Shown here: positions 1 through 64,000 of the stretch, piece by piece
How positions within the stretch are numbered: position 1 is the first letter of the stretch
Layout of the letters: the number at the start of each line of letters is the position of its first letter
NCBI GenBank assembly: GCA_029213065.1
Contig: JARGPH010000003.1
Coordinates: 195,195-259,194, forward strand
From: Verrucomicrobiales bacterium
GTDB lineage: Bacteria; Verrucomicrobiota; Verrucomicrobiia; Verrucomicrobiales; DEV007
DNA length: 64,000 nucleotides
Reading direction: 5' to 3'
Notes under the pieces: model-generated
Databases searched by the model: none
Seen by the model: only the letters and a program-made list of their open reading frames with translations
What the model was told of the DNA's origin: nothing
Position numbers and translations under genes: made by a program

Positions 1-2839
<2,839 letters not shown>

Positions 2840-2855
2840 GGGAACATTGGTTTTG

Positions 2856-2895
2856 GACGCGTCTCGAACTGGTGTTCGGGGCGCGTCTTTTTTTT
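2856..2895 (+). terminator. intrinsic terminator of katG
   Basis: GC-rich inverted repeat GACGCG...CGCGTC with a further inner stem (CGAAC/GTTCG), followed at once by eight T. It begins 17 bases after the katG stop codon, so katG is most likely monocistronic. Confidence 0.9.
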
Positions 2896-2960
2896 GCCCA
2901 TCCAGTCGGTGGCACAGGCAACGTATTCGACGAGAGGGCGACGAAATATATGTCGTCGAT

Positions 2961-3036
2961 TGCCTGACGTGGTGAGACCGGTTCACAGGTCCTGTCGTTC
3001 TCCCTCGTGTCGATCTGAGAGGGTATCATGGTCGAC
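2961..3036 (+). repeat. dispersed hairpin repeat, copy B
   Basis: Second, more diverged copy. The left part is GGTGAGACCGGTTCACAGG followed by TCCTGTC, matching the GGTGAG-(N)-CGGTTCA-(N)-CTGYC pattern of copy A. It ends in an inverted repeat with outer arms GTCGA/TCGAC and inner TGA/TCA, followed by CCC. The remaining bases between 3037 and the next gene hold nothing I recognise. Confidence 0.45.
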
Positions 3037-3192
3037 CCAATAGGGTTGAATCATACAATGATGTCTATAGAGGTGATAGTAGTAAGACTTCTGTGCTATA
3101 TGCTTGAGTCTGATCCTTCGATCAATCTATAGTTTAACTTCAGCCGAATCGCTCTCTAGTGAGTATTGACAGGGTTGGAATGTCATCATCTC

Positions 3193-3888
3193 ATGAAACT
3201 CTCCGCCGTCTTCGCTTTCTTCTTCGCGCTGCAATTTCAGGCATCGGGCGAAGAGACTTTTACGATCGCAGCGAACCTGCCCCGTGAGGGCGTCAGGTCC
3301 GGCTTCTCGGCGGGTGCAGGTCAGGCAGGAGACAACAACAAGTTTTTCGATAACCGGCTGGGGCAGTCCTTCATCCCGATAAAGACGGGCCGACTCGTGG
3401 AGGTGTCCTGGATCGTGGATATTGCACCGGAATCCGAATACGTTCCTTTGAGAGTGGCACTACATTCAATCGAGGATGGCCTTCCCGGCCGCATCATTGC
3501 GACCGCGTTCATTGAACAATCGAGCTTACCTGAGGCGGAAGAACGACGGGCGCGCCAGCGGGCAAGGAAGTTTACTGCCGCGGCGGTTTTTGACAGTCGT
3601 CCGGTTCTGTTCGGATGGAAAAACTATTGCTTTTCACTGTCGAGCCTCACACCCAATGCGAACTATCGTATCACGGGGACGAGGGTTCAAAACGGTGGCT
3701 ATGACTTCGGAATCGCTTATGACTTCAGCTATGATGGCGAGTTCAGAAAAAAGCCGGAATGTGATTACTACTTCAAGGCAGAGGCTGTCGTGTTTAATCC
3801 TCTTCCCTACGGTATCGGGGGTGCGATCCTGTTGCTGGCGGTTGGATTTGCCGTCGGCTATGGCGTCGCCCGGGAAAGACATCAATGA
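3193..3888 (+). CDS. secreted/membrane-anchored protein of unknown function
   Basis: 231 residues, no family recognised. The start at 3193 puts a clean signal peptide at the front (MKLSAVFAFFFALQFQASG); an upstream ATG at 3166 would add nine residues before it. The body (about 25-200) is beta-rich with a jelly-roll-like feel (repeated hydrophobic/aromatic strands, e.g. LVEVSWIVD and FGWKNYCFSL). The C-terminus is a single Gly/Ala-rich membrane helix (about 205-225) and a short charged tail, the layout of a surface protein with a C-terminal anchor, possibly PEP-CTERM-like, though no clear PEP motif is seen. It is flanked by repeat copies B and C and looks like a single-gene unit. Confidence 0.65.
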   Translation: MKLSAVFAFFFALQFQASGEETFTIAANLPREGVRSGFSAGAGQAGDNNKFFDNRLGQSFIPIKTGRLVEVSWIVDIAPESEYVPLRVALHSIEDGLPGRIIATAFIEQSSLPEAEERRARQRARKFTAAAVFDSRPVLFGWKNYCFSLSSLTPNANYRITGTRVQNGGYDFGIAYDFSYDGEFRKKPECDYYFKAEAVVFNPLPYGIGGAILLLAVGFAVGYGVARERHQ

Positions 3889-3968
3889 GGCGAAGAGAAT
3901 GCCGTAGCCAACCGGCCCTGTCCGGTGTCAAAGCCCCCGGTTTCAGGCGATGAGGGAAATGGCAGCCG

Positions 3969-4033
3969 GTCGCGGTGAGGCCGTTTCAAAAGCTCTGCCC
4001 GCCGTGTAGGCCTGACAAGGTCAGGTCCCCCCG
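3969..4033 (+). repeat. dispersed hairpin repeat, copy C
   Basis: Third copy, the closest to copy A: TCGCGGTGAGGCCGTTTCAA then AAGCTCTGCCCGCC. It is followed by a perfect hairpin CCTGAC-AAG-GTCAGG and a run of C. It lies between the convergent ends of the 3193 gene and trpE. Confidence 0.55.
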
Positions 4034-4037
4034 GGAA

Positions 4038-5555
4038 TCACTTTCCGAGCAATTTGGCGCGTTCGATGGCCCGCATCATGCCTTTGGCTTTGTTGACCGT
4101 TTCAACGTATTCATTTTCGGGAACCGAGTCAGCGACGACTCCGGCTCCGGCTTGAACGTAGGCTTTGCCGTCTTTTAAAACGACGGTTCGAAGAGCGATG
4201 CAACTGTCGTGATTGCCGTCGAATCCGAAGTATCCGACGGCACCTGCGTAGGCGCCGCGCTTGGATTTTTCGAACTCGTTGATGATTTGCATCGCGCGAA
4301 CTTTCGGGCTGCCGCTCACGGTTCCGGCGGGAAAGGTCGCCCGCATCACGTCATAGGCGCTGAGGTCGGGACGCAACTGGCCGGTCACATTTGAGACGAT
4401 ATGCATGACGTGGCTGTAACGCTCGATGATCATGAACTCTGTCACTTCGACCGACTCGTATTCGGCGACACGGCCGACGTCGTTTCTCGCGAGATCGATG
4501 AGCATGACGTGTTCGGCTCGCTCTTTGGGATCGTTGAGCAGTTCGTCGGCGAGAGCGTCGTCTTCCTCCGGCGTTTTGCCTCTCCAGCGGGTTCCCGCGA
4601 TCGGACGAATTTTGATTTTGCCGTCGATGGTCTGGACGTGCACTTCGGGGGAACTTCCGACGAGTGAAAATTCGTCCCCGAACTGAAGGCAGAACATGTA
4701 GGGGGAGGGGTTCACATGGCGCAAGGCCCGGTAAAGATCGATGGGGCGCCCTGTGTAGTCGCTTTCGAAGCGCTGGGACGGGACGACCTGGAAAATGTCC
4801 CCCGCGAGGATGTATTCCTTGGCGTCTTTCACCATCCCTTCGTATTCCTCCTGCGTCGTGTTGCTGGCGGGAGCCGTGTCCTCCGGCTCTCCCATGAGGG
4901 AAAACGGGGCCACGGTGTGAGGCTCGGAAAGTTGGGCGATGACGGCGTCGATGCGCTCCCGTGCCGCAGCGTAGCCGCTTTCCGCGTTGGGAAAATCAGC
5001 GGTGTGGATATTCGCAACGACCTGGAGTTTCCGGAAGCGGTGGTCGAAAATGACGAGGGTGTCGGTGATGACAAAGGCCATGTCAGGCAGGCCGAGGCCG
5101 TCATCGGGCGGGCCGGGGACAGTGGGCTCGAAAAAGCGAACCATGTCGTAGCCGATGAATCCGACGGCACCGCCGGAAAAAACAGGAAGGTCATCCACCT
5201 CGACCGGCGAGAAGGGTTCCATGAGCCGCTCGATTTCGTGAAGCGGATCGCCTTTTTCTTCGGGAAGCTCGAACTCGGTGAATTCAGATTCGCCCTTTTC
5301 GCGGGTGCGGATGGTGCGGCCGCTCGCTCGAATTTCAATGCGGGGATTGGTTCCGAGAAAGGAATAACGCCCGATGTTGTCACTGTTTTCGGCTGACTCG
5401 AGGAGGAAACAGGGGCTTTCACTTTTTTCGCTCAGTTTCTGAAATACCGAAATCGGCGTTTCATAATCGGCAGCGAGCTCAGTCCAGACCGGGATGAGAT
5501 TTCCGGTTTTAGAAAGAGATACAAAATCTTCGAAAGAAGGTTTTAGCGCGGTCAT
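4038..5555 (-). CDS. trpE: anthranilate synthase component I (TrpE)
   Basis: Catalyses chorismate plus ammonia (from the TrpG glutaminase partner) to anthranilate, the first committed step of tryptophan synthesis. 505 residues, usual length. The N-terminal domain has a LLES motif of the type used for tryptophan feedback binding. The C-terminal chorismate-binding domain shows FPAGTVSGSPKVRAM, GAYAGAVGYFG, and the ending QAGAGVVADSVPENEY. The start at 5555 (MTALKPSFEDF) is preferred to one 57 bases upstream. It is the last gene of a reverse-strand series with the hydrolase at 5585 (29-base gap). No trpG lies in the window, so the glutaminase subunit must be encoded elsewhere. Aminodeoxychorismate synthase (PabB) is the main alternative, but the LLES motif and the spacing favour TrpE. 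Confidence 0.9.
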   Translation of the reverse strand: MTALKPSFEDFVSLSKTGNLIPVWTELAADYETPISVFQKLSEKSESPCFLLESAENSDNIGRYSFLGTNPRIEIRASGRTIRTREKGESEFTEFELPEEKGDPLHEIERLMEPFSPVEVDDLPVFSGGAVGFIGYDMVRFFEPTVPGPPDDGLGLPDMAFVITDTLVIFDHRFRKLQVVANIHTADFPNAESGYAAARERIDAVIAQLSEPHTVAPFSLMGEPEDTAPASNTTQEEYEGMVKDAKEYILAGDIFQVVPSQRFESDYTGRPIDLYRALRHVNPSPYMFCLQFGDEFSLVGSSPEVHVQTIDGKIKIRPIAGTRWRGKTPEEDDALADELLNDPKERAEHVMLIDLARNDVGRVAEYESVEVTEFMIIERYSHVMHIVSNVTGQLRPDLSAYDVMRATFPAGTVSGSPKVRAMQIINEFEKSKRGAYAGAVGYFGFDGNHDSCIALRTVVLKDGKAYVQAGAGVVADSVPENEYVETVNKAKGMMRAIERAKLLGK

Positions 5556-5584
5556 CGAATGCGGTGAACGGGGCGGGCAATATG

Positions 5585-6523
5585 TTAAAAAATCAGTTCC
5601 GTCTGCCGCCATTCCTGATTGGGCAGCGAGGGGGCTGGAGCCTCCGTTTCAGGTGGCGAAGGTTCGCACACAAGAGCGGAATTGGGAGCCTTTTCTTGAG
5701 GAATTGATTCCTCCTTCGCGGGAGCGGCGTTTACCGGTGCATGAGCGACCGCTTCGGATGGAAGGGGCTCTTTGCGGTCCGCGCATTCGACGGTGACGGA
5801 TGTGAAGCCTTCGGTGCCGAGCTTTTCAGAAATGATTTTGGCGGCGAGCTCGGGCGTGTTGCAGTCGCTGCTGAGGTGCCCGAGGACGACCCGTTTCAGG
5901 TTCTCTCCCGCGACGGAGGCGACGAGCTCGGCGGTTTGATCATTGGAGAGGTGGCCGTGGCGGTTGCTGATGCGTTGTTTGGTTGACCAGGGGCGCTTCG
6001 TGTCCTCCTGGAGCATCTTTTCGTCGTAGTTGGCCTCGGTGAAAAGGGTATCGACGCCTTTGAGCCTGTCGACGATCATCCGGGTGACGTGCCCGACATC
6101 GCTGAGAACCCCGAGGGAACTTTCTTCGCAGCGGAAGACGAATCCTACGGGATCCACTGCATCGTGCGGCACGGAAAAGCTTTCGATTTTCATGTCGCCG
6201 ATTTCAAACCCCGCGCCGGAGTCGAACTGCGTCCAAATCACGGGGGAAGAGACATTCTCCCGGACCACCGCACAGGTGTGAAGTGTTGCGTAAATCGGCA
6301 GGGAGCGCTTCCGGCAGAAAACGTCGATACCACGGGTGTGGTCGCCGTGCTCGTGGGTCAGAACGATCGCGGTGAGCTCGTCGGGATCGACGCCGAGTGC
6401 TTCGAGCCGGAGACAAATCTGTTTAGCAGAGAGGCCCGCGTCGATCAAAACGCGGGTTTTTCCAAGCGAGACGAGAGCACAGTTTCCGGAACTCCCGCTG
6501 CCAAGCACAGCCAATTCGAGCAT
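5585..6523 (-). CDS. MBL-fold metallohydrolase, YycJ/WalJ-like
   Basis: Metallo-beta-lactamase-fold protein of 312 residues. Starts MLELAVLGSGSSGNCALVS, the family's opening strand and glycine loop. The metal-binding motif HEHGDH is at residues 57-62, followed by later His/Asp ligands (DVGHVT and VVLGHLSSDCNTPE). This pattern fits the YycJ/WalJ group, whose members are predicted exonuclease-like phosphodiesterases acting in the cytoplasm. The last 50 or so residues form a low-complexity Pro/Ala/Glu tail that the family core does not need. It is the third gene in a probable operon rhomboid - small membrane protein - MBL - trpE. Confidence 0.85.
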   Translation of the reverse strand: MLELAVLGSGSSGNCALVSLGKTRVLIDAGLSAKQICLRLEALGVDPDELTAIVLTHEHGDHTRGIDVFCRKRSLPIYATLHTCAVVRENVSSPVIWTQFDSGAGFEIGDMKIESFSVPHDAVDPVGFVFRCEESSLGVLSDVGHVTRMIVDRLKGVDTLFTEANYDEKMLQEDTKRPWSTKQRISNRHGHLSNDQTAELVASVAGENLKRVVLGHLSSDCNTPELAAKIISEKLGTEGFTSVTVECADRKEPLPSEAVAHAPVNAAPAKEESIPQEKAPNSALVCEPSPPETEAPAPSLPNQEWRQTELIF

Positions 6524-6588
6524 GGGTATCAGGTTAAGTATTTAAGGCGACCAAACAAACTAAAAATGAGAAAACATTGCCCTGGCCG

Positions 6589-7164
6589 CTAATTAAGAAT
6601 CGTTCCCGGAGCGGTGGACTCCGGTTCATCTGTCGTTGGAATGGTTGATCGAGAGGGGGGCGCTCCCGGAACCACGGGGATGGGGGAAATGATGGGATCG
6701 AAGGCGGGATCTTCTTTCATCTGGGAATGGTGCACCCAGTAAACCGCTCCGGCGACGGCACCGTCGGTTACCCTGACTTGAATCGCATCGGCTTCGGAGC
6801 GCATCGTTTGCACTTCGAGTGATTCGGGGATTTTGCGAATTCCGGTGCTTTCAAGTGAGGCTTTGATCCGCGCTTCGACAGTGGGGTTGTTGGTGAAAAA
6901 GGCGCGCAAGGCTTCCCTGTCACTTCCCATGAAAAGCGGCTCATCGCGGGTGCCCTGCAGTGAAAGTGATCGTTGCCGTGCCGGGGGCTCAATAGTCAGT
7001 TCACTTTCCGGCAGCCCCTTTGACGCCATTTTGATAGCGAGTTTGCCGGCGCCATAGCACGCGAAGACAAAAATCGTGGATACCGCGATTCGAATGAATG
7101 CTTTTACCCCGGCGCCGGTCGGCTTGCGGGGGGAGGGCGGTTCTTCGAGCGGGAACGTCTGCAT
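6589..7164 (-). CDS. small single-pass membrane protein, unknown function
   Basis: 191 residues; no family recognised. A Pro-rich cytoplasmic start is followed by one transmembrane helix (about residues 23-45) and a mainly soluble region of about 145 residues, ending in a Pro/Ser/Thr-rich tail. It begins 15 bases after the rhomboid gene ends, so the two are very likely co-transcribed; a link to rhomboid activity is only inferred from position. Confidence 0.6.
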   Translation of the reverse strand: MQTFPLEEPPSPRKPTGAGVKAFIRIAVSTIFVFACYGAGKLAIKMASKGLPESELTIEPPARQRSLSLQGTRDEPLFMGSDREALRAFFTNNPTVEARIKASLESTGIRKIPESLEVQTMRSEADAIQVRVTDGAVAGAVYWVHHSQMKEDPAFDPIISPIPVVPGAPPSRSTIPTTDEPESTAPGTILN

Positions 7165-7179
7165 AGAGAAAGGGGCGAC

Positions 7180-8070
7180 TTACTGTTTCCCGTCGATTTT
7201 CTTCGAAAGCTTCTTGCTGCTTTTCTCGAGCATCTTCTTTTCCTCGGCGGTGAGGCTCTGGAATCCCTCTTCGTTGATCTTGTCGAGGATCGCATCGATC
7301 TCCGAGCCGAGGAATGGCTTTTTGCGTGGAGAGCTTGTTTTTGTCGGCTTTTCTTTTGCCGGCTCGTCGTCTTTGAGAATGCGGACGCCGAATCGCTCCT
7401 TCAGTGAAGGTTTTTTGACCTGGATATTCTGCCGTGGAAGCCAGTAGCGGATGTAGAGAAAGCCGAAGAGCATGCCGCCGAGGTGTGCCATCACGGCGGT
7501 GTTGCTTTGGCCCGGTTGAGTGAGCTGATAGAGCAGTGTCAGGAGATCAATGCCCACGAGGATGTAGGCGAGGTGCTTTAATTTGAGGCTTACCGGAATG
7601 ACGAAGAAAAGAAGCAACTGAATGACCTGATAGGGGGCGAAGGTGGCGAGAGCGACGATGATAGCAAGCACTGAAGCGGATGCCCCGATGACGAATGAGC
7701 TTTCCCCTATGATCTGGCTCAGTCCAACTTGAAGGAGGCCACCGAAGATGCCGCCGTAGAGATAAATTTTGAGGATGTGTCTTCCGCCGAGCGCCTGCTG
7801 CAGCATTCGGCCGAGGAAAAAGAGGCCGATCATGTTGAAGAGGAGATGAAAAGGATCGGCGTGTACAAACTGATAGGTAATCAGGGTCCAGATCTGCAGT
7901 CCGGTGAGACTCTCCCAGGAAAGCGCGAGAAAGCCGGACAGCGGGGCCACCACCATCGTCAGGATCAACATGACGACGTTGATGCCGATCAGCCAGGTCA
8001 CCATGCTCCAGCTGCGGGGGCCGGAACCGGACGAGGAATCTCTCATGTAGTCGCGTGAATAAATGCTCAT
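7180..8070 (-). CDS. rhomboid-family intramembrane serine protease
   Basis: 296 residues with six or so membrane helices between residues 24 and 215 and a charged C-terminal tail. Rhomboid hallmarks: HLLFN (His75 to Asn79, the HxxxN loop), the serine motif GASA with Ser131, and the helix-6 histidine in MAHLGG (His196). Ser131 plus His196 would form the catalytic dyad that cleaves substrates within the membrane. The residue after the serine is Ala rather than the usual Gly of GxSG, so activity should not be taken for granted. The tail is Lys/Glu-rich and resembles the C-terminal region of many bacterial rhomboids. First gene of the reverse-strand cluster; divergent from the 8204 gene. Confidence 0.85.
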   Translation of the reverse strand: MSIYSRDYMRDSSSGSGPRSWSMVTWLIGINVVMLILTMVVAPLSGFLALSWESLTGLQIWTLITYQFVHADPFHLLFNMIGLFFLGRMLQQALGGRHILKIYLYGGIFGGLLQVGLSQIIGESSFVIGASASVLAIIVALATFAPYQVIQLLLFFVIPVSLKLKHLAYILVGIDLLTLLYQLTQPGQSNTAVMAHLGGMLFGFLYIRYWLPRQNIQVKKPSLKERFGVRILKDDEPAKEKPTKTSSPRKKPFLGSEIDAILDKINEEGFQSLTAEEKKMLEKSSKKLSKKIDGKQ

Positions 8071-8203
8071 CTGAAAAGGGATCTCGGGCAGTTTGGGCGT
8101 GATTTACGTCCCGGGCAAGGAGCCTCGACACGAAAAATTTCGAAAAAAGCTTATAATTTAGGGTTGAAAGTATCTAAGAAGTCTTGATGATATATTCTCA
8201 TAT

Positions 8204-9241
8204 ATGAACGATTCCAGCTTCACGATTCTCATTCCCGCTTTGCTGATTCTCTCGGCAGCTTTGATCGGTATGCTGTACGCGAGATTTGTGTTTCGTTCCA
8301 GAGAGAATTCAGAAGAGATTGATCTCGTTGACATCGATATGGCGATGTCGAGCGTTTCAGTGGCTGAGCCTGTGGAGGATCGGTCCGAGGCCGATGATAC
8401 GCAGAGGGTTCCGTTTCTCGATGCGCGTCCGGCAATGGCCCCTGTCCTTGAGGTGGCTTCAGCCGAAGAGAAAGTTAGCGAAGTGTCTGACGACGATGAG
8501 GCTGAATACTTCAATGAGCTTCAGGAAGCTGCTGCCGGTCTCGCGGCACTGATGCGTTCGTCTCCGGTAGGAAAGAGTTCACCGGTTGTTTACGCTCCTG
8601 ATGATCTGGAGGAAGATGTCGTCGCGGAAGTTATTCGGGATGAGTCTGTGAGAGAGGATGAGCCCCGGGAGATTTTGATCCCCGTGAGCGAATTGGTTTC
8701 TACAGATTCGAACGAGGTTGAGCAGGTCGCCGGGACGGAGAGTATTGAGGGTGAGGAGGTTTCCGGAGAAGGCTCTTCTCTACCCGATGCCGTTGCAGCA
8801 GTTTCGCTCGAGGAGACTGAAGAGATTTTGGCCGAGGTCGATGTGATCACTCCTCAGGCTGAGGCTGTAGTTGAGAATGAGGAAAGTGTCCCGGCACTGA
8901 TCGGGGATCTTTCAGCCGAGTCAACTGAGGCAACCGAAGCTTTAAGTGCTGCAGAAGACGAGGCTGTTGCTGCTGGCGACGCTGAGATCGGTGATTCCAG
9001 TGTCCCTGTGACTACTGAGGTGGCTGACGGAATTGAATCGAATGCTCCGGAAGCGGAGGCGCCCACGCTCCGCCTTCTGCTCGGAGACGAGGTTGCTGAT
9101 CAGTTTGACACCCTCGACGAGGGACTCAACGAGTTGGAGAATCTTGTGATCTCGATTGAGTCGGCTCTTTCATCACTCAATGAAGAGCTCGAGGAAGTGA
9201 TCTCTGACGACGAGTCAGAGGTCGTTTCGGAGGCTGCGTAA
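8204..9241 (+). CDS. acidic membrane-anchored protein, unknown function
   Basis: 345 residues. A single N-terminal membrane helix (about 5-27: FTILIPALLILSAALIGMLY) is followed by a long, very acidic, low-complexity region rich in Glu, Asp, Ser, Ala and Val. The last 50 residues look like a short amphipathic/coiled segment (FDTLDEGLNELENLVISIES). No family recognised. It is divergent from the rhomboid gene, with the shared promoter region at 8071-8203. Confidence 0.55.
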   Translation: MNDSSFTILIPALLILSAALIGMLYARFVFRSRENSEEIDLVDIDMAMSSVSVAEPVEDRSEADDTQRVPFLDARPAMAPVLEVASAEEKVSEVSDDDEAEYFNELQEAAAGLAALMRSSPVGKSSPVVYAPDDLEEDVVAEVIRDESVREDEPREILIPVSELVSTDSNEVEQVAGTESIEGEEVSGEGSSLPDAVAAVSLEETEEILAEVDVITPQAEAVVENEESVPALIGDLSAESTEATEALSAAEDEAVAAGDAEIGDSSVPVTTEVADGIESNAPEAEAPTLRLLLGDEVADQFDTLDEGLNELENLVISIESALSSLNEELEEVISDDESEVVSEAA

Positions 9242-9370
9242 TCGCTCACGTTTCGGTTGTTGCGCTGAGCTTCTGCCTCAACCGTGTGCGTTAAACCTAA
9301 TTGCGGGTGAACAGTGCGGACGATTGAAGGCAATCGCCCCTTCCTGTCTCGCTATCGCGAGCGACAGGAA

Positions 9371-9748
9371 TCAAAGCGTTTTAGACCAAACCCGGCAACG
9401 TCCGTTTGAGTAAATGTCTTTATAGATCACCGTGAGGACTTTCCGGCAGCGGTTCCGACCCTGTGAGTCGGTGTAATAGTGAGGGACGCGTCTTTTCGAA
9501 ACGATCACGGTTTTCATGACGTAGGGAGTGGCCGGCACGACCTCGTTACAACAGGCTGCCGCGTTGTAACGACGGTGATCTTCGTAGTGGCGGTAGGGCA
9601 GGAGCTGATTGTAGCGCGGCGTCTGGAATTTGCTGTCCGCACAGCAGCTTGAACTGCGCTGGAAAAATCCAGTGCCGCCTGCACTGACGAAAGTGGGAAC
9701 GGCTGTAGATAAGAGAGCGAGGGCTGAAAAAACGGGCAGGTATTTCAT
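9371..9748 (-). CDS. small secreted cysteine-containing protein
   Basis: 125 residues with a signal peptide ending near VSAGG. The mature part is basic and Tyr/Arg-rich, with two Cys pairs (SSCC and AACC) and further single Cys residues, suggesting disulfide bonds outside the cytoplasm. The start at 9748 is chosen because it gives a normal signal peptide; the frame is open for 24 more codons. No family recognised and no clear partner; it lies just downstream of the 9892 gene on the same strand but about 145 bases away. Confidence 0.55.
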   Translation of the reverse strand: MKYLPVFSALALLSTAVPTFVSAGGTGFFQRSSSCCADSKFQTPRYNQLLPYRHYEDHRRYNAAACCNEVVPATPYVMKTVIVSKRRVPHYYTDSQGRNRCRKVLTVIYKDIYSNGRCRVWSKTL

Positions 9749-9891
9749 AGGTATCGTTGTGTGTTTCTCATCATCAGGATAGAAAATATAAGAGAAACGT
9801 CCAGTTAGAAATTTCAGCAAGTTTCAGAGCCAGTGATAGTAAACTTTGCCGTTTGGACTGGAAGTGGGGTGGATGCGGCAGGCAGATGTGC

Positions 9892-12800
9892 CTATCTCTG
9901 CGCCTGCTTTTGGAGAATCGCGGCAATTGCTTCGAACAATTCCTCCTTCAGCGTTTCGCTGTAACCTGAGTGGATCCAGGCAATCTCGCCCTCCGGATCG
10001 ATAACCACGGTGTGGGGGATTCCTTTAACCTGGTAGGCATTGCTCACTTTCATGGTGAAGTCGAGAGCGACCGGGGTGTCCTCCCATTTGCGGTTTTTCA
10101 GAAATCCGTTGATGATGGGAGGGCTCTCCGCCTGATTGATGGCGCAAAACGTGACCGCTTCAGCAGGGAAGGCCGAGATCGCTTTCTTTACGTCGGGCAT
10201 CGCTTTGATACACGGTCCGCACCAGGTTGCCCAGAAATCGAGGACAACGATTTTTCCTTTCTGCTCCTTCAGCGAAAACCTCGATTCGTCGAGCATCGTC
10301 AATTCAATCGCCGGTGCCTTCGTTCCAATCAATGGAGAGGCGGGGGCTTCCTCACCGGTCGGGATGACGGGATCGGGTGTTAATGTCAGGTCCCAATCGT
10401 CGAAGACAACGAGGTCGAGTTTCGCTGCTTTGTGAATCGGTGTGGGGGCGCTTCTTGTCATCGAATGCACATTGCTGATCGGAAGTCGGCACCTTCCGAG
10501 GATCGCTGAATGGCCAACGTATTTTCCATCTTCGATCCTGTCCGAACGAATTTGGAGGCGGCTTCCATCTTTCATTACGATTTGATGGGTGACCTTAAAA
10601 TTGAACTGCTTCAACTTCTCGTATTCGGAGGGCTCGAAGGGATTGAGAAGTTTTTCGTCAACGGGTTCTGCCTCCTCTTGAGGTGGCCCTCCTGCGATGG
10701 CTGTCGCCTCCGGTTCGGTCAGCCAGACGATCGCTGAAATGCGCTTTCTCGGGAAGTCGATCATTTCAGCATTCGCTTCGAACTGGATCGTGTCGCCGAC
10801 AGCAGCAATGAGCTTGCCTCGCAGGAGATCGCCATTGGGGGCGATAAGAACGTGCGTGGGGAGGTCGTCTCGCAGTGAGCGGGGCACTGTCAGGGTGTTC
10901 TCTTTCGACTTCTTATCGATGATTCGCAACGGGATGCTGCCGGCGGTTTGTTCGATACGGAAGTTCGTCAGTTCAATCTCGCTTCCGGACTGATTGAATC
11001 CCTGCCAGCCGCCGCCCATTTTGAAATAGAGGCCGTTCCCCGAGATACTTTCGGGATCGACCGCGTGGGTGAACGCGAGTTTACCGTCGACGCGAATTTC
11101 GATCTGGACGGAATTGGCTGTGATCTGAATCGAGGCGCGATTGTTCTCGATTTCGGTCTGATTGTTCGAGAATGAGAACGCTCCTCCCGGTTTTGTCTTT
11201 CCAACAAAGAGACGATTTCCCTGCGCGAGGATAACGACCTCGTTGCCGGAGGCTTCGGCGCTGGAGGTGAAAAATTTCAAGGTCATGGAACCCGAGCTGC
11301 GTTTCCAGTGGGCATCGAAATAGAGTCTGTCACCGAGGAGGATGGACGGATTTCCAAAGCCGCCGTTTTTGAAGAGAGTCGAGTCGTTTCTCATCGTGAC
11401 ATCGTTAGGGTCCTCCTCCAGTTCCTCCCACTCGGTATCGTTGAATCCTTCGAGAACGCGTCCGGCTGTGCCGATGTCGATGGCGCGCACATCGGTGGCG
11501 GGAATCTCGAGAGGTCCAGTGATGGAGCTGTTAAAGTGAATCGTTTCCTTGTCCAGTGAGACAAGGTCTCCCGTCAGAATTTCGTCATTTCGAAGAAAAA
11601 CGCGGGCTCTACCGATACTGGCGGGAGGTTGGGTGCGGTCTGCCGGGAATTTAGATCGCTCGATCGTTGCCTCCACGGTGTCGGCGAGAGGAGTTGCTCC
11701 GATAGCGCCCGGTGCTTCCCAGGCGATGAGGCTCTGCGGATACCGGTTGCCGTCAGCGGTGCGGGTGACGCCGCGAAGCGAGAAGCCGTTGCCGGTCAGG
11801 AGGTCGGTTCCGAAGTCGATGGCTTCAGTGCTCGGGGGAAAGCGAATCTCGCGCGCGTCGATGAGTTTTGTTGCGACGGGATCTGCGGACCATCCGGGTT
11901 TCAGGGTGAGTTTTTCCCCGTTGATGGCTAGCAATTCACCGCTCACTGTCGGGCCGGAGAACCAGGCAATTCGAGTTCCAGAAGCAGCATCGCTCTCAGG
12001 CGTTTCGCTTTCGGGGTTGAGAACGATTTCACGGACCTCGTCGACGGGAACTTTCTTTCCCCCAATCGAGAAGTCGGTCGCGCCTTCGGCCAGTAGGGTC
12101 TGTCTGACAGACGATGAACTCGCAGAATCCTGAAACTCGATTCGTGGTTTTGTCAGGTCCATCACGGGAACATTCTCTCCATCCCACTCGCGCACCGTCA
12201 GCATCGCGAGTCGCATTTCGGGGGTGCGATTGAGAATGTAAAAGCCACGCTCCAGAGGATTCTTGTTTCCTCTGCCGGAATCCGGTCGGGCTGCCGTTGC
12301 CTCGGCGAGTTCTGCGATCTTTCTCCCGGAGGGCTCGCAGACCTGGACGTCACCGGTTTCCTGATTCCAGAAAAGTCGGAACTCAATCACTGTCATTTCT
12401 TTGCCGAGTTCCATCACAGGGGTGAATTGTGAGCGGCAGGTGAGGACCAGTTGGTCGCCCCAGGTTTCGAGCTGCGGTCCGCGACCGGGCTCTCTAAGGA
12501 ATCCGATCTCAAGGTTCGGCTTTCCATCGGGAATCACGGCACGAAAACTCAGTTCCACTTTCTGTGGCAATTCGATGGGCCTGAACAAATTCCCTGACCA
12601 CTGGTGGGTGGAGAATTCGCCTTTCAAATCAGTGAACCACTCCGTGCTCTTGCGGTCCCGTCCCGAAGATGTCCAGTCGCTGAGCTCACCCGGATCGGAG
12701 AGCCTGAACTGACGATTCCCCAGATTGACAATTCGTTCGATCGATTTGCGCTGAATCGTGACAGGTTCGGGAAAGTGGGGGCTCCTCAGACGCACTGCAT

Positions 12801-13194
12801 TTTCATCCATGGAGACGAGCTCGCCTTCGATTCGGTCCTGGTTAATGAGTTGAACCCGGAAAGACGAGGCGTCCACGAAGTCTTTCTCGCGGTTCGTCGA
12901 TGAGAAGCGAATCCCTCTGAGCTGTGCTTTTTTCAGCTTGAGAGGGCCGGCAAACGGTTCCGCCCGCCAGTTGATCGTTCCATCGTTGCTTTCGTTAATC
13001 GCTCCCTTGAGTTCATCTCCGTTTCGCCATTGCAGCCAGGCCGGTTTCGATTTGGCTACTGACTCTGCAGGGGGCGATTGCGCGTCGGTGCCGGCGGGGG
13101 AGAGGCAAAAGAACGCGAGAAGAGCACAGAGATTTCCCCGCGCTACCTTCCGGTTCGTCGCGAAACATTTCAATGCCTGTGAGATCAAAATCAT
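9892..13194 (-). CDS. large exported protein with repeated beta units and a C-terminal thioredoxin domain
   Basis: 1100 residues with an N-terminal signal peptide (about 1-38). The body contains at least four related short beta modules of the pattern 'V.L.ngd.l.G.L.s...d.i.f.......i....i..I', for example around FRVQLINQDRIEGELVS, RVFLRNDEILTGDLVSL and HVLIAPNGDLLRGKLIAA, interleaved with jelly-roll-like stretches. The C-terminal 130 residues are a TlpA/ResA-type thioredoxin domain with WCGPC at about residues 985-989 and the cis-Pro segment KGIPHTVV. It probably acts outside the cytoplasm as a redox protein joined to a structural array. Last gene of the four-gene envelope operon (6 bases after the 13201 gene). 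Confidence 0.75.
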   Translation of the reverse strand: MILISQALKCFATNRKVARGNLCALLAFFCLSPAGTDAQSPPAESVAKSKPAWLQWRNGDELKGAINESNDGTINWRAEPFAGPLKLKKAQLRGIRFSSTNREKDFVDASSFRVQLINQDRIEGELVSMDENAVRLRSPHFPEPVTIQRKSIERIVNLGNRQFRLSDPGELSDWTSSGRDRKSTEWFTDLKGEFSTHQWSGNLFRPIELPQKVELSFRAVIPDGKPNLEIGFLREPGRGPQLETWGDQLVLTCRSQFTPVMELGKEMTVIEFRLFWNQETGDVQVCEPSGRKIAELAEATAARPDSGRGNKNPLERGFYILNRTPEMRLAMLTVREWDGENVPVMDLTKPRIEFQDSASSSSVRQTLLAEGATDFSIGGKKVPVDEVREIVLNPESETPESDAASGTRIAWFSGPTVSGELLAINGEKLTLKPGWSADPVATKLIDAREIRFPPSTEAIDFGTDLLTGNGFSLRGVTRTADGNRYPQSLIAWEAPGAIGATPLADTVEATIERSKFPADRTQPPASIGRARVFLRNDEILTGDLVSLDKETIHFNSSITGPLEIPATDVRAIDIGTAGRVLEGFNDTEWEELEEDPNDVTMRNDSTLFKNGGFGNPSILLGDRLYFDAHWKRSSGSMTLKFFTSSAEASGNEVVILAQGNRLFVGKTKPGGAFSFSNNQTEIENNRASIQITANSVQIEIRVDGKLAFTHAVDPESISGNGLYFKMGGGWQGFNQSGSEIELTNFRIEQTAGSIPLRIIDKKSKENTLTVPRSLRDDLPTHVLIAPNGDLLRGKLIAAVGDTIQFEANAEMIDFPRKRISAIVWLTEPEATAIAGGPPQEEAEPVDEKLLNPFEPSEYEKLKQFNFKVTHQIVMKDGSRLQIRSDRIEDGKYVGHSAILGRCRLPISNVHSMTRSAPTPIHKAAKLDLVVFDDWDLTLTPDPVIPTGEEAPASPLIGTKAPAIELTMLDESRFSLKEQKGKIVVLDFWATWCGPCIKAMPDVKKAISAFPAEAVTFCAINQAESPPIINGFLKNRKWEDTPVALDFTMKVSNAYQVKGIPHTVVIDPEGEIAWIHSGYSETLKEELFEAIAAILQKQAQR

Positions 13195-13200
13195 GCCGTT

Positions 13201-14241
13201 TCAGAATCGCTCGTAGATGGGCAGGAAACGATAATTCAATGCCATTGCGAGCAGTGACATCGCGGTTCCGTAGCCTTCTCCGTAGCTACCCGTAAAACTG
13301 CCGTTATCCGCTTGTTGCTCTGCGAGGTAGCGTGCCGTGCTCCGGTTCCATTTTTCCCAGGCCTCCGGATCTCCCTGAAACAATGCCTGAGCCATGTAGT
13401 AGGCAAAGTAATGGGGGTGCGCGGAGTCCCGCTGTTCGAGGCGCTCTGTGATGTGGCCGATGGAAGCCTCGTATTCTTCCCAGTCGCGTTTGTGGCCCAC
13501 TGCATAGACGAGCGACGCGACCGCTGATCTCGCCATGGATTCGCCGCCGCCGCCGATCCCGCCACTGTAAGCCACGAAGCCGGATGACGCGGTGTTTCTC
13601 TGCATGTAACCCAGAGCGGTTTCGATGACTTCATCGGGAACGGAAATCCCGGCGTTCCGGCAGGCTAGCAGTCCCATTAAAATTGAACCGGTCACGGAAG
13701 TGTCTGCATCGGTCGAAGTGGGGGAGTAGCGCCATCCTCCCCAGCGGTTCGCTGCCTGGGCTTTCACTGCCAGAGAAATCGCCTCTTCGAGGGCCTCGGC
13801 GATAGAACGTTTTTCGTTCTTGTCCTCAGTGCCGTCCCAGAGGGTCGCTTCATCGATTACGCCGTAGGCTTCGGCAAGGGCGAGCATCGCGAAGCCGTGG
13901 TGATACATTGAGTTGGGAAAAAATCCCGTTTCACGGTTCTGACCTGTGATCAGTGCTCTCACGGCCCGCTTGATGTTGTTTCGATAGTTGCCGAAATTGG
14001 GATCCTCCCCGCTTGCAAGAAAGGCCATCAGACAGAGACCGGTGATCCCGTGTTCGGAGCGGCTCCGCCAGGTTCCATCATCACTCTGCGAGGTACTCAA
14101 GTAGGCGAGGCCACGGTCGTAAATGGTCTCGACCTCCGGCGGGATGTCATTTCCAAAACGAAGGGACGGCCCCTGAGCCTGCGAGAGGAAAGGGGAGGCG
14201 GCAAGAGTCACCGCAAAGAGAGTTATGAAACAGGATCGCAT
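13201..14241 (-). CDS. exported alpha/alpha-toroid protein (prenyltransferase/squalene oxidase repeat type)
   Basis: 346 residues with signal peptide (cleavage near SQAQG). It shows repeated helical pairs with the QxxDGTW/GGWRY-type motifs of the prenyltransferase/terpene cyclase toroid fold (SQSDDGTWRS, AQAANRWGGWRYS, QQADNGSFTGSYGEGYGTA). The family includes true cyclases, but exported single-domain members in Planctomycetes/Verrucomicrobia have no assigned reaction, and I see no cyclase DxDD motif. Third gene in the operon running from 18579 down to 9892. Confidence 0.75.
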   Translation of the reverse strand: MRSCFITLFAVTLAASPFLSQAQGPSLRFGNDIPPEVETIYDRGLAYLSTSQSDDGTWRSRSEHGITGLCLMAFLASGEDPNFGNYRNNIKRAVRALITGQNRETGFFPNSMYHHGFAMLALAEAYGVIDEATLWDGTEDKNEKRSIAEALEEAISLAVKAQAANRWGGWRYSPTSTDADTSVTGSILMGLLACRNAGISVPDEVIETALGYMQRNTASSGFVAYSGGIGGGGESMARSAVASLVYAVGHKRDWEEYEASIGHITERLEQRDSAHPHYFAYYMAQALFQGDPEAWEKWNRSTARYLAEQQADNGSFTGSYGEGYGTAMSLLAMALNYRFLPIYERF

Positions 14242-14251
14242 TTCCGTGGGG

Positions 14252-15196
14252 CTACTGCTTCTCAGATCGACGAACGGCGGCCTTGCGCTTTGCCCGCTTC
14301 ATTTTGCGCTTCTGATCCCAGAAGTGATCGAAGTTTGAGGTTGCTTCGCGTAATCGATCAAATTGATTTTCAGTTAGAATCTCCTTCAACTCTTCCGGCT
14401 CGGCGGCATTGGCAAGTGACATCAGCATGCCGCGCTCGAAGTAGTCCCCCCAGTAGCGCTGCACGTCGTCGAGGTAGTCGGTAGCGGCCGCAAGGACGAG
14501 TTTCTGCATCGAGCTCTTCTGCTCGGGGGTGAAACGCAAATGCTGATCAATCGTCGTCAGGGACATTTGGGAAAACGCCTGAATTCGTTCCTGCCTGCGC
14601 TCTTCAACAATGGATTCGTAGCGTTGAATCTGTTGTTCGGTTAGAACGACCTTGAGGGAATCCCGCCACAGGTCAAGTGACTCGCCCTCTTCCTCGGCGT
14701 GGTTGCCGCCGAAATTGACGTTCCCCATGCCATCTAGCATTTCCTTTGCATCGTCTGGCTCCGCTTGTTCAAGGCGATTGCGGAAATAGCGCTCGGCCTG
14801 TTCATGCCACTCTTTCATGGAGCGCTCTGCGGCACCTCTCGCTGCAAGGAAAAGTCGATCCTCCTGTGCTTCGTCGAGATCGCAGAGGCGGACTACATCA
14901 TCGATCACGATTCTCATGAAAGTGAGACGTTTCTTACGCTCCTCGTCGGCGAGCTTTACGATGTGGGCGGAGATTTGAGCTTTGATAGGGCGCACATCAC
15001 CTTCGCCTGACTGATTTGCCTCTTCTTTTGCCTCTTCTTTTGCCGACTCTTCCGCTTCAGGGTCTCCCTTGAGGTCTCCGATTTCAGCAAAAGGGTCTGC
15101 CGCGATATTCTGGGAAAAACCGTTCGAATGGAAAAGTAACGACGCTGCCACGGCAAGTGCTGCGAGGTGAAAGCTGGATGAAAATATTCGTAACAT
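14252..15196 (-). CDS. exported helical protein, unknown function
   Basis: 314 residues with an N-terminal hydrophobic signal segment (about 7-28) and a mature part that is predicted mostly helical and rich in Glu, Arg and Lys. It ends with a strongly basic tail (KRKMKRAKRKAAVRRSEKQ). No family recognised, though the repeated pattern 'LTEQQIQRYESIVEERR' resembles Spy/LTXXQ-like periplasmic helices. Its ATG overlaps the stop of the 15196-18579 gene by one base (TAATG), so the two are translationally coupled. Confidence 0.6.
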   Translation of the reverse strand: MLRIFSSSFHLAALAVAASLLFHSNGFSQNIAADPFAEIGDLKGDPEAEESAKEEAKEEANQSGEGDVRPIKAQISAHIVKLADEERKKRLTFMRIVIDDVVRLCDLDEAQEDRLFLAARGAAERSMKEWHEQAERYFRNRLEQAEPDDAKEMLDGMGNVNFGGNHAEEEGESLDLWRDSLKVVLTEQQIQRYESIVEERRQERIQAFSQMSLTTIDQHLRFTPEQKSSMQKLVLAAATDYLDDVQRYWGDYFERGMLMSLANAAEPEELKEILTENQFDRLREATSNFDHFWDQKRKMKRAKRKAAVRRSEKQ

Positions 15197-18100
15197 TAGT
15201 TGCTTTGGAGTGCGTTAAAATAAGTATCGAGACCAAACCGGAATTCTTCGGGAAGTTCGCGTCCGGCTTTGCCGGTGGATTGTTCGACGTCTCTTTCGGA
15301 GATCCCGCCGGAGCTGGCGCTGTTGCCTGAGGAGCCTCCGGGGCCGATGTCTGTGAGCGAGGCCCCGTTGCTATTCGATGCGCCGCCGCCGCCCGGATTG
15401 GAACCACCTCCACCGCCGCCCTTGTTGTTCTGGCGCTTGGCCTGGAGGAGCAGTTCAATCACTTCGGTCTCCGCCGCGATTGCTTCGTTACCGGTGTCGG
15501 GGCGGGCGAGAATCGCTCGCGCATCCCGCATGATATCGGAGACCCGCGTGAGAAGCTGGAGTTCTTTGCCGAACTGTTCATTGGCATTCTCAAGTTCACC
15601 GATGTTCACGATGACTTCGTCGGTCCGGTGTCTCAGGTCCTCCTGAGTAAGTTCCAGAGGCTTCACTTTGCCTGCATATTCATTCGGAGCAAGGGAGGCG
15701 CGGGTCGCTTCCATCTCACGTGTTTCATCCCGCAGCCCCATTTCGTCCTGAAGCACTTTCATGATCTGCAAAACAATCTCGGGAGGGAGGCTCTCTTTCG
15801 ACCCGCCTTTGCTCTCCTCGCTTTCAGATGCGGCAACGAGTTCCTCGGCCCAGCGATCGAGGGTGTCGGCCCAGAATTCGGAGGCGGCGATGGAGCGCCC
15901 GCTTAGATTGACGCGACTTTCCTCTCCAATTAGCTGAATGTTAGCGACGATGTCTTTGTCTTTCATCTGGACGAGGACGTTCTCGAAAAGGGCTTCCTGC
16001 TTTCGTTGAAAGTAAGCTTCGAGATCGGTTTGGATGTGATAGATGAATTTGCTCTCCTCGCTTTGGAGTTCGAATGTTTCTTCGCCCACTTCCCGCAGCT
16101 GCTGTTCGATGCGTTGTCTCGGCAGTCCGAAGCCGCCATTGATGGTGCGGCCCAGATTCTTCGCCACTTCGGTTTGCTTCCGTGAAGCGGCCTTGAGTCG
16201 CTTCACAAATGTGCTCGCTTCAAGGCTGGAGAGAATTTTCTGCAACTGGTCAGCTACCCGGGCGAATTCAGCGAGGAGGTCGTCCTGTTCCTCGATTGCC
16301 TCATCCAGTTTTTCCTGCACCGGCGTGGTTTCTTCAGGAGCGCCCGGCTTCTTTTCTTTTCCGTCCGAAGGCGCTGCCCCCAGTGACGTTTGCGGAAGCC
16401 TGAGGGCTCCGGGGGAAGGCTTTTTCTCCTTGGCGTGACCTGCTTCTTTTTCTTCGGGCTTGTTCTCCGCGAAGGTCGATTCTTTGTCTGTGATCCCGGG
16501 TGCCTTCGGGGAAGTTTGTCCGGGATCCTTTTTCCGGCCGGCCGCATCCTGAGGTGAGGTTCCCTCCGGATCGCTCTTGTCCACCTTCACCCCGGGGGCG
16601 CTGTCGGCCGCCTTTGGTTGAGATGTCTTTTCATTCGGGTCTTCAGGCTTCGACCCTTGAGATGGTGACGCTCCCGGAGCAGAGGAGGCTTTTTTCAATA
16701 AATCGGAAACGGAGGGCATCCGCTTTTTCGCAATGTCGTCGAGATCGCGCATCATCGTTGCCCATGACTCAAGGCGCGCGGCGTCGAACTCATCGTTCTT
16801 GGTCGCTTCCTCAACCAGCTTCCTCCCGGACTGTGTCAGGGCGTCGAGGCGGCGGGAGTTGGCGCTTTCAGCAGAAGCCTGTTCGGTGATCTTGCGACGG
16901 TTGTCGGCGCGATCAAGCTCCTCCGCGGTTAGCTTTCGGAGGCTCTTGTTCGTCTCGTAAAGTTGCTGCTCACGTTCATACACTTCCCGTGTGTTGCGGA
17001 ACCATTTCCCGAATTCTTCGGTGAGCCACTGTGCGTGATCTTCATTGCTGAGGACATGGAGGGTGAATGTCGCTGAATACTCCCGTTCACGATCAGGAAG
17101 GTAATCGACCGCGAAGGCCCGTAATTGCAAGGTCTGGGGCGGAACTCCTTCGCGGGCGGCGGAGAAGGTTCCCTTGGTCTCGATGTGTTTTGTTTCCGGC
17201 GCGCCGGAGGCAACGGGCTTTTCACCCACAGTATCGCGGGATGCTCCGCTCGACGCGGTTGCGTTGCGCCACTCGAGTCCGAGTTCGCGAATACCGAAAT
17301 CATCACTCGCCGAAATGTCGAAGGTCACCACTTCATCCTGCAGGACGACCCGCTCCGCAGTGAGCTGGTTCGCAAAAATATCCGGCGCGGAATCTTCCAC
17401 CGGGTTGATATGAAGCTCGAGGGGGGATTTGGCTTTGAGGCCGTGAATGTCTTCCCAGGAAATGGTCTTGGTCAACGGCTCCTGAACCTCGAATGGGTCT
17501 GATGAAAAGGCAGCTCCGTCAATCTTGCCGGGTTCGCCGTTGCTCTCGGCGCGGGCGAGATCGCGGGAGGTGGTTCCTTTGATCGTCGCGAGAGATCCCT
17601 CGAGAATCGCGACCGAGGCACCACGGATCGGCAGAACTGTTTCCGATTCGTAGCGGAGGTAGTCAGGGAGTCGCAAGCTCGCTTCGAGCCCGGTGAGCTC
17701 CGGACGCGGCAGCGGCTCGACTTCGATTCGATGACGGGCATCGCCGACCCGCACTGAGAGGTCGGCATTCTCTTTCTGCGGCGGAATCGTAAAATCGTAG
17801 TGCCCTGACTCGCGATCAGCAGTGAGTTTGGTCTTTCCGGGAAGGCGCAGCGTCGCGTTCTCCGGCTCCCATTCGGTTTCGTCGGTCAGGGTGGGGGAAA
17901 GATCAAAAGGTTCCGCGTAGGGAACGATGACCTTTTCGGGCAGAGGATCGAGCTGAGCAAAGGTGTAGCGATCGATCGCCTTCCACGGTGAAATCCAGCG
18001 TTTCAGGGCGTTTTGCGAAGCGTCGCCCGCGAGAAACAGGAAGAGGACGATCATCGCCATCACCGAAGCGGTCGCAACTACCCACCGGCCATAGAGATTG

Positions 18101-18579
18101 TTGGGGACGGAATCGTGAAAATTCTGATCAGCGACCTTTTCATCCACCTGCTTCATCGCCGCTTCCACGAGAACCCGGCTGTTATCACCTGATTTCGCAT
18201 GGGCAAGTTCGACGATTCCGAGAAGTTCGTCGCCGAGGCGGGGGTGGGGGCGCTTCAAGAGCCGCGCGACCTGTTCGAGGCTGCGTTGTTGCCAGACCCA
18301 GAGCCACCAGCGGACCGGAAGCCCAACCGCAGGGACGGCGAAGCCGAGAAAGAGAACGAGGCCTCGAAGCAGGGGAGGTGTGTCGACAAAGCGGTCGATC
18401 ACAAAAATCAGCAGGTAGGAAATCCCCAGGCCAACGAGACCAGCGAGGGCGCCCTCCGCTATTTTGACTGACCAGATACGCGCTTGAAACGCTTCGAGTT
18501 TTCCCTGAAGGCGCGGCGGTATCGCGAGGTCGTTAGTGGAACTCTGCTCCCGTTTCGGGTCCTGTGCGCTGTCGGCCAT
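15196..18579 (-). CDS. large DUF4175-like membrane protein
   Basis: 1127 residues. Two membrane helices near the N-terminus (about 50-105) and a third at about 165-190 are followed by an Ig-like beta region (about 215-500), a long charged helical/coiled-coil part, a Pro/Lys/Glu-rich disordered linker (about 640-770), more coiled coil, and a glycine-rich stretch before the C-terminal motif LPEEFRFGLDTYFNAL. This architecture is common in Planctomycetes and Verrucomicrobia next to MoxR/DUF58/BatA genes, but no biochemical role is known to me. First gene of the envelope operon. Confidence 0.7.
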   Translation of the reverse strand: MADSAQDPKREQSSTNDLAIPPRLQGKLEAFQARIWSVKIAEGALAGLVGLGISYLLIFVIDRFVDTPPLLRGLVLFLGFAVPAVGLPVRWWLWVWQQRSLEQVARLLKRPHPRLGDELLGIVELAHAKSGDNSRVLVEAAMKQVDEKVADQNFHDSVPNNLYGRWVVATASVMAMIVLFLFLAGDASQNALKRWISPWKAIDRYTFAQLDPLPEKVIVPYAEPFDLSPTLTDETEWEPENATLRLPGKTKLTADRESGHYDFTIPPQKENADLSVRVGDARHRIEVEPLPRPELTGLEASLRLPDYLRYESETVLPIRGASVAILEGSLATIKGTTSRDLARAESNGEPGKIDGAAFSSDPFEVQEPLTKTISWEDIHGLKAKSPLELHINPVEDSAPDIFANQLTAERVVLQDEVVTFDISASDDFGIRELGLEWRNATASSGASRDTVGEKPVASGAPETKHIETKGTFSAAREGVPPQTLQLRAFAVDYLPDREREYSATFTLHVLSNEDHAQWLTEEFGKWFRNTREVYEREQQLYETNKSLRKLTAEELDRADNRRKITEQASAESANSRRLDALTQSGRKLVEEATKNDEFDAARLESWATMMRDLDDIAKKRMPSVSDLLKKASSAPGASPSQGSKPEDPNEKTSQPKAADSAPGVKVDKSDPEGTSPQDAAGRKKDPGQTSPKAPGITDKESTFAENKPEEKEAGHAKEKKPSPGALRLPQTSLGAAPSDGKEKKPGAPEETTPVQEKLDEAIEEQDDLLAEFARVADQLQKILSSLEASTFVKRLKAASRKQTEVAKNLGRTINGGFGLPRQRIEQQLREVGEETFELQSEESKFIYHIQTDLEAYFQRKQEALFENVLVQMKDKDIVANIQLIGEESRVNLSGRSIAASEFWADTLDRWAEELVAASESEESKGGSKESLPPEIVLQIMKVLQDEMGLRDETREMEATRASLAPNEYAGKVKPLELTQEDLRHRTDEVIVNIGELENANEQFGKELQLLTRVSDIMRDARAILARPDTGNEAIAAETEVIELLLQAKRQNNKGGGGGGSNPGGGGASNSNGASLTDIGPGGSSGNSASSGGISERDVEQSTGKAGRELPEEFRFGLDTYFNALQSN

Positions 18580-18673
18580 GCCTTGCTTAGTTAATCACAG
18601 TTATCGGTTCTGTGCCAATCCCCAAATACCACCTCAAGAGGGCGGTTTTTCAGCGTAAACCCTTCGAAAGAAA

Positions 18674-18701
18674 GAGCCCCAATGCTTTCGCAGAGGGGCT
18701 C
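18674..18701 (-). terminator. intrinsic terminator after the HMA-like selenoprotein gene
   Basis: Perfect inverted repeat GAGCCCC/GGGGCTC around a 14-base loop. Read on the reverse strand it is followed by a T-rich run (TTTCTTTC), and it lies 36 bases past the stop of the 18737-19105 gene. Confidence 0.75.
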
Positions 18702-18736
18702 AGACACTATCTTAATGGACTGTGTTGATAAAAAGC

Positions 18737-19105
18737 TTAAGCAGCTTCCTTCTCTTCACTTTCGCTTTCGGAGGATTCCTCCCCCTCGACGTTCCATTCT
18801 TCGACGATGTATCTGGAAGCCTTGTCTCCAAGGCTCTCGACGGCATCGTCTTTAGAAACTTCAGCGGATCCGTCTGTTACAACGGTCACTTTTTGCGTGC
18901 CGGCTTCTTCGCCATTCTCGATGGTGATTGATTTGAAGCCCTTTAGTTTTTCGAATGCCGAACTGACATCCCTTTTGCAGCCGCCTCACGTGACGCCGGT
19001 CATGCCGGCAACGTAGACAACTTCGGTCCCTTCAGCTTCGTCAGCCGCGAACGCCGGAGCGAATGCGAGGACGGCCAAGGCCATAGTTGTGAGTATTTTT
19101 TTCAT
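18737..19105 (-). CDS. secreted HMA-like selenoprotein with a UxxC motif (in-frame TGA)
   Basis: 122 residues if the TGA at 18986-18988 is read as selenocysteine; otherwise the gene breaks after 39 codons. Signal peptide about 1-20 (MKKILTTMALAVLAFAPAFA). The mature part resembles the heavy-metal-associated (HMA/MerP/CopZ) fold. Where the family has GMTCxxC, this protein reads GMTGVTUGGC, with Sec40 and Cys43. A KRDVSSAFEKLKGFKSITIE segment follows, like the family's first helix and second strand. The C-terminus is an acidic Ser/Glu tail. A hairpin fitting a bacterial SECIS starts about 24 bases after the TGA. It is divergent from selU and ends at a terminator. A pseudogene is the alternative, but the coding pattern continues without any other defect and the window encodes a full Sec system. 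Confidence 0.82.
18950..18962 (-). promoter_or_regulatory. putative bacterial SECIS of the HMA-like selenoprotein
   Basis: In the mRNA, UUCG-GCAUU-CGAA forms a 4-bp stem whose loop begins with G. Two further pairs (AG/CU) can close it after an AAA bulge (to 18945-18964). The loop starts 28 bases after the UGA, inside the range known for bacterial SECIS elements. The short stem makes this weaker than the one at 30577. Confidence 0.5.
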
Positions 19106-19272
19106 AGGTTTGATAGAAGGGGAGAGGGATTAAAAATCTTCTCCCACAGTATTATATACGATTCCCGGCAGGGTGATATGAGATAAAAGCGCGTAAATCC
19201 GTGAAGTATTTTTGTAAGGAATCATCGACATCGCCCCTGTTTTTCGATTCGAAATGCGGTTAGGTAGAATAG
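19106..19272. promoter_or_regulatory. divergent promoter region, HMA-selenoprotein / selU, with a UTR hairpin
   Basis: Intergenic region between divergently read genes. It holds an inverted repeat (GGGAGAGGGAT at about 19120-19130 against ATCTTCTCCC at 19136-19145, with G-T pairs). On the reverse strand this would sit in the leader just upstream of the HMA-like selenoprotein start. No clear ribosome binding site is seen in front of that start, so the hairpin could influence its translation. I cannot name a regulator. Confidence 0.4.
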
Positions 19273-20340
19273 ATGGCGAAAAAGGTAGCGAGAATTGAGG
19301 TCACCGACGAGCGATTCGGGACCGTGGATGAGATCATTGATGTTCGCTCCCCCGGGGAATTCGCGGAGGATCACATCACCGGGGCGGTAAACCTTCCGGT
19401 GCTTCAGGATTGCGAGCGACAGATTGTCGGGACTGCCTACAAACAGGAGTCCTCTTTCGAAGCACGAAAACTGGGTGCCTCGCTGGTTTCAGCCAACATC
19501 GGTCGACATCTCGCTGAGCATTTTGCGGACAAGCCGAAAGATTATGCTCCACTCGTCTATTGTTGGCGCGGTGGACAGCGATCCGGAAGCTTCGGGCTTG
19601 TCCTTTCCAGTATCGGTTGGGATGTTTCCGTGCTTGAGGGCGGCTATCGAACTTACCGGCGCCATGTCATCGAAACGATTGAACGCGTATCGCCAACTCT
19701 GAAATTAGTGGTTCTGAACGGCTACACCGGAGCCGGTAAAACGCTCCTGTTGAAGCAACTCGAGAAGGACGGGGCGCAGGTGCTCGATCTCGAGGGATTG
19801 GCCTGTCACAAAGGCTCTGTCTTCGGAGGTGATCCTGAGAACCCTCAGCCCGCTCAGAAGCGTTTCGAATCGCTGCTCTTTGACCGGTTGAGAAACTTCG
19901 ATGCGGGGGATCCGGTCTTCATCGAGGCGGAGAGCGCCAAGGTAGGACGTCTCAATCTGCCGAATCCCCTGTGGCAGAGAATGAAGGTTTCACCGGTGAT
20001 TGAGATTGATTCTCCGCTCGCCGCCCGGGCCGCCTATCTGAAAGCCGATTATGAAGAATGGCTCGAAGATCTCGATCGCATTCATGTCACGCTGGATCGC
20101 CTCAAGAGTTTTCACTCTAAAAAGCAGCTTCAGCGCTGGCGGGATCTGGCGGAGGAGGGGAGTTGGCACGATTTTGTGGCGGAGCTGCTCGCTGAACACT
20201 ACGACAGGCGATACACGGTCGGTGGCTCGGGGCATTTTGAAAAGCCATCGACCAGAGTTCCGCTTCCCTCTCATTCAACGGAGGAAGTCAGCCGGGGGGC
20301 TGAGGAGCTGGTCTTGAAAGCCAAAAATTTCTATACCTGA
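19273..20340 (+). CDS. mnmH: tRNA 2-selenouridine synthase (SelU/MnmH)
   Basis: Uses selenophosphate to convert 2-thiouridine at the wobble position (U34) of certain tRNAs (Lys, Glu, Gln) to 2-selenouridine, through a geranylated intermediate. 355 residues, normal length. The N-terminal rhodanese domain (about 1-130) has its active-site Cys at residue 97 in YCWRGGQRSG, the same position as the essential Cys of the E. coli enzyme. The C-terminal P-loop domain has GYTGAGKT (about 150-160) and the family's DLEGLACHKGSVFG motif. The gene depends on SelD, encoded at 49.6 kb. It is followed after 66 bases by sodN on the same strand. Confidence 0.96.
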   Translation: MAKKVARIEVTDERFGTVDEIIDVRSPGEFAEDHITGAVNLPVLQDCERQIVGTAYKQESSFEARKLGASLVSANIGRHLAEHFADKPKDYAPLVYCWRGGQRSGSFGLVLSSIGWDVSVLEGGYRTYRRHVIETIERVSPTLKLVVLNGYTGAGKTLLLKQLEKDGAQVLDLEGLACHKGSVFGGDPENPQPAQKRFESLLFDRLRNFDAGDPVFIEAESAKVGRLNLPNPLWQRMKVSPVIEIDSPLAARAAYLKADYEEWLEDLDRIHVTLDRLKSFHSKKQLQRWRDLAEEGSWHDFVAELLAEHYDRRYTVGGSGHFEKPSTRVPLPSHSTEEVSRGAEELVLKAKNFYT

Positions 20341-20406
20341 CAGCTACCACAATGGCGCCACCCGATTGACGTGGCGGAAGTGGGATTTGAATCGTATTAG
20401 TCACCA

Positions 20407-20877
20407 ATGAAAGCAAAACTGTTCTTCTCAATTCTTCTTGTAACCTTCCTCGCAACTTCGTTTTCCCAAAAAGCGATGGCTCACTGTCAGGTTCCCTGCG
20501 GAATTTTCGCTGATCAGCTTCGCTTCGAAGCGATGCTGGAAGATCAGACCACTATCGCCAAGGCCAATGGGCAAATGGCTGAACTGCTTAAAGAGAGCAC
20601 TCCGCTTGCCGCGAACCAGGCAACACGCTGGATCCTGACAAAAGAAGATCACTGCAGCAAAATCATGGAAACGGTGGCTGAGTATTTCATGGCTCAGCGA
20701 ATCAAGCCGGATGCCGAAAACTACGAGAAAACTCTGGTCGCGGCGCACAACGTGATGCGTGCCGCCATGAAAGCGAAGCAGGATCCTTCAGCTGAAGTTG
20801 CCGAAGCCCTCAAAACTTCTATTCTTGAACTCTATGAGTCCTACGAAGGCAAAGCGTTCCAGCCTCACACGCACTGA
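20407..20877 (+). CDS. sodN: nickel superoxide dismutase with a Sec signal peptide
   Basis: 156 residues. Ni-SOD dismutates superoxide using a nickel ion held by the N-terminal hook H-C-x-x-P-C-G-x-Y of the mature chain. Here the motif is HCQVPCGIF, starting at residue 26 right after MKAKLFFSILLVTFLATSFS-QKAMA. This is a typical signal peptide with an AxA-type cleavage site (A-M-A before His26). Cleavage by signal peptidase would expose His1 directly, removing the need for the SodX-type protease that trims cytoplasmic Ni-SODs; no sodX is nearby. The position-9 Tyr is replaced by Phe. The rest of the four-helix bundle is recognisable (KEDHCSKIMETVAEYF, AHNVMRAAMKAKQ). A terminator follows. Confidence 0.93.
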   Translation: MKAKLFFSILLVTFLATSFSQKAMAHCQVPCGIFADQLRFEAMLEDQTTIAKANGQMAELLKESTPLAANQATRWILTKEDHCSKIMETVAEYFMAQRIKPDAENYEKTLVAAHNVMRAAMKAKQDPSAEVAEALKTSILELYESYEGKAFQPHTH

Positions 20878-20902
20878 TAGTCCCCGATTTTTCTTTTCGA
20901 GA

Positions 20903-20934
20903 AGCGCGGCCGGTGAACCCGGGCGCGCTTTTTT
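20903..20934 (+). terminator. intrinsic terminator of sodN
   Basis: Inverted repeat AGCGCG...CGCGCT followed directly by a T-run (seven including the arm end), 25 bases after the sodN stop. Confidence 0.85.
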
Positions 20935-21060
20935 GTTGGCTGGTTTTGGTTGAAGGGGTAGTGGAATAAAGAAGGATAGAAGCAAAGAATCTTCCACCTA
21001 CCTGAAAACCTTCCTACTTTCCTACTTTTCCACCTTCCTACCGCGCGAAGCGCCCCGGTT

Positions 21061-22203
21061 ATGATCTACCTCGATTCCAACGCCACCACTCAGGTTCACC
21101 CGCGGGTGATCGAAGCGATGATGCCTTTTCTTACAGGCCATTGGCACAATCCTTCCAGTGGATACCGCGCCGGACGCGAGGTGAAAATGGCAGTCGAGCG
21201 AGCCCGCGAACAGATCGCCGACTGGATCGGAGCGAAGCCTGCCGAAATCGTCTTCACGGGTTGTGGAACCGAGTCTAACAATATGGCGATCAAGGCGCTT
21301 GCCCGCGAGATCGGTCGCAAGCATTCCAAAGTCCTCGTCAGTGCGATCGAGCACAGCGCTGTCCTTCGTCCCACCGATGCGATGGCGGCAGTGGGGTTTG
21401 AGGTTGAGAAAGTGGGTGTCGATTCGGATGGTCGTCTCGATCTCGATGGCTTCGCTGACGCGCTCAACCCGGAGTGTCCCGGGTTCGCCTCCATCATGTG
21501 GGCAAACAACGAAACCGGCGTTGTTCAGCCGATTGTCGAGGCCTCCCAACTCGCGAAGGAGGCGGGGTGGTTTTTCCATACAGACGCGATTCAGGCGGTC
21601 GGGAAAGTGCCTGTTCGGGTGGATGAAGTCCCCGTCGACTACCTGTCTATCAGTGGACACAAATTTCACGCCCCCAAAGGAGTCGGGGCACTCTACATTC
21701 GGGAAGGCGCTCCGTTCGAACCGATGACCCGGGGTGGAGGACAGGAAGGAGGGCGTCGCAGCGGCACTGAGAATGTCCCTTACATTGTCGGACTCGGCGA
21801 AGCTGCCGCGCTCATGCAGGAGGAAGCCCGAAACGGAGGTCTTGCCCGCGTCGAAGCTTTGAGAGACAGACTCGAAAACGCCCTTCAAACAGGGTTGAAT
21901 GAGACACCTGACAGGGTTGAATGCAACGGTTCCCGCGAGCACCGCACCGGCAACGTCGCCCACGTTTCGATCAAAGGTAAAGTCGCCTCTGAGCTGCTAC
22001 CCAAACTCGATGCCGCCGGAATCCAGTGCTCCGCCGGCAGCGCCTGCATGACCGGGAAAAATCAGCCCAGTCACGTTCAGAAAGCGATGGGCTACAGCGA
22101 CGAGCGCGCCTTCAGCAGCCTGCGCATAAGTCTCTCGATCATGACGACCGAAGCCGAAGTCGACGAAGCTGTGAGGCGAATCATCGATGTGGTTAAAGGA
22201 TAG
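21061..22203 (+). CDS. cysteine desulfurase, NifS/IscS class I type
   Basis: PLP enzyme that removes sulfur from cysteine (and selenium from selenocysteine) to form a persulfide (perselenide) on its active-site Cys. 380 residues. The PLP lysine is Lys201 in SISGHKFHAPKGVGALYI, and the active-site Cys is residue 329 in CSAGSACMTG. The full-length loop around that Cys places it in class I. A group of these enzymes supplies selenium to SelD. The position between selU/sodN and the selenocysteine tRNA suggests, but does not prove, that role; no iscU or other Fe-S assembly gene is adjacent. Start MIYLDSNATTQVHP is the normal N-terminus. Confidence 0.92.
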   Translation: MIYLDSNATTQVHPRVIEAMMPFLTGHWHNPSSGYRAGREVKMAVERAREQIADWIGAKPAEIVFTGCGTESNNMAIKALAREIGRKHSKVLVSAIEHSAVLRPTDAMAAVGFEVEKVGVDSDGRLDLDGFADALNPECPGFASIMWANNETGVVQPIVEASQLAKEAGWFFHTDAIQAVGKVPVRVDEVPVDYLSISGHKFHAPKGVGALYIREGAPFEPMTRGGGQEGGRRSGTENVPYIVGLGEAAALMQEEARNGGLARVEALRDRLENALQTGLNETPDRVECNGSREHRTGNVAHVSIKGKVASELLPKLDAAGIQCSAGSACMTGKNQPSHVQKAMGYSDERAFSSLRISLSIMTTEAEVDEAVRRIIDVVKG

Positions 22204-22316
22204 GCGGTGAAAATGTGTTTCGACCTGATCCCTTTCCTCACCTTACCGCTAAATTTTTACATCACCGTGATTGACCGAACCCACCCGATGCAGGTAAGTT
22301 TGATCGATCCATAAAA

Positions 22317-22410
22317 GGAGAGAGATGAGCACCTGGTGGGCTCCGCGGTCTTCAAAACCGTTGTCGGCAAGTGATCCTTGCCGGGGTTGGTTCAATTCCT
22401 TCCCTCTCCG
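22317..22410 (+). tRNA. selC: selenocysteine tRNA (anticodon TCA)
   Basis: 94-base gene with the large-tRNA layout of tRNA-Sec: an 8-bp acceptor stem (GGAGAGAG against CCCTCTCC, one A-C mismatch), D-arm with a long stem, anticodon arm GCGGT-CTTCAAA-ACCGT with TCA at 22352-22354, and a long variable arm CGGCAAG-TGATC-CTTGCCG (7 perfect pairs). The T-loop is TTCAATT. Discriminator is G; CCA is not encoded (CTA follows). The T-stem can be drawn only with two T-T oppositions. It decodes UGA with SelB and is charged with serine, then converted by SelA. It lies about 27 kb from selD. Confidence 0.93.
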
Positions 22411-22519
22411 CTATTTATTTTTGCGTGGCGTTCCTGCGGTTCTATTTTTCGCTCCGGTGCGCATTCGCTTCGTTTGATCACGCCGTTGACCAATTGGGAA
22501 ATGTTGGGAAGGTGTCGGG

Positions 22520-25162
22520 GTGACGACTTTTTTTAATGTGATTCCCTGTCTCCTTGTTTCTACCGTTCTCCATTTGAGTGCAGTCGTGCATGCTGCCGGG
22601 CCTGAGACGGTTCCCTCGGCGGTGATGCCGGAGAAGCACTTTGCGGTGTTCGAAAAATACTGCCTCGATTGTCATGACTCGTTGACTGAGAAGGGGAAGG
22701 TGAACTTGGAGGAGTTGTCGTTTCAATTGGGTGATCTGGAGACTGCTGAACGATGGCAGAAAGTTCTCAATTCGCTGAACTCGGGCGAAATGCCGCCGGA
22801 GGATAAAAAGCAAATCAGCGATGAGGAGAAGGCGGCTTTTCTCGATGACCTTTCTCATCAACTCGTCACGGCACGCAAGGTTCTCAGTGATACCGGCGGG
22901 GCGATCACGATGCGACGGCTGAATCGCCGGGAATACAAAAACACAATTCGTGATTTATTAGGCGTTGAAGTCGATGTCGCCGATCTTCCGGATGATGCCG
23001 GTTCGGGAGGCTTTGACACTGCGGGTAGTTCCCTGTTTTTCTCAAGTGATCAATTGGAGCGTTATCTTACGCTCGGGCGTAAAGCTCTCGATTCGGCGTT
23101 GGTTGCGCTGCCGGTTCCGCCGAGACCGGAGACACGAAAGGTCCGGGTCGAGGCTGAGGAGGAAGCCAACAAGCGTATCACGGGGATTTTGCGGGGCTAC
23201 CACATGGGCGGGTATCGCAAATACATGATGTGGAAGGCCTCAAACGGGCGGCCTGCTTCGGATTTCGGGTTGGTCGACGATAAGGAAATGGAGTTTCGCA
23301 AGCTCGCCTGGGATCGCAATGCGCCGCAATACATCGATTACCTGACCCGACCGGAAACCAAAGACGGCGCCCTGATCACGATAGGGGGAAATCTCTGTCC
23401 GCAGGTGCCGGCGGTGATTCCGGATGAGATGCCGGCCGGCAATTACAAAGTGCGAGTCCGTATCGGGGCATTTCCGAAGATGCCGTCGGAACGCACTTTT
23501 GTTGAAATGGGCTATCGCGGTGACCGCATCGACGGGGCGATCGATTTGATCGCGACCCGGAAGGTGAATGGCACTGTCGCCAGGCCGGAGACGATTGAGT
23601 TCGACCTCGCTTTGCGGGCTCCGAAGAATCCTCTCAAGGAGGATGTCGGAACGGAAACGAAAAAGGTCGTCATGTTAGGTGACCGGGTGGTCGTCTTTCG
23701 TGAACGTCAGCCCAATGTGCGGGGATCGAATGTCTATCGGAATACGATGGCGCGGGAAGCGACCGGTTTTGGTCCCGATCCCGCACTTTGGATTGATTGG
23801 GTTGAATGGGAGGGGCCGATTTACGGCGACGACGAAAGTGCGTGGCCGCCGGAATCTCACAATGAGATTTTTTTCAAGGGGCCCGGAGTGGCCTTGGTCG
23901 ACGCTTATGCGCGGGAAATTCTGGAGCGATTTGCTGAGAAAGCGTTTCGGGGAAGGGCGTCTTCTCCTGCTTTCTTTGTTCGGCTCATGGCGCAGTATCG
24001 CGCCCGAATTGATCACGGAGAAGCGGCACACGAAGCGATCCGGGAACCGCTCGCGGTGATTCTGGCCTCACCCGCTTTTCTTTATCTCGCTGAGCCTGCG
24101 GGGGAAGGGAAACGACGGGAATTGAACGATCTTGAGATGGCGGTCCGGCTCTCCTATTTCCTCTGGAGCTCTCCTCCGGATGAAGAGCTTTACCGGCTTG
24201 CCCGTGAGGGAGTGCTGAAACGTCCCGCTGTTCTCGCAAAACAAACCGCGCGATTGCTGAAAGATCCACGGTCATGGGAGTTTGTGAGTGGGTTCACCCA
24301 TCAGTGGCTCGGAATGGATCGGCTCGACTTTTTCCAATACAACTACCGTCTCTATCCTGAATTTGATGACAGTGTGAAAACGGCCGCTCGAGAGGAGGTT
24401 TATCATACGATTGATCAGCTCATTCGCGAGAACCGTTCCATTGGGGAGTTGCTGAAATCGGATACGGTGGTGATCAATGATGTCCTCGCTGACTTTTATG
24501 ATATCCCGGGGGTGAAAGGGGAGCAGTTCAGGCGGGTCAAGGTGCCGAAAGATCTGCCTCGTGGAGGTTTGTTAGGGACTGTTGCAGTTCTAGCGATGGG
24601 GTCGGACGGGGAACGCTCCTCTCCGGTGGAGCGTGGTGCCTGGGTGATGCGTCACTTGTTACATGATGCTCCGCCGCCTGCCCCGGCGAATGTGCCTCAG
24701 CTGAGCCGTCATGCCGGCAAGCTGTTGCCGGCGCGGGAGCTTCTGCTCGCTCACATGGAGGAGGCGCAGTGCGCGCAGTGTCATCGCAAGATTGATCCGA
24801 TTGGATACGGATTTGAGAATTTCACGGCGGCGGGGCAATGGCGGGAGATGGAGTATACCGAGATTGCAGCGAATAACCGCGTCAGAGAATCGAAGGAGCA
24901 CCCAATCGATGCGAGTGGGACGATGCCGGACGGAACCGCGTTTACCGGGTTCTACGAACTCCGCGATCAGATTGCAAAAAGGGAGGATGCCTTTGCCCGC
25001 GGGTTTGCCGAGGCTCTTATCGCCTACGGGCTGGGACGACCTTTTGGATTTTCGGATTACGATCTCGCTGATGAGATTCTCGCTAAAGCGGAATCCAAAC
25101 AGAATCGCATGAGCCAGTTTATTCATGCTCTGGTTCAGTCGAAGCCTTTTAAGACGAAGTAA
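22520..25162 (+). CDS. DUF1592-type protein with planctomycete cytochrome c domain
   Basis: 880 residues with signal peptide. A haem-binding CxxCH (C48-C51-H52, CLDCH) opens the planctomycete-type cytochrome domain, and a second CAQCH (C751 to H755) lies in the C-terminal part. Domain order follows the DUF1587 / DUF1592 / DUF1588 / DUF1585 architecture (motifs MRRLNRREYKNTIRDLLG, LSYFLWSSPPDEEL, GGLLGTVAVLAM, DPIGYGFENFTAAGQWR). A carbohydrate-binding-like insert is present around 210-430. Such proteins are abundant in Verrucomicrobia and Planctomycetes and are thought to act in electron transfer linked to polymer breakdown, but the reaction is not established. Paired with the DUF1552 gene 18 bases downstream. 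Confidence 0.88.
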   Translation: MTTFFNVIPCLLVSTVLHLSAVVHAAGPETVPSAVMPEKHFAVFEKYCLDCHDSLTEKGKVNLEELSFQLGDLETAERWQKVLNSLNSGEMPPEDKKQISDEEKAAFLDDLSHQLVTARKVLSDTGGAITMRRLNRREYKNTIRDLLGVEVDVADLPDDAGSGGFDTAGSSLFFSSDQLERYLTLGRKALDSALVALPVPPRPETRKVRVEAEEEANKRITGILRGYHMGGYRKYMMWKASNGRPASDFGLVDDKEMEFRKLAWDRNAPQYIDYLTRPETKDGALITIGGNLCPQVPAVIPDEMPAGNYKVRVRIGAFPKMPSERTFVEMGYRGDRIDGAIDLIATRKVNGTVARPETIEFDLALRAPKNPLKEDVGTETKKVVMLGDRVVVFRERQPNVRGSNVYRNTMAREATGFGPDPALWIDWVEWEGPIYGDDESAWPPESHNEIFFKGPGVALVDAYAREILERFAEKAFRGRASSPAFFVRLMAQYRARIDHGEAAHEAIREPLAVILASPAFLYLAEPAGEGKRRELNDLEMAVRLSYFLWSSPPDEELYRLAREGVLKRPAVLAKQTARLLKDPRSWEFVSGFTHQWLGMDRLDFFQYNYRLYPEFDDSVKTAAREEVYHTIDQLIRENRSIGELLKSDTVVINDVLADFYDIPGVKGEQFRRVKVPKDLPRGGLLGTVAVLAMGSDGERSSPVERGAWVMRHLLHDAPPPAPANVPQLSRHAGKLLPARELLLAHMEEAQCAQCHRKIDPIGYGFENFTAAGQWREMEYTEIAANNRVRESKEHPIDASGTMPDGTAFTGFYELRDQIAKREDAFARGFAEALIAYGLGRPFGFSDYDLADEILAKAESKQNRMSQFIHALVQSKPFKTK

Positions 25163-25180
25163 ACTTTAGTTAAAACGAAG

Positions 25181-26494
25181 ATGAGTTCAGATCCTTTTCA
25201 CCCTTCGACGAGACGGAACTTCCTGCGTGGCGGGACGACATTGCTCGCCCTGCCGTTTCTGGAGTCATTCGGATTTCGACGTTTTGCCTCTGCGGCTGAG
25301 AAGGAGGCGGCTCCGCCGAAGCGGCTCGCCTTTATCGGAATGGGATTCGGGGTGACCCGAGAGACATGGTTTCCTGACACCGCCACTACGGGGACGGATT
25401 ACGAGCTTCCGGACGGGCTCAAACCGCTCCAGCGCCACAAGGATGACATCACCGTGATTCAGAATCTCTCGAATCAGTTCAGTAATGAAGCCCATTGGGG
25501 CAGCACTTTCTGGCTGACGGGGGCGAATCGCTACGCGGAACCCGGACAGAGCTTTCACAATTCGATTTCAGCGGATCAGGTTGCCGCCGAGGTGCTGGGA
25601 AAAGAAACGCGATTTACCTCAATTCAGTTGGGGTCGGAAACGGCTGACACTTCCGGTCACGGGCCGGGCTTGTCGCTCGCGTGGAATCGGCAGGGGAAGC
25701 CGGTTGCCGGGCTCGACAACCCGACCCTCGCGTTTCACCGGCTTTTCTCTGACGAAACGATGCCACTCGAGCAACGGCAGTTGCTGCTTCAGCAAAAGCG
25801 CTCTGTGCTCGATTCCGTGATGGAGAATGCGAAGTCGGTCGGTAGAGGGCTCAATTCCGCAGATACCGATAAGCTCGACGAGTATTTTCAGTCGGTCCGC
25901 GAGATCGAGACACGGCTTTCCAAAGAGGAGCAGTGGCTCGGTGTTTCGAAAGTCCAGCCCGCCGATCCGGTCGAAGAGCCCCGGGAAGGTCTTGCCGGAG
26001 CTGAGGAGATCAAGCTGATGTATGATCTCATGATCGCTGCGATGCAGGTCGATGCCTCGCGTGTTTTCACCTACCGCCAGCCGGTCACGAGTTTGCTCCA
26101 GAGTCTCGGGGCGACGATTTCCGCTCACAACATGAGCCATTACCAGCCGGGGATGCGGATGGAGGCCTCGCAAAAGCGCGACCGGAAAAATTCGGAGCTG
26201 CTGGCTTATTTCATTGATAAGCTCAAAACCTCGAAAGAGGCGGATGGTTCAAGTTTGTATGATCATACCACCTTGAGTTTCGGCAGTAACATTAATTCGA
26301 TTCACTACCTGACCAATTGTCCTACCTTGATTACCGGTGGTGGCGCGGGGGTGAAGCATGGCCGTCATCTTGTTCTCGAAGATACCAAAACGCCCCTCAG
26401 TAACTTGTGGTTAACGTTGCTTCAGGGAACGGGGATCGAGGTGGATTCGCACGGCGACAGCACCGGCGTGCTCGGTGAGCTGTTCACTGTGTGA
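25181..26494 (+). CDS. DUF1552 family exported protein
   Basis: 437 residues with a twin-arginine signal (STRRNFLRGGTTLLALPFLESF), so it is probably exported folded. DUF1552 belongs to the alkaline-phosphatase/sulfatase-like DUF1501 neighbourhood, and these proteins are nearly always encoded beside DUF1592 cytochromes, as here. Typical segments are present: LAFIGMGFGV, TFWLTGANRYAE, DKLDEYFQSVREIETRL and GGGAGVKHGRHL. The partner reaction is unknown. An 18-base gap to the upstream gene suggests one operon. Confidence 0.88.
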   Translation: MSSDPFHPSTRRNFLRGGTTLLALPFLESFGFRRFASAAEKEAAPPKRLAFIGMGFGVTRETWFPDTATTGTDYELPDGLKPLQRHKDDITVIQNLSNQFSNEAHWGSTFWLTGANRYAEPGQSFHNSISADQVAAEVLGKETRFTSIQLGSETADTSGHGPGLSLAWNRQGKPVAGLDNPTLAFHRLFSDETMPLEQRQLLLQQKRSVLDSVMENAKSVGRGLNSADTDKLDEYFQSVREIETRLSKEEQWLGVSKVQPADPVEEPREGLAGAEEIKLMYDLMIAAMQVDASRVFTYRQPVTSLLQSLGATISAHNMSHYQPGMRMEASQKRDRKNSELLAYFIDKLKTSKEADGSSLYDHTTLSFGSNINSIHYLTNCPTLITGGGAGVKHGRHLVLEDTKTPLSNLWLTLLQGTGIEVDSHGDSTGVLGELFTV

Positions 26495-26709
26495 GGGGGG
26501 CGTTGAGTGGAAGCCGAAGAATTTACGACGGGACTATCAATCGGGATATTTTGTTGACATTTCTTAAATATTCGATGATCGGAAATTCTGCGAACGTCTA
26601 ATGACTTGGTGAACTGTTCCGGCCGGCAACTCTAAATTGCTTCACAGCCGTAAATGGGAATCTTTATTTGCTGATCTCGCGATCAACATGGCATTGCCTT
26701 CCTCTCCCC

Positions 26710-28650
26710 ATGATCCCACGCCTGACTTCGAAATCGATCAATTCACCTGAAATTGACACCGCATCTTTCCCTGACCGTCTCATCGTTCGACTGTTGGCGG
26801 AGCCCTTGGAAAGGGCGTCGAAACGAAAGGGGCTGGCTTTTGTCTTTTTGCTGTTCATTGCAGGTCTGATGGGGGCTCCCCAAGCTTCCGCTGATATTGT
26901 GATCAATGCAGCGGACGACGGTCCTAATGTCGTTTTTTCATACACAGGGAGTCTCGAGCAGGGGACTTTGGATGCGTTCGGCAGTGGCGGGACAGCTGGA
27001 TCGAGCTTCGGAAACAATTCTTTCATCAATGGGAGTGCCACTTTTGGTTGGACATATTTTCAGCCGGGCATGGAAACCGGGACTAAATATACGGGTGATA
27101 TTTTGGCTCTGAATCCCGATTTCACACAGCCTCTGCCTAATGGGCTGTATATGCCTGCGGACTCCGCAAGCGGTGATTTTTTCCTCATTGATAATGAACT
27201 CGAACGAATGGACCTCATGGTTCCGGACGGGTATGTGGGAGGCTCCACGATTTCAGGATCAATGACGTTCAATAACACGTCCCTTATGAAGATGGGGATT
27301 GATACTTCGAGCACGATTCAGATGTTTCTGCCCGGGCCTGATTCGGAAAGCATATTCTACTTTTTGTTTGATGTTCCCGATCCGGTAGTGTCGGGTCCAA
27401 CCGCGCCGGTTCAGGTGGTTGACTATGGAGCGCTTTCTTCTTTGACGGACAGCGCTATTCCGATGAATGGCGCTGCAGGGCAGATAGCGGGAGGCGTTCA
27501 GCAGATTGGTGTGAACGGCCTCGGTTCGCGTCTGTTTCGTGTCCGCAATCGCACGACAGGTGGTAGTGGAGTGGCGCAGGCCGGGAGTCGCTTTTAAAGC
27601 CGTGGCCGATCCGTCGCCGCTTCTCGATATGCACGCTTTGAAGAGCGTCTCGAAGGGGAGGCCTCGATTAAGCTGAATGGTTACCGGAAACCTCTCGAGG
27701 CGAGTTCGACTCTTGATCCTTCCGGCCTCAGTTTTGACAATCCTTTTTCTGTGACCCGGGAGGCCGGCGTGGAAGCGAGTTCCGGAGTTGTCAGTTCCGG
27801 ATCTAACTGGGAGCTGTTTGTTTCCGCTGACTTCGGGAGCATTAAAACGGATTCACTGGCCGCGACACCCGGGATCGAATCGAATACGCAGGCAGGAACG
27901 GTGGGGTTTGAATATCAGGTCAACGACAGTCTTAATCTCGGGGTGGGTTGGTCTCACCTTCAGAACGACAACACTCTGACCAATAACCTCGGCGGAGTCG
28001 ATCTCGAGGGTAATACCGGAATGGCCTACGCGACGCTCTTCAAAAACAATCTCTGGGCGGACCTTCTGTATAGCTACGGCAGCTACGATGTGGACATCAG
28101 CCGCAACACCGGACTGGGATCAACGGTCCGGGGAGACACCGATGTCAGCACTCATCTGACGATGCTGAACCTCGGTTATAATATTCCGGTGGGAGATCAC
28201 ATCGTTCATGGCCCGACCTTCGGAGCTGAATACACGGATGGTCAACTCAACGGCTACACTGAAACGGGCGACCCGCGTGCCAACACTCGATTTGCTGATC
28301 AGGACTTTGAATCACTCGTGACCCGTCTCGGCTGGCAGGTGACCTGGAGTGGCGATACGAATATCGGGGTGATGACTCCACAGGTCCGGATTGGTTACGG
28401 TCGTGAGAACATCGATCAGGATCGCAACATTGCGGGAACGCTCGTGAACAGTCCTTTTGGTCCCGGTTTGGGCGGCTTTACGGCCGGTCAGATGCAGACG
28501 GTTCCCGGTGAGGGGTGGATGGATCTGGGTGCCGGGATCGGGATTCAGATTTGCCCTAACATTGGACTTTACGTCGACTATCAGACCCAGTTGTTTCGTG
28601 AGGCCACGACCGCGCAATACGGCTCGGTCAGGGCTGAGATCAAATTTTGA
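26710..28650 (+). pseudogene. autotransporter-like outer-membrane beta-barrel gene with in-frame TAA
   Basis: Two open stretches in the same frame, 26710-27597 and 27598-28650, separated only by a TAA at 27595-27597. The first has an N-terminal extension, a hydrophobic signal segment (about GLAFVFLLFIAGLMGAPQAS) and a beta-rich passenger-like region. The second continues smoothly into a beta-barrel of autotransporter type (alternating aromatic/hydrophobic strands, ending in SVRAEIKF with a C-terminal Phe). No frameshift is needed and the barrel codons show no decay, so this is either a recent nonsense mutation, a sequencing error or a read-through case. TAA is not a selenocysteine codon. Start codon uncertain (26668, 26710 or further in). 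Confidence 0.7.
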
Positions 28651-28705
28651 TCTATCCGAAACGGGTTCCTGATACCCGGGAAATTACCGAACTGAAACGA
28701 AATCA

Positions 28706-31700
28706 ATGGCTGTTTTCAGTAGAAGTCTTTTTCTGGCGCTGGTAGGTTTTACCGCGCTTTCCGGATGCGGAAAGAAGGAGGACAACGCGGCTGTCGAAAA
28801 CGGCGATCAGTCTGAACTCGCGGCAGAGCCGGCTCTCATTCCCGGGGAGAAATCTTTCGAGTCGTGGCAAGAGTTTGACGACGCAAAGGCTGACGGTTGG
28901 GAGTCCGAGGTTTTCAATGATCAGGCCTCGGGCGTTCTGAAAAAGTTGGATAAGGCGCTGCAGGAGGCGTCATCCGTCCAAAATTTGGGTATCTTTGGTG
29001 AAGGTTCGTTTGTCACGAGAACGCCCGAGACGGACCCTTCTGTTGCGACCATTCAAGTTGCGGGTGGCTATGTGATTCAACGGTGGCAGATGCTGACAGG
29101 ATCCGGAATTAGATCGGAGGGGGCTGAGGCCGTATTGGCAACTCTGCGTGAGATATTCTACCCGCCCGGTCATCGTGGGGCGCGGACGAAGTTCAAAATT
29201 GTGTCGGTAGAGCAGGGGGAGGACGGTCACGTTTCCACGGGGCTTCGTGTCGAAGCGTTCGCTAAACTCGCGAAGGAGGCTGTCGAGCAGGTTTCCCACT
29301 GGAGGATCGATTGGGTGGTTACGGAAGAGGATCAGGGGAATCCCTTAATTGTCTCCATCACCGTTCTTGATACGGAAAAGACGACTCGTCCTCATTCGGA
29401 TCGGCTCTTTTTCTCGGACTGCACGCGCACCGCTCTGGAGGCAGATCCCGGTTATCGCACTCAGGTTCTGCGGGGGCTTCCCTACTGGCTGGAGCGTCAG
29501 AATCGACGAAGAGCGACGGATGTTTACGGTTTTCCAGGCATCGCCGTCGGGGATGTAAACGGCGACGGGTTGGAGGATCTTTTCGTGTGCGAAAGTCAGG
29601 GCGTTCCCCATTGCCTTTATGTTCAGAATCCTGACGGAACACTGAGTAACCGGGCGGCAGAGTGGGGAGTCGACTGGCTCGACGATGCGCGGAGCGCCTT
29701 ACTGGTGGACTTGGATAACGATGGAGATGAGGATCTTGTTGTTGCGGCGATCGGCTTTGTTCTCGTTTCGTCAAACGAAGGGGGACGGTTTGAATTGAAG
29801 GCGACCCTGTCGTGTAGCGAGGATGTGACTCATCTCTCCGCTGCCGACTACGACCTCGATGGCCGCGTCGACCTTTATGTATCCGCTTATTTGAAGTCAC
29901 AAATTGAGAAGCCTACTCCCTTCCACAATCCCGGATATTATATCGATTCGGAGGGTGGTGCCGGGAATGACCTTTTTCGGAATGAGTCACTTAGCGGAGC
30001 GAGCTGGAAGTTTACCAAGGTGACGGAAGAGACAGGACTCGACGCTGAAAACCGCGGGCAGACCTTGAGCACCGCCTGGGAGGATTTTGACGGAGATGGT
30101 GATCTGGATCTGTATGTAGCGAATGACTTTGGAAGCAATCCTTTCTACCGGAATGATATCGCCTCCGACGGGAAGCGCTTCTTTGTTAACATCGCTGACG
30201 GCTCAGGGGTCAAAGATACCGCCTTTGGAATGTCTGCGACCTGGGGGGACTACAACAGGGATGGCGCTATGGATCTCTATGTCGCCAACATGTGGTCCTC
30301 GGCGGGGAAACGCGTTACGAGTCAGGAGGAATTCAAGCCTGAGATCGACGATGGGGAGCGATCTTTCTACCGGCACTTTGCGAGGGGGAACACCTTGCTC
30401 AAGAACCTTGATGGGGACGGATTTGAAGATGTCAGTGAGGATGCCGGAGTTGTCATGGGACGGTGGGCCTGGTCCTCTCCCTTTGTGGATATCAACAACG
30501 ACGGATGGGAGGATATGGTCGTTGCCAACGGATACATTACCGGCACGGGGCCGGGGGATTTGTGAAGCTTCTATTGGCGACAGGTCTTGTCGCATTCACC
30601 AGACGCTGAAAATAAGGATACGATCCCCACGTTTAATTCACGCAGTGATGAATTGAGCCGAATGATTCAGCAGGGGAGGTCGTGGAGCGGTCATGAACGA
30701 AACTGCGCTTTTCTGAATACAGGAGAAGCCGGCGTTTCCGGTCAATCGCGATTCGCGACGATTTCGGCAGTGACCGGGTTGGATTTCGACGATGATGCTC
30801 GAGGCATTGCTGTTCTCGATTGGGATCATGATGGCGATCTCGATCTCTGGATTCGCAATCGGAATGCCCCGAGTCTTCGTTTGATGAAGAACGAGGCAGG
30901 TCGTGAAGCGGGGAACTTTTTGCGTCTGCATCTTCGCGGTGACGGGGTGGGCTCCAACACCGACGCGATTGGTGCTCGCGTCGAAGTGATTCTTTCCAAT
31001 TCAGATCTTCCGATCGTGAGAAGCGTCCGGGCCGGTGACACGTTTCTCTCGCAATCTTCGAAAGTCCTCCATTTCGGACTGGGGACAGACTCGAATGCAA
31101 CGATTGAGAAGGTGTCGATACGCTGGCCTGATCGCGAGGGAACTCAGGTGGTTTTTGACACCGGTCTGGAACTCAATCATACGTATGAGATTGAGCAGGG
31201 GATGAAGCCGGTGCCGATTTCTGTGCGGAAAACGCCGGTTTTGGAACCGCTTCCGGTTGAGCTTCCCGTCGAGGAGAGCACCATTCGCGTCTTTGCGCAA
31301 AGTTACCTCCCGCTGTCGGGGCTGGGGTATCGGGACGTCACTGGTGATGAAATCATTTACGAGGCGAAGCCGGAGCACTGGACTCTCGTCAATCTTTGGG
31401 CCACGTGGTGCTCTCCCTGCCGAGCCGAACTTCAGTCGCTTACCGCGAGGGCCGATGAGCTGAAAGCCGCTAAGATTGAGGTGGTGGCACTCTCTGTGGA
31501 TTTGACGTCGGATTTTTCTCCTGAATCTCCGCTTGTCGCCGAAGCGACTGGAATTCTCGAAGACCTCCAGTTTCCGTTTTTATCCGGATTTGCCGGGGCT
31601 GAGATGGTTTCCGGTCTTCAGGCGATCAATGACAATCTTACCAGTCTCAATCGCGATCTGCCTGTTCCCTGCAGTTTTCTCGTGAGTCCTTCGAAACGGA

Positions 31701-32476
31701 TTGTTGCGATCTATAAGGGGCCTGTATCCGTCGATCAGATTCTGGAAGACGGAAAGAGCGAAGATGATACCCCGGGTGATCGACTCAAGAAGACGATGGC
31801 GATCGGAGGGACCCTTGTTCCGAGTCAGCGAGTCAGTGACGCGCGAACGGATTTGGAAGCCGCTCTTCAGTTCTCGATGGGAAGACAGATGTTTCCTATG
31901 TCATCTTTGGCTGGTGCCATGCACTTCTCCGAGGCTCTTCGTCTCAAACAGGATTTCATCGAGCCGAGGATCCATCTCGCTATTGCTCTTAATAAGATGA
32001 ATCAGCTCACGCCTGCGAGAGAGCAATTGGCAATTGTGCTTTCTTTAAACCCCGGCGATGAAGAAAAGAGTGCTGCGTATTATCAGCTTTCTGAGATTGC
32101 TTTGAAACAAGGCGCACTCGTTGAGGCAATGACTCAATTGGAGTCGACGATCCGATTTGATCCCGGTCATGCCTTTGCTTTGAATAATTTGGGATTCCTT
32201 TTGGCCAGTAGAAATCAGGTTGGTTCTGAAGCGTTCGAGCGAGCCCTTGGGATGGTCGAGCGTGCGGTTGAGAAATCGGAACAGAGGCAGCCGAATTTTC
32301 TGGATACGTTAGGTGGTATATACCAGAAAGCGGGACGTTATGAAAAGGCGATCACTGCCTTCGAAGCCGCTCTTACTATCGCAAGGGAGCAGAAGCAGGG
32401 GGATCTCGCTGCGAAGATTTCGCCAAAGCTTGCTGAATGTAGACGGCGACTTGATTCTTTCCCGGTGCCCAAATGA
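28706..32476 (+). CDS. FG-GAP/ASPIC-UnbV/thioredoxin/TPR lipoprotein; candidate selenoprotein (TGA at codon 620)
   Basis: 1256 residues if the TGA at 30563-30565 is read as selenocysteine; the two halves lie in the same frame. Domains: lipoprotein signal (lipobox Cys near residue 21), an N-terminal domain of about 250 residues, FG-GAP/VCBS calcium-binding repeats (about 275-750, with many DxDxDG motifs such as DVNGDGLEDL), an ASPIC/UnbV segment (about 745-830), a thioredoxin domain with WATWCSPC (Cys902, Cys905), and C-terminal TPR-like helices (about 1050-1250). The Sec lies between FG-GAP units in GTGPGDL-U-SFYWRQV. This linker is a normal part of CRTAC1-like proteins, so the reading frame clearly continues across the TGA. 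A strong SECIS-like hairpin follows. Probably a periplasm-facing surface protein; substrate unknown. Confidence 0.85.
30577..30593 (+). promoter_or_regulatory. bacterial SECIS-like hairpin after the TGA at 30563
   Basis: GCGACA-GGTCT-TGTCGC: six perfect base pairs with a GGUCU loop. The loop GGU is 18-20 bases after the UGA. In E. coli fdhF the SECIS apical loop is AGGUCU, with GGU 19-21 bases after UGA, so both the loop sequence and the spacing agree. This hairpin would recruit SelB (encoded at 57.8 kb) to insert selenocysteine. It lies within codons of a conserved segment (WRQVLS). Confidence 0.88.
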
Positions 32477-32560
32477 AATTGCTTCACCGCGAGGCATCAG
32501 ATCTCCCGGCGCTCTCGATGATGGGTTTGCCCAACGCCATTTCGTTGGATACGATGCGGA

Positions 32561-33044
32561 ATGTTCGTTGACGACCGATACATCACATACAGCTCTCCGA
32601 CTCACAAACGTAAGATCGGTCGGGCGATTGCGGTGGGCGCTGCTGCGTTTCTGGTCTTGATATTTTTCTCGGTTTCCTCGAGTTATCGGAAGCGCAAGGG
32701 GGCCGGCGACTCCCGGGTTCGGGAATTCAAGAGGAGGCGCCAGTTATCGGGGCACTTTTCCTCCCACGGAGTCGACCGATTTGCATTTTGATTATTTGCT
32801 CACCAACAATAGCGGGGAAAGCCGGCAGCCCCGTGGATCCGGGATCGACAGTGCGGACGCGGACTCGCTTTCGAATTACAATCATGTCCTTGCCCTCGGG
32901 ACCGAATCGGTATGGGAATACAACCGCTGTGAGCGTAAGATCGGCCTGGAAATTGATGTGATTTTGGGTATCGATTACGAAGCTCAGGGCGCGCATGAAG
33001 TATGGTTACCGCCTTCTCGATTCACGGGAGGGGGAGGAACATGA
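32561..33044 (+). pseudogene. possible degenerate small membrane protein gene
   Basis: Between the CRTAC1-like gene and arsR lies a 700-base stretch with no clear gene. A 76-codon frame at 32561-32791 begins with a good transmembrane helix (IGRAIAVGAAAFLVLIFFSV). Another frame, open from 32661 to 33044, carries a more natural acidic C-terminal part (ESTDLHFDYLLTNNSGE...). They could be two halves of one gene joined by a frameshift between about 32690 and 32780, or chance frames. No family recognised. Confidence 0.3.
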
Positions 33045-33103
33045 CCCATGGGTAGCGGTGGGTAGTCCGGGTAGCCTCAGATGGGCCGGGCGGCGTTCTC
33101 TGT

Positions 33104-33127
33104 GACAATATTGTCCCGAATTTCGGG
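33104..33127. promoter_or_regulatory. two abutting palindromes upstream of arsR
   Basis: GACAATATTGTC (33104-33115, perfect 12-base palindrome) runs directly into CCCGAA-T-TTCGGG (33115-33127). They lie 50-75 bases before the arsR start, where an ArsR-family autoregulator would bind. The sequences are not the classical enterobacterial ArsR box, so the assignment is by position. Confidence 0.5.
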
Positions 33128-33177
33128 GGATTCGCATTTGAACTTTCGCGTTCCTGTTGTTTTATAGTTTTAGAATT

Positions 33178-33513
33178 ATGGAACTAAATGACGCTGTATC
33201 TGCTTTGGGTTCGCTCGCTCAGCCAGCGAGATTGAAGGTCTTTCGTTTACTGGTGAAAACGGGAGTTGAAGGAATGTGTGCTGGTGAATTGTCGAGGCAA
33301 CTCGATGTGCCGAAGCCGACGATGTCCTTTCATCTCAAGGAGCTGACCAATGCCGGGATGATTTCAGCAGAGCGCGACGGGAGGACTATCACTTACACGA
33401 TCCGTAAGGAAGGGATTCAGCAGCTCATGACTTTTCTCACCGAGGACTGTTGTCAGGGTAGACCTGAGCTGTGCCTCCCGGTTTCGGACGACGAGAAGCA
33501 ATGCTGCAACTGA
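33178..33513 (+). CDS. arsR: ArsR-family metalloregulator
   Basis: 111-residue winged-helix repressor that releases DNA when it binds arsenite (or a related metalloid). The helix-turn-helix runs about 36-60 (AGELSRQLDVPKPTMSFHLKELTNAG). The classical ELCVCDLC metal site in helix 3 is absent. Instead a C-terminal cluster, Cys91-Cys92, Cys99 and Cys109-Cys110, recalls the C-terminal As(III) site of Acidithiobacillus ferrooxidans ArsR (CC-x5-C). The start at 33178 is preferred to one seven codons upstream. It opens a three-gene operon with the GAPDH 29 bases downstream. Confidence 0.92.
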   Translation: MELNDAVSALGSLAQPARLKVFRLLVKTGVEGMCAGELSRQLDVPKPTMSFHLKELTNAGMISAERDGRTITYTIRKEGIQQLMTFLTEDCCQGRPELCLPVSDDEKQCCN

Positions 33514-33542
33514 AAAACTTTTGATTTTAAAGAGAAATAGAA

Positions 33543-34556
33543 ATGAGTGTGAAAATCGGAATTAACGGATTTGGAAGAATGGGACGACTCGCTTTCCGCG
33601 CGGCGTTTGATAATCCTGAAATCGAAATCGTTCATGTCAATGAGTTGAAGGGCGGGGCTGAGCTGGCAGCTCACCTGCTACAGTTTGATACCGTTCACGG
33701 TCAGTGGGACCGCGATATTGTTGCTACGGATGCCGGGTTCTCGGTCGAAGGGAAAGCGGTGAGCTTCAGTGAGCACGAGTCGCCTGCGTCGATCGACTGG
33801 ACGGGGTATGGTGTCGATGTCGTCATTGAAAGTTCAGGGCAGTTTAAGACACCTGAATCGATTCAGCCTCACTATGACAACGGCGCGAGGAAAGTCGTTG
33901 TCGCGGCACCGGTTAAAGACGGAGCGCTCAATATTGTGATGGGATGTAACGACGATCTTTACAAACCGGAGGAGCATCATCTCGTTACCGCGGCGTCCTG
34001 CACTACGAATTGCATCGCCCCGGTCGTGAAGGTGATCCATGAGCGAATCGGGATCAGGCACGGACTCATTACTACGATTCACGATGTCACGAACACGCAG
34101 GTGATTGTGGATGCTCCTCACAAGGATTTTCGCAGAGCGCGTTCCGCGCTGAACTCTCTCATTCCGACAACGACCGGATCGGCGACCGCGATCACGATGA
34201 TCTATCCTGATCTTGTCGGGAAGCTGAACGGTGTTGCCGTTCGGGTGCCGTTACTCAATGCGTCGCTCACCGACTGCGTCTTTGAGGTTTCCCGGAAAAC
34301 GTCTGTGGAGGAGGTCAATGCGATGCTTCGTGAGGTCGCAGAGACTGACTTGAAAGGCATTCTTGGATACGAGGATCGACCTCTCGTCTCGACGGACTAT
34401 CTCAACGATCCGCGTTCGGGGATCGTCGATGGTCTTTCCACGATGGTCGTTGATGGCACTCAGTTGAAGTTGCTTGTCTGGTATGACAACGAGTGGGGCT
34501 ATGCGAATCGCCTCGTCGATCTTGTCGCCAAGGTGGCCCGCACTTTACCTGCCTGA
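33543..34556 (+). CDS. gapdh: ArsJ-associated glyceraldehyde-3-phosphate dehydrogenase
   Basis: 337 residues, full-length GAPDH with the NAD-binding start [12 protein letters not shown] and the active-site motif ASCTTNC (Cys153). In arsR-gapdh-arsJ operons this enzyme uses arsenate in place of phosphate and makes 1-arseno-3-phosphoglycerate, which ArsJ exports. It is the middle gene of such an operon here, so this specialised role is far more likely than glycolysis. Its TGA stop overlaps the arsJ start (TGATG). Confidence 0.93.
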
Positions 34557-35803
34557 TGAACACTCGCGACTACGCCATCGTGACCGCCGCGTATTGGGGG
34601 TTCACGATCACGGATGGAGCGTTGCGCATGTTGGTGCTTCTGCACTTTCACGAGCTCGGTTATTCGCCGGTTCAAATTGCCTTCCTCTTTCTCCTTTACG
34701 AATTCTGCGGGATTCTTACGAACCTGTTCGGGGGGTGGATCGCTTCGCGGAAAGGGCTGAAGTCGACGCTATACTCGGGATTGGCTCTGCAGGTCGTTGC
34801 CTTGATGATGCTTTCATTTCTCAATCCTTCCTGGGCGGTGACGCTCTCGGTTGGGTTTGTGATGGCGTCTCAGGCGCTATCCGGGATTGCAAAAGATCTT
34901 ACGAAGATGAGTTCGAAAAGTGCGATCAAGCTTCTGATTCCGGCGAGTGCAGAGGCAGATCACTCGGAGCGGCTGCTCTTCAAGTTTGTCGCGATTCTCA
35001 CGGGATCGAAGAATGCTCTGAAAGGTGTCGGCTTTTTCATTGGAGCGGTTCTCCTTTCCTCCCTGGGGTTTTCCCACGCGCTTTGGGTGATGGCCGGCGG
35101 TCTCGCTCTGATTCTTGTGATTTCGCTTTTCGTTTTGAAAGGCGACATGGGGAAATCGAAGGAAAAGGTCAAGTTTTCAAAACTCCTTTCGAAGTCGCGG
35201 GAGATTAATTACCTGTCAGCGGCCCGGTTTTTTCTTTTCGGATCCCGTGATGTCTGGTTCGTGGTCGGGCTTCCAATTTTCCTGACCGAAGTACTGGAGT
35301 GGAGCTTTTGGATGACCGGTGCCTTTATGGCAGGGTGGGTGATTGTCTACGGTGGGGTGCAGGCCGCTGCACCGGCTTTTGTGAACCGAAAAACCGGCGG
35401 AGTGATTGCACGCGGTGCCAGGTCAGCGCTCGGATGGGGGATTGGACTGGCGGTTGTGACAGCGGGGATTGCATTGGCAGTTCATTTCGATTTTCACGTT
35501 TCTGTCTCCGTACTCGTCGGTCTCGCTCTTTTCGGAATCGTCTTTGCTGTAAACTCGGCGGTGCATTCCTATTTGATTCTTGCCTACTCGGACTCCGATA
35601 AGGTGGCTTTGAATGTCGGGTTCTACTACATGGCGAATGCCTCCGGCAGGCTCGTCGGGACGCTCCTTTCGGGGGTGATGTATCTTCAGGCGGGACTCGC
35701 GGGGTGCCTCTGGACGAGTGTTGGTTTTATCGTCGCTGCAGCCGCTCTGACGCTCGCGCTGCCGCGAAAATCGGAGAGTTCCCCCGTGGTCGCTGCCGTT
35801 TGA
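34556..35803 (+). CDS. arsJ: organoarsenical efflux MFS permease ArsJ
   Basis: 415 residues, 11-12 membrane helices. It exports 1-arseno-3-phosphoglycerate, which breaks down outside to arsenate, giving arsenate resistance without arsenate reductase. N-terminus [31 protein letters not shown] is characteristic of ArsJ, as is KMSSKSAIKLL. The start at 34556 overlaps the GAPDH stop by one base, so the two are translationally coupled. No arsC, arsB or arsM is in the window. Confidence 0.93.
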   Translation: MNTRDYAIVTAAYWGFTITDGALRMLVLLHFHELGYSPVQIAFLFLLYEFCGILTNLFGGWIASRKGLKSTLYSGLALQVVALMMLSFLNPSWAVTLSVGFVMASQALSGIAKDLTKMSSKSAIKLLIPASAEADHSERLLFKFVAILTGSKNALKGVGFFIGAVLLSSLGFSHALWVMAGGLALILVISLFVLKGDMGKSKEKVKFSKLLSKSREINYLSAARFFLFGSRDVWFVVGLPIFLTEVLEWSFWMTGAFMAGWVIVYGGVQAAAPAFVNRKTGGVIARGARSALGWGIGLAVVTAGIALAVHFDFHVSVSVLVGLALFGIVFAVNSAVHSYLILAYSDSDKVALNVGFYYMANASGRLVGTLLSGVMYLQAGLAGCLWTSVGFIVAAAALTLALPRKSESSPVVAAV

Positions 35804-36063
35804 GCAGTGGCTCGCGCTTTGATTCAAAAGTGCGCACACTTTCGCAATTGATGCGCAGATCAAGGCGGGGGCGTATCCTATACTGGCGGGTGATGAGGTT
35901 GTTCGGAATGCTGCCGGCCCGCTTTATACCTGTGTTTCGGTGGGGAGGGATGTTAAAATCTCTCCCGTCGTTCGCTTCTGTTGCAGTGAGTGTCAGGACG
36001 GGGGGCTGAATCGTTTCGCGATGACCTCATTTTCTATTCCCCGAAAAACCCCCAAGTATTGTT
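35804..36063. other. intergenic region with a hairpin
   Basis: 260 bases between arsJ and the zinc-ribbon gene. A perfect hairpin AAAGTG-CGCA-CACTTT sits at 35828-35843 but lacks a T-run. One frame on the forward strand from about 35823 to 36060 is open and looks mildly protein-like, but it has no start, no family match, and runs into the next gene. Confidence 0.4.
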
Positions 36064-37092
36064 ATGTCTTATTGTTCCCAGTGCGGTGCGCAGCTGAATC
36101 CCGACGAAAATTTCTGTCATAAATGCGGCCATCCTGTCGAAGAGGAGGCTTCAGGAGAGGGGCTTCCACCGATTCCGGTAACGCCTCCGGCATCGTTACC
36201 TCCTGAGAATTCCACTGTCGCCACTCCCTCCTCAGCGGCGGCCCCGCCAGTATTACCAACCGCTCAAAAACAAGGTGGCTTTAATATCAGTCGTGGCTGT
36301 CTGCGGATCGGGTTGATTGTTCTTGCTGCTTTTGTTGCCCTGGCTTTTATAATTGTAGTCGCGGTCGTTTCAATGACTTCGGGACCGGTTGTAACGGTGG
36401 AAGCTCATCTCGAGGCTTTGAAAGAAGGCTCTATGGATGCAGCGTTTGAGCATACCTCAGCCGGCTTTCGCTCCAATATGAACAAGGAGCAGTATCGTCA
36501 GTTTATTTTGAATTATCCCATCCTTCGCAGCTATTCCGGCACGAGTTTTCCGGAGCGCAGCCTCGAGAATCAAATGGCCAAATTAAAGGGCACTGTCGTC
36601 TTGAGTGATGGCCGGGAGTTTCCTCTCGCTGTCGATCTCGTCAAAGAATCTGATGAGTGGAAGATTCTGACCATTGATTTCAGAGGTCTTCCTGTCTCGA
36701 GCGGAGGGCAGCCGGATGTTCAGTCGGATGATGAGCCGGAACAGGCTCAATCGGACTCAACGGCGTCTTCGGTCGGGACTATTTCGGTCGGGGCGGGTCG
36801 CGATTCCAGTGGCAATCTTGTTAATCCCGGAAGTCCTGTTCCTTCAGAATCCCCGACAATCTCCGCCAATGTTGAATTGATCAATCATCCTGCCGATGAG
36901 AAAGTGGAAGTCTGGCTTCAGTATGAAGATCCCGCATATAAGACGGGAGTTACTGACGTGGAGATAAGCGGCGCTGGAAATGGAACTTTTGCTTATGACA
37001 TCGAACTCCCGGGTGCTCCTCCCGGGAAATGGACAGTGCAGGTAAGGCTCGCTGGAGAGAAAATGTTCAGCCATGCATTTGAAATTAAGTAG
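36064..37092 (+). CDS. zinc-ribbon single-pass membrane protein
   Basis: 342 residues. The first 25 residues form a zinc ribbon (CSQCG...CHKCG, Cys4/7/18/21). A Pro/Ala-rich linker is followed by one membrane helix (about 82-103), then a domain (about 105-215) of the small DUF4864-like cone fold (EAHLEALKEGSMDAAFEHTS), an acidic Ser-rich linker, and a C-terminal beta domain (about 265-342). The N-terminal ribbon is probably cytoplasmic and the rest extracytoplasmic. Function unknown; no operon partners are evident. Confidence 0.7.
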   Translation: MSYCSQCGAQLNPDENFCHKCGHPVEEEASGEGLPPIPVTPPASLPPENSTVATPSSAAAPPVLPTAQKQGGFNISRGCLRIGLIVLAAFVALAFIIVVAVVSMTSGPVVTVEAHLEALKEGSMDAAFEHTSAGFRSNMNKEQYRQFILNYPILRSYSGTSFPERSLENQMAKLKGTVVLSDGREFPLAVDLVKESDEWKILTIDFRGLPVSSGGQPDVQSDDEPEQAQSDSTASSVGTISVGAGRDSSGNLVNPGSPVPSESPTISANVELINHPADEKVEVWLQYEDPAYKTGVTDVEISGAGNGTFAYDIELPGAPPGKWTVQVRLAGEKMFSHAFEIK

Positions 37093-37243
37093 CCGGAGTT
37101 CTGCGGGGGCGTAGATTCCGGGTAGAGGGGGGGGCTCATTCCCGCCGGGCTGAGACGAGAGACCTTCATCCGCGATTCAGGATGGTGATTTTTGCGATTC
37201 CGGTTCACAAAGATCCCTATCGCGGTTAGCCTCAGCTCATTGC

Positions 37244-38200
37244 ATGAGAATACTTATCCTCATACCTCATAGCCGCGTAGCGTGGTCTGGTAATCGGAAT
37301 ACGGCGGAGCGTTGGGCTTCGATCTTTTCTGATTCAGGGCACGAAGTCTCCGTTGAATCCCGCTATACCGATCAGGAGGCAGATTTGCTGGTAGCCCTGC
37401 ACGGGGAGAAAACTCAGGAAGGGCTTTTGGCCTTCCATGCCGCTCATCCAAGTGTGCCTTGTGTCGTTGTCCTGACAGGCACCGATTTGTATCCCGCGCT
37501 TTCGGCGACCAGTTTGAGGTCACTGGAGGTAGCTGATGAAATTGTTGTTTTGCAGGAGATGGCACTTACTTCGATTCCCGAAAGATACTCAAATAAGGTG
37601 TCAGTGGTGGTTCAGTCGGTCGTTCTCCCTGAGATGGCTCCAGTGAAAGACGAGGAGGGCGATTTTTTTGACGTGTGTGTGGTGGGACATTTACGTGAGG
37701 TCAAGGCTCCTCTTCTCACAGCACGGGCAGTCCGTTCTTTGCCTGAGGAATCAAAGATCAGGGTTCGTCACGGTGGTGAGATAATTGAGACGCAGTACCG
37801 GGGATGGGTCGCGAAAGAGGCGGCGGTTAATCCACGTTATCAATGGCTTGGTGCTCTCGATCACTCCGCCGCGGCTGCCTTGATAGCCCAAAGTGATCTC
37901 CTTGTTCTTACCTCGGTCAGTGAGGGCGGACCTGCGGTGCTGGGAGAGGCCATCGTGGCCGGAACTCCCGTGATTTCAACGATGAACGAAGGCGCAGTCG
38001 GCATTCTCGGAGAAAATTATACGGGACTTTTTCCGGTGGGTGACCAGGCGGCTCTGACCGCGTTGCTGCGACGATGCGAAGTGGATGAACCGTTTTACCG
38101 CGGCCTCAAAGAGGAGGCCGTTGCCCTCGCTGATCAGTTTTCGCCGGGGCGTGAGAAAGAGGCGCTCGCCGGGCTTATTGAGAAGGTGATGTCGAAGTGA
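37244..38200 (+). CDS. senB: selenosugar synthase SenB (selenoneine-pathway glycosyltransferase)
   Basis: 318-residue GT4-like glycosyltransferase. The N-terminal segments GNRNTAERWASIFSDSGHEV, ADLLVALHGEKT, VVVLTGTDLY and RSLEVADEIVVLQ, then FDVCVVGHLREVKAPL and NPRYQWLGAL, match what I recall of the SenB family (formerly TIGR04348). SenB joins selenophosphate to a UDP-sugar to make a selenosugar, which SenA then uses to build selenoneine. SelD in this window can provide selenophosphate. No senA (ergothioneine-synthase-like) or separate senC gene is in the window, so the end product may be the selenosugar itself, or senA lies elsewhere. It is convergent with the sulfatase, with a 4-base gap. 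Confidence 0.85.
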   Translation: MRILILIPHSRVAWSGNRNTAERWASIFSDSGHEVSVESRYTDQEADLLVALHGEKTQEGLLAFHAAHPSVPCVVVLTGTDLYPALSATSLRSLEVADEIVVLQEMALTSIPERYSNKVSVVVQSVVLPEMAPVKDEEGDFFDVCVVGHLREVKAPLLTARAVRSLPEESKIRVRHGGEIIETQYRGWVAKEAAVNPRYQWLGALDHSAAAALIAQSDLLVLTSVSEGGPAVLGEAIVAGTPVISTMNEGAVGILGENYTGLFPVGDQAALTALLRRCEVDEPFYRGLKEEAVALADQFSPGREKEALAGLIEKVMSK

Positions 38201-38204
38201 GATC

Positions 38205-39701
38205 TCACTTTTTTGCCTGCTTTTGCTTCGCGGTTTGAGCCTTCTTGAGAAAGCGGTCGATGCCGTCGGGACTGAGGAGCGGATCGCGGGTTTCTTTTCG
38301 CCATTCCATCAGCGCCGATTTCAGCGATTCAATTTTCGCAGCGTGCGCGGGATTTCCGACGAGGTTCTCGAACTCTACGGAATCGCTTTCAAGATCGTAG
38401 AATTCCCACTCCGGAGGATTTTCATACCGTTGGAATGCTTTCCCTGCAGGGGTGTCCCGGTATTTTTCAGTGGAGGCAAATTTACCGGTGGGATCGCCAT
38501 CGACGCGGTTGATCGGTTTTGATTCACCGGCGAGAAGATTTTGAATCAACTTGTAGCGGTCGTCGCGAATCGCGCGCCTCGGAAAGAACGGGCTGGTGCC
38601 GTGAAAGTGAAACTCTCCGACAAGTTGAGTGCGCCAGCCCCGGGGGCTTTCAGGTGATGTCAGGGCGGGGCGAAGCGAAGTGCCGTGAAACTTGTGAGGA
38701 AACTCAATTCCGCCGGCATCGAGGATCGTGGGAACAATGTCGGCGGCGCTGACAAGGGCCGTGCTTTCGGTGCCCGCTTTTGAGACACCTGGCCAGTGGA
38801 CGATGAAGGGGACACGAAGGCCGGACTCGTAGCAGGTCGTTTTTCCTCGGCTGAAAGGAGGACCGTGGTCCCCCAGAAAAATGATGAGGGTATCATCACG
38901 ATGTCCTGCCTTCTCCAGTTCTGTGAGAAGAAGGCCGACTCCGATATCGACTCGTTTGACGGTGTTGTAGAAATTGGAGACGCGCATTCTCGCGACGGGT
39001 TCATCAAAGCCCTGAAAATCCCATCCGGGGACCGTATCTTCATCGATGGGATCCTCCGGCAATCCTTTCCACTGCGCCGGGAAAGTGGATCTGTTAGTCT
39101 TTTTGTCTTTGTAGACGTGAGGGTCGGTATAGTTGACCATCAGAAAAAACGGCTTTTCTTCCGACTGCTCGAAGAAGGTCGCGGCATTTTTCGCGGTGGC
39201 GCGGACGTCTCTCGTGTCCTGCTTTTTTGGTCTGAAATCAAAAGGGAAGCTGGTTTCGGGAGATACGTGCAGTTTTCCGAGAATACCGGTCTCGTAGCCC
39301 GCAGTCTTGAGGTAGACGGGAAGGTTTTCACCAATTTGAGATGGGTTCAGAGTGAAGCCGGCATTGGCAAGGCCAACCTGTCCGGTGGTGTGGGGGTAGA
39401 ATCCCGTAAGCATTGAAGAGCGCGAAGAACTGCAGCTTGCCTGAGTTACGTAGGCGGTGCGAAACATGACACCTTCCGCAGCGAGGGCATCGAGCTGAGG
39501 GGTCTTGATGTAGGGATCGCCGTAGCAGGATAGCTGGAGTCCCAAATCATCAGCGGTGATGAGGAGAATGTTTGGTCGGGCCGGGTTCGGTCGGGCCGGG
39601 CTCGGTCGGGCCGGGCTCGATTGCGCAGCGACGTGACTGACGGATGCGCCTGCGATTGAGAGAATCAGCAAAGAGAGGGTGATCGTGGTCCGTGTCGCCA
39701 T
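38205..39701 (-). CDS. sulfatase, exported
   Basis: 498 residues with signal peptide (cleavage near HVAAQSS). Type I sulfatase core: PNILLITADDLG at the start, the formylglycine motif CSSSRSSMLTG (Cys converted to formylglycine by a maturase), and HGPPFSRGKTTCYESGLRVPFIVHWPG. The motif has Ser where most sulfatases have Pro (CxPxR). Hydrolyses a sulfate ester, probably on a polysaccharide or similar polymer. Between signal peptide and core is a linker made of three (S/N)PARP repeats, encoded by a 15-bp tandem repeat. The start at 39701 is preferred to 39857 because it gives a normal signal peptide. Confidence 0.9.
   Translation of the reverse strand: MATRTTITLSLLILSIAGASVSHVAAQSSPARPSPARPNPARPNILLITADDLGLQLSCYGDPYIKTPQLDALAAEGVMFRTAYVTQASCSSSRSSMLTGFYPHTTGQVGLANAGFTLNPSQIGENLPVYLKTAGYETGILGKLHVSPETSFPFDFRPKKQDTRDVRATAKNAATFFEQSEEKPFFLMVNYTDPHVYKDKKTNRSTFPAQWKGLPEDPIDEDTVPGWDFQGFDEPVARMRVSNFYNTVKRVDIGVGLLLTELEKAGHRDDTLIIFLGDHGPPFSRGKTTCYESGLRVPFIVHWPGVSKAGTESTALVSAADIVPTILDAGGIEFPHKFHGTSLRPALTSPESPRGWRTQLVGEFHFHGTSPFFPRRAIRDDRYKLIQNLLAGESKPINRVDGDPTGKFASTEKYRDTPAGKAFQRYENPPEWEFYDLESDSVEFENLVGNPAHAAKIESLKSALMEWRKETRDPLLSPDGIDRFLKKAQTAKQKQAKK
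39574..39618. repeat. 15-bp tandem repeat, three copies, inside the sulfatase gene
   Basis: Three head-to-tail units GGTCGGGCCGGG(T/C)TC (39574-39588, 39589-39603, 39604-39618); units two and three are identical and unit one differs at one base. It encodes the (S/N)PARP repeats of the sulfatase linker and could vary in copy number by slippage. Confidence 0.9.
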
Positions 39702-39783
39702 TGTCAGGGTGGGGTAAAAGTCAGTGAGATTTTCTTTACTCTTTCTCGTGAGGGTTTCAGGATTGTTGCGCTTGAATATGATT

Positions 39784-39963
39784 ATGAAAATGAAACATTC
39801 GAAACTACTGACGTCGTTCGCTGCAATTGCTTTACTTGGCGCAAGTGCATTTGTCACCAGTTCGTGTCAAACGGATCAGGGGCATGGATATCGGGGGCAT
39901 CATGACAGTCAGACAGCGGTGAAGCCGGCTTACAAACGAGCCCTGGAACGGGCCCGGAGGTAG
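39784..39963 (+). CDS. small lipoprotein, unknown function
   Basis: About 59 residues: MKMKHSKLLTSFAAIALLG signal segment with lipobox-like VTSSC, then a short His/Gly-rich and basic mature part. Starts at 39778, 39784 or 39790 are all possible; 39784 is chosen as a compromise. It is divergent from the sulfatase and convergent with the DUF1592 gene. No family recognised. Confidence 0.55.
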   Translation: MKMKHSKLLTSFAAIALLGASAFVTSSCQTDQGHGYRGHHDSQTAVKPAYKRALERARR

Positions 39964-39977
39964 CCTGAACCGGCTCG

Positions 39978-42473
39978 TCATCGAGACCGGAAAATGTCGC
40001 TGGTAAGCGATTCGACGACGAGGGTCCGGAAGCCGTAGTTGTCTTTCTTCACGGTGGCAAGAATGTCGTCGATGATATAGTCGTCGACGGGTTCCATGTG
40101 GCGCCCCGTTGAATAGCTGAGAATCTGCCTGATCAGATTCCGGGTAAAGACGTCCTTCCGGGTCTTTAAAAGGATCTGCTTGAACTCGTTGAACGCGGTG
40201 TACGTTTCGCCGGAAGGGAATTCCCCGGTCGAGTCGATCTTCGGTGCCGGAGCCTTGCTGTTGGGTTTCGGGTAGTTGGTGCGCCACTTTCCGACAGGAT
40301 CAAAGGTCTCGAGACTGAATCCGAGGGGATCGAATTTGCGATGGCATTCGGCGCAGGTTTTATCACTGCTGTGCTTCGCAAGGCGTTCGCGTATCGTTGT
40401 GGCACCGCGGACATCGCTGTCAATTGCCGGCACTTCGTCAGGCGGCGGGGGAGGGCTGATGCCGAGGATGTTTTCCGAGACCCAGACGCCGCGCGTTACC
40501 GGGGATGTCTCGACGCCGTTGGCGCTTACGGTGAGGACGCCGGCCATGCCAAGGAGGCCGCCGCGTTGACCGTTTCCTTTGAGGCTGACGCGCTGGAAAC
40601 CGTCCTTGAGGGTAAGTTTTTCGCGTTCGGGCAGGCCGTAGAGGGCCGCGAGTCTCTTATCGACAAAGGTGTAGTCGGAGTCAATGAAGTCGGTAACGGG
40701 GCCGTTGCTCTGAAGAAGGTGACGGAAAAAGAGCTGGGCTTCCTTTTTCATCGAATAGGGATGATTTTCCGAGTAGTAAAGGCGGTTCGTCTCGCGCGCC
40801 GGGGGCTGGTTCCCAAGATCTCGCAGGTTGAGCCAGCTCTCCAGAAAATCGACTGCAAATTGATTGATTCGCTTGTCTTTGAGAAGGCGATCGACCTGCT
40901 TTTTCAGTTCCTCCGGCTTGGTCAGATCACCGGATTTTGCCGCTGCATAGAGTGTTTTGTCAGGAGGGGATGACCACAGTGCGTAGGAGAGTCGGGAGGC
41001 GAGGTCGTAGGGGCCAAGTTCGGTTGCTTTCTCATCAGTCACCTCGGCGAGATAGAGAAATGAAGGAGAACAGAGAATCATCTTGATGGTGTCGAGTGCT
41101 GCCTGGCGGGGTGTCGCTTCTTCGGCGCGGCGTTTCTCAAACGTTTTGCGAATCAGAGTCCGGTCGACATCTGTGAGGGGACGTCGGAATGCCTTCTCGC
41201 CAAAGGCGTAGAGTTGATCGAGAGCAGATTTCTCCTGAAAACCGCTCTTCCCGAACACAGCGATTTCCTCGCGGCTTCCCTCCGGCTCGGGAAGGGGGCC
41301 GTTGATCTTGATTTCGCCGATTCGAATATGAGGAAGTGCCCCCTCTTTGAGGATGTGGGAGCGTGAGACTCCGGATGCTGCAATCTTCCCGGTGAACTCG
41401 TCTTTGTATTTCTTATTCACGTTCAGGACCGAGGCACGGCTTTCGTAGGGGCCATTCGGGAAAATAAAACGTGGGGTCTGCCCCGCCTCAAGCCACACCC
41501 TGAAGGTGAGCCATTTTGCCTCTTTGTCAGGCGCGATCGCTGTCGCGAGGATCGGCTCGATTGCCTGAGGGTAATGGATGTGACCTTTGGTGACATCACC
41601 GGGGACAACGGCGAGCTGAAACGGCTCGGAGAAATCGATTTTAAAGATCGAGGCGTCGTAGTGGGTGTCGCGATGCATTGCCTGGGCATGCGCTTTGATT
41701 TCATAGATTCCCGAGACAGGGACGCCTTCAAGAAAGTCCTCAATGTGACCGTATCCGCCTTGTCTCGTATCGGTGTTAGGCTGCTCGTAGAGACAGAGAT
41801 ATTCGAAGTTGAAGGCCGACTTATGAGAGCCGGTAAGTTCCTCATACTGGATGAAGTGATCTTTGAAGTGCCAGGACTTCGGCTCCAATTCCGGTTTGCC
41901 GAGCCTGGATTCGACGAGGGTGTGAGCGGATTGGAAATACTGATCGAGTAGAAATCCCGAAGTGATCAGTGAATTTCCAATCGTATCGAGATGGTGACTC
42001 GTTTTCTCTTTCGGGAAATCTGCGGTCAGTCCGAGGGTGTCGACACGGCGATCAAAAAGAGTCGCCAGAGTCTGCTCGTATTCGCGATTGGAGAGGCGTC
42101 GCATCACGGTGCGCGCTCCGGTGCTCTCGATTTTTCCGCGAGCTGAGGCTACTCCATCTCTAAGAGCACGAAGGACTGCGAGGCGCTCTTCATCGCCCGG
42201 TTGATCGGCCTCCTTCGGTGGCATCTCTTTGAGAGTGACCTGGTCGATGATCTCTTTTGCAGAAATCAGTTCGCCCTCTGTTTTGAGGGGGAGTGCAAAG
42301 CTTTCAAATTCGCGTTCTGCCTTTTGAATATCGACGTCATGGCATTCGAGGCAGTATTTACCGAGGAACTGCTGGATGACTTTGTCCTGCGCTGTGCCGG
42401 AAAGGCACAGAAGACAAAACGACAGCACGACTGCGACGGCACTTTGGGTGCGTCTGTAAGTTAACTCCACCAT
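39978..42473 (-). CDS. DUF1592-type protein with planctomycete cytochrome c domain (second copy)
   Basis: 831 residues with an N-terminal hydrophobic signal segment. CxxCH motifs are at Cys41-His45 (CLECH) and in CAECHRKFDPLGFSLETFD near residue 710. The architecture is the same DUF1587/DUF1592/DUF1588/DUF1585 order as the 22520 gene (MRRLSNREYEQTLATLF, LSYALWSSPPDKTLY, RGGLLGMAGVL). The ending IILSYSTGRHMEP-type segment (LSYSTGRHMEP) is typical of DUF1585. It is preceded on the reverse strand by the DUF1552 gene (8-base gap), so the gene order within this pair is the opposite of the first pair. Confidence 0.88.
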   Translation of the reverse strand: MVELTYRRTQSAVAVVLSFCLLCLSGTAQDKVIQQFLGKYCLECHDVDIQKAEREFESFALPLKTEGELISAKEIIDQVTLKEMPPKEADQPGDEERLAVLRALRDGVASARGKIESTGARTVMRRLSNREYEQTLATLFDRRVDTLGLTADFPKEKTSHHLDTIGNSLITSGFLLDQYFQSAHTLVESRLGKPELEPKSWHFKDHFIQYEELTGSHKSAFNFEYLCLYEQPNTDTRQGGYGHIEDFLEGVPVSGIYEIKAHAQAMHRDTHYDASIFKIDFSEPFQLAVVPGDVTKGHIHYPQAIEPILATAIAPDKEAKWLTFRVWLEAGQTPRFIFPNGPYESRASVLNVNKKYKDEFTGKIAASGVSRSHILKEGALPHIRIGEIKINGPLPEPEGSREEIAVFGKSGFQEKSALDQLYAFGEKAFRRPLTDVDRTLIRKTFEKRRAEEATPRQAALDTIKMILCSPSFLYLAEVTDEKATELGPYDLASRLSYALWSSPPDKTLYAAAKSGDLTKPEELKKQVDRLLKDKRINQFAVDFLESWLNLRDLGNQPPARETNRLYYSENHPYSMKKEAQLFFRHLLQSNGPVTDFIDSDYTFVDKRLAALYGLPEREKLTLKDGFQRVSLKGNGQRGGLLGMAGVLTVSANGVETSPVTRGVWVSENILGISPPPPPDEVPAIDSDVRGATTIRERLAKHSSDKTCAECHRKFDPLGFSLETFDPVGKWRTNYPKPNSKAPAPKIDSTGEFPSGETYTAFNEFKQILLKTRKDVFTRNLIRQILSYSTGRHMEPVDDYIIDDILATVKKDNYGFRTLVVESLTSDIFRSR

Positions 42474-42481
42474 GGGGGACG

Positions 42482-43765
42482 TTAGGAAAAGGTTCCAGTG
42501 CTGGGACCGAACGCTTCTGATTCGATTCCCATTTTCTGCGCGATATCGAGAAAGAGGTTCGAAAGAGGCACTTTGTTCGGTCCTGACGACGCGACTTTCT
42601 TGAACTCACCGTGCCGGTAGCCACCACCTGCGAGGATGATGGGGAGATCAGAGTTCTTGTGGGAAGAGGCATTACCCATTCCGCTGCCAAAGACAACCGA
42701 GGTTGAATCGAGAAGTGATTGATCACCATCCGATGTCCGCGAAAGGCGGGTCAGGAACTTCCCGAACTGAGAAATCTGATACTCCTCCAGTGTGATAAGG
42801 TGAGCGATCGCCTCGGGATCGTTTCCATGGTGGGAAAGCCCATGATAGGATTTTTTGATTCCGAGGTTCTGAGGGAGAAAGCTTCCTCCGATTTCAAGGG
42901 TGGCAACACGGGTTGAATCGGTCTGGAGCGCCAGGGCCATCAGTTCATAGAGCATTGGAAGGTCATCGACGGTATTGGCATCGGCCGGCTGGTCGAAGGG
43001 GGCATCGGGTTTCGGATGGCTCGTCCAGCGCTTTCTCAACTCGAGACGCTTCTCCACATCCCTGATTGAAGTGAAGTATTCGTCGAGTTTGTCTTTGTCC
43101 TCACTGTTGACCTGTTTCGAGAGACGGTTGGCATCTTCGAGGACGGTATCGAGGATGGAGGCTTGAATTTTGTTTTCTTCAATACGGCGGACTCTGCGTG
43201 CTTCCGAGTCATTGACAAAGAGCTTCTGGAAGAGCTCTGCAGGTCCGGTGATCGGGGGCACTCGAACGCCGGATTTTGTCCAGGCAATCTGGCACCCGCC
43301 GTGGATACCTCCTTCAGAACCAACGGTCAGTGACGGGAAACGCGTTTCGACACCCACTTCGTCAGCGATGTATTGATCGATCGTAACATTGCCATCAGGT
43401 CGGCTCTGAGCCTCGGAGTTCAAAACACCTGAAAGAAAGGAATGAACCGCAAAGTGGCCGCCTCTAACACCGTGGTCGAGACCGCGATACACCGTCATGT
43501 GCTCACGGTTCGCCTCAAGCGGTTTGAGCAGGGTGGTGGATTCGTAGTCTTTCCCGGTCGTTTCAGGGAAGAAATCTTTCTGCTGAAAGCCTAAAAGGTT
43601 TCCCACCGCGACAAAACGCTTTGCTCCGATACCGGCTCCTTTTGTCGCCTGAATGGCAGCGGTGCTGTCAGCTGTCTTCGCAAGCAGCGACGGCATTCCG
43701 GGCAGAGCAAGGGTTGCTCCGATAGATTTTAAGACGAAACGACGTCGATTCATGGGTGTGGCCAT
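42482..43765 (-). CDS. DUF1552 family exported protein (second copy)
   Basis: 427 residues with a twin-arginine signal (MNRRRFVLKSIGATLALPG). Family segments: AKRFVAVGNLLGFQ, FFPETTGKDYEST, DKLDEYFTSIRDVEKRLELRK and SVVFGSGMGNASSH. It is the partner of the DUF1592 gene immediately downstream. Diverged from the copy at 25181, so not a recent duplication. Confidence 0.88.
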   Translation of the reverse strand: MATPMNRRRFVLKSIGATLALPGMPSLLAKTADSTAAIQATKGAGIGAKRFVAVGNLLGFQQKDFFPETTGKDYESTTLLKPLEANREHMTVYRGLDHGVRGGHFAVHSFLSGVLNSEAQSRPDGNVTIDQYIADEVGVETRFPSLTVGSEGGIHGGCQIAWTKSGVRVPPITGPAELFQKLFVNDSEARRVRRIEENKIQASILDTVLEDANRLSKQVNSEDKDKLDEYFTSIRDVEKRLELRKRWTSHPKPDAPFDQPADANTVDDLPMLYELMALALQTDSTRVATLEIGGSFLPQNLGIKKSYHGLSHHGNDPEAIAHLITLEEYQISQFGKFLTRLSRTSDGDQSLLDSTSVVFGSGMGNASSHKNSDLPIILAGGGYRHGEFKKVASSGPNKVPLSNLFLDIAQKMGIESEAFGPSTGTFS

Positions 43766-44123
43766 CCTTTATAATCGGCCGGTCAGGGGAAACTGCAAGG
43801 AAACTGGCAAGACGTTTTAACGTAATTCTAATTTTGAACGGATCCCCGGCTTCACGGAAATGTGGCAATCAAAGGTGCAACCTTCTGATAATTAGCTCGC
43901 TTCGAAATTCGGGTCTCCCCGTTGGCGCATTTAAAGAAAATGCCCTGTCATGATTGGATTTGACAGTGGCATCGGTTCTTCTCCTCCAAGCATGAGCGGG
44001 ACGTGTTGATGCACTGCTCCAGCCCGTCCTGCAAGGCCGCTTCGCTGAGTGCCACGGGAAGCGGCACCGGTGTCCCGATGCCGCTCCTCGACGGGTGGAT
44101 AGAGGGGATCTTCCGGGTTCCAA
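43766..44123. other. intergenic region without a recognisable gene
   Basis: About 358 bases between the DUF1552 gene and the OmpA-type gene. Short frames exist on both strands but none has a sensible start, composition or family match. It presumably holds the promoter of the DUF1552/DUF1592 operon and the 3' end of the OmpA transcript. Confidence 0.5.
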
Positions 44124-45794
44124 TTATTCTTCGAGACGGAAGACCATGACACGTCGGTCGAGTCGGCGTAGGGATTCGGCAGCGTCGGAAGGGTAGGTTG
44201 CCTCTGCTTCGCCGTATCCAACCGGAATGAGCCGGTCGGGATTCACTCCGTAATTAACGAGGTCCCGGGCAATTCTTTCAGCTCTGTCCTGCGAAAGACG
44301 AAGATTCTGGCTGTAGTCTCCCTCGGCGGAAGCGTGCCCCTCAATCACAAATCGCTCGTTCTGGAGCGCTGAAGATCTCATCGCCTCCGCGAGGTCGATG
44401 ACGAGGTCGTATGAGTAGGCATCAGCGAAGGCGGTCTCTCCCTGGCGGAAGAGAATATCGTCCCGTGATACTGCGGAGTTGGGATCCACCTTGTAGGAAA
44501 CGGCGTAGGCATTGTCGTTACGATAGGCGACCGGTGCCTCATTGATTTCGACTCTTTCGCGGCCCTGTGGTGCATATCCAAACTGGCTTACCGGAGCGAG
44601 CTCAACCCGCTGCAGTCTGTCATACCCGATGAGGACAGGCGGAATCTCGTCACGTGAGGCGTAGCGAACGACGCGACGGTTTCCCTGATAGTATACCGGT
44701 GGGCGGGAGCGGTGGCCGCGCTGCTCGTGGTAGTGAGGTGCCTCGCGCAGGTCTGCTTCGCCATTGAATCGGCGAACAAAGTAATCGACTGATTGATCGC
44801 GATCCCGCTGAGTTCGTCCCACTTCGTTAAGCGGGAGCCGCTGGCCGCGGCGATAGTACTGGTCCGCCTGAGGGACTCGATTTTTGTTTGAAGTCGCGAT
44901 TTTTGCGGCAATTGCCCCGGCAGCGGCACCGCCGAGGATTGACTTAATGAGCGTGCCGGCGTCGTCATCGCTTTTAATTTGCTTCGCCTGCTCTGCCGCA
45001 GCAGCACGGTTCGTCGTCGCATTGTCGGCAAGCACCTCTGCTGTCGCTTCGGTCGGGACCGGCCGCGCCTCTTCGGGCCGGGCTTGGGGTTGTTCCGCTG
45101 TTGCTTGAGTCGTCGGTTGTTTTTTTGCGCTTTCGGTATTTGTTTGCGCGTTCATGTCAGGCCGCGCTTCTCCTTCGCCGGCGGCTACCGGTTGGTCATC
45201 AGTCGTCGTCTTTGTTTCTGCACTCACCGGTGCGGTTTCGGGTTCGACCGGTGCAGTTTCGGGTTCGGTTTCGGGTTCAGTTGCCGATTCGGTTACCATG
45301 GGCGCTTTTTCCGGCTCAACGGTGGCAGGAGCAGCCTCTGTGTTGGCCTGATCGCTACTGTCGTTGAGCGGTTCTGATGCAGGATTTGCCATCTCGCGAG
45401 TGTCTTTCAGTGGTTCGGAGTCCGGGTTGGACTGAACTGGATTTGCATCCGGGTTGGCGGTGGGAGCAGAATCAGTCACCGGTTTGGTATCGGCGTTTTC
45501 AGAAGCGGGGCGGGCATCCGGGTTCGCCATCGCCGCGGTTGCATCTTTCACCTCAGTTGCGTCCGGGTTGGCAAGCTTGGTGGTGTCGCGAACTTCGGTG
45601 GCGTCGGGACTGTTCTCCAGTGGAGTGGCTTCGGGGTTGGCAGTCTCGCGAACGACTGATTCGGATCTTTGCTGTGCGTTGGAAATCTCTTCTCTGAGGA
45701 TCGGCGCCGGAGCGGGGGCCTCTTCGTTGTCCTGTGCGTGAGTTCCGAGAGGGAGAGCCATTGCGGCTGCTAATAGGAGGTGGGGTTTCTTCAT
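44124..45794 (-). CDS. OmpA-family protein with a repetitive N-terminal region
   Basis: 556 residues with signal peptide (MKKPHLLLAAAMALPLGTHAQ, 21 residues). Residues about 30-250 are low complexity, built of imperfect repeats of the type ANPD(A/S)xP(V/L)xx(S/N) and Pro/Glu/Thr tracts. A short Ala/Gly-rich segment (GGAAAGAIAAKIATS) could be membrane-associated. The C-terminal 115 residues are an OmpA-like peptidoglycan-binding domain (FVIEGHASAEGDYSQNLRLSQDRAERI...VGYGEAEA). It likely tethers the envelope to peptidoglycan. Divergent from the SLC13 transporter gene. Confidence 0.82.
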   Translation of the reverse strand: MKKPHLLLAAAMALPLGTHAQDNEEAPAPAPILREEISNAQQRSESVVRETANPEATPLENSPDATEVRDTTKLANPDATEVKDATAAMANPDARPASENADTKPVTDSAPTANPDANPVQSNPDSEPLKDTREMANPASEPLNDSSDQANTEAAPATVEPEKAPMVTESATEPETEPETAPVEPETAPVSAETKTTTDDQPVAAGEGEARPDMNAQTNTESAKKQPTTQATAEQPQARPEEARPVPTEATAEVLADNATTNRAAAAEQAKQIKSDDDAGTLIKSILGGAAAGAIAAKIATSNKNRVPQADQYYRRGQRLPLNEVGRTQRDRDQSVDYFVRRFNGEADLREAPHYHEQRGHRSRPPVYYQGNRRVVRYASRDEIPPVLIGYDRLQRVELAPVSQFGYAPQGRERVEINEAPVAYRNDNAYAVSYKVDPNSAVSRDDILFRQGETAFADAYSYDLVIDLAEAMRSSALQNERFVIEGHASAEGDYSQNLRLSQDRAERIARDLVNYGVNPDRLIPVGYGEAEATYPSDAAESLRRLDRRVMVFRLEE

Positions 45795-46050
45795 GGGGCA
45801 GCAATTAGTGCAGGAACCCTGCCTTTCTTCATGGATCGCCCCAACCCCTTTATTTCAACAGGGTGGGTGACCATCCACGTTTATTATCCGTTCGGGGAAT
45901 GCGCGGCATTTGCATCAATTTGCAATGGACCATCGTGCATTTTGCGGTGGAAAAAAATCAACAGGGTGACCGAATTTGCTTCTCATTTTTTTGAGTTGGA
46001 GGAAAGTTTTCTTACTGCCTCTGCACCCGGTTTTAAGGTGTGTTGCTCGA

Positions 46051-47850
46051 ATGACTTCAGATACTTTTCAGCTCATCTTCACTTTTACCGTCCTCGGCAT
46101 TGTCTTCGCCTTTCTGGTGAAGGAATGGGTCTCGTCTGAACTGGCTGCGCTTGGCGGAATGAGCCTGTTGATTGTCGCCGGCATCCTCGTGGAAGAGGAT
46201 GTGAAGTCGGTCTTCAGCAATGCGGCGCCAATTACAATCGGGGCGATGTTTGTCCTCAGTGAGGCGCTCGTGCGAACGGGGGCGATTGACGCAATCGCTG
46301 TGAAATTCAGCAAGTGGGCATGCAAGTCGATGTCCCGAGCCCTCGTCATTGTTGCATTGATCGTGATGCCTCTGTCGGCGTTTCTCAATAATACTCCGGT
46401 CGTGGTTGTGTTTCTGCCAGTGATCATGGCATTCTCGAGAACTTCTGGATTGAAAGCCAGCAAGCTACTCATCCCACTGTCGTTTCTCAGCATCCTCGGC
46501 GGCACCATGACCCTGCTGGGGACATCAACCAATCTGCTTGTTGCCGGCGTGGCGAAGGAAGCGGGGCAGCCGCCGTTCGGCATCTTTGAAATCAGTAGGT
46601 TGGGGGTGATCTACGCGATCATTGGATTCGCTTATCTTTATTTTTTCGGGAATCGGCTCCTGCCTTCGCGTGACACCGTGAGCAGTCTCCTTGATGCGGA
46701 GGATACGAGGCGCTTTCAGAGCGGGGTGAGGGTGAAGGATGGTTCCTCTTTGATCGGAGAGCGACTTATGGGGCATCCCATGTTCTCAACCGGGCGGCGT
46801 TTAATGGTGTATGAGGTGATTCGTCAGGGTATACCTGTGAGCGAGATTCCCCTCGATGCCATCGTCATAGAGCCGGGAGACGTTCTTTTATTCCGTGCGA
46901 CATCGAAGCAGCTTGCGATGATCAACGAGGAGAAAGGTCTATGTAAGGTTCACGAAACAGTTGATAAAGAGGGGGATACTGCCGTCAAAGGAGTCGAAGT
47001 GAAAACGGTTGAGGCCATTATCGGCAACCACAGTTCTTTGCTGGGATCCACAATTCGTGAGTCGAATCTCCGGAGAAATTACGGAGTCATTGTCGCTGCC
47101 CTTCACCGCAAGGGAGACAGCATGAACGATGGATTTCAGGATACCCGGCTTCAGTTCGGTGATACTCTGCTGATCGAAGGTCCAGTTGAAAATCTGGTAA
47201 GATTGCAGAGCCGCGAAGATTTTTTGAGTCTTAATGAACTCACCGTTAAGGCTCCGAAGAAGTCGAAAGTCTACATCGCCATTGCGATTCTCCTCGCGGT
47301 GGTTCTCTGTTCCGCGTTCGAGATCATGACGATTATGAGCGCCGCTTTAATCGGGGCTGTTGTCGCGATTCTGACTCGTTGCGTTGATGCCAAAGATGCC
47401 TATAAAAGCATCGAATGGAGTATTCTTTTTCTGATCTACGGCATGTTGGCCATTGGTCTCGCAATGGAGAAAACAGGAGGGGCTGAATTGCTCGCCAATC
47501 AGGTCGTGGGAATGTTCGCGGTCCTGGGGCCTGTCGCAATCCTCGCGGCGATTTACCTGCTGGCGTCCATTTTGACAGAACTCGTAACCAACAATGCGGT
47601 CGCGATTTTACTGACGCCGATTGTAATTGCCATTGCCGCTTCGATGAACGTCGACCCGAGGCCGTTTATCGTCGCGGTGATGTTTGGTGCGAGCGCCAGC
47701 TTTGTGACTCCGATCGGTTATCAGACCAACACTTATGTCTACGGGGCGGGAGGTTACAGGTTCGGTGATTTCCTCAAGATAGGAATTCCTTTAAACCTGA
47801 TTCTCTGGGTTGCCGCCACTTTGTTAATTCCGTTGTTTTGGCCGTTTTGA
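46051..47850 (+). CDS. SLC13-family anion transporter with two RCK_C domains
   Basis: 599 residues. Two halves of membrane helices carry the family's motifs NNTPVVVVFLPVIM with GTSTNLLVAG, and TNNAVAILLTPIVIAIA with YQTNTYVYG. Between them lie two TrkA-C (RCK_C) soluble domains (about 210-370), as in SAC1-like sulfate transporters. Substrates of this subgroup include sulfate and other divalent oxyanions; selenate is conceivable given the neighbours but is not shown by the sequence. The start at 46051 (MTSDTFQLIFTF) is preferred to 45976, whose extra residues are atypical; AAGG lies upstream. The next gene begins 76 bases after its stop. Confidence 0.88.
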   Translation: MTSDTFQLIFTFTVLGIVFAFLVKEWVSSELAALGGMSLLIVAGILVEEDVKSVFSNAAPITIGAMFVLSEALVRTGAIDAIAVKFSKWACKSMSRALVIVALIVMPLSAFLNNTPVVVVFLPVIMAFSRTSGLKASKLLIPLSFLSILGGTMTLLGTSTNLLVAGVAKEAGQPPFGIFEISRLGVIYAIIGFAYLYFFGNRLLPSRDTVSSLLDAEDTRRFQSGVRVKDGSSLIGERLMGHPMFSTGRRLMVYEVIRQGIPVSEIPLDAIVIEPGDVLLFRATSKQLAMINEEKGLCKVHETVDKEGDTAVKGVEVKTVEAIIGNHSSLLGSTIRESNLRRNYGVIVAALHRKGDSMNDGFQDTRLQFGDTLLIEGPVENLVRLQSREDFLSLNELTVKAPKKSKVYIAIAILLAVVLCSAFEIMTIMSAALIGAVVAILTRCVDAKDAYKSIEWSILFLIYGMLAIGLAMEKTGGAELLANQVVGMFAVLGPVAILAAIYLLASILTELVTNNAVAILLTPIVIAIAASMNVDPRPFIVAVMFGASASFVTPIGYQTNTYVYGAGGYRFGDFLKIGIPLNLILWVAATLLIPLFWPF

Positions 47851-47926
47851 GCCCGCTTGGGTATTTTACCGTAACCGACTCTGCTCGTTGCAGTTTAGTG
47901 GCAATTGAATCACGGTAACCGAAATT

Positions 47927-49528
47927 ATGATCGACTCGCAAACCTTTGAGACTCCCTCCGGAGAGGTGGAAATCCGCAATGTTCTCGAATCGGATATTCC
48001 GAGAATGATCGAGCTGCACCGCAAATCGTTTCCATCGATGATGGAGTCGGACGAGGCCTGGCGTGAGGATCAATTGTTGAGTCATCTCGAACATTTTCCC
48101 GAGGGACAGATTGTTGCGGTTGTAGACGGCTGCGTCGTCGGTGTCGCATCGAGTCTCATTGTCGATTTGGGGCAAAACCCGTTGCGACATCACACCTACT
48201 ACGGTGTCACGGATGATGGATATTTTTACAATCACGACCCACAGGGGGACACTCTCTACGGAGCGGATGTGTATGTCGATCCGGACTGTCAGGGGAAGGG
48301 GATTGGACGTATCCTCTATCAGGTTCGCAGAGATCTCTGCCGCCGGCTTAATCTTCGCCGCATTCTCGGAGGAGGGCGACTCTGGCGCTATTCCGAGTAT
48401 AATGAAAAGCTCACTCCGGAGGAGTATGTTCAACAGGTAAAGGCCGGAGAAATTGCCGATCCGGTTCTCGGGTTTCAGCTTCGCGAGGGATTTGTCGTTC
48501 GCGGGATTATGGAAAATTACATCCGTGATCCGAGGAGCTGCAACCATGCTTCACTTATCGAGTGGCTCAACGTCGACTATCAGGTTGACCCTGACGAGGA
48601 ACGAAATGTCCGTGTCGCCTGTGTTCAGTATCAGATGCGCCGCATTGCTGGCTTTGATGAATTTGCGGCTCAGGTTCGCTATTTCGCGGAAACGGCGGGG
48701 GAAGACTACGGAGCGGATTTCGTTCTCTTCCCGGAGTTCTTTTCTGTGCAGCTGCTTTCCGCGCTGAAGCCGATGAGTTCGCGGGAGGGGATCAGGCGTT
48801 TGTCAGAGTTCACGGATCAGTTTGTGGCTTTGATGGAATCGCTTTCGAAGGAGCAGGGGATTTACCTGATTGCAGGCTCTCACCCCGTGGCAATGGAGGA
48901 TGGAACTCTTCAAAACGTATCGATGATCTTTCGTCCTGACGGCACTCATCTCAGTCAGCCCAAGCTGCATATCACACCGAGCGAAAAGACGTGGTGGGGG
49001 ATTACAGGCGGCGATTCGCTCATTGTTATCCAGACTCCGAAGGTCAGAATCGGGGTTCTTATTTGTTACGATGTTGAGTTTCCCGAGGCGGCCCGTTATC
49101 TCGCTGATCAGGGGATTGAGTTGCTACTGGTGCCCTATTGCACGGATAACCGTCAGGGCTATTTGAGAGTTACGACCTGTGCGGCTGCAAGAGCGATCGA
49201 GAACCAGATCTATGTCGCCACCGCCGGGGTGGTGGGAAACCTTCCCGATGTACCCGCGATGGATATTCACTACGGAAAAGCAGCCGTGTTCACCCCGTCG
49301 GATTTCGAATTCGCGCGTGACGGAATTCAGGCTGAGTCAGACGCCAACATTGAGACGCTTCTCGTGACGGATCTCAATATTACTGATCTCTATCGATCGC
49401 GGGCGAGTGGGTCTGTCACGCCGGTTTCAGACCGGCGTCCGGATCTCTTCGAATTCTGCGCCCACTTGAGCAGCGAATACCATCACTCGGGGGTTCAGGA
49501 AGCGACCTCGTCTGAGGAGGACGAATAG
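47927..49528 (+). CDS. GNAT acetyltransferase fused to a carbon-nitrogen hydrolase (nitrilase superfamily)
   Basis: 533 residues. N-terminal GNAT domain (about 1-215) with acetyl-CoA loop DPDCQGKGIGRILYQVRR. C-terminal nitrilase-superfamily domain (about 222-515) with a complete Glu-Lys-Cys triad: Glu270 (LFPEFF), Lys346 (PKLHITPSEK) and Cys380 (ICYDVEFPEAARYL). The fusion is a known architecture of unknown substrate; it may acylate and deacylate an amine or amide metabolite. It sits 97 bases before selD on the same strand, but a link to selenium is not established. Confidence 0.88.
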   Translation: MIDSQTFETPSGEVEIRNVLESDIPRMIELHRKSFPSMMESDEAWREDQLLSHLEHFPEGQIVAVVDGCVVGVASSLIVDLGQNPLRHHTYYGVTDDGYFYNHDPQGDTLYGADVYVDPDCQGKGIGRILYQVRRDLCRRLNLRRILGGGRLWRYSEYNEKLTPEEYVQQVKAGEIADPVLGFQLREGFVVRGIMENYIRDPRSCNHASLIEWLNVDYQVDPDEERNVRVACVQYQMRRIAGFDEFAAQVRYFAETAGEDYGADFVLFPEFFSVQLLSALKPMSSREGIRRLSEFTDQFVALMESLSKEQGIYLIAGSHPVAMEDGTLQNVSMIFRPDGTHLSQPKLHITPSEKTWWGITGGDSLIVIQTPKVRIGVLICYDVEFPEAARYLADQGIELLLVPYCTDNRQGYLRVTTCAAARAIENQIYVATAGVVGNLPDVPAMDIHYGKAAVFTPSDFEFARDGIQAESDANIETLLVTDLNITDLYRSRASGSVTPVSDRRPDLFEFCAHLSSEYHHSGVQEATSSEEDE

Positions 49529-49625
49529 CTTTTCCGCAGCGCCGGAGAATGGTCCGGTTTTCTAATGGATAATCTGAAAGCTTCGTGTCACCATGCCGTC
49601 TCATACATTGTATCTTAAATACATC

Positions 49626-50681
49626 ATGTCCGAAGACACCATCAAGCTTACTTCTCTTTCTTCCTGCGCGGGTTGAGCTTCCAAGCTCAGCCAAAAGGCA
49701 CTCGCGCAGGTTCTGCGTGGGCTCAATCAGTTCGAAGATCCCAAACTTTTAGTCGGAGCCAGTACCTCCGACGACGCAGCCGTGTACCTAATTTCCGAGG
49801 ACCTGGCGATGGTGCAAACGGTCGATTTTTTTACGCCGATTGTCGATGATCCGTATCTCTACGGTCAGATTGCGGCGACGAATTCACTGTCGGATATTTA
49901 CGCGATGGGGGGCCGCCCCGTCACCGCGATGAACGTGGTCGGGATGCCGGCCGACATTCTTTCACTGGAGATCATTCACGAGATTCTTGCGGGTGGAGCG
50001 GATAAAGTGAGAGAGGCCGAGTGCGCCCTTGCCGGTGGTCACTCGATTAAAAATCCCGAGCCGATATACGGATTATCAGTGACCGGTCTGGTGAATCCTT
50101 CCCGCATGATCACGAACGCAGGGGCTGAAGAGGGCGATGTTCTCGTCCTGACAAAGCCTCTCGGGACCGGGATTCTCACGACGGGGATCAAGCGCGGGCT
50201 CGTCAGTGGGGGAATCGTAGATACCGCAGTCGCTTTGATGTCCCGCCTCAACAAGCCGGGGCAGAGAATGGCGGAGCGCGGGCTCGTGAAATGCGCGACC
50301 GACGTCACCGGATTCGGCCTTCTCGGACATTTGATTTCACTCTGCCGTTCCAGCGGTGTTCATGCGACCCTGAATGCTTCTGATATTCCGGTGATCGATC
50401 CGGAGATTATTCGATTGATCGAGGCGGAAGGGTGCGTCCCGGGGGGAACGAAGGAGAATCTCAACACGGCCAATGCGGATGTGAATTGGGCTGCGGCCGT
50501 TTCAGACGCGTCCAAATACCTCCTCGCAGATGCTCAGACCAGCGGTGGATTGCTTTGTTGTGTTCCTGAGAAACACCTCAAGGAAGTCCTCGCGATTTGC
50601 GACGAGGAGGAAACGCTCTCTCAGTCGGTTGTGGGTCAAATCACAGCAGCGGGCGAAGGGGCCCTGGTTCAAGTCGTTTAA
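49626..50681 (+). CDS. selD: selenophosphate synthase SelD, itself a selenoprotein (Sec17)
   Basis: 351 residues if TGA at 49674-49676 is read through. Makes selenophosphate from selenide and ATP. The catalytic motif is CAG-U-ASK, with Sec17 and Lys20 at the positions of Cys17 and Lys20 of the E. coli enzyme. Automated callers would start at 49782 and lose the active site. Other family segments: GASTSDDAAVYLI, DPYLYGQIAATNSLSDIYAMG, ALAGGHSI, VTGFGLLGHL and LADAQTSGGLL. It feeds SelA/tRNA-Sec, SelU and SenB. First gene of the forward selenium cluster. Confidence 0.96.
49703..49719 (+). promoter_or_regulatory. putative bacterial SECIS in selD
   Basis: CGCGC-AGGTTCT-GCGTG: five pairs (one G-U) with a loop AGGUUCU close to the AGGUCU of E. 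coli fdhF; two inner pairs could extend the stem. The loop GGU is 33-35 bases after the UGA, at the far end of the usual range. A separate inverted repeat includes the TGA itself (about 49671-49692, arms GGTTGAGC/GCTCAGCC). Confidence 0.6.
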
Positions 50682-50771
50682 AGCGATTTCGATTTTCAGG
50701 AGAGCGGCAATTTGCCTCTCTCAGGGGAAAGTTGGGTTTGTAGAAATCCATTGCCTCAGGCATACTTCGTC

Positions 50772-52628
50772 ATGGCGAATGTGCTCGGATTGGAAGGCGG
50801 CGGAACCCGTACCTCGGTGTTGCTGGTGGACTCAAATGACCACGTCATTACTTCGTTTTCCGCCGGGCCGGCCAATCTCAGGCTCATGGAGTCGGGCGAC
50901 CTTGCCCGGCATCTCATGGAGATCAGTCGGCGATTGCCGTGTCTTCCAGACGCGATCGGAATGGGACTGGCAGGGGCGAGAGTTGACGCAGATTTCGAGC
51001 GGATCATCACGGCGAGCGCACGCGTTTGGCCCGGAGTTCCCTGTGCGCCATCGAATGATCTCGTGACAGCACTGGAGGCGATTGAGTGGGATGATGGCTG
51101 TGACGCGCAGGTGCTGGTTCTCAGTGGAACCGGCTCCTGTCAGATGGGGCGGGATCGATCCGGCGGGGAGGTGCGAATGGGCGGTCGTGGCCATGTCCTC
51201 GGGGACCGGGCCGGTGGCTACCAAATCGGGATGATGGCATTGCGGGAGCTCGTCGCCGAATACGACAGTTCGAATCAGTGGCCCCAGCTCGGCTCTGAAA
51301 TCCTTTCCCGGCTTCAGTTCAACGAGCCGGAAGATCTCATCGACTGGTCGCTCGAAGCGTCGAAAACCGAAATAGCGTCGATCGCTGCGGCGGTCTTTGA
51401 AGCGGCTGCGCAACGCAGCGATGATGAACTCGTTAACCGTGTTTACACCGAAGCTGCGGTGACCCTTGCGCGGGACGCCATCACCTGTGCCAATCGACTT
51501 TCGCCGGAACGAGCGCGACGCGTTCAGTTTGTTTTCAACGGAAGCGTTCTTTTGAAGAATGAAAGTTTTCTAAAGCGCGTCATCGAGCAGGTCGATGCGG
51601 CGCGTCCGGGATCCGTCTTCACGCCGCTGGTTCGGCCGAGTGTCTGGGGGGCGGTGGAGATGGCGAAGACGGTGCTGAAAGGAGGGGCTTCGAGCGGATT
51701 TCCTGTCGACGCATTGGAGCCCGTAATTTGTCCTGACACGTTACCACAAATCTGGACGCCACTGACTTCTTCGCCCACCGAACAACGCCATCCCGATTCG
51801 ACGAAGCTATCGGAACTGGAGATTGCGGAGGGGATTGAGCTGATGCTGGAGGACGCTGAAACCATTCCCGGTTCGATTCGAGCCGCGAAGGATTCAATCG
51901 AATGGACCGTGGCGCGAGTGGTTGAGGCGTTTTCAAGGGGCGGGCGCCTCATATACACGGGAGCGGGGACAAGCGGGCGCCTCGGTGTCCTCGATGCCAG
52001 TGAGTGCCCGCCCACTTTCCGGGCTGATCCCGAGCAGGTCCAGGGAATCATCGCGGGAGGTCGGAAGGCGCTATGGTCGGCGGTGGAAGGGGCTGAAGAC
52101 GATTCAGCAGCGGGGCGGGCTGCTGCGATTCATCGCAATGTGGGAAGCGCTGATGTTGTCATCGGTATCAGTGCGAGTGGCCACGCTCCCTTTATTTGGG
52201 GATGCCTCCACGAGGCCAAAATGCGCGGCGCGACAACCGTTCTCTTGACCTGCCATCCGGGATATCTCGATCATCCTCTGCCTGACAAAGTCATCGCAGC
52301 TGATACCGGACCGGAGATTCTGACCGGTTCGACACGCCTCAAGGCGGGGACGGCGACCAAGATGATTCTCAATCTGATCACGACTCTCGCCATGACCCAT
52401 TCCGGGAAAGTATTGAGTAACCTTATGATTGATCTCAACCCGTCGAACATCAAGCTGCGGGCGCGGGCCGTGGGGATCGTCAGCGCAATCACCGGCTGCG
52501 ACGAGGAGATTGCCCGGGCTGAATTGGAAGAGACCGGTTGGATTGTGAGGGAGGCCTGTGAGGCTTTGAGCGGGAAATGTGAGGGCGGATTGGATTTCCA
52601 TGAGAAGACGGAATCAGTAGGCGCATAG
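50772..52628 (+). CDS. murQ: fused sugar kinase - MurNAc-6-phosphate etherase (MurK-MurQ)
   Basis: 618 residues. The N-terminal half (about 1-330) is a BadF/BadG-type ATPase-fold sugar kinase (VLGLEGGGTRTSVLLVD, LSGTGSCQMGR) like MurK, which phosphorylates N-acetylmuramic acid/GlcNAc. The C-terminal half (about 340-618) is MurQ, which cleaves MurNAc-6-phosphate to GlcNAc-6-phosphate and lactate; its motif YTGAGTSGRLGVLDASECPP is clear, with SIS-domain segments after it. The fusion would couple phosphorylation and ether cleavage in cell-wall recycling. It lies between selD and selA on the same strand with gaps of 90 and 83 bases, a surprising place. The start at 50772 gives a normal MANVLGLEGGG. 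Confidence 0.93.
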   Translation: MANVLGLEGGGTRTSVLLVDSNDHVITSFSAGPANLRLMESGDLARHLMEISRRLPCLPDAIGMGLAGARVDADFERIITASARVWPGVPCAPSNDLVTALEAIEWDDGCDAQVLVLSGTGSCQMGRDRSGGEVRMGGRGHVLGDRAGGYQIGMMALRELVAEYDSSNQWPQLGSEILSRLQFNEPEDLIDWSLEASKTEIASIAAAVFEAAAQRSDDELVNRVYTEAAVTLARDAITCANRLSPERARRVQFVFNGSVLLKNESFLKRVIEQVDAARPGSVFTPLVRPSVWGAVEMAKTVLKGGASSGFPVDALEPVICPDTLPQIWTPLTSSPTEQRHPDSTKLSELEIAEGIELMLEDAETIPGSIRAAKDSIEWTVARVVEAFSRGGRLIYTGAGTSGRLGVLDASECPPTFRADPEQVQGIIAGGRKALWSAVEGAEDDSAAGRAAAIHRNVGSADVVIGISASGHAPFIWGCLHEAKMRGATTVLLTCHPGYLDHPLPDKVIAADTGPEILTGSTRLKAGTATKMILNLITTLAMTHSGKVLSNLMIDLNPSNIKLRARAVGIVSAITGCDEEIARAELEETGWIVREACEALSGKCEGGLDFHEKTESVGA

Positions 52629-52711
52629 GTGTCGAAGTTCTTTTTGACGAAGGTGGGAACGTCACTGATTTTTCTCGTCATTCTCTTCGGTGAAGAATAC
52701 CTATTAACTAT

Positions 52712-54112
52712 ATGAGTGATGCCCGTAATCCTTTTTCCCTGATACCTGCAGTTGATAAAGTCTTACTCGAGTTGGGAAAGTGTTCCGATCTGGCTCCCTT
52801 GCCTCGACCTCTCATTACCCAACTTGTCCGCGAAGAAGTTGAAGCTTTGCGAGAGTCGGTGAAGGCGGGGAATCACGAGGTGCCGGAGTTTTCGGCGTTT
52901 GTCTCAGGTCTCATCAAAAAGGCCGACACTCTCTTTCGATCGCGGATTCATCCGGTTATCAATGGAACGGGGGTGTGCATTCACACGAACCTGGGGCGCT
53001 CGCCGCTTCGGGCTGAAGTGATATCGGCAATCAGCGGAGTGGGGCAGTACTACAACAACATCGAGCTCAATCTCGACTCCGGCGAACGGGGGAGGCGGGG
53101 CGGTTTCCTCGAGCATTGTCTGGCCTCCTTGTGTGAGGCGGAGGCGGCCACAGTGACTAACAATTGTGCGGCAGCGCTTATTCTCATGCTCAAACACCTT
53201 GCTAACGGTGAGAGAAACGAGGTCATCATTTCACGTGGTGAGCTTGTCGAGATCGGTGGCGGGTTTCGTGTTCCCGAGATCATGGAGGCGAGCGGGGCGA
53301 AACTTGTGGAAGTCGGAGCGACGAATAAAACGTCTCTCGAGGACTACAAAAACGCGATCACTCCTCAGACCGGGATGCTTCTCAAAGTGCATCGATCCAA
53401 TTTCTGGATGGACGGCTTTGTCGATGAACCGACCACGGAGGAACTGGTCGCTTTGGGAAAAGAGCACGATCTCCCGGTGGTCGAAGATCTCGGGAGCGGA
53501 GCGATGATCGCGACGGAGCGCCTCGCTTCTATTCAACACGAACCCACTGCTGCCGAAGTGCTGAAACGCGGCGTCGATCTCGTTTGCGTCAGCGGTGACA
53601 AGCTCTTCGGAGGGCCTCAGGCGGGAATCATCGCGGGGCGGCCGGACCTTGTTGCGGGGATCAAGAGGGAACCCTTCTTCCGCGCCTTGCGATGCGACAA
53701 AATGATCCTCACGGGAATGCAGGAAACCGTGCTCGAGTATCTCCACGCCGACGGGATAAGAACGCCCGATATACCTCTGCTCCGTCTCTTGTCGGCAGAT
53801 CTTGAAAGAGACCTTCGTCCGCGGGGAAACGCTCTGCTTTCCGCCTTGAAGGAATGCCCGGGTTTTGAAGTAGATCTGGTTGAGAGTGTCGCCCGTTGCG
53901 GCGGGGGAACGATGCCAAAAGCGGAGATCCCATCGCTCGCTCTCAATTTCAAACCCACTTCGATGAGTGTTGCGAGGATGGCGGAACTGCTGCGAAAATG
54001 TTCGTATCCGATCATGGGGTATGTTGTCGAAGACCGCTTTCGCATTGACCTCCGAACCGTGTTCCCGGAGCAGGACGCCGAGGTGTCAAAAAATTTAGTG
54101 GCAATTTGTTGA
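52712..54112 (+). CDS. selA: L-seryl-tRNA(Sec) selenium transferase (SelA)
   Basis: 466 residues, usual length. PLP enzyme that turns seryl-tRNA-Sec into selenocysteyl-tRNA-Sec with selenophosphate. PLP-binding Lys297 is in VSGDKLFGGPQAGII; other family segments are HPVINGTGVCIHTNLGRSPL, NNIELNLDSGERGRRG, NNCAAALILML and KVHRSNFWMDGF. The product works on the tRNA at 22317. The start MSDARNPFSLIPAVDKVL is normal. Confidence 0.97.
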   Translation: MSDARNPFSLIPAVDKVLLELGKCSDLAPLPRPLITQLVREEVEALRESVKAGNHEVPEFSAFVSGLIKKADTLFRSRIHPVINGTGVCIHTNLGRSPLRAEVISAISGVGQYYNNIELNLDSGERGRRGGFLEHCLASLCEAEAATVTNNCAAALILMLKHLANGERNEVIISRGELVEIGGGFRVPEIMEASGAKLVEVGATNKTSLEDYKNAITPQTGMLLKVHRSNFWMDGFVDEPTTEELVALGKEHDLPVVEDLGSGAMIATERLASIQHEPTAAEVLKRGVDLVCVSGDKLFGGPQAGIIAGRPDLVAGIKREPFFRALRCDKMILTGMQETVLEYLHADGIRTPDIPLLRLLSADLERDLRPRGNALLSALKECPGFEVDLVESVARCGGGTMPKAEIPSLALNFKPTSMSVARMAELLRKCSYPIMGYVVEDRFRIDLRTVFPEQDAEVSKNLVAIC

Positions 54113-54226
54113 AAGGCTTTGAGATTGCCAACGACTGAGTCACTCCCTGCCCAACCGGGTGGCGTTGATGCACTTCGGTCTGATCAAAATGATCAAACTC
54201 TTAACATATTACCATCTATTCCAACC

Positions 54227-55165
54227 ATGCTGAAAAGTCTTCTTTTCCGCGTCGGTCTGGCTGCGGTAACTGCAATGGCCCTTGTCGGCTGTGGCGGTGA
54301 CCCGTCCACTCCCGATGCTTCTGATAACGCCGGTGCCGAACCGGCTGCCGCTGCTACCTTTTACGTCTCTGCGATCCCTGATGAAAAAATCACGGATCAA
54401 AAGGCGAAGTTCGATAAACTCGCCGAATACCTCACTGATAAGCTCGGCGTGCCAACCGAGTTCGTTTTCTCCAAGGACTACGCCGATTCGGTAACGAAGT
54501 TTGCCAACGGCGAAGTTCAGCTCGTTTGGTTCGGTGGCCTTTCCGGCGTCCAGGCCCGTATGGCGGTCGAGGGTGCTGAAGCGATTGCTCAGGGCAAAGC
54601 GGATCCGCAATACAAATCCTACATCATTGCAAACAAGTCGACAGGATTGAAAGAGTCTCCTGAGTTTCCCGCTGCGATCAAAGGGATGACTTTCACCTTC
54701 GGTTCTTCAGGCTCAACTTCCGGTCGACTCATGCCAACTTACTTCATCATGCAGAACAACGGTGGTATTGCTCCGGATGACTGGTTCGCTACGAAGCCCG
54801 GATATCAGGCAAGCGGTGGCCATGTCGCGACTGCCAATGCGGTTGCTGACGGCACCTATCAGATTGGCGCACTCAACTACAAGACCTATGACTCACTCGT
54901 GGAAAGTGATCCTAAAATCGCGGAAAACACCGTGAAAATCTGGACGACGCCTTTCTATGCGGATTACAATTTCACGATCCATCCCGATGCAACGAAAGCA
55001 TTTGGAGAAGGCTTCGCCAAGAAGGTTCAGGAGGCACTTATTGCAGCGCCTGCAGGTTCCGATGCGCTCAAGGCGATCAATCGCGAATCAATCATTGCAG
55101 CTAAGAATGCTGACTTTGATGGCATCAAAGCGACGGCTATTGAAGTCGGTTTGATCGAAGAATAG
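54227..55165 (+). CDS. phosphonate-type ABC transporter substrate-binding lipoprotein, candidate selenium oxyanion binder
   Basis: 312 residues with lipobox LVGC (Cys22). It is a PhnD-like periplasmic binding protein: FYVSAIPDEKITDQKAKFD, then VQLVWFGGLSGVQAR, and the oxyanion-binding stretch FTFGSSGSTSGRLMPTYF. PhnD relatives bind phosphonates, phosphite and similar oxyanions. The position between selA and selB strongly suggests a selenium compound such as selenite or selenate as substrate; I recall a database family named as a putative selenate ABC transporter binding protein, not checked here. The start at 54227 is preferred to 54119, as it gives the lipoprotein signal. Confidence 0.85.
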   Translation: MLKSLLFRVGLAAVTAMALVGCGGDPSTPDASDNAGAEPAAAATFYVSAIPDEKITDQKAKFDKLAEYLTDKLGVPTEFVFSKDYADSVTKFANGEVQLVWFGGLSGVQARMAVEGAEAIAQGKADPQYKSYIIANKSTGLKESPEFPAAIKGMTFTFGSSGSTSGRLMPTYFIMQNNGGIAPDDWFATKPGYQASGGHVATANAVADGTYQIGALNYKTYDSLVESDPKIAENTVKIWTTPFYADYNFTIHPDATKAFGEGFAKKVQEALIAAPAGSDALKAINRESIIAAKNADFDGIKATAIEVGLIEE

Positions 55166-55174
55166 TTTCTTTTT

Positions 55175-55224
55175 CAGCCCCGCTTCGGGAGATCATTTCC
55201 CGGGGCGACGGGCTGCTTTTTTTT
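55175..55224 (+). terminator. intrinsic terminator/attenuator between binding protein and ATPase genes
   Basis: Hairpin CAGCCC...GGGCTG with inner pairing (CCCCG.../CGGGG) followed by eight T. The T-run ends two bases before the ATG of the ATPase gene, leaving no room for a normal ribosome binding site outside the hairpin. It may lower expression of the ATPase/permeases relative to the binding protein, or act as a switch. Confidence 0.8.
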
Positions 55225-55226
55225 GC

Positions 55227-56000
55227 ATGTCCTCTGCTTTTCAACTCTCCAGCGTGACATGCCGATTCGGAGACTTTACGGCCCTTGATTCTATAGGGCT
55301 TAAGATTGAAGCAGGTGAACAGGTTGCTTTGATAGGACCGAGCGGAAGCGGAAAGACAACGCTGCTCAAGGTTCTCAATACGACACGGCGACAGGAAGCC
55401 GGATCGTTTACTGTTTTCGGGCAGGATCCCGAACAACTTTCACCGAAGGAATTGCGGGCGGTTCGCAGCACGATTGCCACGATCCCGCAACATCTCGGGC
55501 TGGTTCCCAATCTCACCGCCGTCCAAAACGTCATTCTTGGACAAGGGGGACGCCGTGGATTGTTTCGTTCGATTCGTGATTTACTGTTTCCGTCCTCTCC
55601 CGACAAGTTTGCGATTCACGAGTTGCTGGACCGGGTTGGGATTGAAGAAAAACTTTTCTCCCGCGTTTCGGAACTGTCGGGCGGTCAGAAGCAGCGCGTC
55701 GCGATTGCACGGGCCCTCTTTCAAAAACCGGAGGCGCTTTTCGCCGATGAACCGGTTTCCAGTGTCGACCCGGCACGGGCGAAGGATACGATCCGCCTCT
55801 TTCGCGAACTCTCGGATGAACTGGGATTCACTCTCTGCGTGAGCTTGCACGATGTCGCTCTCGCAAAAGAATATTTTCCGAGGCTGATCGGGCTTCGGGC
55901 TGGAAAGATAGTTTTCGATGGGGCTCCGCAGGACCTCGCGGGGGAGGCATTGAAAGAGCTCTACCAACTGAGTGATGAAGAGATGATGCGCGATGCCTGA
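55227..56000 (+). CDS. ABC transporter ATPase, PhnC-like
   Basis: 257 residues. Walker A GPSGSGKT at 37-44, signature LSGGQ at 150-154 (LSGGQKQRVAIARAL), and Walker B ALFADEPVSSVDPAR. Drives import with the two permeases that follow; overlaps the first permease by eight bases. The start lies right after the T-run of the hairpin at 55175. Confidence 0.92.
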   Translation: MSSAFQLSSVTCRFGDFTALDSIGLKIEAGEQVALIGPSGSGKTTLLKVLNTTRRQEAGSFTVFGQDPEQLSPKELRAVRSTIATIPQHLGLVPNLTAVQNVILGQGGRRGLFRSIRDLLFPSSPDKFAIHELLDRVGIEEKLFSRVSELSGGQKQRVAIARALFQKPEALFADEPVSSVDPARAKDTIRLFRELSDELGFTLCVSLHDVALAKEYFPRLIGLRAGKIVFDGAPQDLAGEALKELYQLSDEEMMRDA

Positions 56001-56871
56001 GCCCGCTACAGCTTATTCCTCCATCGGCAGCAAACGCTGGGTGTTTGTTGGCTTCACTCTCATTTTTTTAGTGTGCGCCTGGAAGCTGGGACTCACTCCC
56101 AAAGGCCTCATTCCTGCCGATGCCAATCATTGGGAGCGAACCGGTCGATTCTTTGCAGCCGCCCTTCATCCCGCACTCGATTACGAAGATGCCAATGTTC
56201 CCGACGACGCCGAACCGATTTTGGTGAAGGGGATGCGGGGGATTCTACTGACTTTGAAATTTGCCTTCGGGGCGATGAGCCTGGCCGTGCCCGCGGCTTT
56301 GATTCTCGGTTTCTTCGGGTCATCCGCGTGGTGGCCGGAGCCGTGCGGCAGGGGAACCAAAACAATCCTGCGGACCGTCTTTATGGCGAGCCGGTTCCTA
56401 ATGAGTTTTCTGCGCTCCATCCACGAGTTGATATGGGCGCTCTTGTTTCTTTCAGCGATGGGCGTGAGCCCTCTTGCGGGAATGGTCGCTCTCGCATTGC
56501 CATTTTCGGGGACACTCGGGAAAGTGTTTTCCGAGCTGATCGATGAGGAAGCTCGCGATGCCGCTGAGGCGCTGAAGGCGATCGGACACGGACCTCTTCA
56601 GACATTTCTCGTCGGAATCTTTCCGCGGGCGCTGCCCAATTTGATCACCTACAGCTTTTACCGTTTCGAATGCGCGCTGCGCTCCTCGGCGGTTTTGGGC
56701 TTCGTGGGGATTGAGACGATTGGACTCTACATTCAGCTCTCGCACGAGGAGTTCTACTATCGCGAGGTGTGGACCTACCTTTACCTTCTCATTGCCATGA
56801 TCGTGGTCGTGGACCTGTGGGGGGCGACGATTCGCCGTCGACTTCAGACAACGGAAGGAGGGTGCGTTTGA
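55993..56871 (+). CDS. ABC transporter permease 1, PhnE-like
   Basis: 292 residues with about six membrane helices. Contains a binding-protein-dependent transport motif EARDAAEALKAIGHGPLQ (EAA-type loop) that contacts the ATPase. Phosphonate-type permeases are often encoded as one or two such genes; here there are two. Its start lies inside the ATPase gene's 3' end and its TGA overlaps the next start (TGATG). Confidence 0.9.
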   Translation: MPEPATAYSSIGSKRWVFVGFTLIFLVCAWKLGLTPKGLIPADANHWERTGRFFAAALHPALDYEDANVPDDAEPILVKGMRGILLTLKFAFGAMSLAVPAALILGFFGSSAWWPEPCGRGTKTILRTVFMASRFLMSFLRSIHELIWALLFLSAMGVSPLAGMVALALPFSGTLGKVFSELIDEEARDAAEALKAIGHGPLQTFLVGIFPRALPNLITYSFYRFECALRSSAVLGFVGIETIGLYIQLSHEEFYYREVWTYLYLLIAMIVVVDLWGATIRRRLQTTEGGCV

Positions 56872-57779
56872 TGGCGGCTCATTCAAGAGCTTCCCGCGTC
56901 GCTGAACTGGAACGTCTCCGTTCGCGTGACTGGTTTTTGCGGATCAGTGCCTTTGTCGTCGGTGGCGCCATTTTCTGGGCTTGGTTCACGAGCCATCCAC
57001 TTCTCGGGAGGCTGAGCGCTTCCCGTCGATGGGCAAATCTGCAGCGCTTTTCCGAAGGGCTCATTCCTTCACCGGTGCGGAAATCAGGCGACTGGAGTGA
57101 CGCACTTCCCTGGGCCTGGGACCTCTTCACCGACGAGGGATTTGTCGCCTTGGTGACAACCATAGGAATTGCCACCGCGGCGATTATTTTGGCAGGGGCT
57201 CTCGTGCTACCCTTTTTACCCCTCGCGAGTCGCCGACTTTCCCGCATCGATCCCTTCGGACTGCGGAGCGGGAAAGCGAGTAAGCCGGTCGAATTCGGGT
57301 GGCGCATTCTGGGGCCTCTGGTGCGCTTTGTTTTCGTGCTTTCCCGCTCTGTTCCGGAGTATCTCATCGCTTTTCTCCTCCTCTCGCTTCTCGGGTTACA
57401 GGTCTGGCCGCTCGTCTTGGCGCTCGCGATTCACAACTTCGGGATTCTCGGGAGGCTGTGGGGAGAGGTCATTGAAAATACGGATGACGACTCCGCCGCA
57501 GATCTATACGTGGCGGGGCAGGGGAGAGCCTCAGTCTATGCGACTTCGATTTTACCCCGTTCGCTGAACCGCTTCCTGATCTACTTCTTTTACCGGTGGG
57601 AAACCTGTGTCAAGGACGCCACCGTCCTCGGGATGCTTGGCTTACTCACCCTTGGAAAACTGATTATGCTTTCGAAAGGGTTTTTCTGGGATCGGATGCT
57701 ATTTTATGTTCTTCTGGGCTCCTCTTTCATTCTCGTGATGGACCTCTCGTCAACATGGTTGCGGAAGCGCCTCAGATGA
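56871..57779 (+). CDS. ABC transporter permease 2, PhnE-like
   Basis: 302 residues with about six membrane helices and an EAA-like loop (ENTDDDSAADLYVAGQGRAS). Probably forms a heterodimer with the first permease. Ends 19 bases before selB, so transport and decoding genes are likely co-transcribed. The start at 56871 is preferred to 56769, which lies far inside the upstream gene. Confidence 0.9.
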   Translation: MAAHSRASRVAELERLRSRDWFLRISAFVVGGAIFWAWFTSHPLLGRLSASRRWANLQRFSEGLIPSPVRKSGDWSDALPWAWDLFTDEGFVALVTTIGIATAAIILAGALVLPFLPLASRRLSRIDPFGLRSGKASKPVEFGWRILGPLVRFVFVLSRSVPEYLIAFLLLSLLGLQVWPLVLALAIHNFGILGRLWGEVIENTDDDSAADLYVAGQGRASVYATSILPRSLNRFLIYFFYRWETCVKDATVLGMLGLLTLGKLIMLSKGFFWDRMLFYVLLGSSFILVMDLSSTWLRKRLR

Positions 57780-57798
57780 GTGAAAGGTATGCATCGCA

Positions 57799-59751
57799 AT
57801 GGATCAGAGCCAACGTCATTTTATCCTGGGAACCGCTGGTCATATTGACCACGGAAAGAGTTCGTTGATTGAGAAATTGACGGGGACGGACCCGGACCGG
57901 CTTCCGGAGGAAAAGGCCAGAGGGATGACGATCGAACTGGGCTTTGCTCAGCTCTCAATCCCGGCGGGAGATGGCTCGGGGGACGATTTATCGCTCGGGG
58001 TGGTCGACGTTCCGGGGCATGCCGACTTCGTCAAAAACATGGTCGCAGGCGTTGGCGCGATTGACCTCGCTCTGTTTATTGTTGCGGCCGATGACGGCTG
58101 GATGCCTCAGACTGAAGAGCATTATCAAATTCTCACTTATCTGGGGGTGAAGAACGCGGTCATCGCACTTACGAAAGTGGATTTGGCAGAGGACCTCGAA
58201 CTGGTTCTTGAAGATCTCAAGGAGAACCTCGAGGGCGGTATCTGGGAGGATGCGCCCATCGTGCCGGTGTCGTCGCATACAGGAGAGGGCATCGATGAAT
58301 TACGCGGAACCATTTCAAAAATCCTCACCGATGCCCCTGTCGTTCATGACAGTGGAAAACCACGTCTTCCTGTCGACCGGGCTTTCACCATCAAAGGGGT
58401 CGGGACTGTCGTCACGGGGACGCTCACGGAAGGGGCCGTCGCCACCGGTTCTGATCTGGTGGTGCAGCCGGGTGGTGAGACCGCCCATGTGCGCAGCGCT
58501 CAGTCTCACAATCAATCCGTCGAGAGCGTGCCGCCGGGAACCCGTACCGCTCTGAACCTCACCGGAGTCAGTTTGCGTGAGGATCGCAGAGGCGCGCGCG
58601 GTGGAATCGGGCGGGGGGATGTCCTGACATTGCCGAATTTCGGCGAAGCGGTTACCGCGATCGACGTGCTCATTTCAAAGTCGAATCGCGGGATTCGGGG
58701 AATGAAGCAGTCCACCAAAGCAATCCGCACGGGGAGGCAGGTCATGTTTCATCATGGCAGTTCCGGCGTCGCTGCGAGGGTTCATTTTCTGGGGCAACGC
58801 TCTCTCAGTCCCGGTGAAACGGTGCTGGCGGAGCTTCGTTTCAAAAAGCCTGTCTTCGTTTTTGCCGGCGACAGTTTTGTGCTTCGCAATGCTTCGCTCG
58901 GAGTGACTTTAGCGGGCGGGATCGTGCTGGATGAAAACGCCAACCGCCGTGCCTTCCGAAAACCGTTCCAAAAGGAGTTTCTTGAGGCCAGAGCCGCCGC
59001 CCCGCATGATCTTGAAACGCTGATTCGCTCTCAGTTAAAACGCGATATGGTGGCGCAGGTTTCGAGTCTTCTCCTCAAATCTCACTTCAGCAGTGAGGCG
59101 ATTGCAGAGGTCGTGAGCAAGCTTGTGGCCGAAGGCGCTTTGCAGCAAAGTGGTGATTGGGTCTTTGAAGCCGTCTGGTGGAAACGCATCACCGGTGTCG
59201 CCGAGGAAAAGATCATGGCGGTCCATCGCGAGCACCCCGATCAGTTGGGATTTCCTTTGCGCGAGCTGAGGACCGTGATGGAGTGGGAGCTCCCCGCGCC
59301 GAAGTTTTTTGATAATGTCCTCGAAGGATTGCTCTCGGGTGAATTCGCTAAAGCGGGCCCCAACATTCGCCACCGTGATCACATTCCCCAGCTGCCACCC
59401 GAACTGGTCAAAGCCGGCCAACTGGTCCGCAAACGACTCGCGTCAGATCTCAAATCCCCACCTAACAAAGGCGAGACGGCGACAAATCCGGCCGAGGAGA
59501 AAGCACTTCGGTTTTTAGCTCATACCGGAGAGGTCATCGAGCTGGATCCCAAGACGGTGATATCGAGCGCGGGGTATGATCTCATTCAGAGTGAGATCGT
59601 CGCCTATTTGAAAGAGCATCGCAAAGCCACCGCGAGTGAGCTGCGACAGCACACTGGAACGGTGAGACGAATTCTCATGCCGCTGCTGGAGCGTCTCGAT
59701 GAACACAAAGTCACCGTCCGCGAAGGCGACGATCGACGGCTTTTTGAGTAG
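57799..59751 (+). CDS. selB: selenocysteine-specific elongation factor SelB
   Basis: 650 residues. The N-terminal EF-Tu-like GTPase has GHIDHGKS (14-21), DVPGHADF (G3, from residue 70) and TKVD. EF-Tu domains II/III are followed by winged-helix repeats (about 390-650) that bind the SECIS hairpin of the mRNA, ending in HTGTVRRILMPLLERLDEHKVTV. It carries Sec-tRNA to UGA codons of the selenoproteins in this window. Last gene of the forward cluster; convergent with the vWA gene two bases away. Confidence 0.97.
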   Translation: MDQSQRHFILGTAGHIDHGKSSLIEKLTGTDPDRLPEEKARGMTIELGFAQLSIPAGDGSGDDLSLGVVDVPGHADFVKNMVAGVGAIDLALFIVAADDGWMPQTEEHYQILTYLGVKNAVIALTKVDLAEDLELVLEDLKENLEGGIWEDAPIVPVSSHTGEGIDELRGTISKILTDAPVVHDSGKPRLPVDRAFTIKGVGTVVTGTLTEGAVATGSDLVVQPGGETAHVRSAQSHNQSVESVPPGTRTALNLTGVSLREDRRGARGGIGRGDVLTLPNFGEAVTAIDVLISKSNRGIRGMKQSTKAIRTGRQVMFHHGSSGVAARVHFLGQRSLSPGETVLAELRFKKPVFVFAGDSFVLRNASLGVTLAGGIVLDENANRRAFRKPFQKEFLEARAAAPHDLETLIRSQLKRDMVAQVSSLLLKSHFSSEAIAEVVSKLVAEGALQQSGDWVFEAVWWKRITGVAEEKIMAVHREHPDQLGFPLRELRTVMEWELPAPKFFDNVLEGLLSGEFAKAGPNIRHRDHIPQLPPELVKAGQLVRKRLASDLKSPPNKGETATNPAEEKALRFLAHTGEVIELDPKTVISSAGYDLIQSEIVAYLKEHRKATASELRQHTGTVRRILMPLLERLDEHKVTVREGDDRRLFE

Positions 59752-59753
59752 GA

Positions 59754-61946
59754 TCAAACCGCACCAGTCGCCTTGCGGCCGATCCAGAAGATTGTGAGGA
59801 GGAGAACGATGATTGCGATCCACCACTGGCTTGCCCAGATGCGGAGTCGGCGTTCGATGGGTTCCGGAGCGGGGAGGGCGGAAAGGGCCGCTTTGATCGC
59901 TTCGAGATCGGGTGTTTTGAACATCTCGCCTTTGGTGATCCGTGCGATTTCTTCGAGAACGTCGTAGCGAGCAGGGTAGCCGACTTTTTCCAGTGAGGTT
60001 CCCTGAACCGTGATCTTTGTTTCGAGCGTGCCGCCGTTCTCTGCACAGGTCATGAGGAGTTGGTAGTCACCCGGCTCGTCGGGTTCGAAGACGCCGGTGA
60101 AAAGGCCCCACTGCTCTTCGCCGCCGGGCTGGAGGCGGACTGATTCAACTTTTCCCGTGGGCGAGGTGATCTGAACAATCACCGTTGCCGCCTGAAGTGG
60201 CTCACCGCCGACGCTCATGACGTTGGCGTTGAGCGACAGAGTCTGTCCCGACTGGGGGCGGTCGGGAGAGTAGAAAAGGCGCATCAGCTCATCGCTCGCC
60301 ATGTTTCTCTGGTAGGCCATCCAGCGCGCGACCTGTCCCCAGAAACGGTAGTGGTATTTGTCTTCGACGCCCTTTCTCCAGCGCCATGCCCCGTCGGTTC
60401 CCATGAAGAGAATCTTCCCGGTACCGAAGGTTTTCGTGACAATGAGAGGGATGCGACCAAAGCGGTTTGTCTCCGAGCTGTGGGTCGCGAGGACTTCGGA
60501 ACCGGGCTTGGCGCGGGTCACCCCGGCATACCATTGAAAGCCGGGCAGATTGGTCCAGATGCGTGCGTTCGCGTTCTCGGTGTCTTCGAGACGGGTGAGG
60601 AGGCTGCGGGCACCGAGCTCGGTGAGTTCAAACTGTCCCGGTGTCGCCGATCCCCAGCCCCGTGGTTGCGCCGGATCGAGGAGGACTGGAAAGAGGGCTT
60701 CCAGTTCGGTGCTGACGAGCGAATTCTGATAGCCGCGAAAGCCGGGCAGAAGGACGAGTCCGGAAGCCTGGGTCGTGACCTGATGGCGCAGTGCGGTGAC
60801 GTCGGCATCGGTGAGTTGATTCGGCATGAGGCCCACGTCGCCGAGAACGATGACGTCGAATTCGGAGAGCTTGTCGGCTTCGGGGAACGATTCCAAATAG
60901 CCCGGCCCGTCGCCGACGGCATCGACGTCGGGATGGAAAAGCAGGCAGCTCACTTCGACGCCGGGATCCCGTTCAAGCGCGTTTCGCAGGTAGCGATATT
61001 CCCAGCGGGGATAGGTATCGATCAGAAGCACTTTCAGCTCCTCTTTCCGAATTGCGATGGGCGCGGTGAGTTGATTGTTAGTCTTGTCGCGTTCCTCTTC
61101 GATTTCGGGCAGTGTCAGGGTGAGTTCGAAGTCGCCCACTGACTTGGGAGACCAGAGGATCGTTTCCCTGATTTTACCCATCGCCGGTATCGTGACTTCT
61201 CTCGTGATCGTTTCCCCGTTGCTGGTTGCGATCGTGAGGGTGGTCGATTGTTCGCGGGGAAGCGTGTTCGTGAGGCTGAAGGGGAGGCGGACCGGTTTTT
61301 CGACGATGCCAAAGGTGGGTGCGTCGAAGGCGGTCACGGCGAGGTCGGGGAGGCGGATTTCATTACCCACGGGAACAGTGAAGACACGGGTGTCGCTCAT
61401 GCGGAGGCGGGTCGCCGCGCGGCTGGGGGGATCGCCTGTATTCCAGTCACCGTCGGAAATGAGGACGAGACCGCGCAGGCCGGGGAATTGTTCGACGACG
61501 TCATTGATCGCCGCTGAGAGGTCGGTTCCCTCCGCGTCGGTTGCGAAGGAGCGGATATCGACTTCGAAGTTTTCGCTGAGTGAACTCCACGATTCGTTAG
61601 TGGTGAGCGCCGCGGCGACGCTTTCACGACTTCGGGCAGGGCTGGCAGGGTTTTCGGGATCGACAATGTCCTCAGTCGTCATACTGCCGGAATCGTCTCT
61701 GAGAACGGCAACGACGGGTTTGTTATCCGGTTTGAAGGTCTCGCGCCATTCCGGCTGGTTCAATGTCAGGGCGACCAGCGCGACAATGAGAATCCGAAGC
61801 GCTTCTAGCCAACCGGTCGCGGCGGCGAAGTGGTTTCGTTTCCAGATCATGAAACTGAAAACAGCAGTCACGAGCACGATCGCAACACCGAAGACGAGTG
61901 TCGTCGGTGTTGAGAGGAATGTGAGTTCGCTGTTGGTTAGTGTCAT
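59754..61946 (-). CDS. vWA-like/glutamine-amidotransferase-fold membrane protein
   Basis: 730 residues. Two N-terminal membrane helices, a vWA-like segment with a metal-site-like motif (VVAVLRDDSGSMTTED, then GLVLISDGDWNTGD), Ig-like beta domains, a class I amidotransferase-like fold (about 330-540; VLLIDTYPRWEYRYLRNAL, VIVLGDVGLMPNQ), a beta domain and a C-terminal membrane helix. Such proteins sit beside BatA genes in Verrucomicrobia and Planctomycetes; role unknown. It follows the 62061 gene after 114 bases. Confidence 0.75.
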   Translation of the reverse strand: MTLTNSELTFLSTPTTLVFGVAIVLVTAVFSFMIWKRNHFAAATGWLEALRILIVALVALTLNQPEWRETFKPDNKPVVAVLRDDSGSMTTEDIVDPENPASPARSRESVAAALTTNESWSSLSENFEVDIRSFATDAEGTDLSAAINDVVEQFPGLRGLVLISDGDWNTGDPPSRAATRLRMSDTRVFTVPVGNEIRLPDLAVTAFDAPTFGIVEKPVRLPFSLTNTLPREQSTTLTIATSNGETITREVTIPAMGKIRETILWSPKSVGDFELTLTLPEIEEERDKTNNQLTAPIAIRKEELKVLLIDTYPRWEYRYLRNALERDPGVEVSCLLFHPDVDAVGDGPGYLESFPEADKLSEFDVIVLGDVGLMPNQLTDADVTALRHQVTTQASGLVLLPGFRGYQNSLVSTELEALFPVLLDPAQPRGWGSATPGQFELTELGARSLLTRLEDTENANARIWTNLPGFQWYAGVTRAKPGSEVLATHSSETNRFGRIPLIVTKTFGTGKILFMGTDGAWRWRKGVEDKYHYRFWGQVARWMAYQRNMASDELMRLFYSPDRPQSGQTLSLNANVMSVGGEPLQAATVIVQITSPTGKVESVRLQPGGEEQWGLFTGVFEPDEPGDYQLLMTCAENGGTLETKITVQGTSLEKVGYPARYDVLEEIARITKGEMFKTPDLEAIKAALSALPAPEPIERRLRIWASQWWIAIIVLLLTIFWIGRKATGAV

Positions 61947-62060
61947 GGAGGCCGGTTCCCGGCGTAAAAGGTAAAATGTAAAAGGTAAAAAGTCGGGAGT
62001 CTTCGATGCTTGTCAGGACAATACTCAACAGGGTTAGGTCATTGACTTAACCCTCTTGGG
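61947..62060. repeat. short repeats and hairpin between the two vWA-type genes
   Basis: Contains a direct repeat (AAAAGGTAAAA twice within GTAAAAGGTAAAATGTAAAA, about 61968-61992) and an inverted repeat AGGGTTA...TAACCCT (62030-62054) just after the stop of the 62061 gene. No T-run, so an ordinary terminator is doubtful. Confidence 0.5.
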
Positions 62061-64000
62061 TCAAATGGGTTTGGCTTTTTCGGTTTCGGGTCGGGGTGGG
62101 AGACAGAGAATGGCTTCGACGAGGAGGGCGAGGGCCATCGCGACGAGAAACGCTCTCCAGATTTCGGCGGCGAGTGATGAACCGCTTCCGACTTCGTCGC
62201 TGATGCGGCGATACTCGACCCCTTCGAGGAGTGATTCGAGGGCGTCTGTTTTCAGGGCATCGGAGCTGTCTTCGGTGACGGGGCGATTCAGGGCGACGAG
62301 ACTTTGATCGCTTGAATCGTCATTGCTTTGAAATGCTCCGGGGACCAGTCCGGTGGCAATGAGATTCGATTCGGGCGCGGAGTTCTCGATCTCCTGCATT
62401 TCTGCTAGAGGCGTATCAATCCCGGTCTCGAGCATGCGCGCTTTCGAGACGGAGTTGGCTCCTTCGGCAAGGCTCCTGTGGGTCATGATGAAAAAGGTAA
62501 CCCCTTCCGTTGCGAGGGTGGAATGGTCGGTGCGGGGGAGGGTACCCCAAAAGTAGAGCGAGCCTTCGGTCTCGGTGAGGGCTTTCGCTATGACTGCGGT
62601 TTCATCTTCCAGCTTCAAGAGCGGCTGCAGTTCTCCTGAAAAGGCACGGGTTTTGAAGAAACGGAGTTGATCGACGGAAAGCGGGCTTCCGTTTCGCGTG
62701 TTCTCAAGCAGGCCTGATTCGGTGCGCCACCACGCGGCGCTTGCCGGCGAGTTGGCCCGGTCCGCCCATGCTCCCCAGCGATTTCCGAAGAGCGCGTCAT
62801 CACCGGTTTCGCCGGTGGCAGGTGGGGGAAGAAGGATCAGGGTGCGGCCTTTCTCTAAATGCTGGCGAAGCAGGGCCGCCTCGGCGGAGTCTTGGGCAGG
62901 GATGGGGGACTGCCAAATAAGAAGCGCCGTTTCATCCCAGGGGATCTGGGCACTGTCCCCTGGCGAAAGAATTGCCGCGTCGTAACTGACAGAAGGATCG
63001 ACCGCGGTGGAGGCCGCCGTGGCAAGCGTTGTTGCAGTGGTTTGATCGTCGCTCACGATGACCGTTTTTCGAACTGGCGGTTCATCGTAGACAAAGTAGG
63101 CCTGGTTGTCCGAGGGATTGTTGTCGGCGGGAAGATCGATGCGCCCCCAGCCCCGTTCGTCCCCTGCGCCGAGTTTTATGGCGTAGCCGAGACGCACGAA
63201 TTCGTCGCCGGCAATCGTGAGCGTCTCCACGGTTCGGGTTCCATTGATTGTAAATTCCACGGGGAGGTTGAGGGCTTCACCGGATTCCTCCGAAGGGGCG
63301 GTTCGTTTGATCGCGAGGTCCATGACAAGTTCATACCCGGAGGGGCTGCGACGCCGGTTCACGTTGCTGATCGATATGGCGAGGTTGTTCGGGCTGGCCT
63401 GTTCGTATGTCAGGAGAAAAAGTCTCACCAGTTCATTGCCGGAAAGATCGGCACGGATCGACTGCCAGTTTCCCGAGTCCACTCTCCAGTCTTCGCTTTG
63501 CAGATCAGAGGCGACCCATATATCAGTGCGGCCGCTCGTATTTGTGGCCAGATAATCGACTCCGGCCTGAAGGAGCGCGGGAATGTTGGCAGCTGTGGCG
63601 GTGGGCGCTGCCTGGGGGAGGCTTTCGAGTGCGTCGAGGTCGGTTACCTTGGTTGGCTCCAGTGTCGCGCTGTCGATGAGAATGACTTCGCTCCTGCTTG
63701 ATGTTTTCCGGAGAAGTTCACTGATCTTGGCGAGGGCGGAGGATCGCTTCGATTCACCCGTTTCCAGATTCTGTTCCTCCATGCTCGCGGAGCGGTCCAG
63801 CAGAATAAGAATGGTGTCGGCCTTTCCCCCGGCTCCGGCCATGAAGCCTCCGGCGAGGGGGCGGCTTGCCGCAAAGATCAACGCCGCGACAGCGAGGACA
63901 CGCATCGCGAGGATGAGAAATTGTCGGAGCCGGTCGATTCCCTTGGTCAGTTTTTTGGCATCGAGAAGAAACATCATCGCGGCCCACTTCACGGTGCGAT
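62061..64000 (-). CDS. BatA/vWA-domain membrane protein, partial (start beyond window)
   Basis: At least 646 codons; the frame runs off the right edge. The window's last in-frame residues read RTVKWAAMMFLLDAKK, the typical second segment of the BatA N-terminal region (RR..V.WAAM.FL), so the first membrane helix lies outside. A vWA domain follows with ILILLDRSASMEEQNL, then Ig-like beta regions and a SIS/amidotransferase-like part, ending in a C-terminal membrane helix (IWRAFLVAMALALLVEAILCL). The GTG at 63992 is not the true start. Members are linked to MoxR/DUF58 envelope-stress operons. Confidence 0.82.
   Translation of the reverse strand, partial: RTVKWAAMMFLLDAKKLTKGIDRLRQFLILAMRVLAVAALIFAASRPLAGGFMAGAGGKADTILILLDRSASMEEQNLETGESKRSSALAKISELLRKTSSRSEVILIDSATLEPTKVTDLDALESLPQAAPTATAANIPALLQAGVDYLATNTSGRTDIWVASDLQSEDWRVDSGNWQSIRADLSGNELVRLFLLTYEQASPNNLAISISNVNRRRSPSGYELVMDLAIKRTAPSEESGEALNLPVEFTINGTRTVETLTIAGDEFVRLGYAIKLGAGDERGWGRIDLPADNNPSDNQAYFVYDEPPVRKTVIVSDDQTTATTLATAASTAVDPSVSYDAAILSPGDSAQIPWDETALLIWQSPIPAQDSAEAALLRQHLEKGRTLILLPPPATGETGDDALFGNRWGAWADRANSPASAAWWRTESGLLENTRNGSPLSVDQLRFFKTRAFSGELQPLLKLEDETAVIAKALTETEGSLYFWGTLPRTDHSTLATEGVTFFIMTHRSLAEGANSVSKARMLETGIDTPLAEMQEIENSAPESNLIATGLVPGAFQSNDDSSDQSLVALNRPVTEDSSDALKTDALESLLEGVEYRRISDEVGSGSSLAAEIWRAFLVAMALALLVEAILCLPPRPETEKAKPI

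Follow-up and report, generated by a model that had tools for sequence, protein, structure and literature searches.

A predicted CRTAC1-like selenoprotein with a propeller-borne selenocysteine and a fused thioredoxin-fold domain

The gene at positions 28706 to 32476 (+ strand) of the window, that is, the whole stretch of 64,000 nucleotides analysed here, is predicted to encode an exported CRTAC1-like propeller containing selenocysteine (Sec), which would serve as a redox centre, with the CxxC motif of a fused TlpA/ResA-like domain recycling it, a reading to which we give a probability of about 0.75. That the gene product is a selenoprotein, as a sequence-only reading of this stretch had proposed, is very likely on comparative grounds, since the UGA is kept in homologous loci, a hairpin is tied to it, the Sec machinery is present and Cys is found in close relatives.

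With the internal TGA read as a residue, the open reading frame gives 1256 residues followed by a terminal TGA stop. The sequence-only reading had described two stretches in the same frame, split only by TGA, with a continuous segment across it, and this is confirmed by translation and by the domains and homologues that span the UGA. The sole internal TGA is codon 620 (30563 to 30565, +; context GTGPGDL-U-SFYWRQV), at which translation, alignment and a structure model (pLDDT 93.3, pTM 0.93, with Cys modelled in place of Sec) predict a Sec at the start of a helix. At the N-terminus, a signal peptide with a lipobox-like LSG-C21 (28706 to 28768, +) was recognised by eye, and the protein is probably a lipoprotein, an assignment made from the match of LSGC to the lipobox consensus. 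The FG-GAP/ASPIC-UnbV (CRTAC1-like) propeller core, of CRTAC1 fold, comprises residues 268-835 (29507 to 31210, +), scores 102.5 bits with PF13517 (FG-GAP; cut-off 26.9) and 52.6 bits with PF07593 (UnbV_ASPIC; cut-off 23.4), and runs unbroken through the site of codon 620.

The propeller is followed by a TlpA/ResA-like thioredoxin-fold domain (residues 863-1006; 31292 to 31723, +), which matches ResA and TlpA structures with an E-value of about 1e-8. Its CSPC motif (Cys902 and Cys905; 31409 to 31420, +) is seen in the sequence, the alignment and the model, and the earlier claim of a WCSPC thioredoxin domain is backed by domain search, model and structure match alike. The curated TlpA/ResA models score below their cut-offs (51.7 bits vs 230 and 31.9 vs 170), so the domain is to be regarded as a relative and not as a TlpA; fold-search rows were not taken as showing function. 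Both Cys of the CxxC are invariant in a 70-row alignment, whose rows were chosen mostly for having CxxC. The Sec itself lies in the propeller, 282 residues ahead of the first of these Cys, and domain searches also place a TPR region at residues 1073-1229 (31922 to 32392, +).

The find extends far beyond one gene. TGA occupies the position of codon 620 in 100 out of 154 aligned loci, the window copy included, a share that is not a prevalence because the set was assembled by ourselves, with the fetched TGA and non-TGA rows picked by hand; these counts leave out rows gapped at that codon and duplicates whose flanks are identical. A single TGA lies within the match in 99 of the 100 TGA loci, the remaining one (L180) having three, and as many as 9 Sec copies were found per genome. 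Cys is present at the site in 7 of the 154 loci and in 11 of the 109 database proteins covering it, among them P0002, P0004 and P0006, which also have WCxxC, so the homologues show the Sec/Cys pairs by which selenoproteins are recognised. A stricter statement, that the close group has no Cys in place of Sec, is true for the fetched loci only and was rejected, as Cys is present in database relatives. Where the sequence-only reading had looked for Cys or TGA at this position, it is right for these loci and proteins and wrong for most of the rows without Sec, which carry mostly Asp, Ser or Glu, and also Asn or His, in the 154 loci and the 109 proteins. Unrelated residues of this kind, which that reading had named as counting against it, are common; yet the full hairpin is missing from all non-TGA relatives in which it was sought, and CxxC is missing in 86 of 107 non-Sec members.

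In a wider set, CxxC was found in 82 and missing in 5 of the 87 Sec members that have a C-terminal extension, versus presence in 21 of 107 others; the database rows contribute no Sec members to this test because gene callers cut Sec proteins at the UGA. On the corresponding tree, a quick one with SH-aLRT support only, 10 supported independent pairs were distributed as 7.0 changing the same way, 0.0 the opposite way and 3.0 with no difference, with a median p of 0.016 (range 0.004-0.125). The same test on the fetched loci alone had 3-5 pairs and was not significant. Plain Fisher tests gave p values of 2e-12 for Sec versus CxxC and 4e-8 for a Cys near Sec, values which are inflated because the rows are related. 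A Cys within 8 residues of Sec was found in none of the 83 Sec members with CxxC versus 8 of the 15 without it (two truncated rows dropped), the other 7 lacking both. Among non-Sec members, the presence of Cys rather than another residue at the site was not significantly linked to CxxC (5 pairs, 1.5 same, 0.1 opposite). The Sec had been described as lying outside the WCSPC domain, and it does lie in the propeller, but as judged from these sequences it is not independent of that domain, since the pair changes jointly on the tree.

A mechanism can be proposed in which SelB would read the hairpin and insert Sec at the UGA, and the product would leave the cytoplasm as a lipoprotein. Its Sec, as the selenolate, may then attack an oxidised substrate, be it a peroxide, a disulfide or a sulfoxide, and the selenenyl form would be resolved through the thioredoxin CxxC, whereas in some short members the Cys beside Sec could serve as the resolving thiol. 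Such a Sec-CxxC relay within one chain seems likely from the joint changes of the two motifs. The alternative that survives best, although it appears unlikely, is that the protein is a selenoprotein in which Sec coordinates a metal or haem, or has a structural role, and does not cycle with CxxC. FG-GAP propellers of other proteins bind metal ions, many relatives without Sec have Asp, Glu, Asn or His at this position, which could be ligands, and a neighbouring open reading frame at locus L058 has multihaem cytochrome domains. However, the co-change of CxxC with Sec and the near Cys in over half of the Sec members devoid of CxxC fit thiol exchange better than a ligand role, and a redox-active Cys or Sec is often found where a helix starts.

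The predicted insertion of Sec is supported by a SECIS-like hairpin at 30577 to 30593 (+), GCGACA-GGUCU-UGUCGC, which has the perfect 6-bp stem, the GGUCU loop and the fdhF-like spacing (11 nt past the UGA) that had been reported for it. The folding energy of this single hairpin is unremarkable and not significant (z -0.78; 39 of 200 shuffles fold equally well or better); the support for it is comparative. The full 6/6 stem is present in 86 of the 100 TGA loci versus 5.5 expected from synonymous recoding or shuffling, and in none of the 28 relatives that have the W-R/Q/T/C/K motif but no TGA, for which 0.34 were expected; these are 28 of the 54 non-TGA rows, the 26 without this motif having been left out. 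Stem pair 4 varied among loci (GU 31, AU 30, CG 20, GC 3, UA 1, UG 1), and the occurrence of several pair types per stem position means that pairs are compensated across the TGA loci. Together, these sequences point to selection on a hairpin just downstream of the UGA, as in a SECIS-type element. The hairpin keeps one register (nt 15-31, with 11 nt between it and the UGA) in 78 of the 100 TGA loci, while the full stem is missing from its main place in 14, some of which have shifted hairpins. In a window-wide scan of 194 TGAs with open flanks, codon 620 was the only one reported, at a threshold of our own choosing under which the UGA of SelD was not reported. A search of the window at Rfam gathering scores matched tRNA-Sec alone and no SECIS family. 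The fdhF SECIS of E. coli, whose loop is likewise of the GGUC type, has a bulged U17. The family hairpins do not: all 86 full stems have a paired G at nt 17, which suggests that SelB of E. coli might not work with them. The nt 15-31 register, with its 11-nt spacing, is the one that PMC8659212 gives for the E. coli element.

The full Sec machinery that had been read from the window was located on the + strand. It comprises a tRNA-Sec gene at 22316 to 22411 (60.6 bits vs a gathering score of 47 for 22316-22410; a second search gave 22317-22411), SelD at 49626 to 50681, containing its own in-frame UGA at 49674-49676 (CAGUASK), SelA at 52712 to 54112 (PF03841, E 4e-123) and SelB at 57799 to 59751 (PF09107 and PF25461). 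With regard to other genomes, tRNA-Sec was found in 9 of 10 checked genomes with the TGA form, the exception being G052, which has three TGA-form loci and no tRNA-Sec at E 1e-9. In a Planctomycetota sample, in which the best 3 candidates per genome were scored and TGA forms were counted among the matches listed, tRNA-Sec was found in 67 of 72 TGA-form genomes (the other 5 having none at 1e-10) versus 161 of 320 others, some of which may hold the TGA form since the 72 were copied by hand from the rows listed. Of 8 genomes checked that had no TGA form listed, 5 also gave tRNA-Sec, as is expected if those genomes hold other selenoproteins.

The remaining alternatives concern how the UGA is read. 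It is improbable that it serves mainly as a selenium switch, giving a truncated propeller half when selenium is low and the complete protein when it is plentiful. The part before the UGA is long, and UGA recoding in E. coli is incomplete, at 30-40% according to PMC4513850, but truncation would split the propeller core inside one fold, and Cys relatives built in the same way lack a switch of this kind. Still less probable is that suppression or an altered genetic code lets the UGA specify a different amino acid, for example Trp or Gly: Gly is found at the site in 3 of the 109 database relatives and 1 of the 154 loci, but Trp is found in no row of either set, the hairpin accompanies the UGA, tRNA-Sec is enriched, and TGA, which ends 16 of the 29 domain-supported open reading frames of the window and is their commonest stop, is therefore the normal stop there. 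That same usage, and the short database proteins that terminate at ...DL directly before the UGA (9 of 9 inspected), would suit a true stop, with two products, a pseudogene or a sequencing error, a reading with hardly any probability left and rejected on conservation, as 100 loci of many different genomes share the TGA at this codon, dN/dS is below 1 on both sides of it in all of the pairs yielding a value (7 of 8), and database relatives without Sec are full-length across a site where the core is uninterrupted.

We know of no CRTAC1 with Sec or with a thioredoxin or TPR fusion, nor, to our knowledge, has any enzymatic chemistry been described for CRTAC1-type propellers. The closest known propellers are those of murine CRTAC1 (PDB 9etn) and of the bacterial FG-GAP/ASPIC-UnbV 'CRTAC1 family', although the alignment of the family profile to CRTAC1 leaves out the Sec segment. 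The C-terminal domain shares its fold and WCxxC with the extracytoplasmic thiol reductases TlpA, ResA and DsbE, but is fused behind a Sec-holding propeller and falls below the curated cut-offs. A list from 2026, covering 119 prokaryotic selenoprotein families, includes UGC-containing TlpA and Redoxin family selenoproteins (PMC13188914, Table 1), which likewise combine Sec with a TlpA- or redoxin-type domain; to judge from their motifs, their Sec seems to lie inside the thioredoxin-fold domain, unlike the Sec described here. The family was not found in that list, in NCBIfam 20.0 or in the literature searched, in agreement with the earlier view that it is undescribed as a selenoprotein.

The family appears to be widespread. 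Its Sec would sit in a repeat propeller, a fold in which it was not expected, and some individual genomes have several Sec copies. We lean towards a large and so far overlooked class of extracytoplasmic selenoenzymes, in which a propeller with a putative catalytic Sec at a helix start would have its own TlpA-type reductase. The class would occur in Planctomycetota and probably another phylum, would have expanded to up to nine Sec copies in one genome, and would have escaped notice because gene calling stops at the UGA. If this is true, a large number of the 'VCBS' or 'FG-GAP repeat' proteins recorded for these bacteria in public databases are cut off at the Sec codon. Furthermore, the repeated co-change of Sec and a CxxC some 280 residues apart offers a testable handle on the evolution of Sec and its resolving thiol.

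The gene neighbourhood, with 20 open reading frames called by a simple script from 13 of 20 fetched stretches, showed nothing shared and no consistent substrate clue. The neighbours included sulfatases (2), TPR proteins (2), a lectin-like protein, COX1 and others. Two Pirellulales loci have OmpH and GDSL/TPR genes in common.

The gene at 28706-32476 (+) translates as a single frame of 1256 residues; it ends at a TGA stop, and codon 620 is its only other in-frame TGA. The product matches Pfam models for FG-GAP repeats, UnbV_ASPIC, an AhpC-TSA/thioredoxin-type domain and TPRs, and a lipobox-like LSGC is seen by eye close to its N-terminus. Elsewhere in the window TGA is an ordinary stop, which ends 16 of the 29 domain-supported ORFs. 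A search of 56 related genomes returned close homologues crossing one in-frame TGA in genomes G034, G043 and G052, and weaker homologues, crossed by between one and three such codons, in G023, G041 and G045. In the aligned read-through frames the in-frame TGA falls in one alignment column, within the motif DL-U-S-x-x-W-R.

Wider searches covered 387 genomes of the same phylum and 392 genomes from the phylum to which a Pirellulales MAG belongs. Among 154 distinct loci with a residue at the Sec column, which were picked by us so that the shares do not represent prevalence, TGA was found in 100, Leu in 12, Cys in 7, Glu in 6, Pro in 5, Ala, Ile and Val in 4 each, Asp and Gln in 3 each, Asn in 2, and Phe, Gly, Arg and Ser in 1 each. 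The loci with Leu, Ile, Val or Pro are distant CRTAC1 rows. Taxon names are available for the TGA members from two MAGs of Pirellulales and one of Planctomycetota. Since the 248 Planctomycetota-sample genomes listed have none in common with the own-phylum searches, the TGA form likely occurs in a second phylum besides Planctomycetota. Single genomes can hold several copies: in the five of six genomes where all candidates were scored, G034 carries nine, G043 eight, G430 seven (including a contig-end fragment that has two TGAs), G580 four and G549 three, and G751 has at least five with 150 of its 469 candidates scored.

All six stem pairs of a SECIS-like hairpin, with the stem 11 nt past the UGA, are present in 86 of the 100 TGA loci, as opposed to the 5.5 predicted from 100 synonymous recodings per locus, and the mean folding energy of the 100 loci is -9.8 kcal/mol, compared with -5.1 kcal/mol in the recodings. 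The stem pairs show compensated variation, and most loops read GGUCN or CGUGN. Conversely, the full stem appears in none of 28 relatives that have the same W motif without the TGA (0.34 expected), and their folding energy is ordinary (-4.1 versus -3.5 kcal/mol). The hairpin occupies nt 15-31 in 78 of the 100 TGA loci and is one nt shorter in 8; the remaining 14 lack a full stem at the main place, several having shifted hairpins. The E. coli SECIS, in the available text of PMC8659212, has the same register (nt 15-31) and the same 11-nt spacing from the UGA, but the hairpins of the TGA loci are devoid of its bulged U17. Taken alone, the hairpin of the window gene is unexceptional.

The window itself contains tRNA-Sec, SelA, SelB and SelD, as well as MnmH, which scores above the NCBIfam cut-off. 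SelD (49626-50681, +) has its own in-frame UGA at 49674-49676 (SSCAGUASK). With this set of genes, UGA recoding in the host is to be expected on independent grounds. An ordinary ORF caller places the SelD start at 49782, which is too late. With regard to other genomes, tRNA-Sec was found in nine of ten checked TGA-form genomes and in five of eight others checked alongside. The miss is G052: three TGA-form genes were fetched from it (L011, L048 and L053), but at E 1e-9 it has no match to tRNA-Sec, which an assembly gap may explain. In the Planctomycetota sample, tRNA-Sec is present in 67 of the 72 genomes for which a TGA form is listed versus 161 of 320 others. The Fisher p of 8e-13 is a guide only, given the kinship among the genomes and the chance that TGA forms went unlisted in some of the 320. 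For the own-phylum sample, where scoring took in the top three candidates of each genome, G000 and G392 are the only genomes listed with the TGA form, and both have tRNA-Sec at 60 bits or more.

Of 120 database proteins listed for the propeller core, 109 cover the Sec site, with Asp in 29, Ser and Glu in 16 each, Ile and Cys in 11 each, Leu, Ala and Asn in 5 each, His in 4, Gly in 3, and Tyr, Gln, Arg and Met in 1 each. Three of the five best matches have Cys in the same motif. Two of the Cys proteins, P0006 and P0002, are named from Phycisphaerales and Polarisedimenticolia, respectively. Proteins not covering the site comprise two of about 2000 residues and nine short ones; all nine end at ...DL, right before the UGA, and thus the public records hold the protein halved. 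Selenium is in no name among the listed proteins, most of which are nameless. A small group of database proteins (P0030, P0034, P0035 and P0038) has His at the Sec site and keeps the CxxC of the thioredoxin-fold domain, which is hard to explain either by simple loss or by an exchange of Sec and Cys.

This CxxC was counted in a thioredoxin-like fold 230-365 residues downstream of Sec, a range set by us. Among fetched loci with a C-terminal extension, it is present in 83 of 88 Sec members and absent in 14 of 15 non-Sec relatives, which the thioredoxin-domain profile still matches (E 6e-28 to 9e-7). With database proteins added, CxxC was found in 82 of 87 Sec versus 21 of 107 non-Sec members. A quickly built tree of 219 rows, whose supported branches require no fewer than 13 switches in Sec label, gave 10 independent pairs differing in Sec; CxxC differed in the same direction in 7.0 of them, in the opposite direction in 0.0, and did not differ in 3.0 (sign test, median p 0.016, range 0.004-0.125). 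The fetched loci alone gave too few independent pairs for this test. Within non-Sec members, Cys as against other residues showed no link to CxxC (five pairs, not significant). A Cys within eight residues of Sec is found in none of the 83 Sec members with CxxC versus 8 of the 15 without it (uncorrected for kinship), at U+2 in five, U+5 in two and U-1 in one. Short loci without a thioredoxin domain include L179, L013 and L188 (DGUTCLW) and L012 and the second copy of L052 (DLUSCFW), with Cys at U+2, and L182 and L192 (USxFWC), with Cys at U+5; some members of the clade that has the Cys form (L056, L015 and L151) likewise have Cys at U+5. The pattern of CxxC or a near Cys is what would be predicted if Sec required a partner thiol, provided by the fused domain or by a residue next to Sec.

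The probable mechanism would involve SelB-dependent insertion of Sec and export of the protein, whose selenolate would attack an oxidised substrate and be regenerated by the TlpA-like domain. The genes around the family loci share nothing that points to the substrate.

A 2026 review that counts 119 families (PMC13188914, with its Table 1) lists nothing under FG-GAP, UnbV or CRTAC1; the few families it calls 'hypothetical protein' were compared through NCBIfam only. NCBIfam 20.0 has no selenoprotein model across the Sec site; its TsoB model matches the thioredoxin part weakly. No such selenoprotein is named in the available text of PMC12013277, PMC9312934, PMC2398784, PMC5029168, PMC5330540, PMC4807772 or PMC3909097, and the accessible open-licence literature combining FG-GAP and selenoprotein, supplementary tables aside (e.g. 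PMC4807772 S9), comprised only work that, judged by titles and the opening of abstracts, is unrelated.

MnmH (tRNA 2-selenouridine synthase), a Ni-superoxide dismutase, a NifS-like desulfurase and tRNA-Sec adjoin at 19273-22411 (+), which suggests a selenium-handling cluster. Between selA and selB lies a phosphonate-type ABC transporter (54119-57779, +; binding protein, ATPase and two permeases), which may take up a selenium compound. Two gene pairs encode DUF1592/PSD cytochrome-type and DUF1552 proteins (22520-26494, +; 39978-43765, -). The 1100-residue product of 9892-13194 (-), with a C-terminal redoxin/AhpC-TSA domain, is another large protein with a terminal thioredoxin fold.
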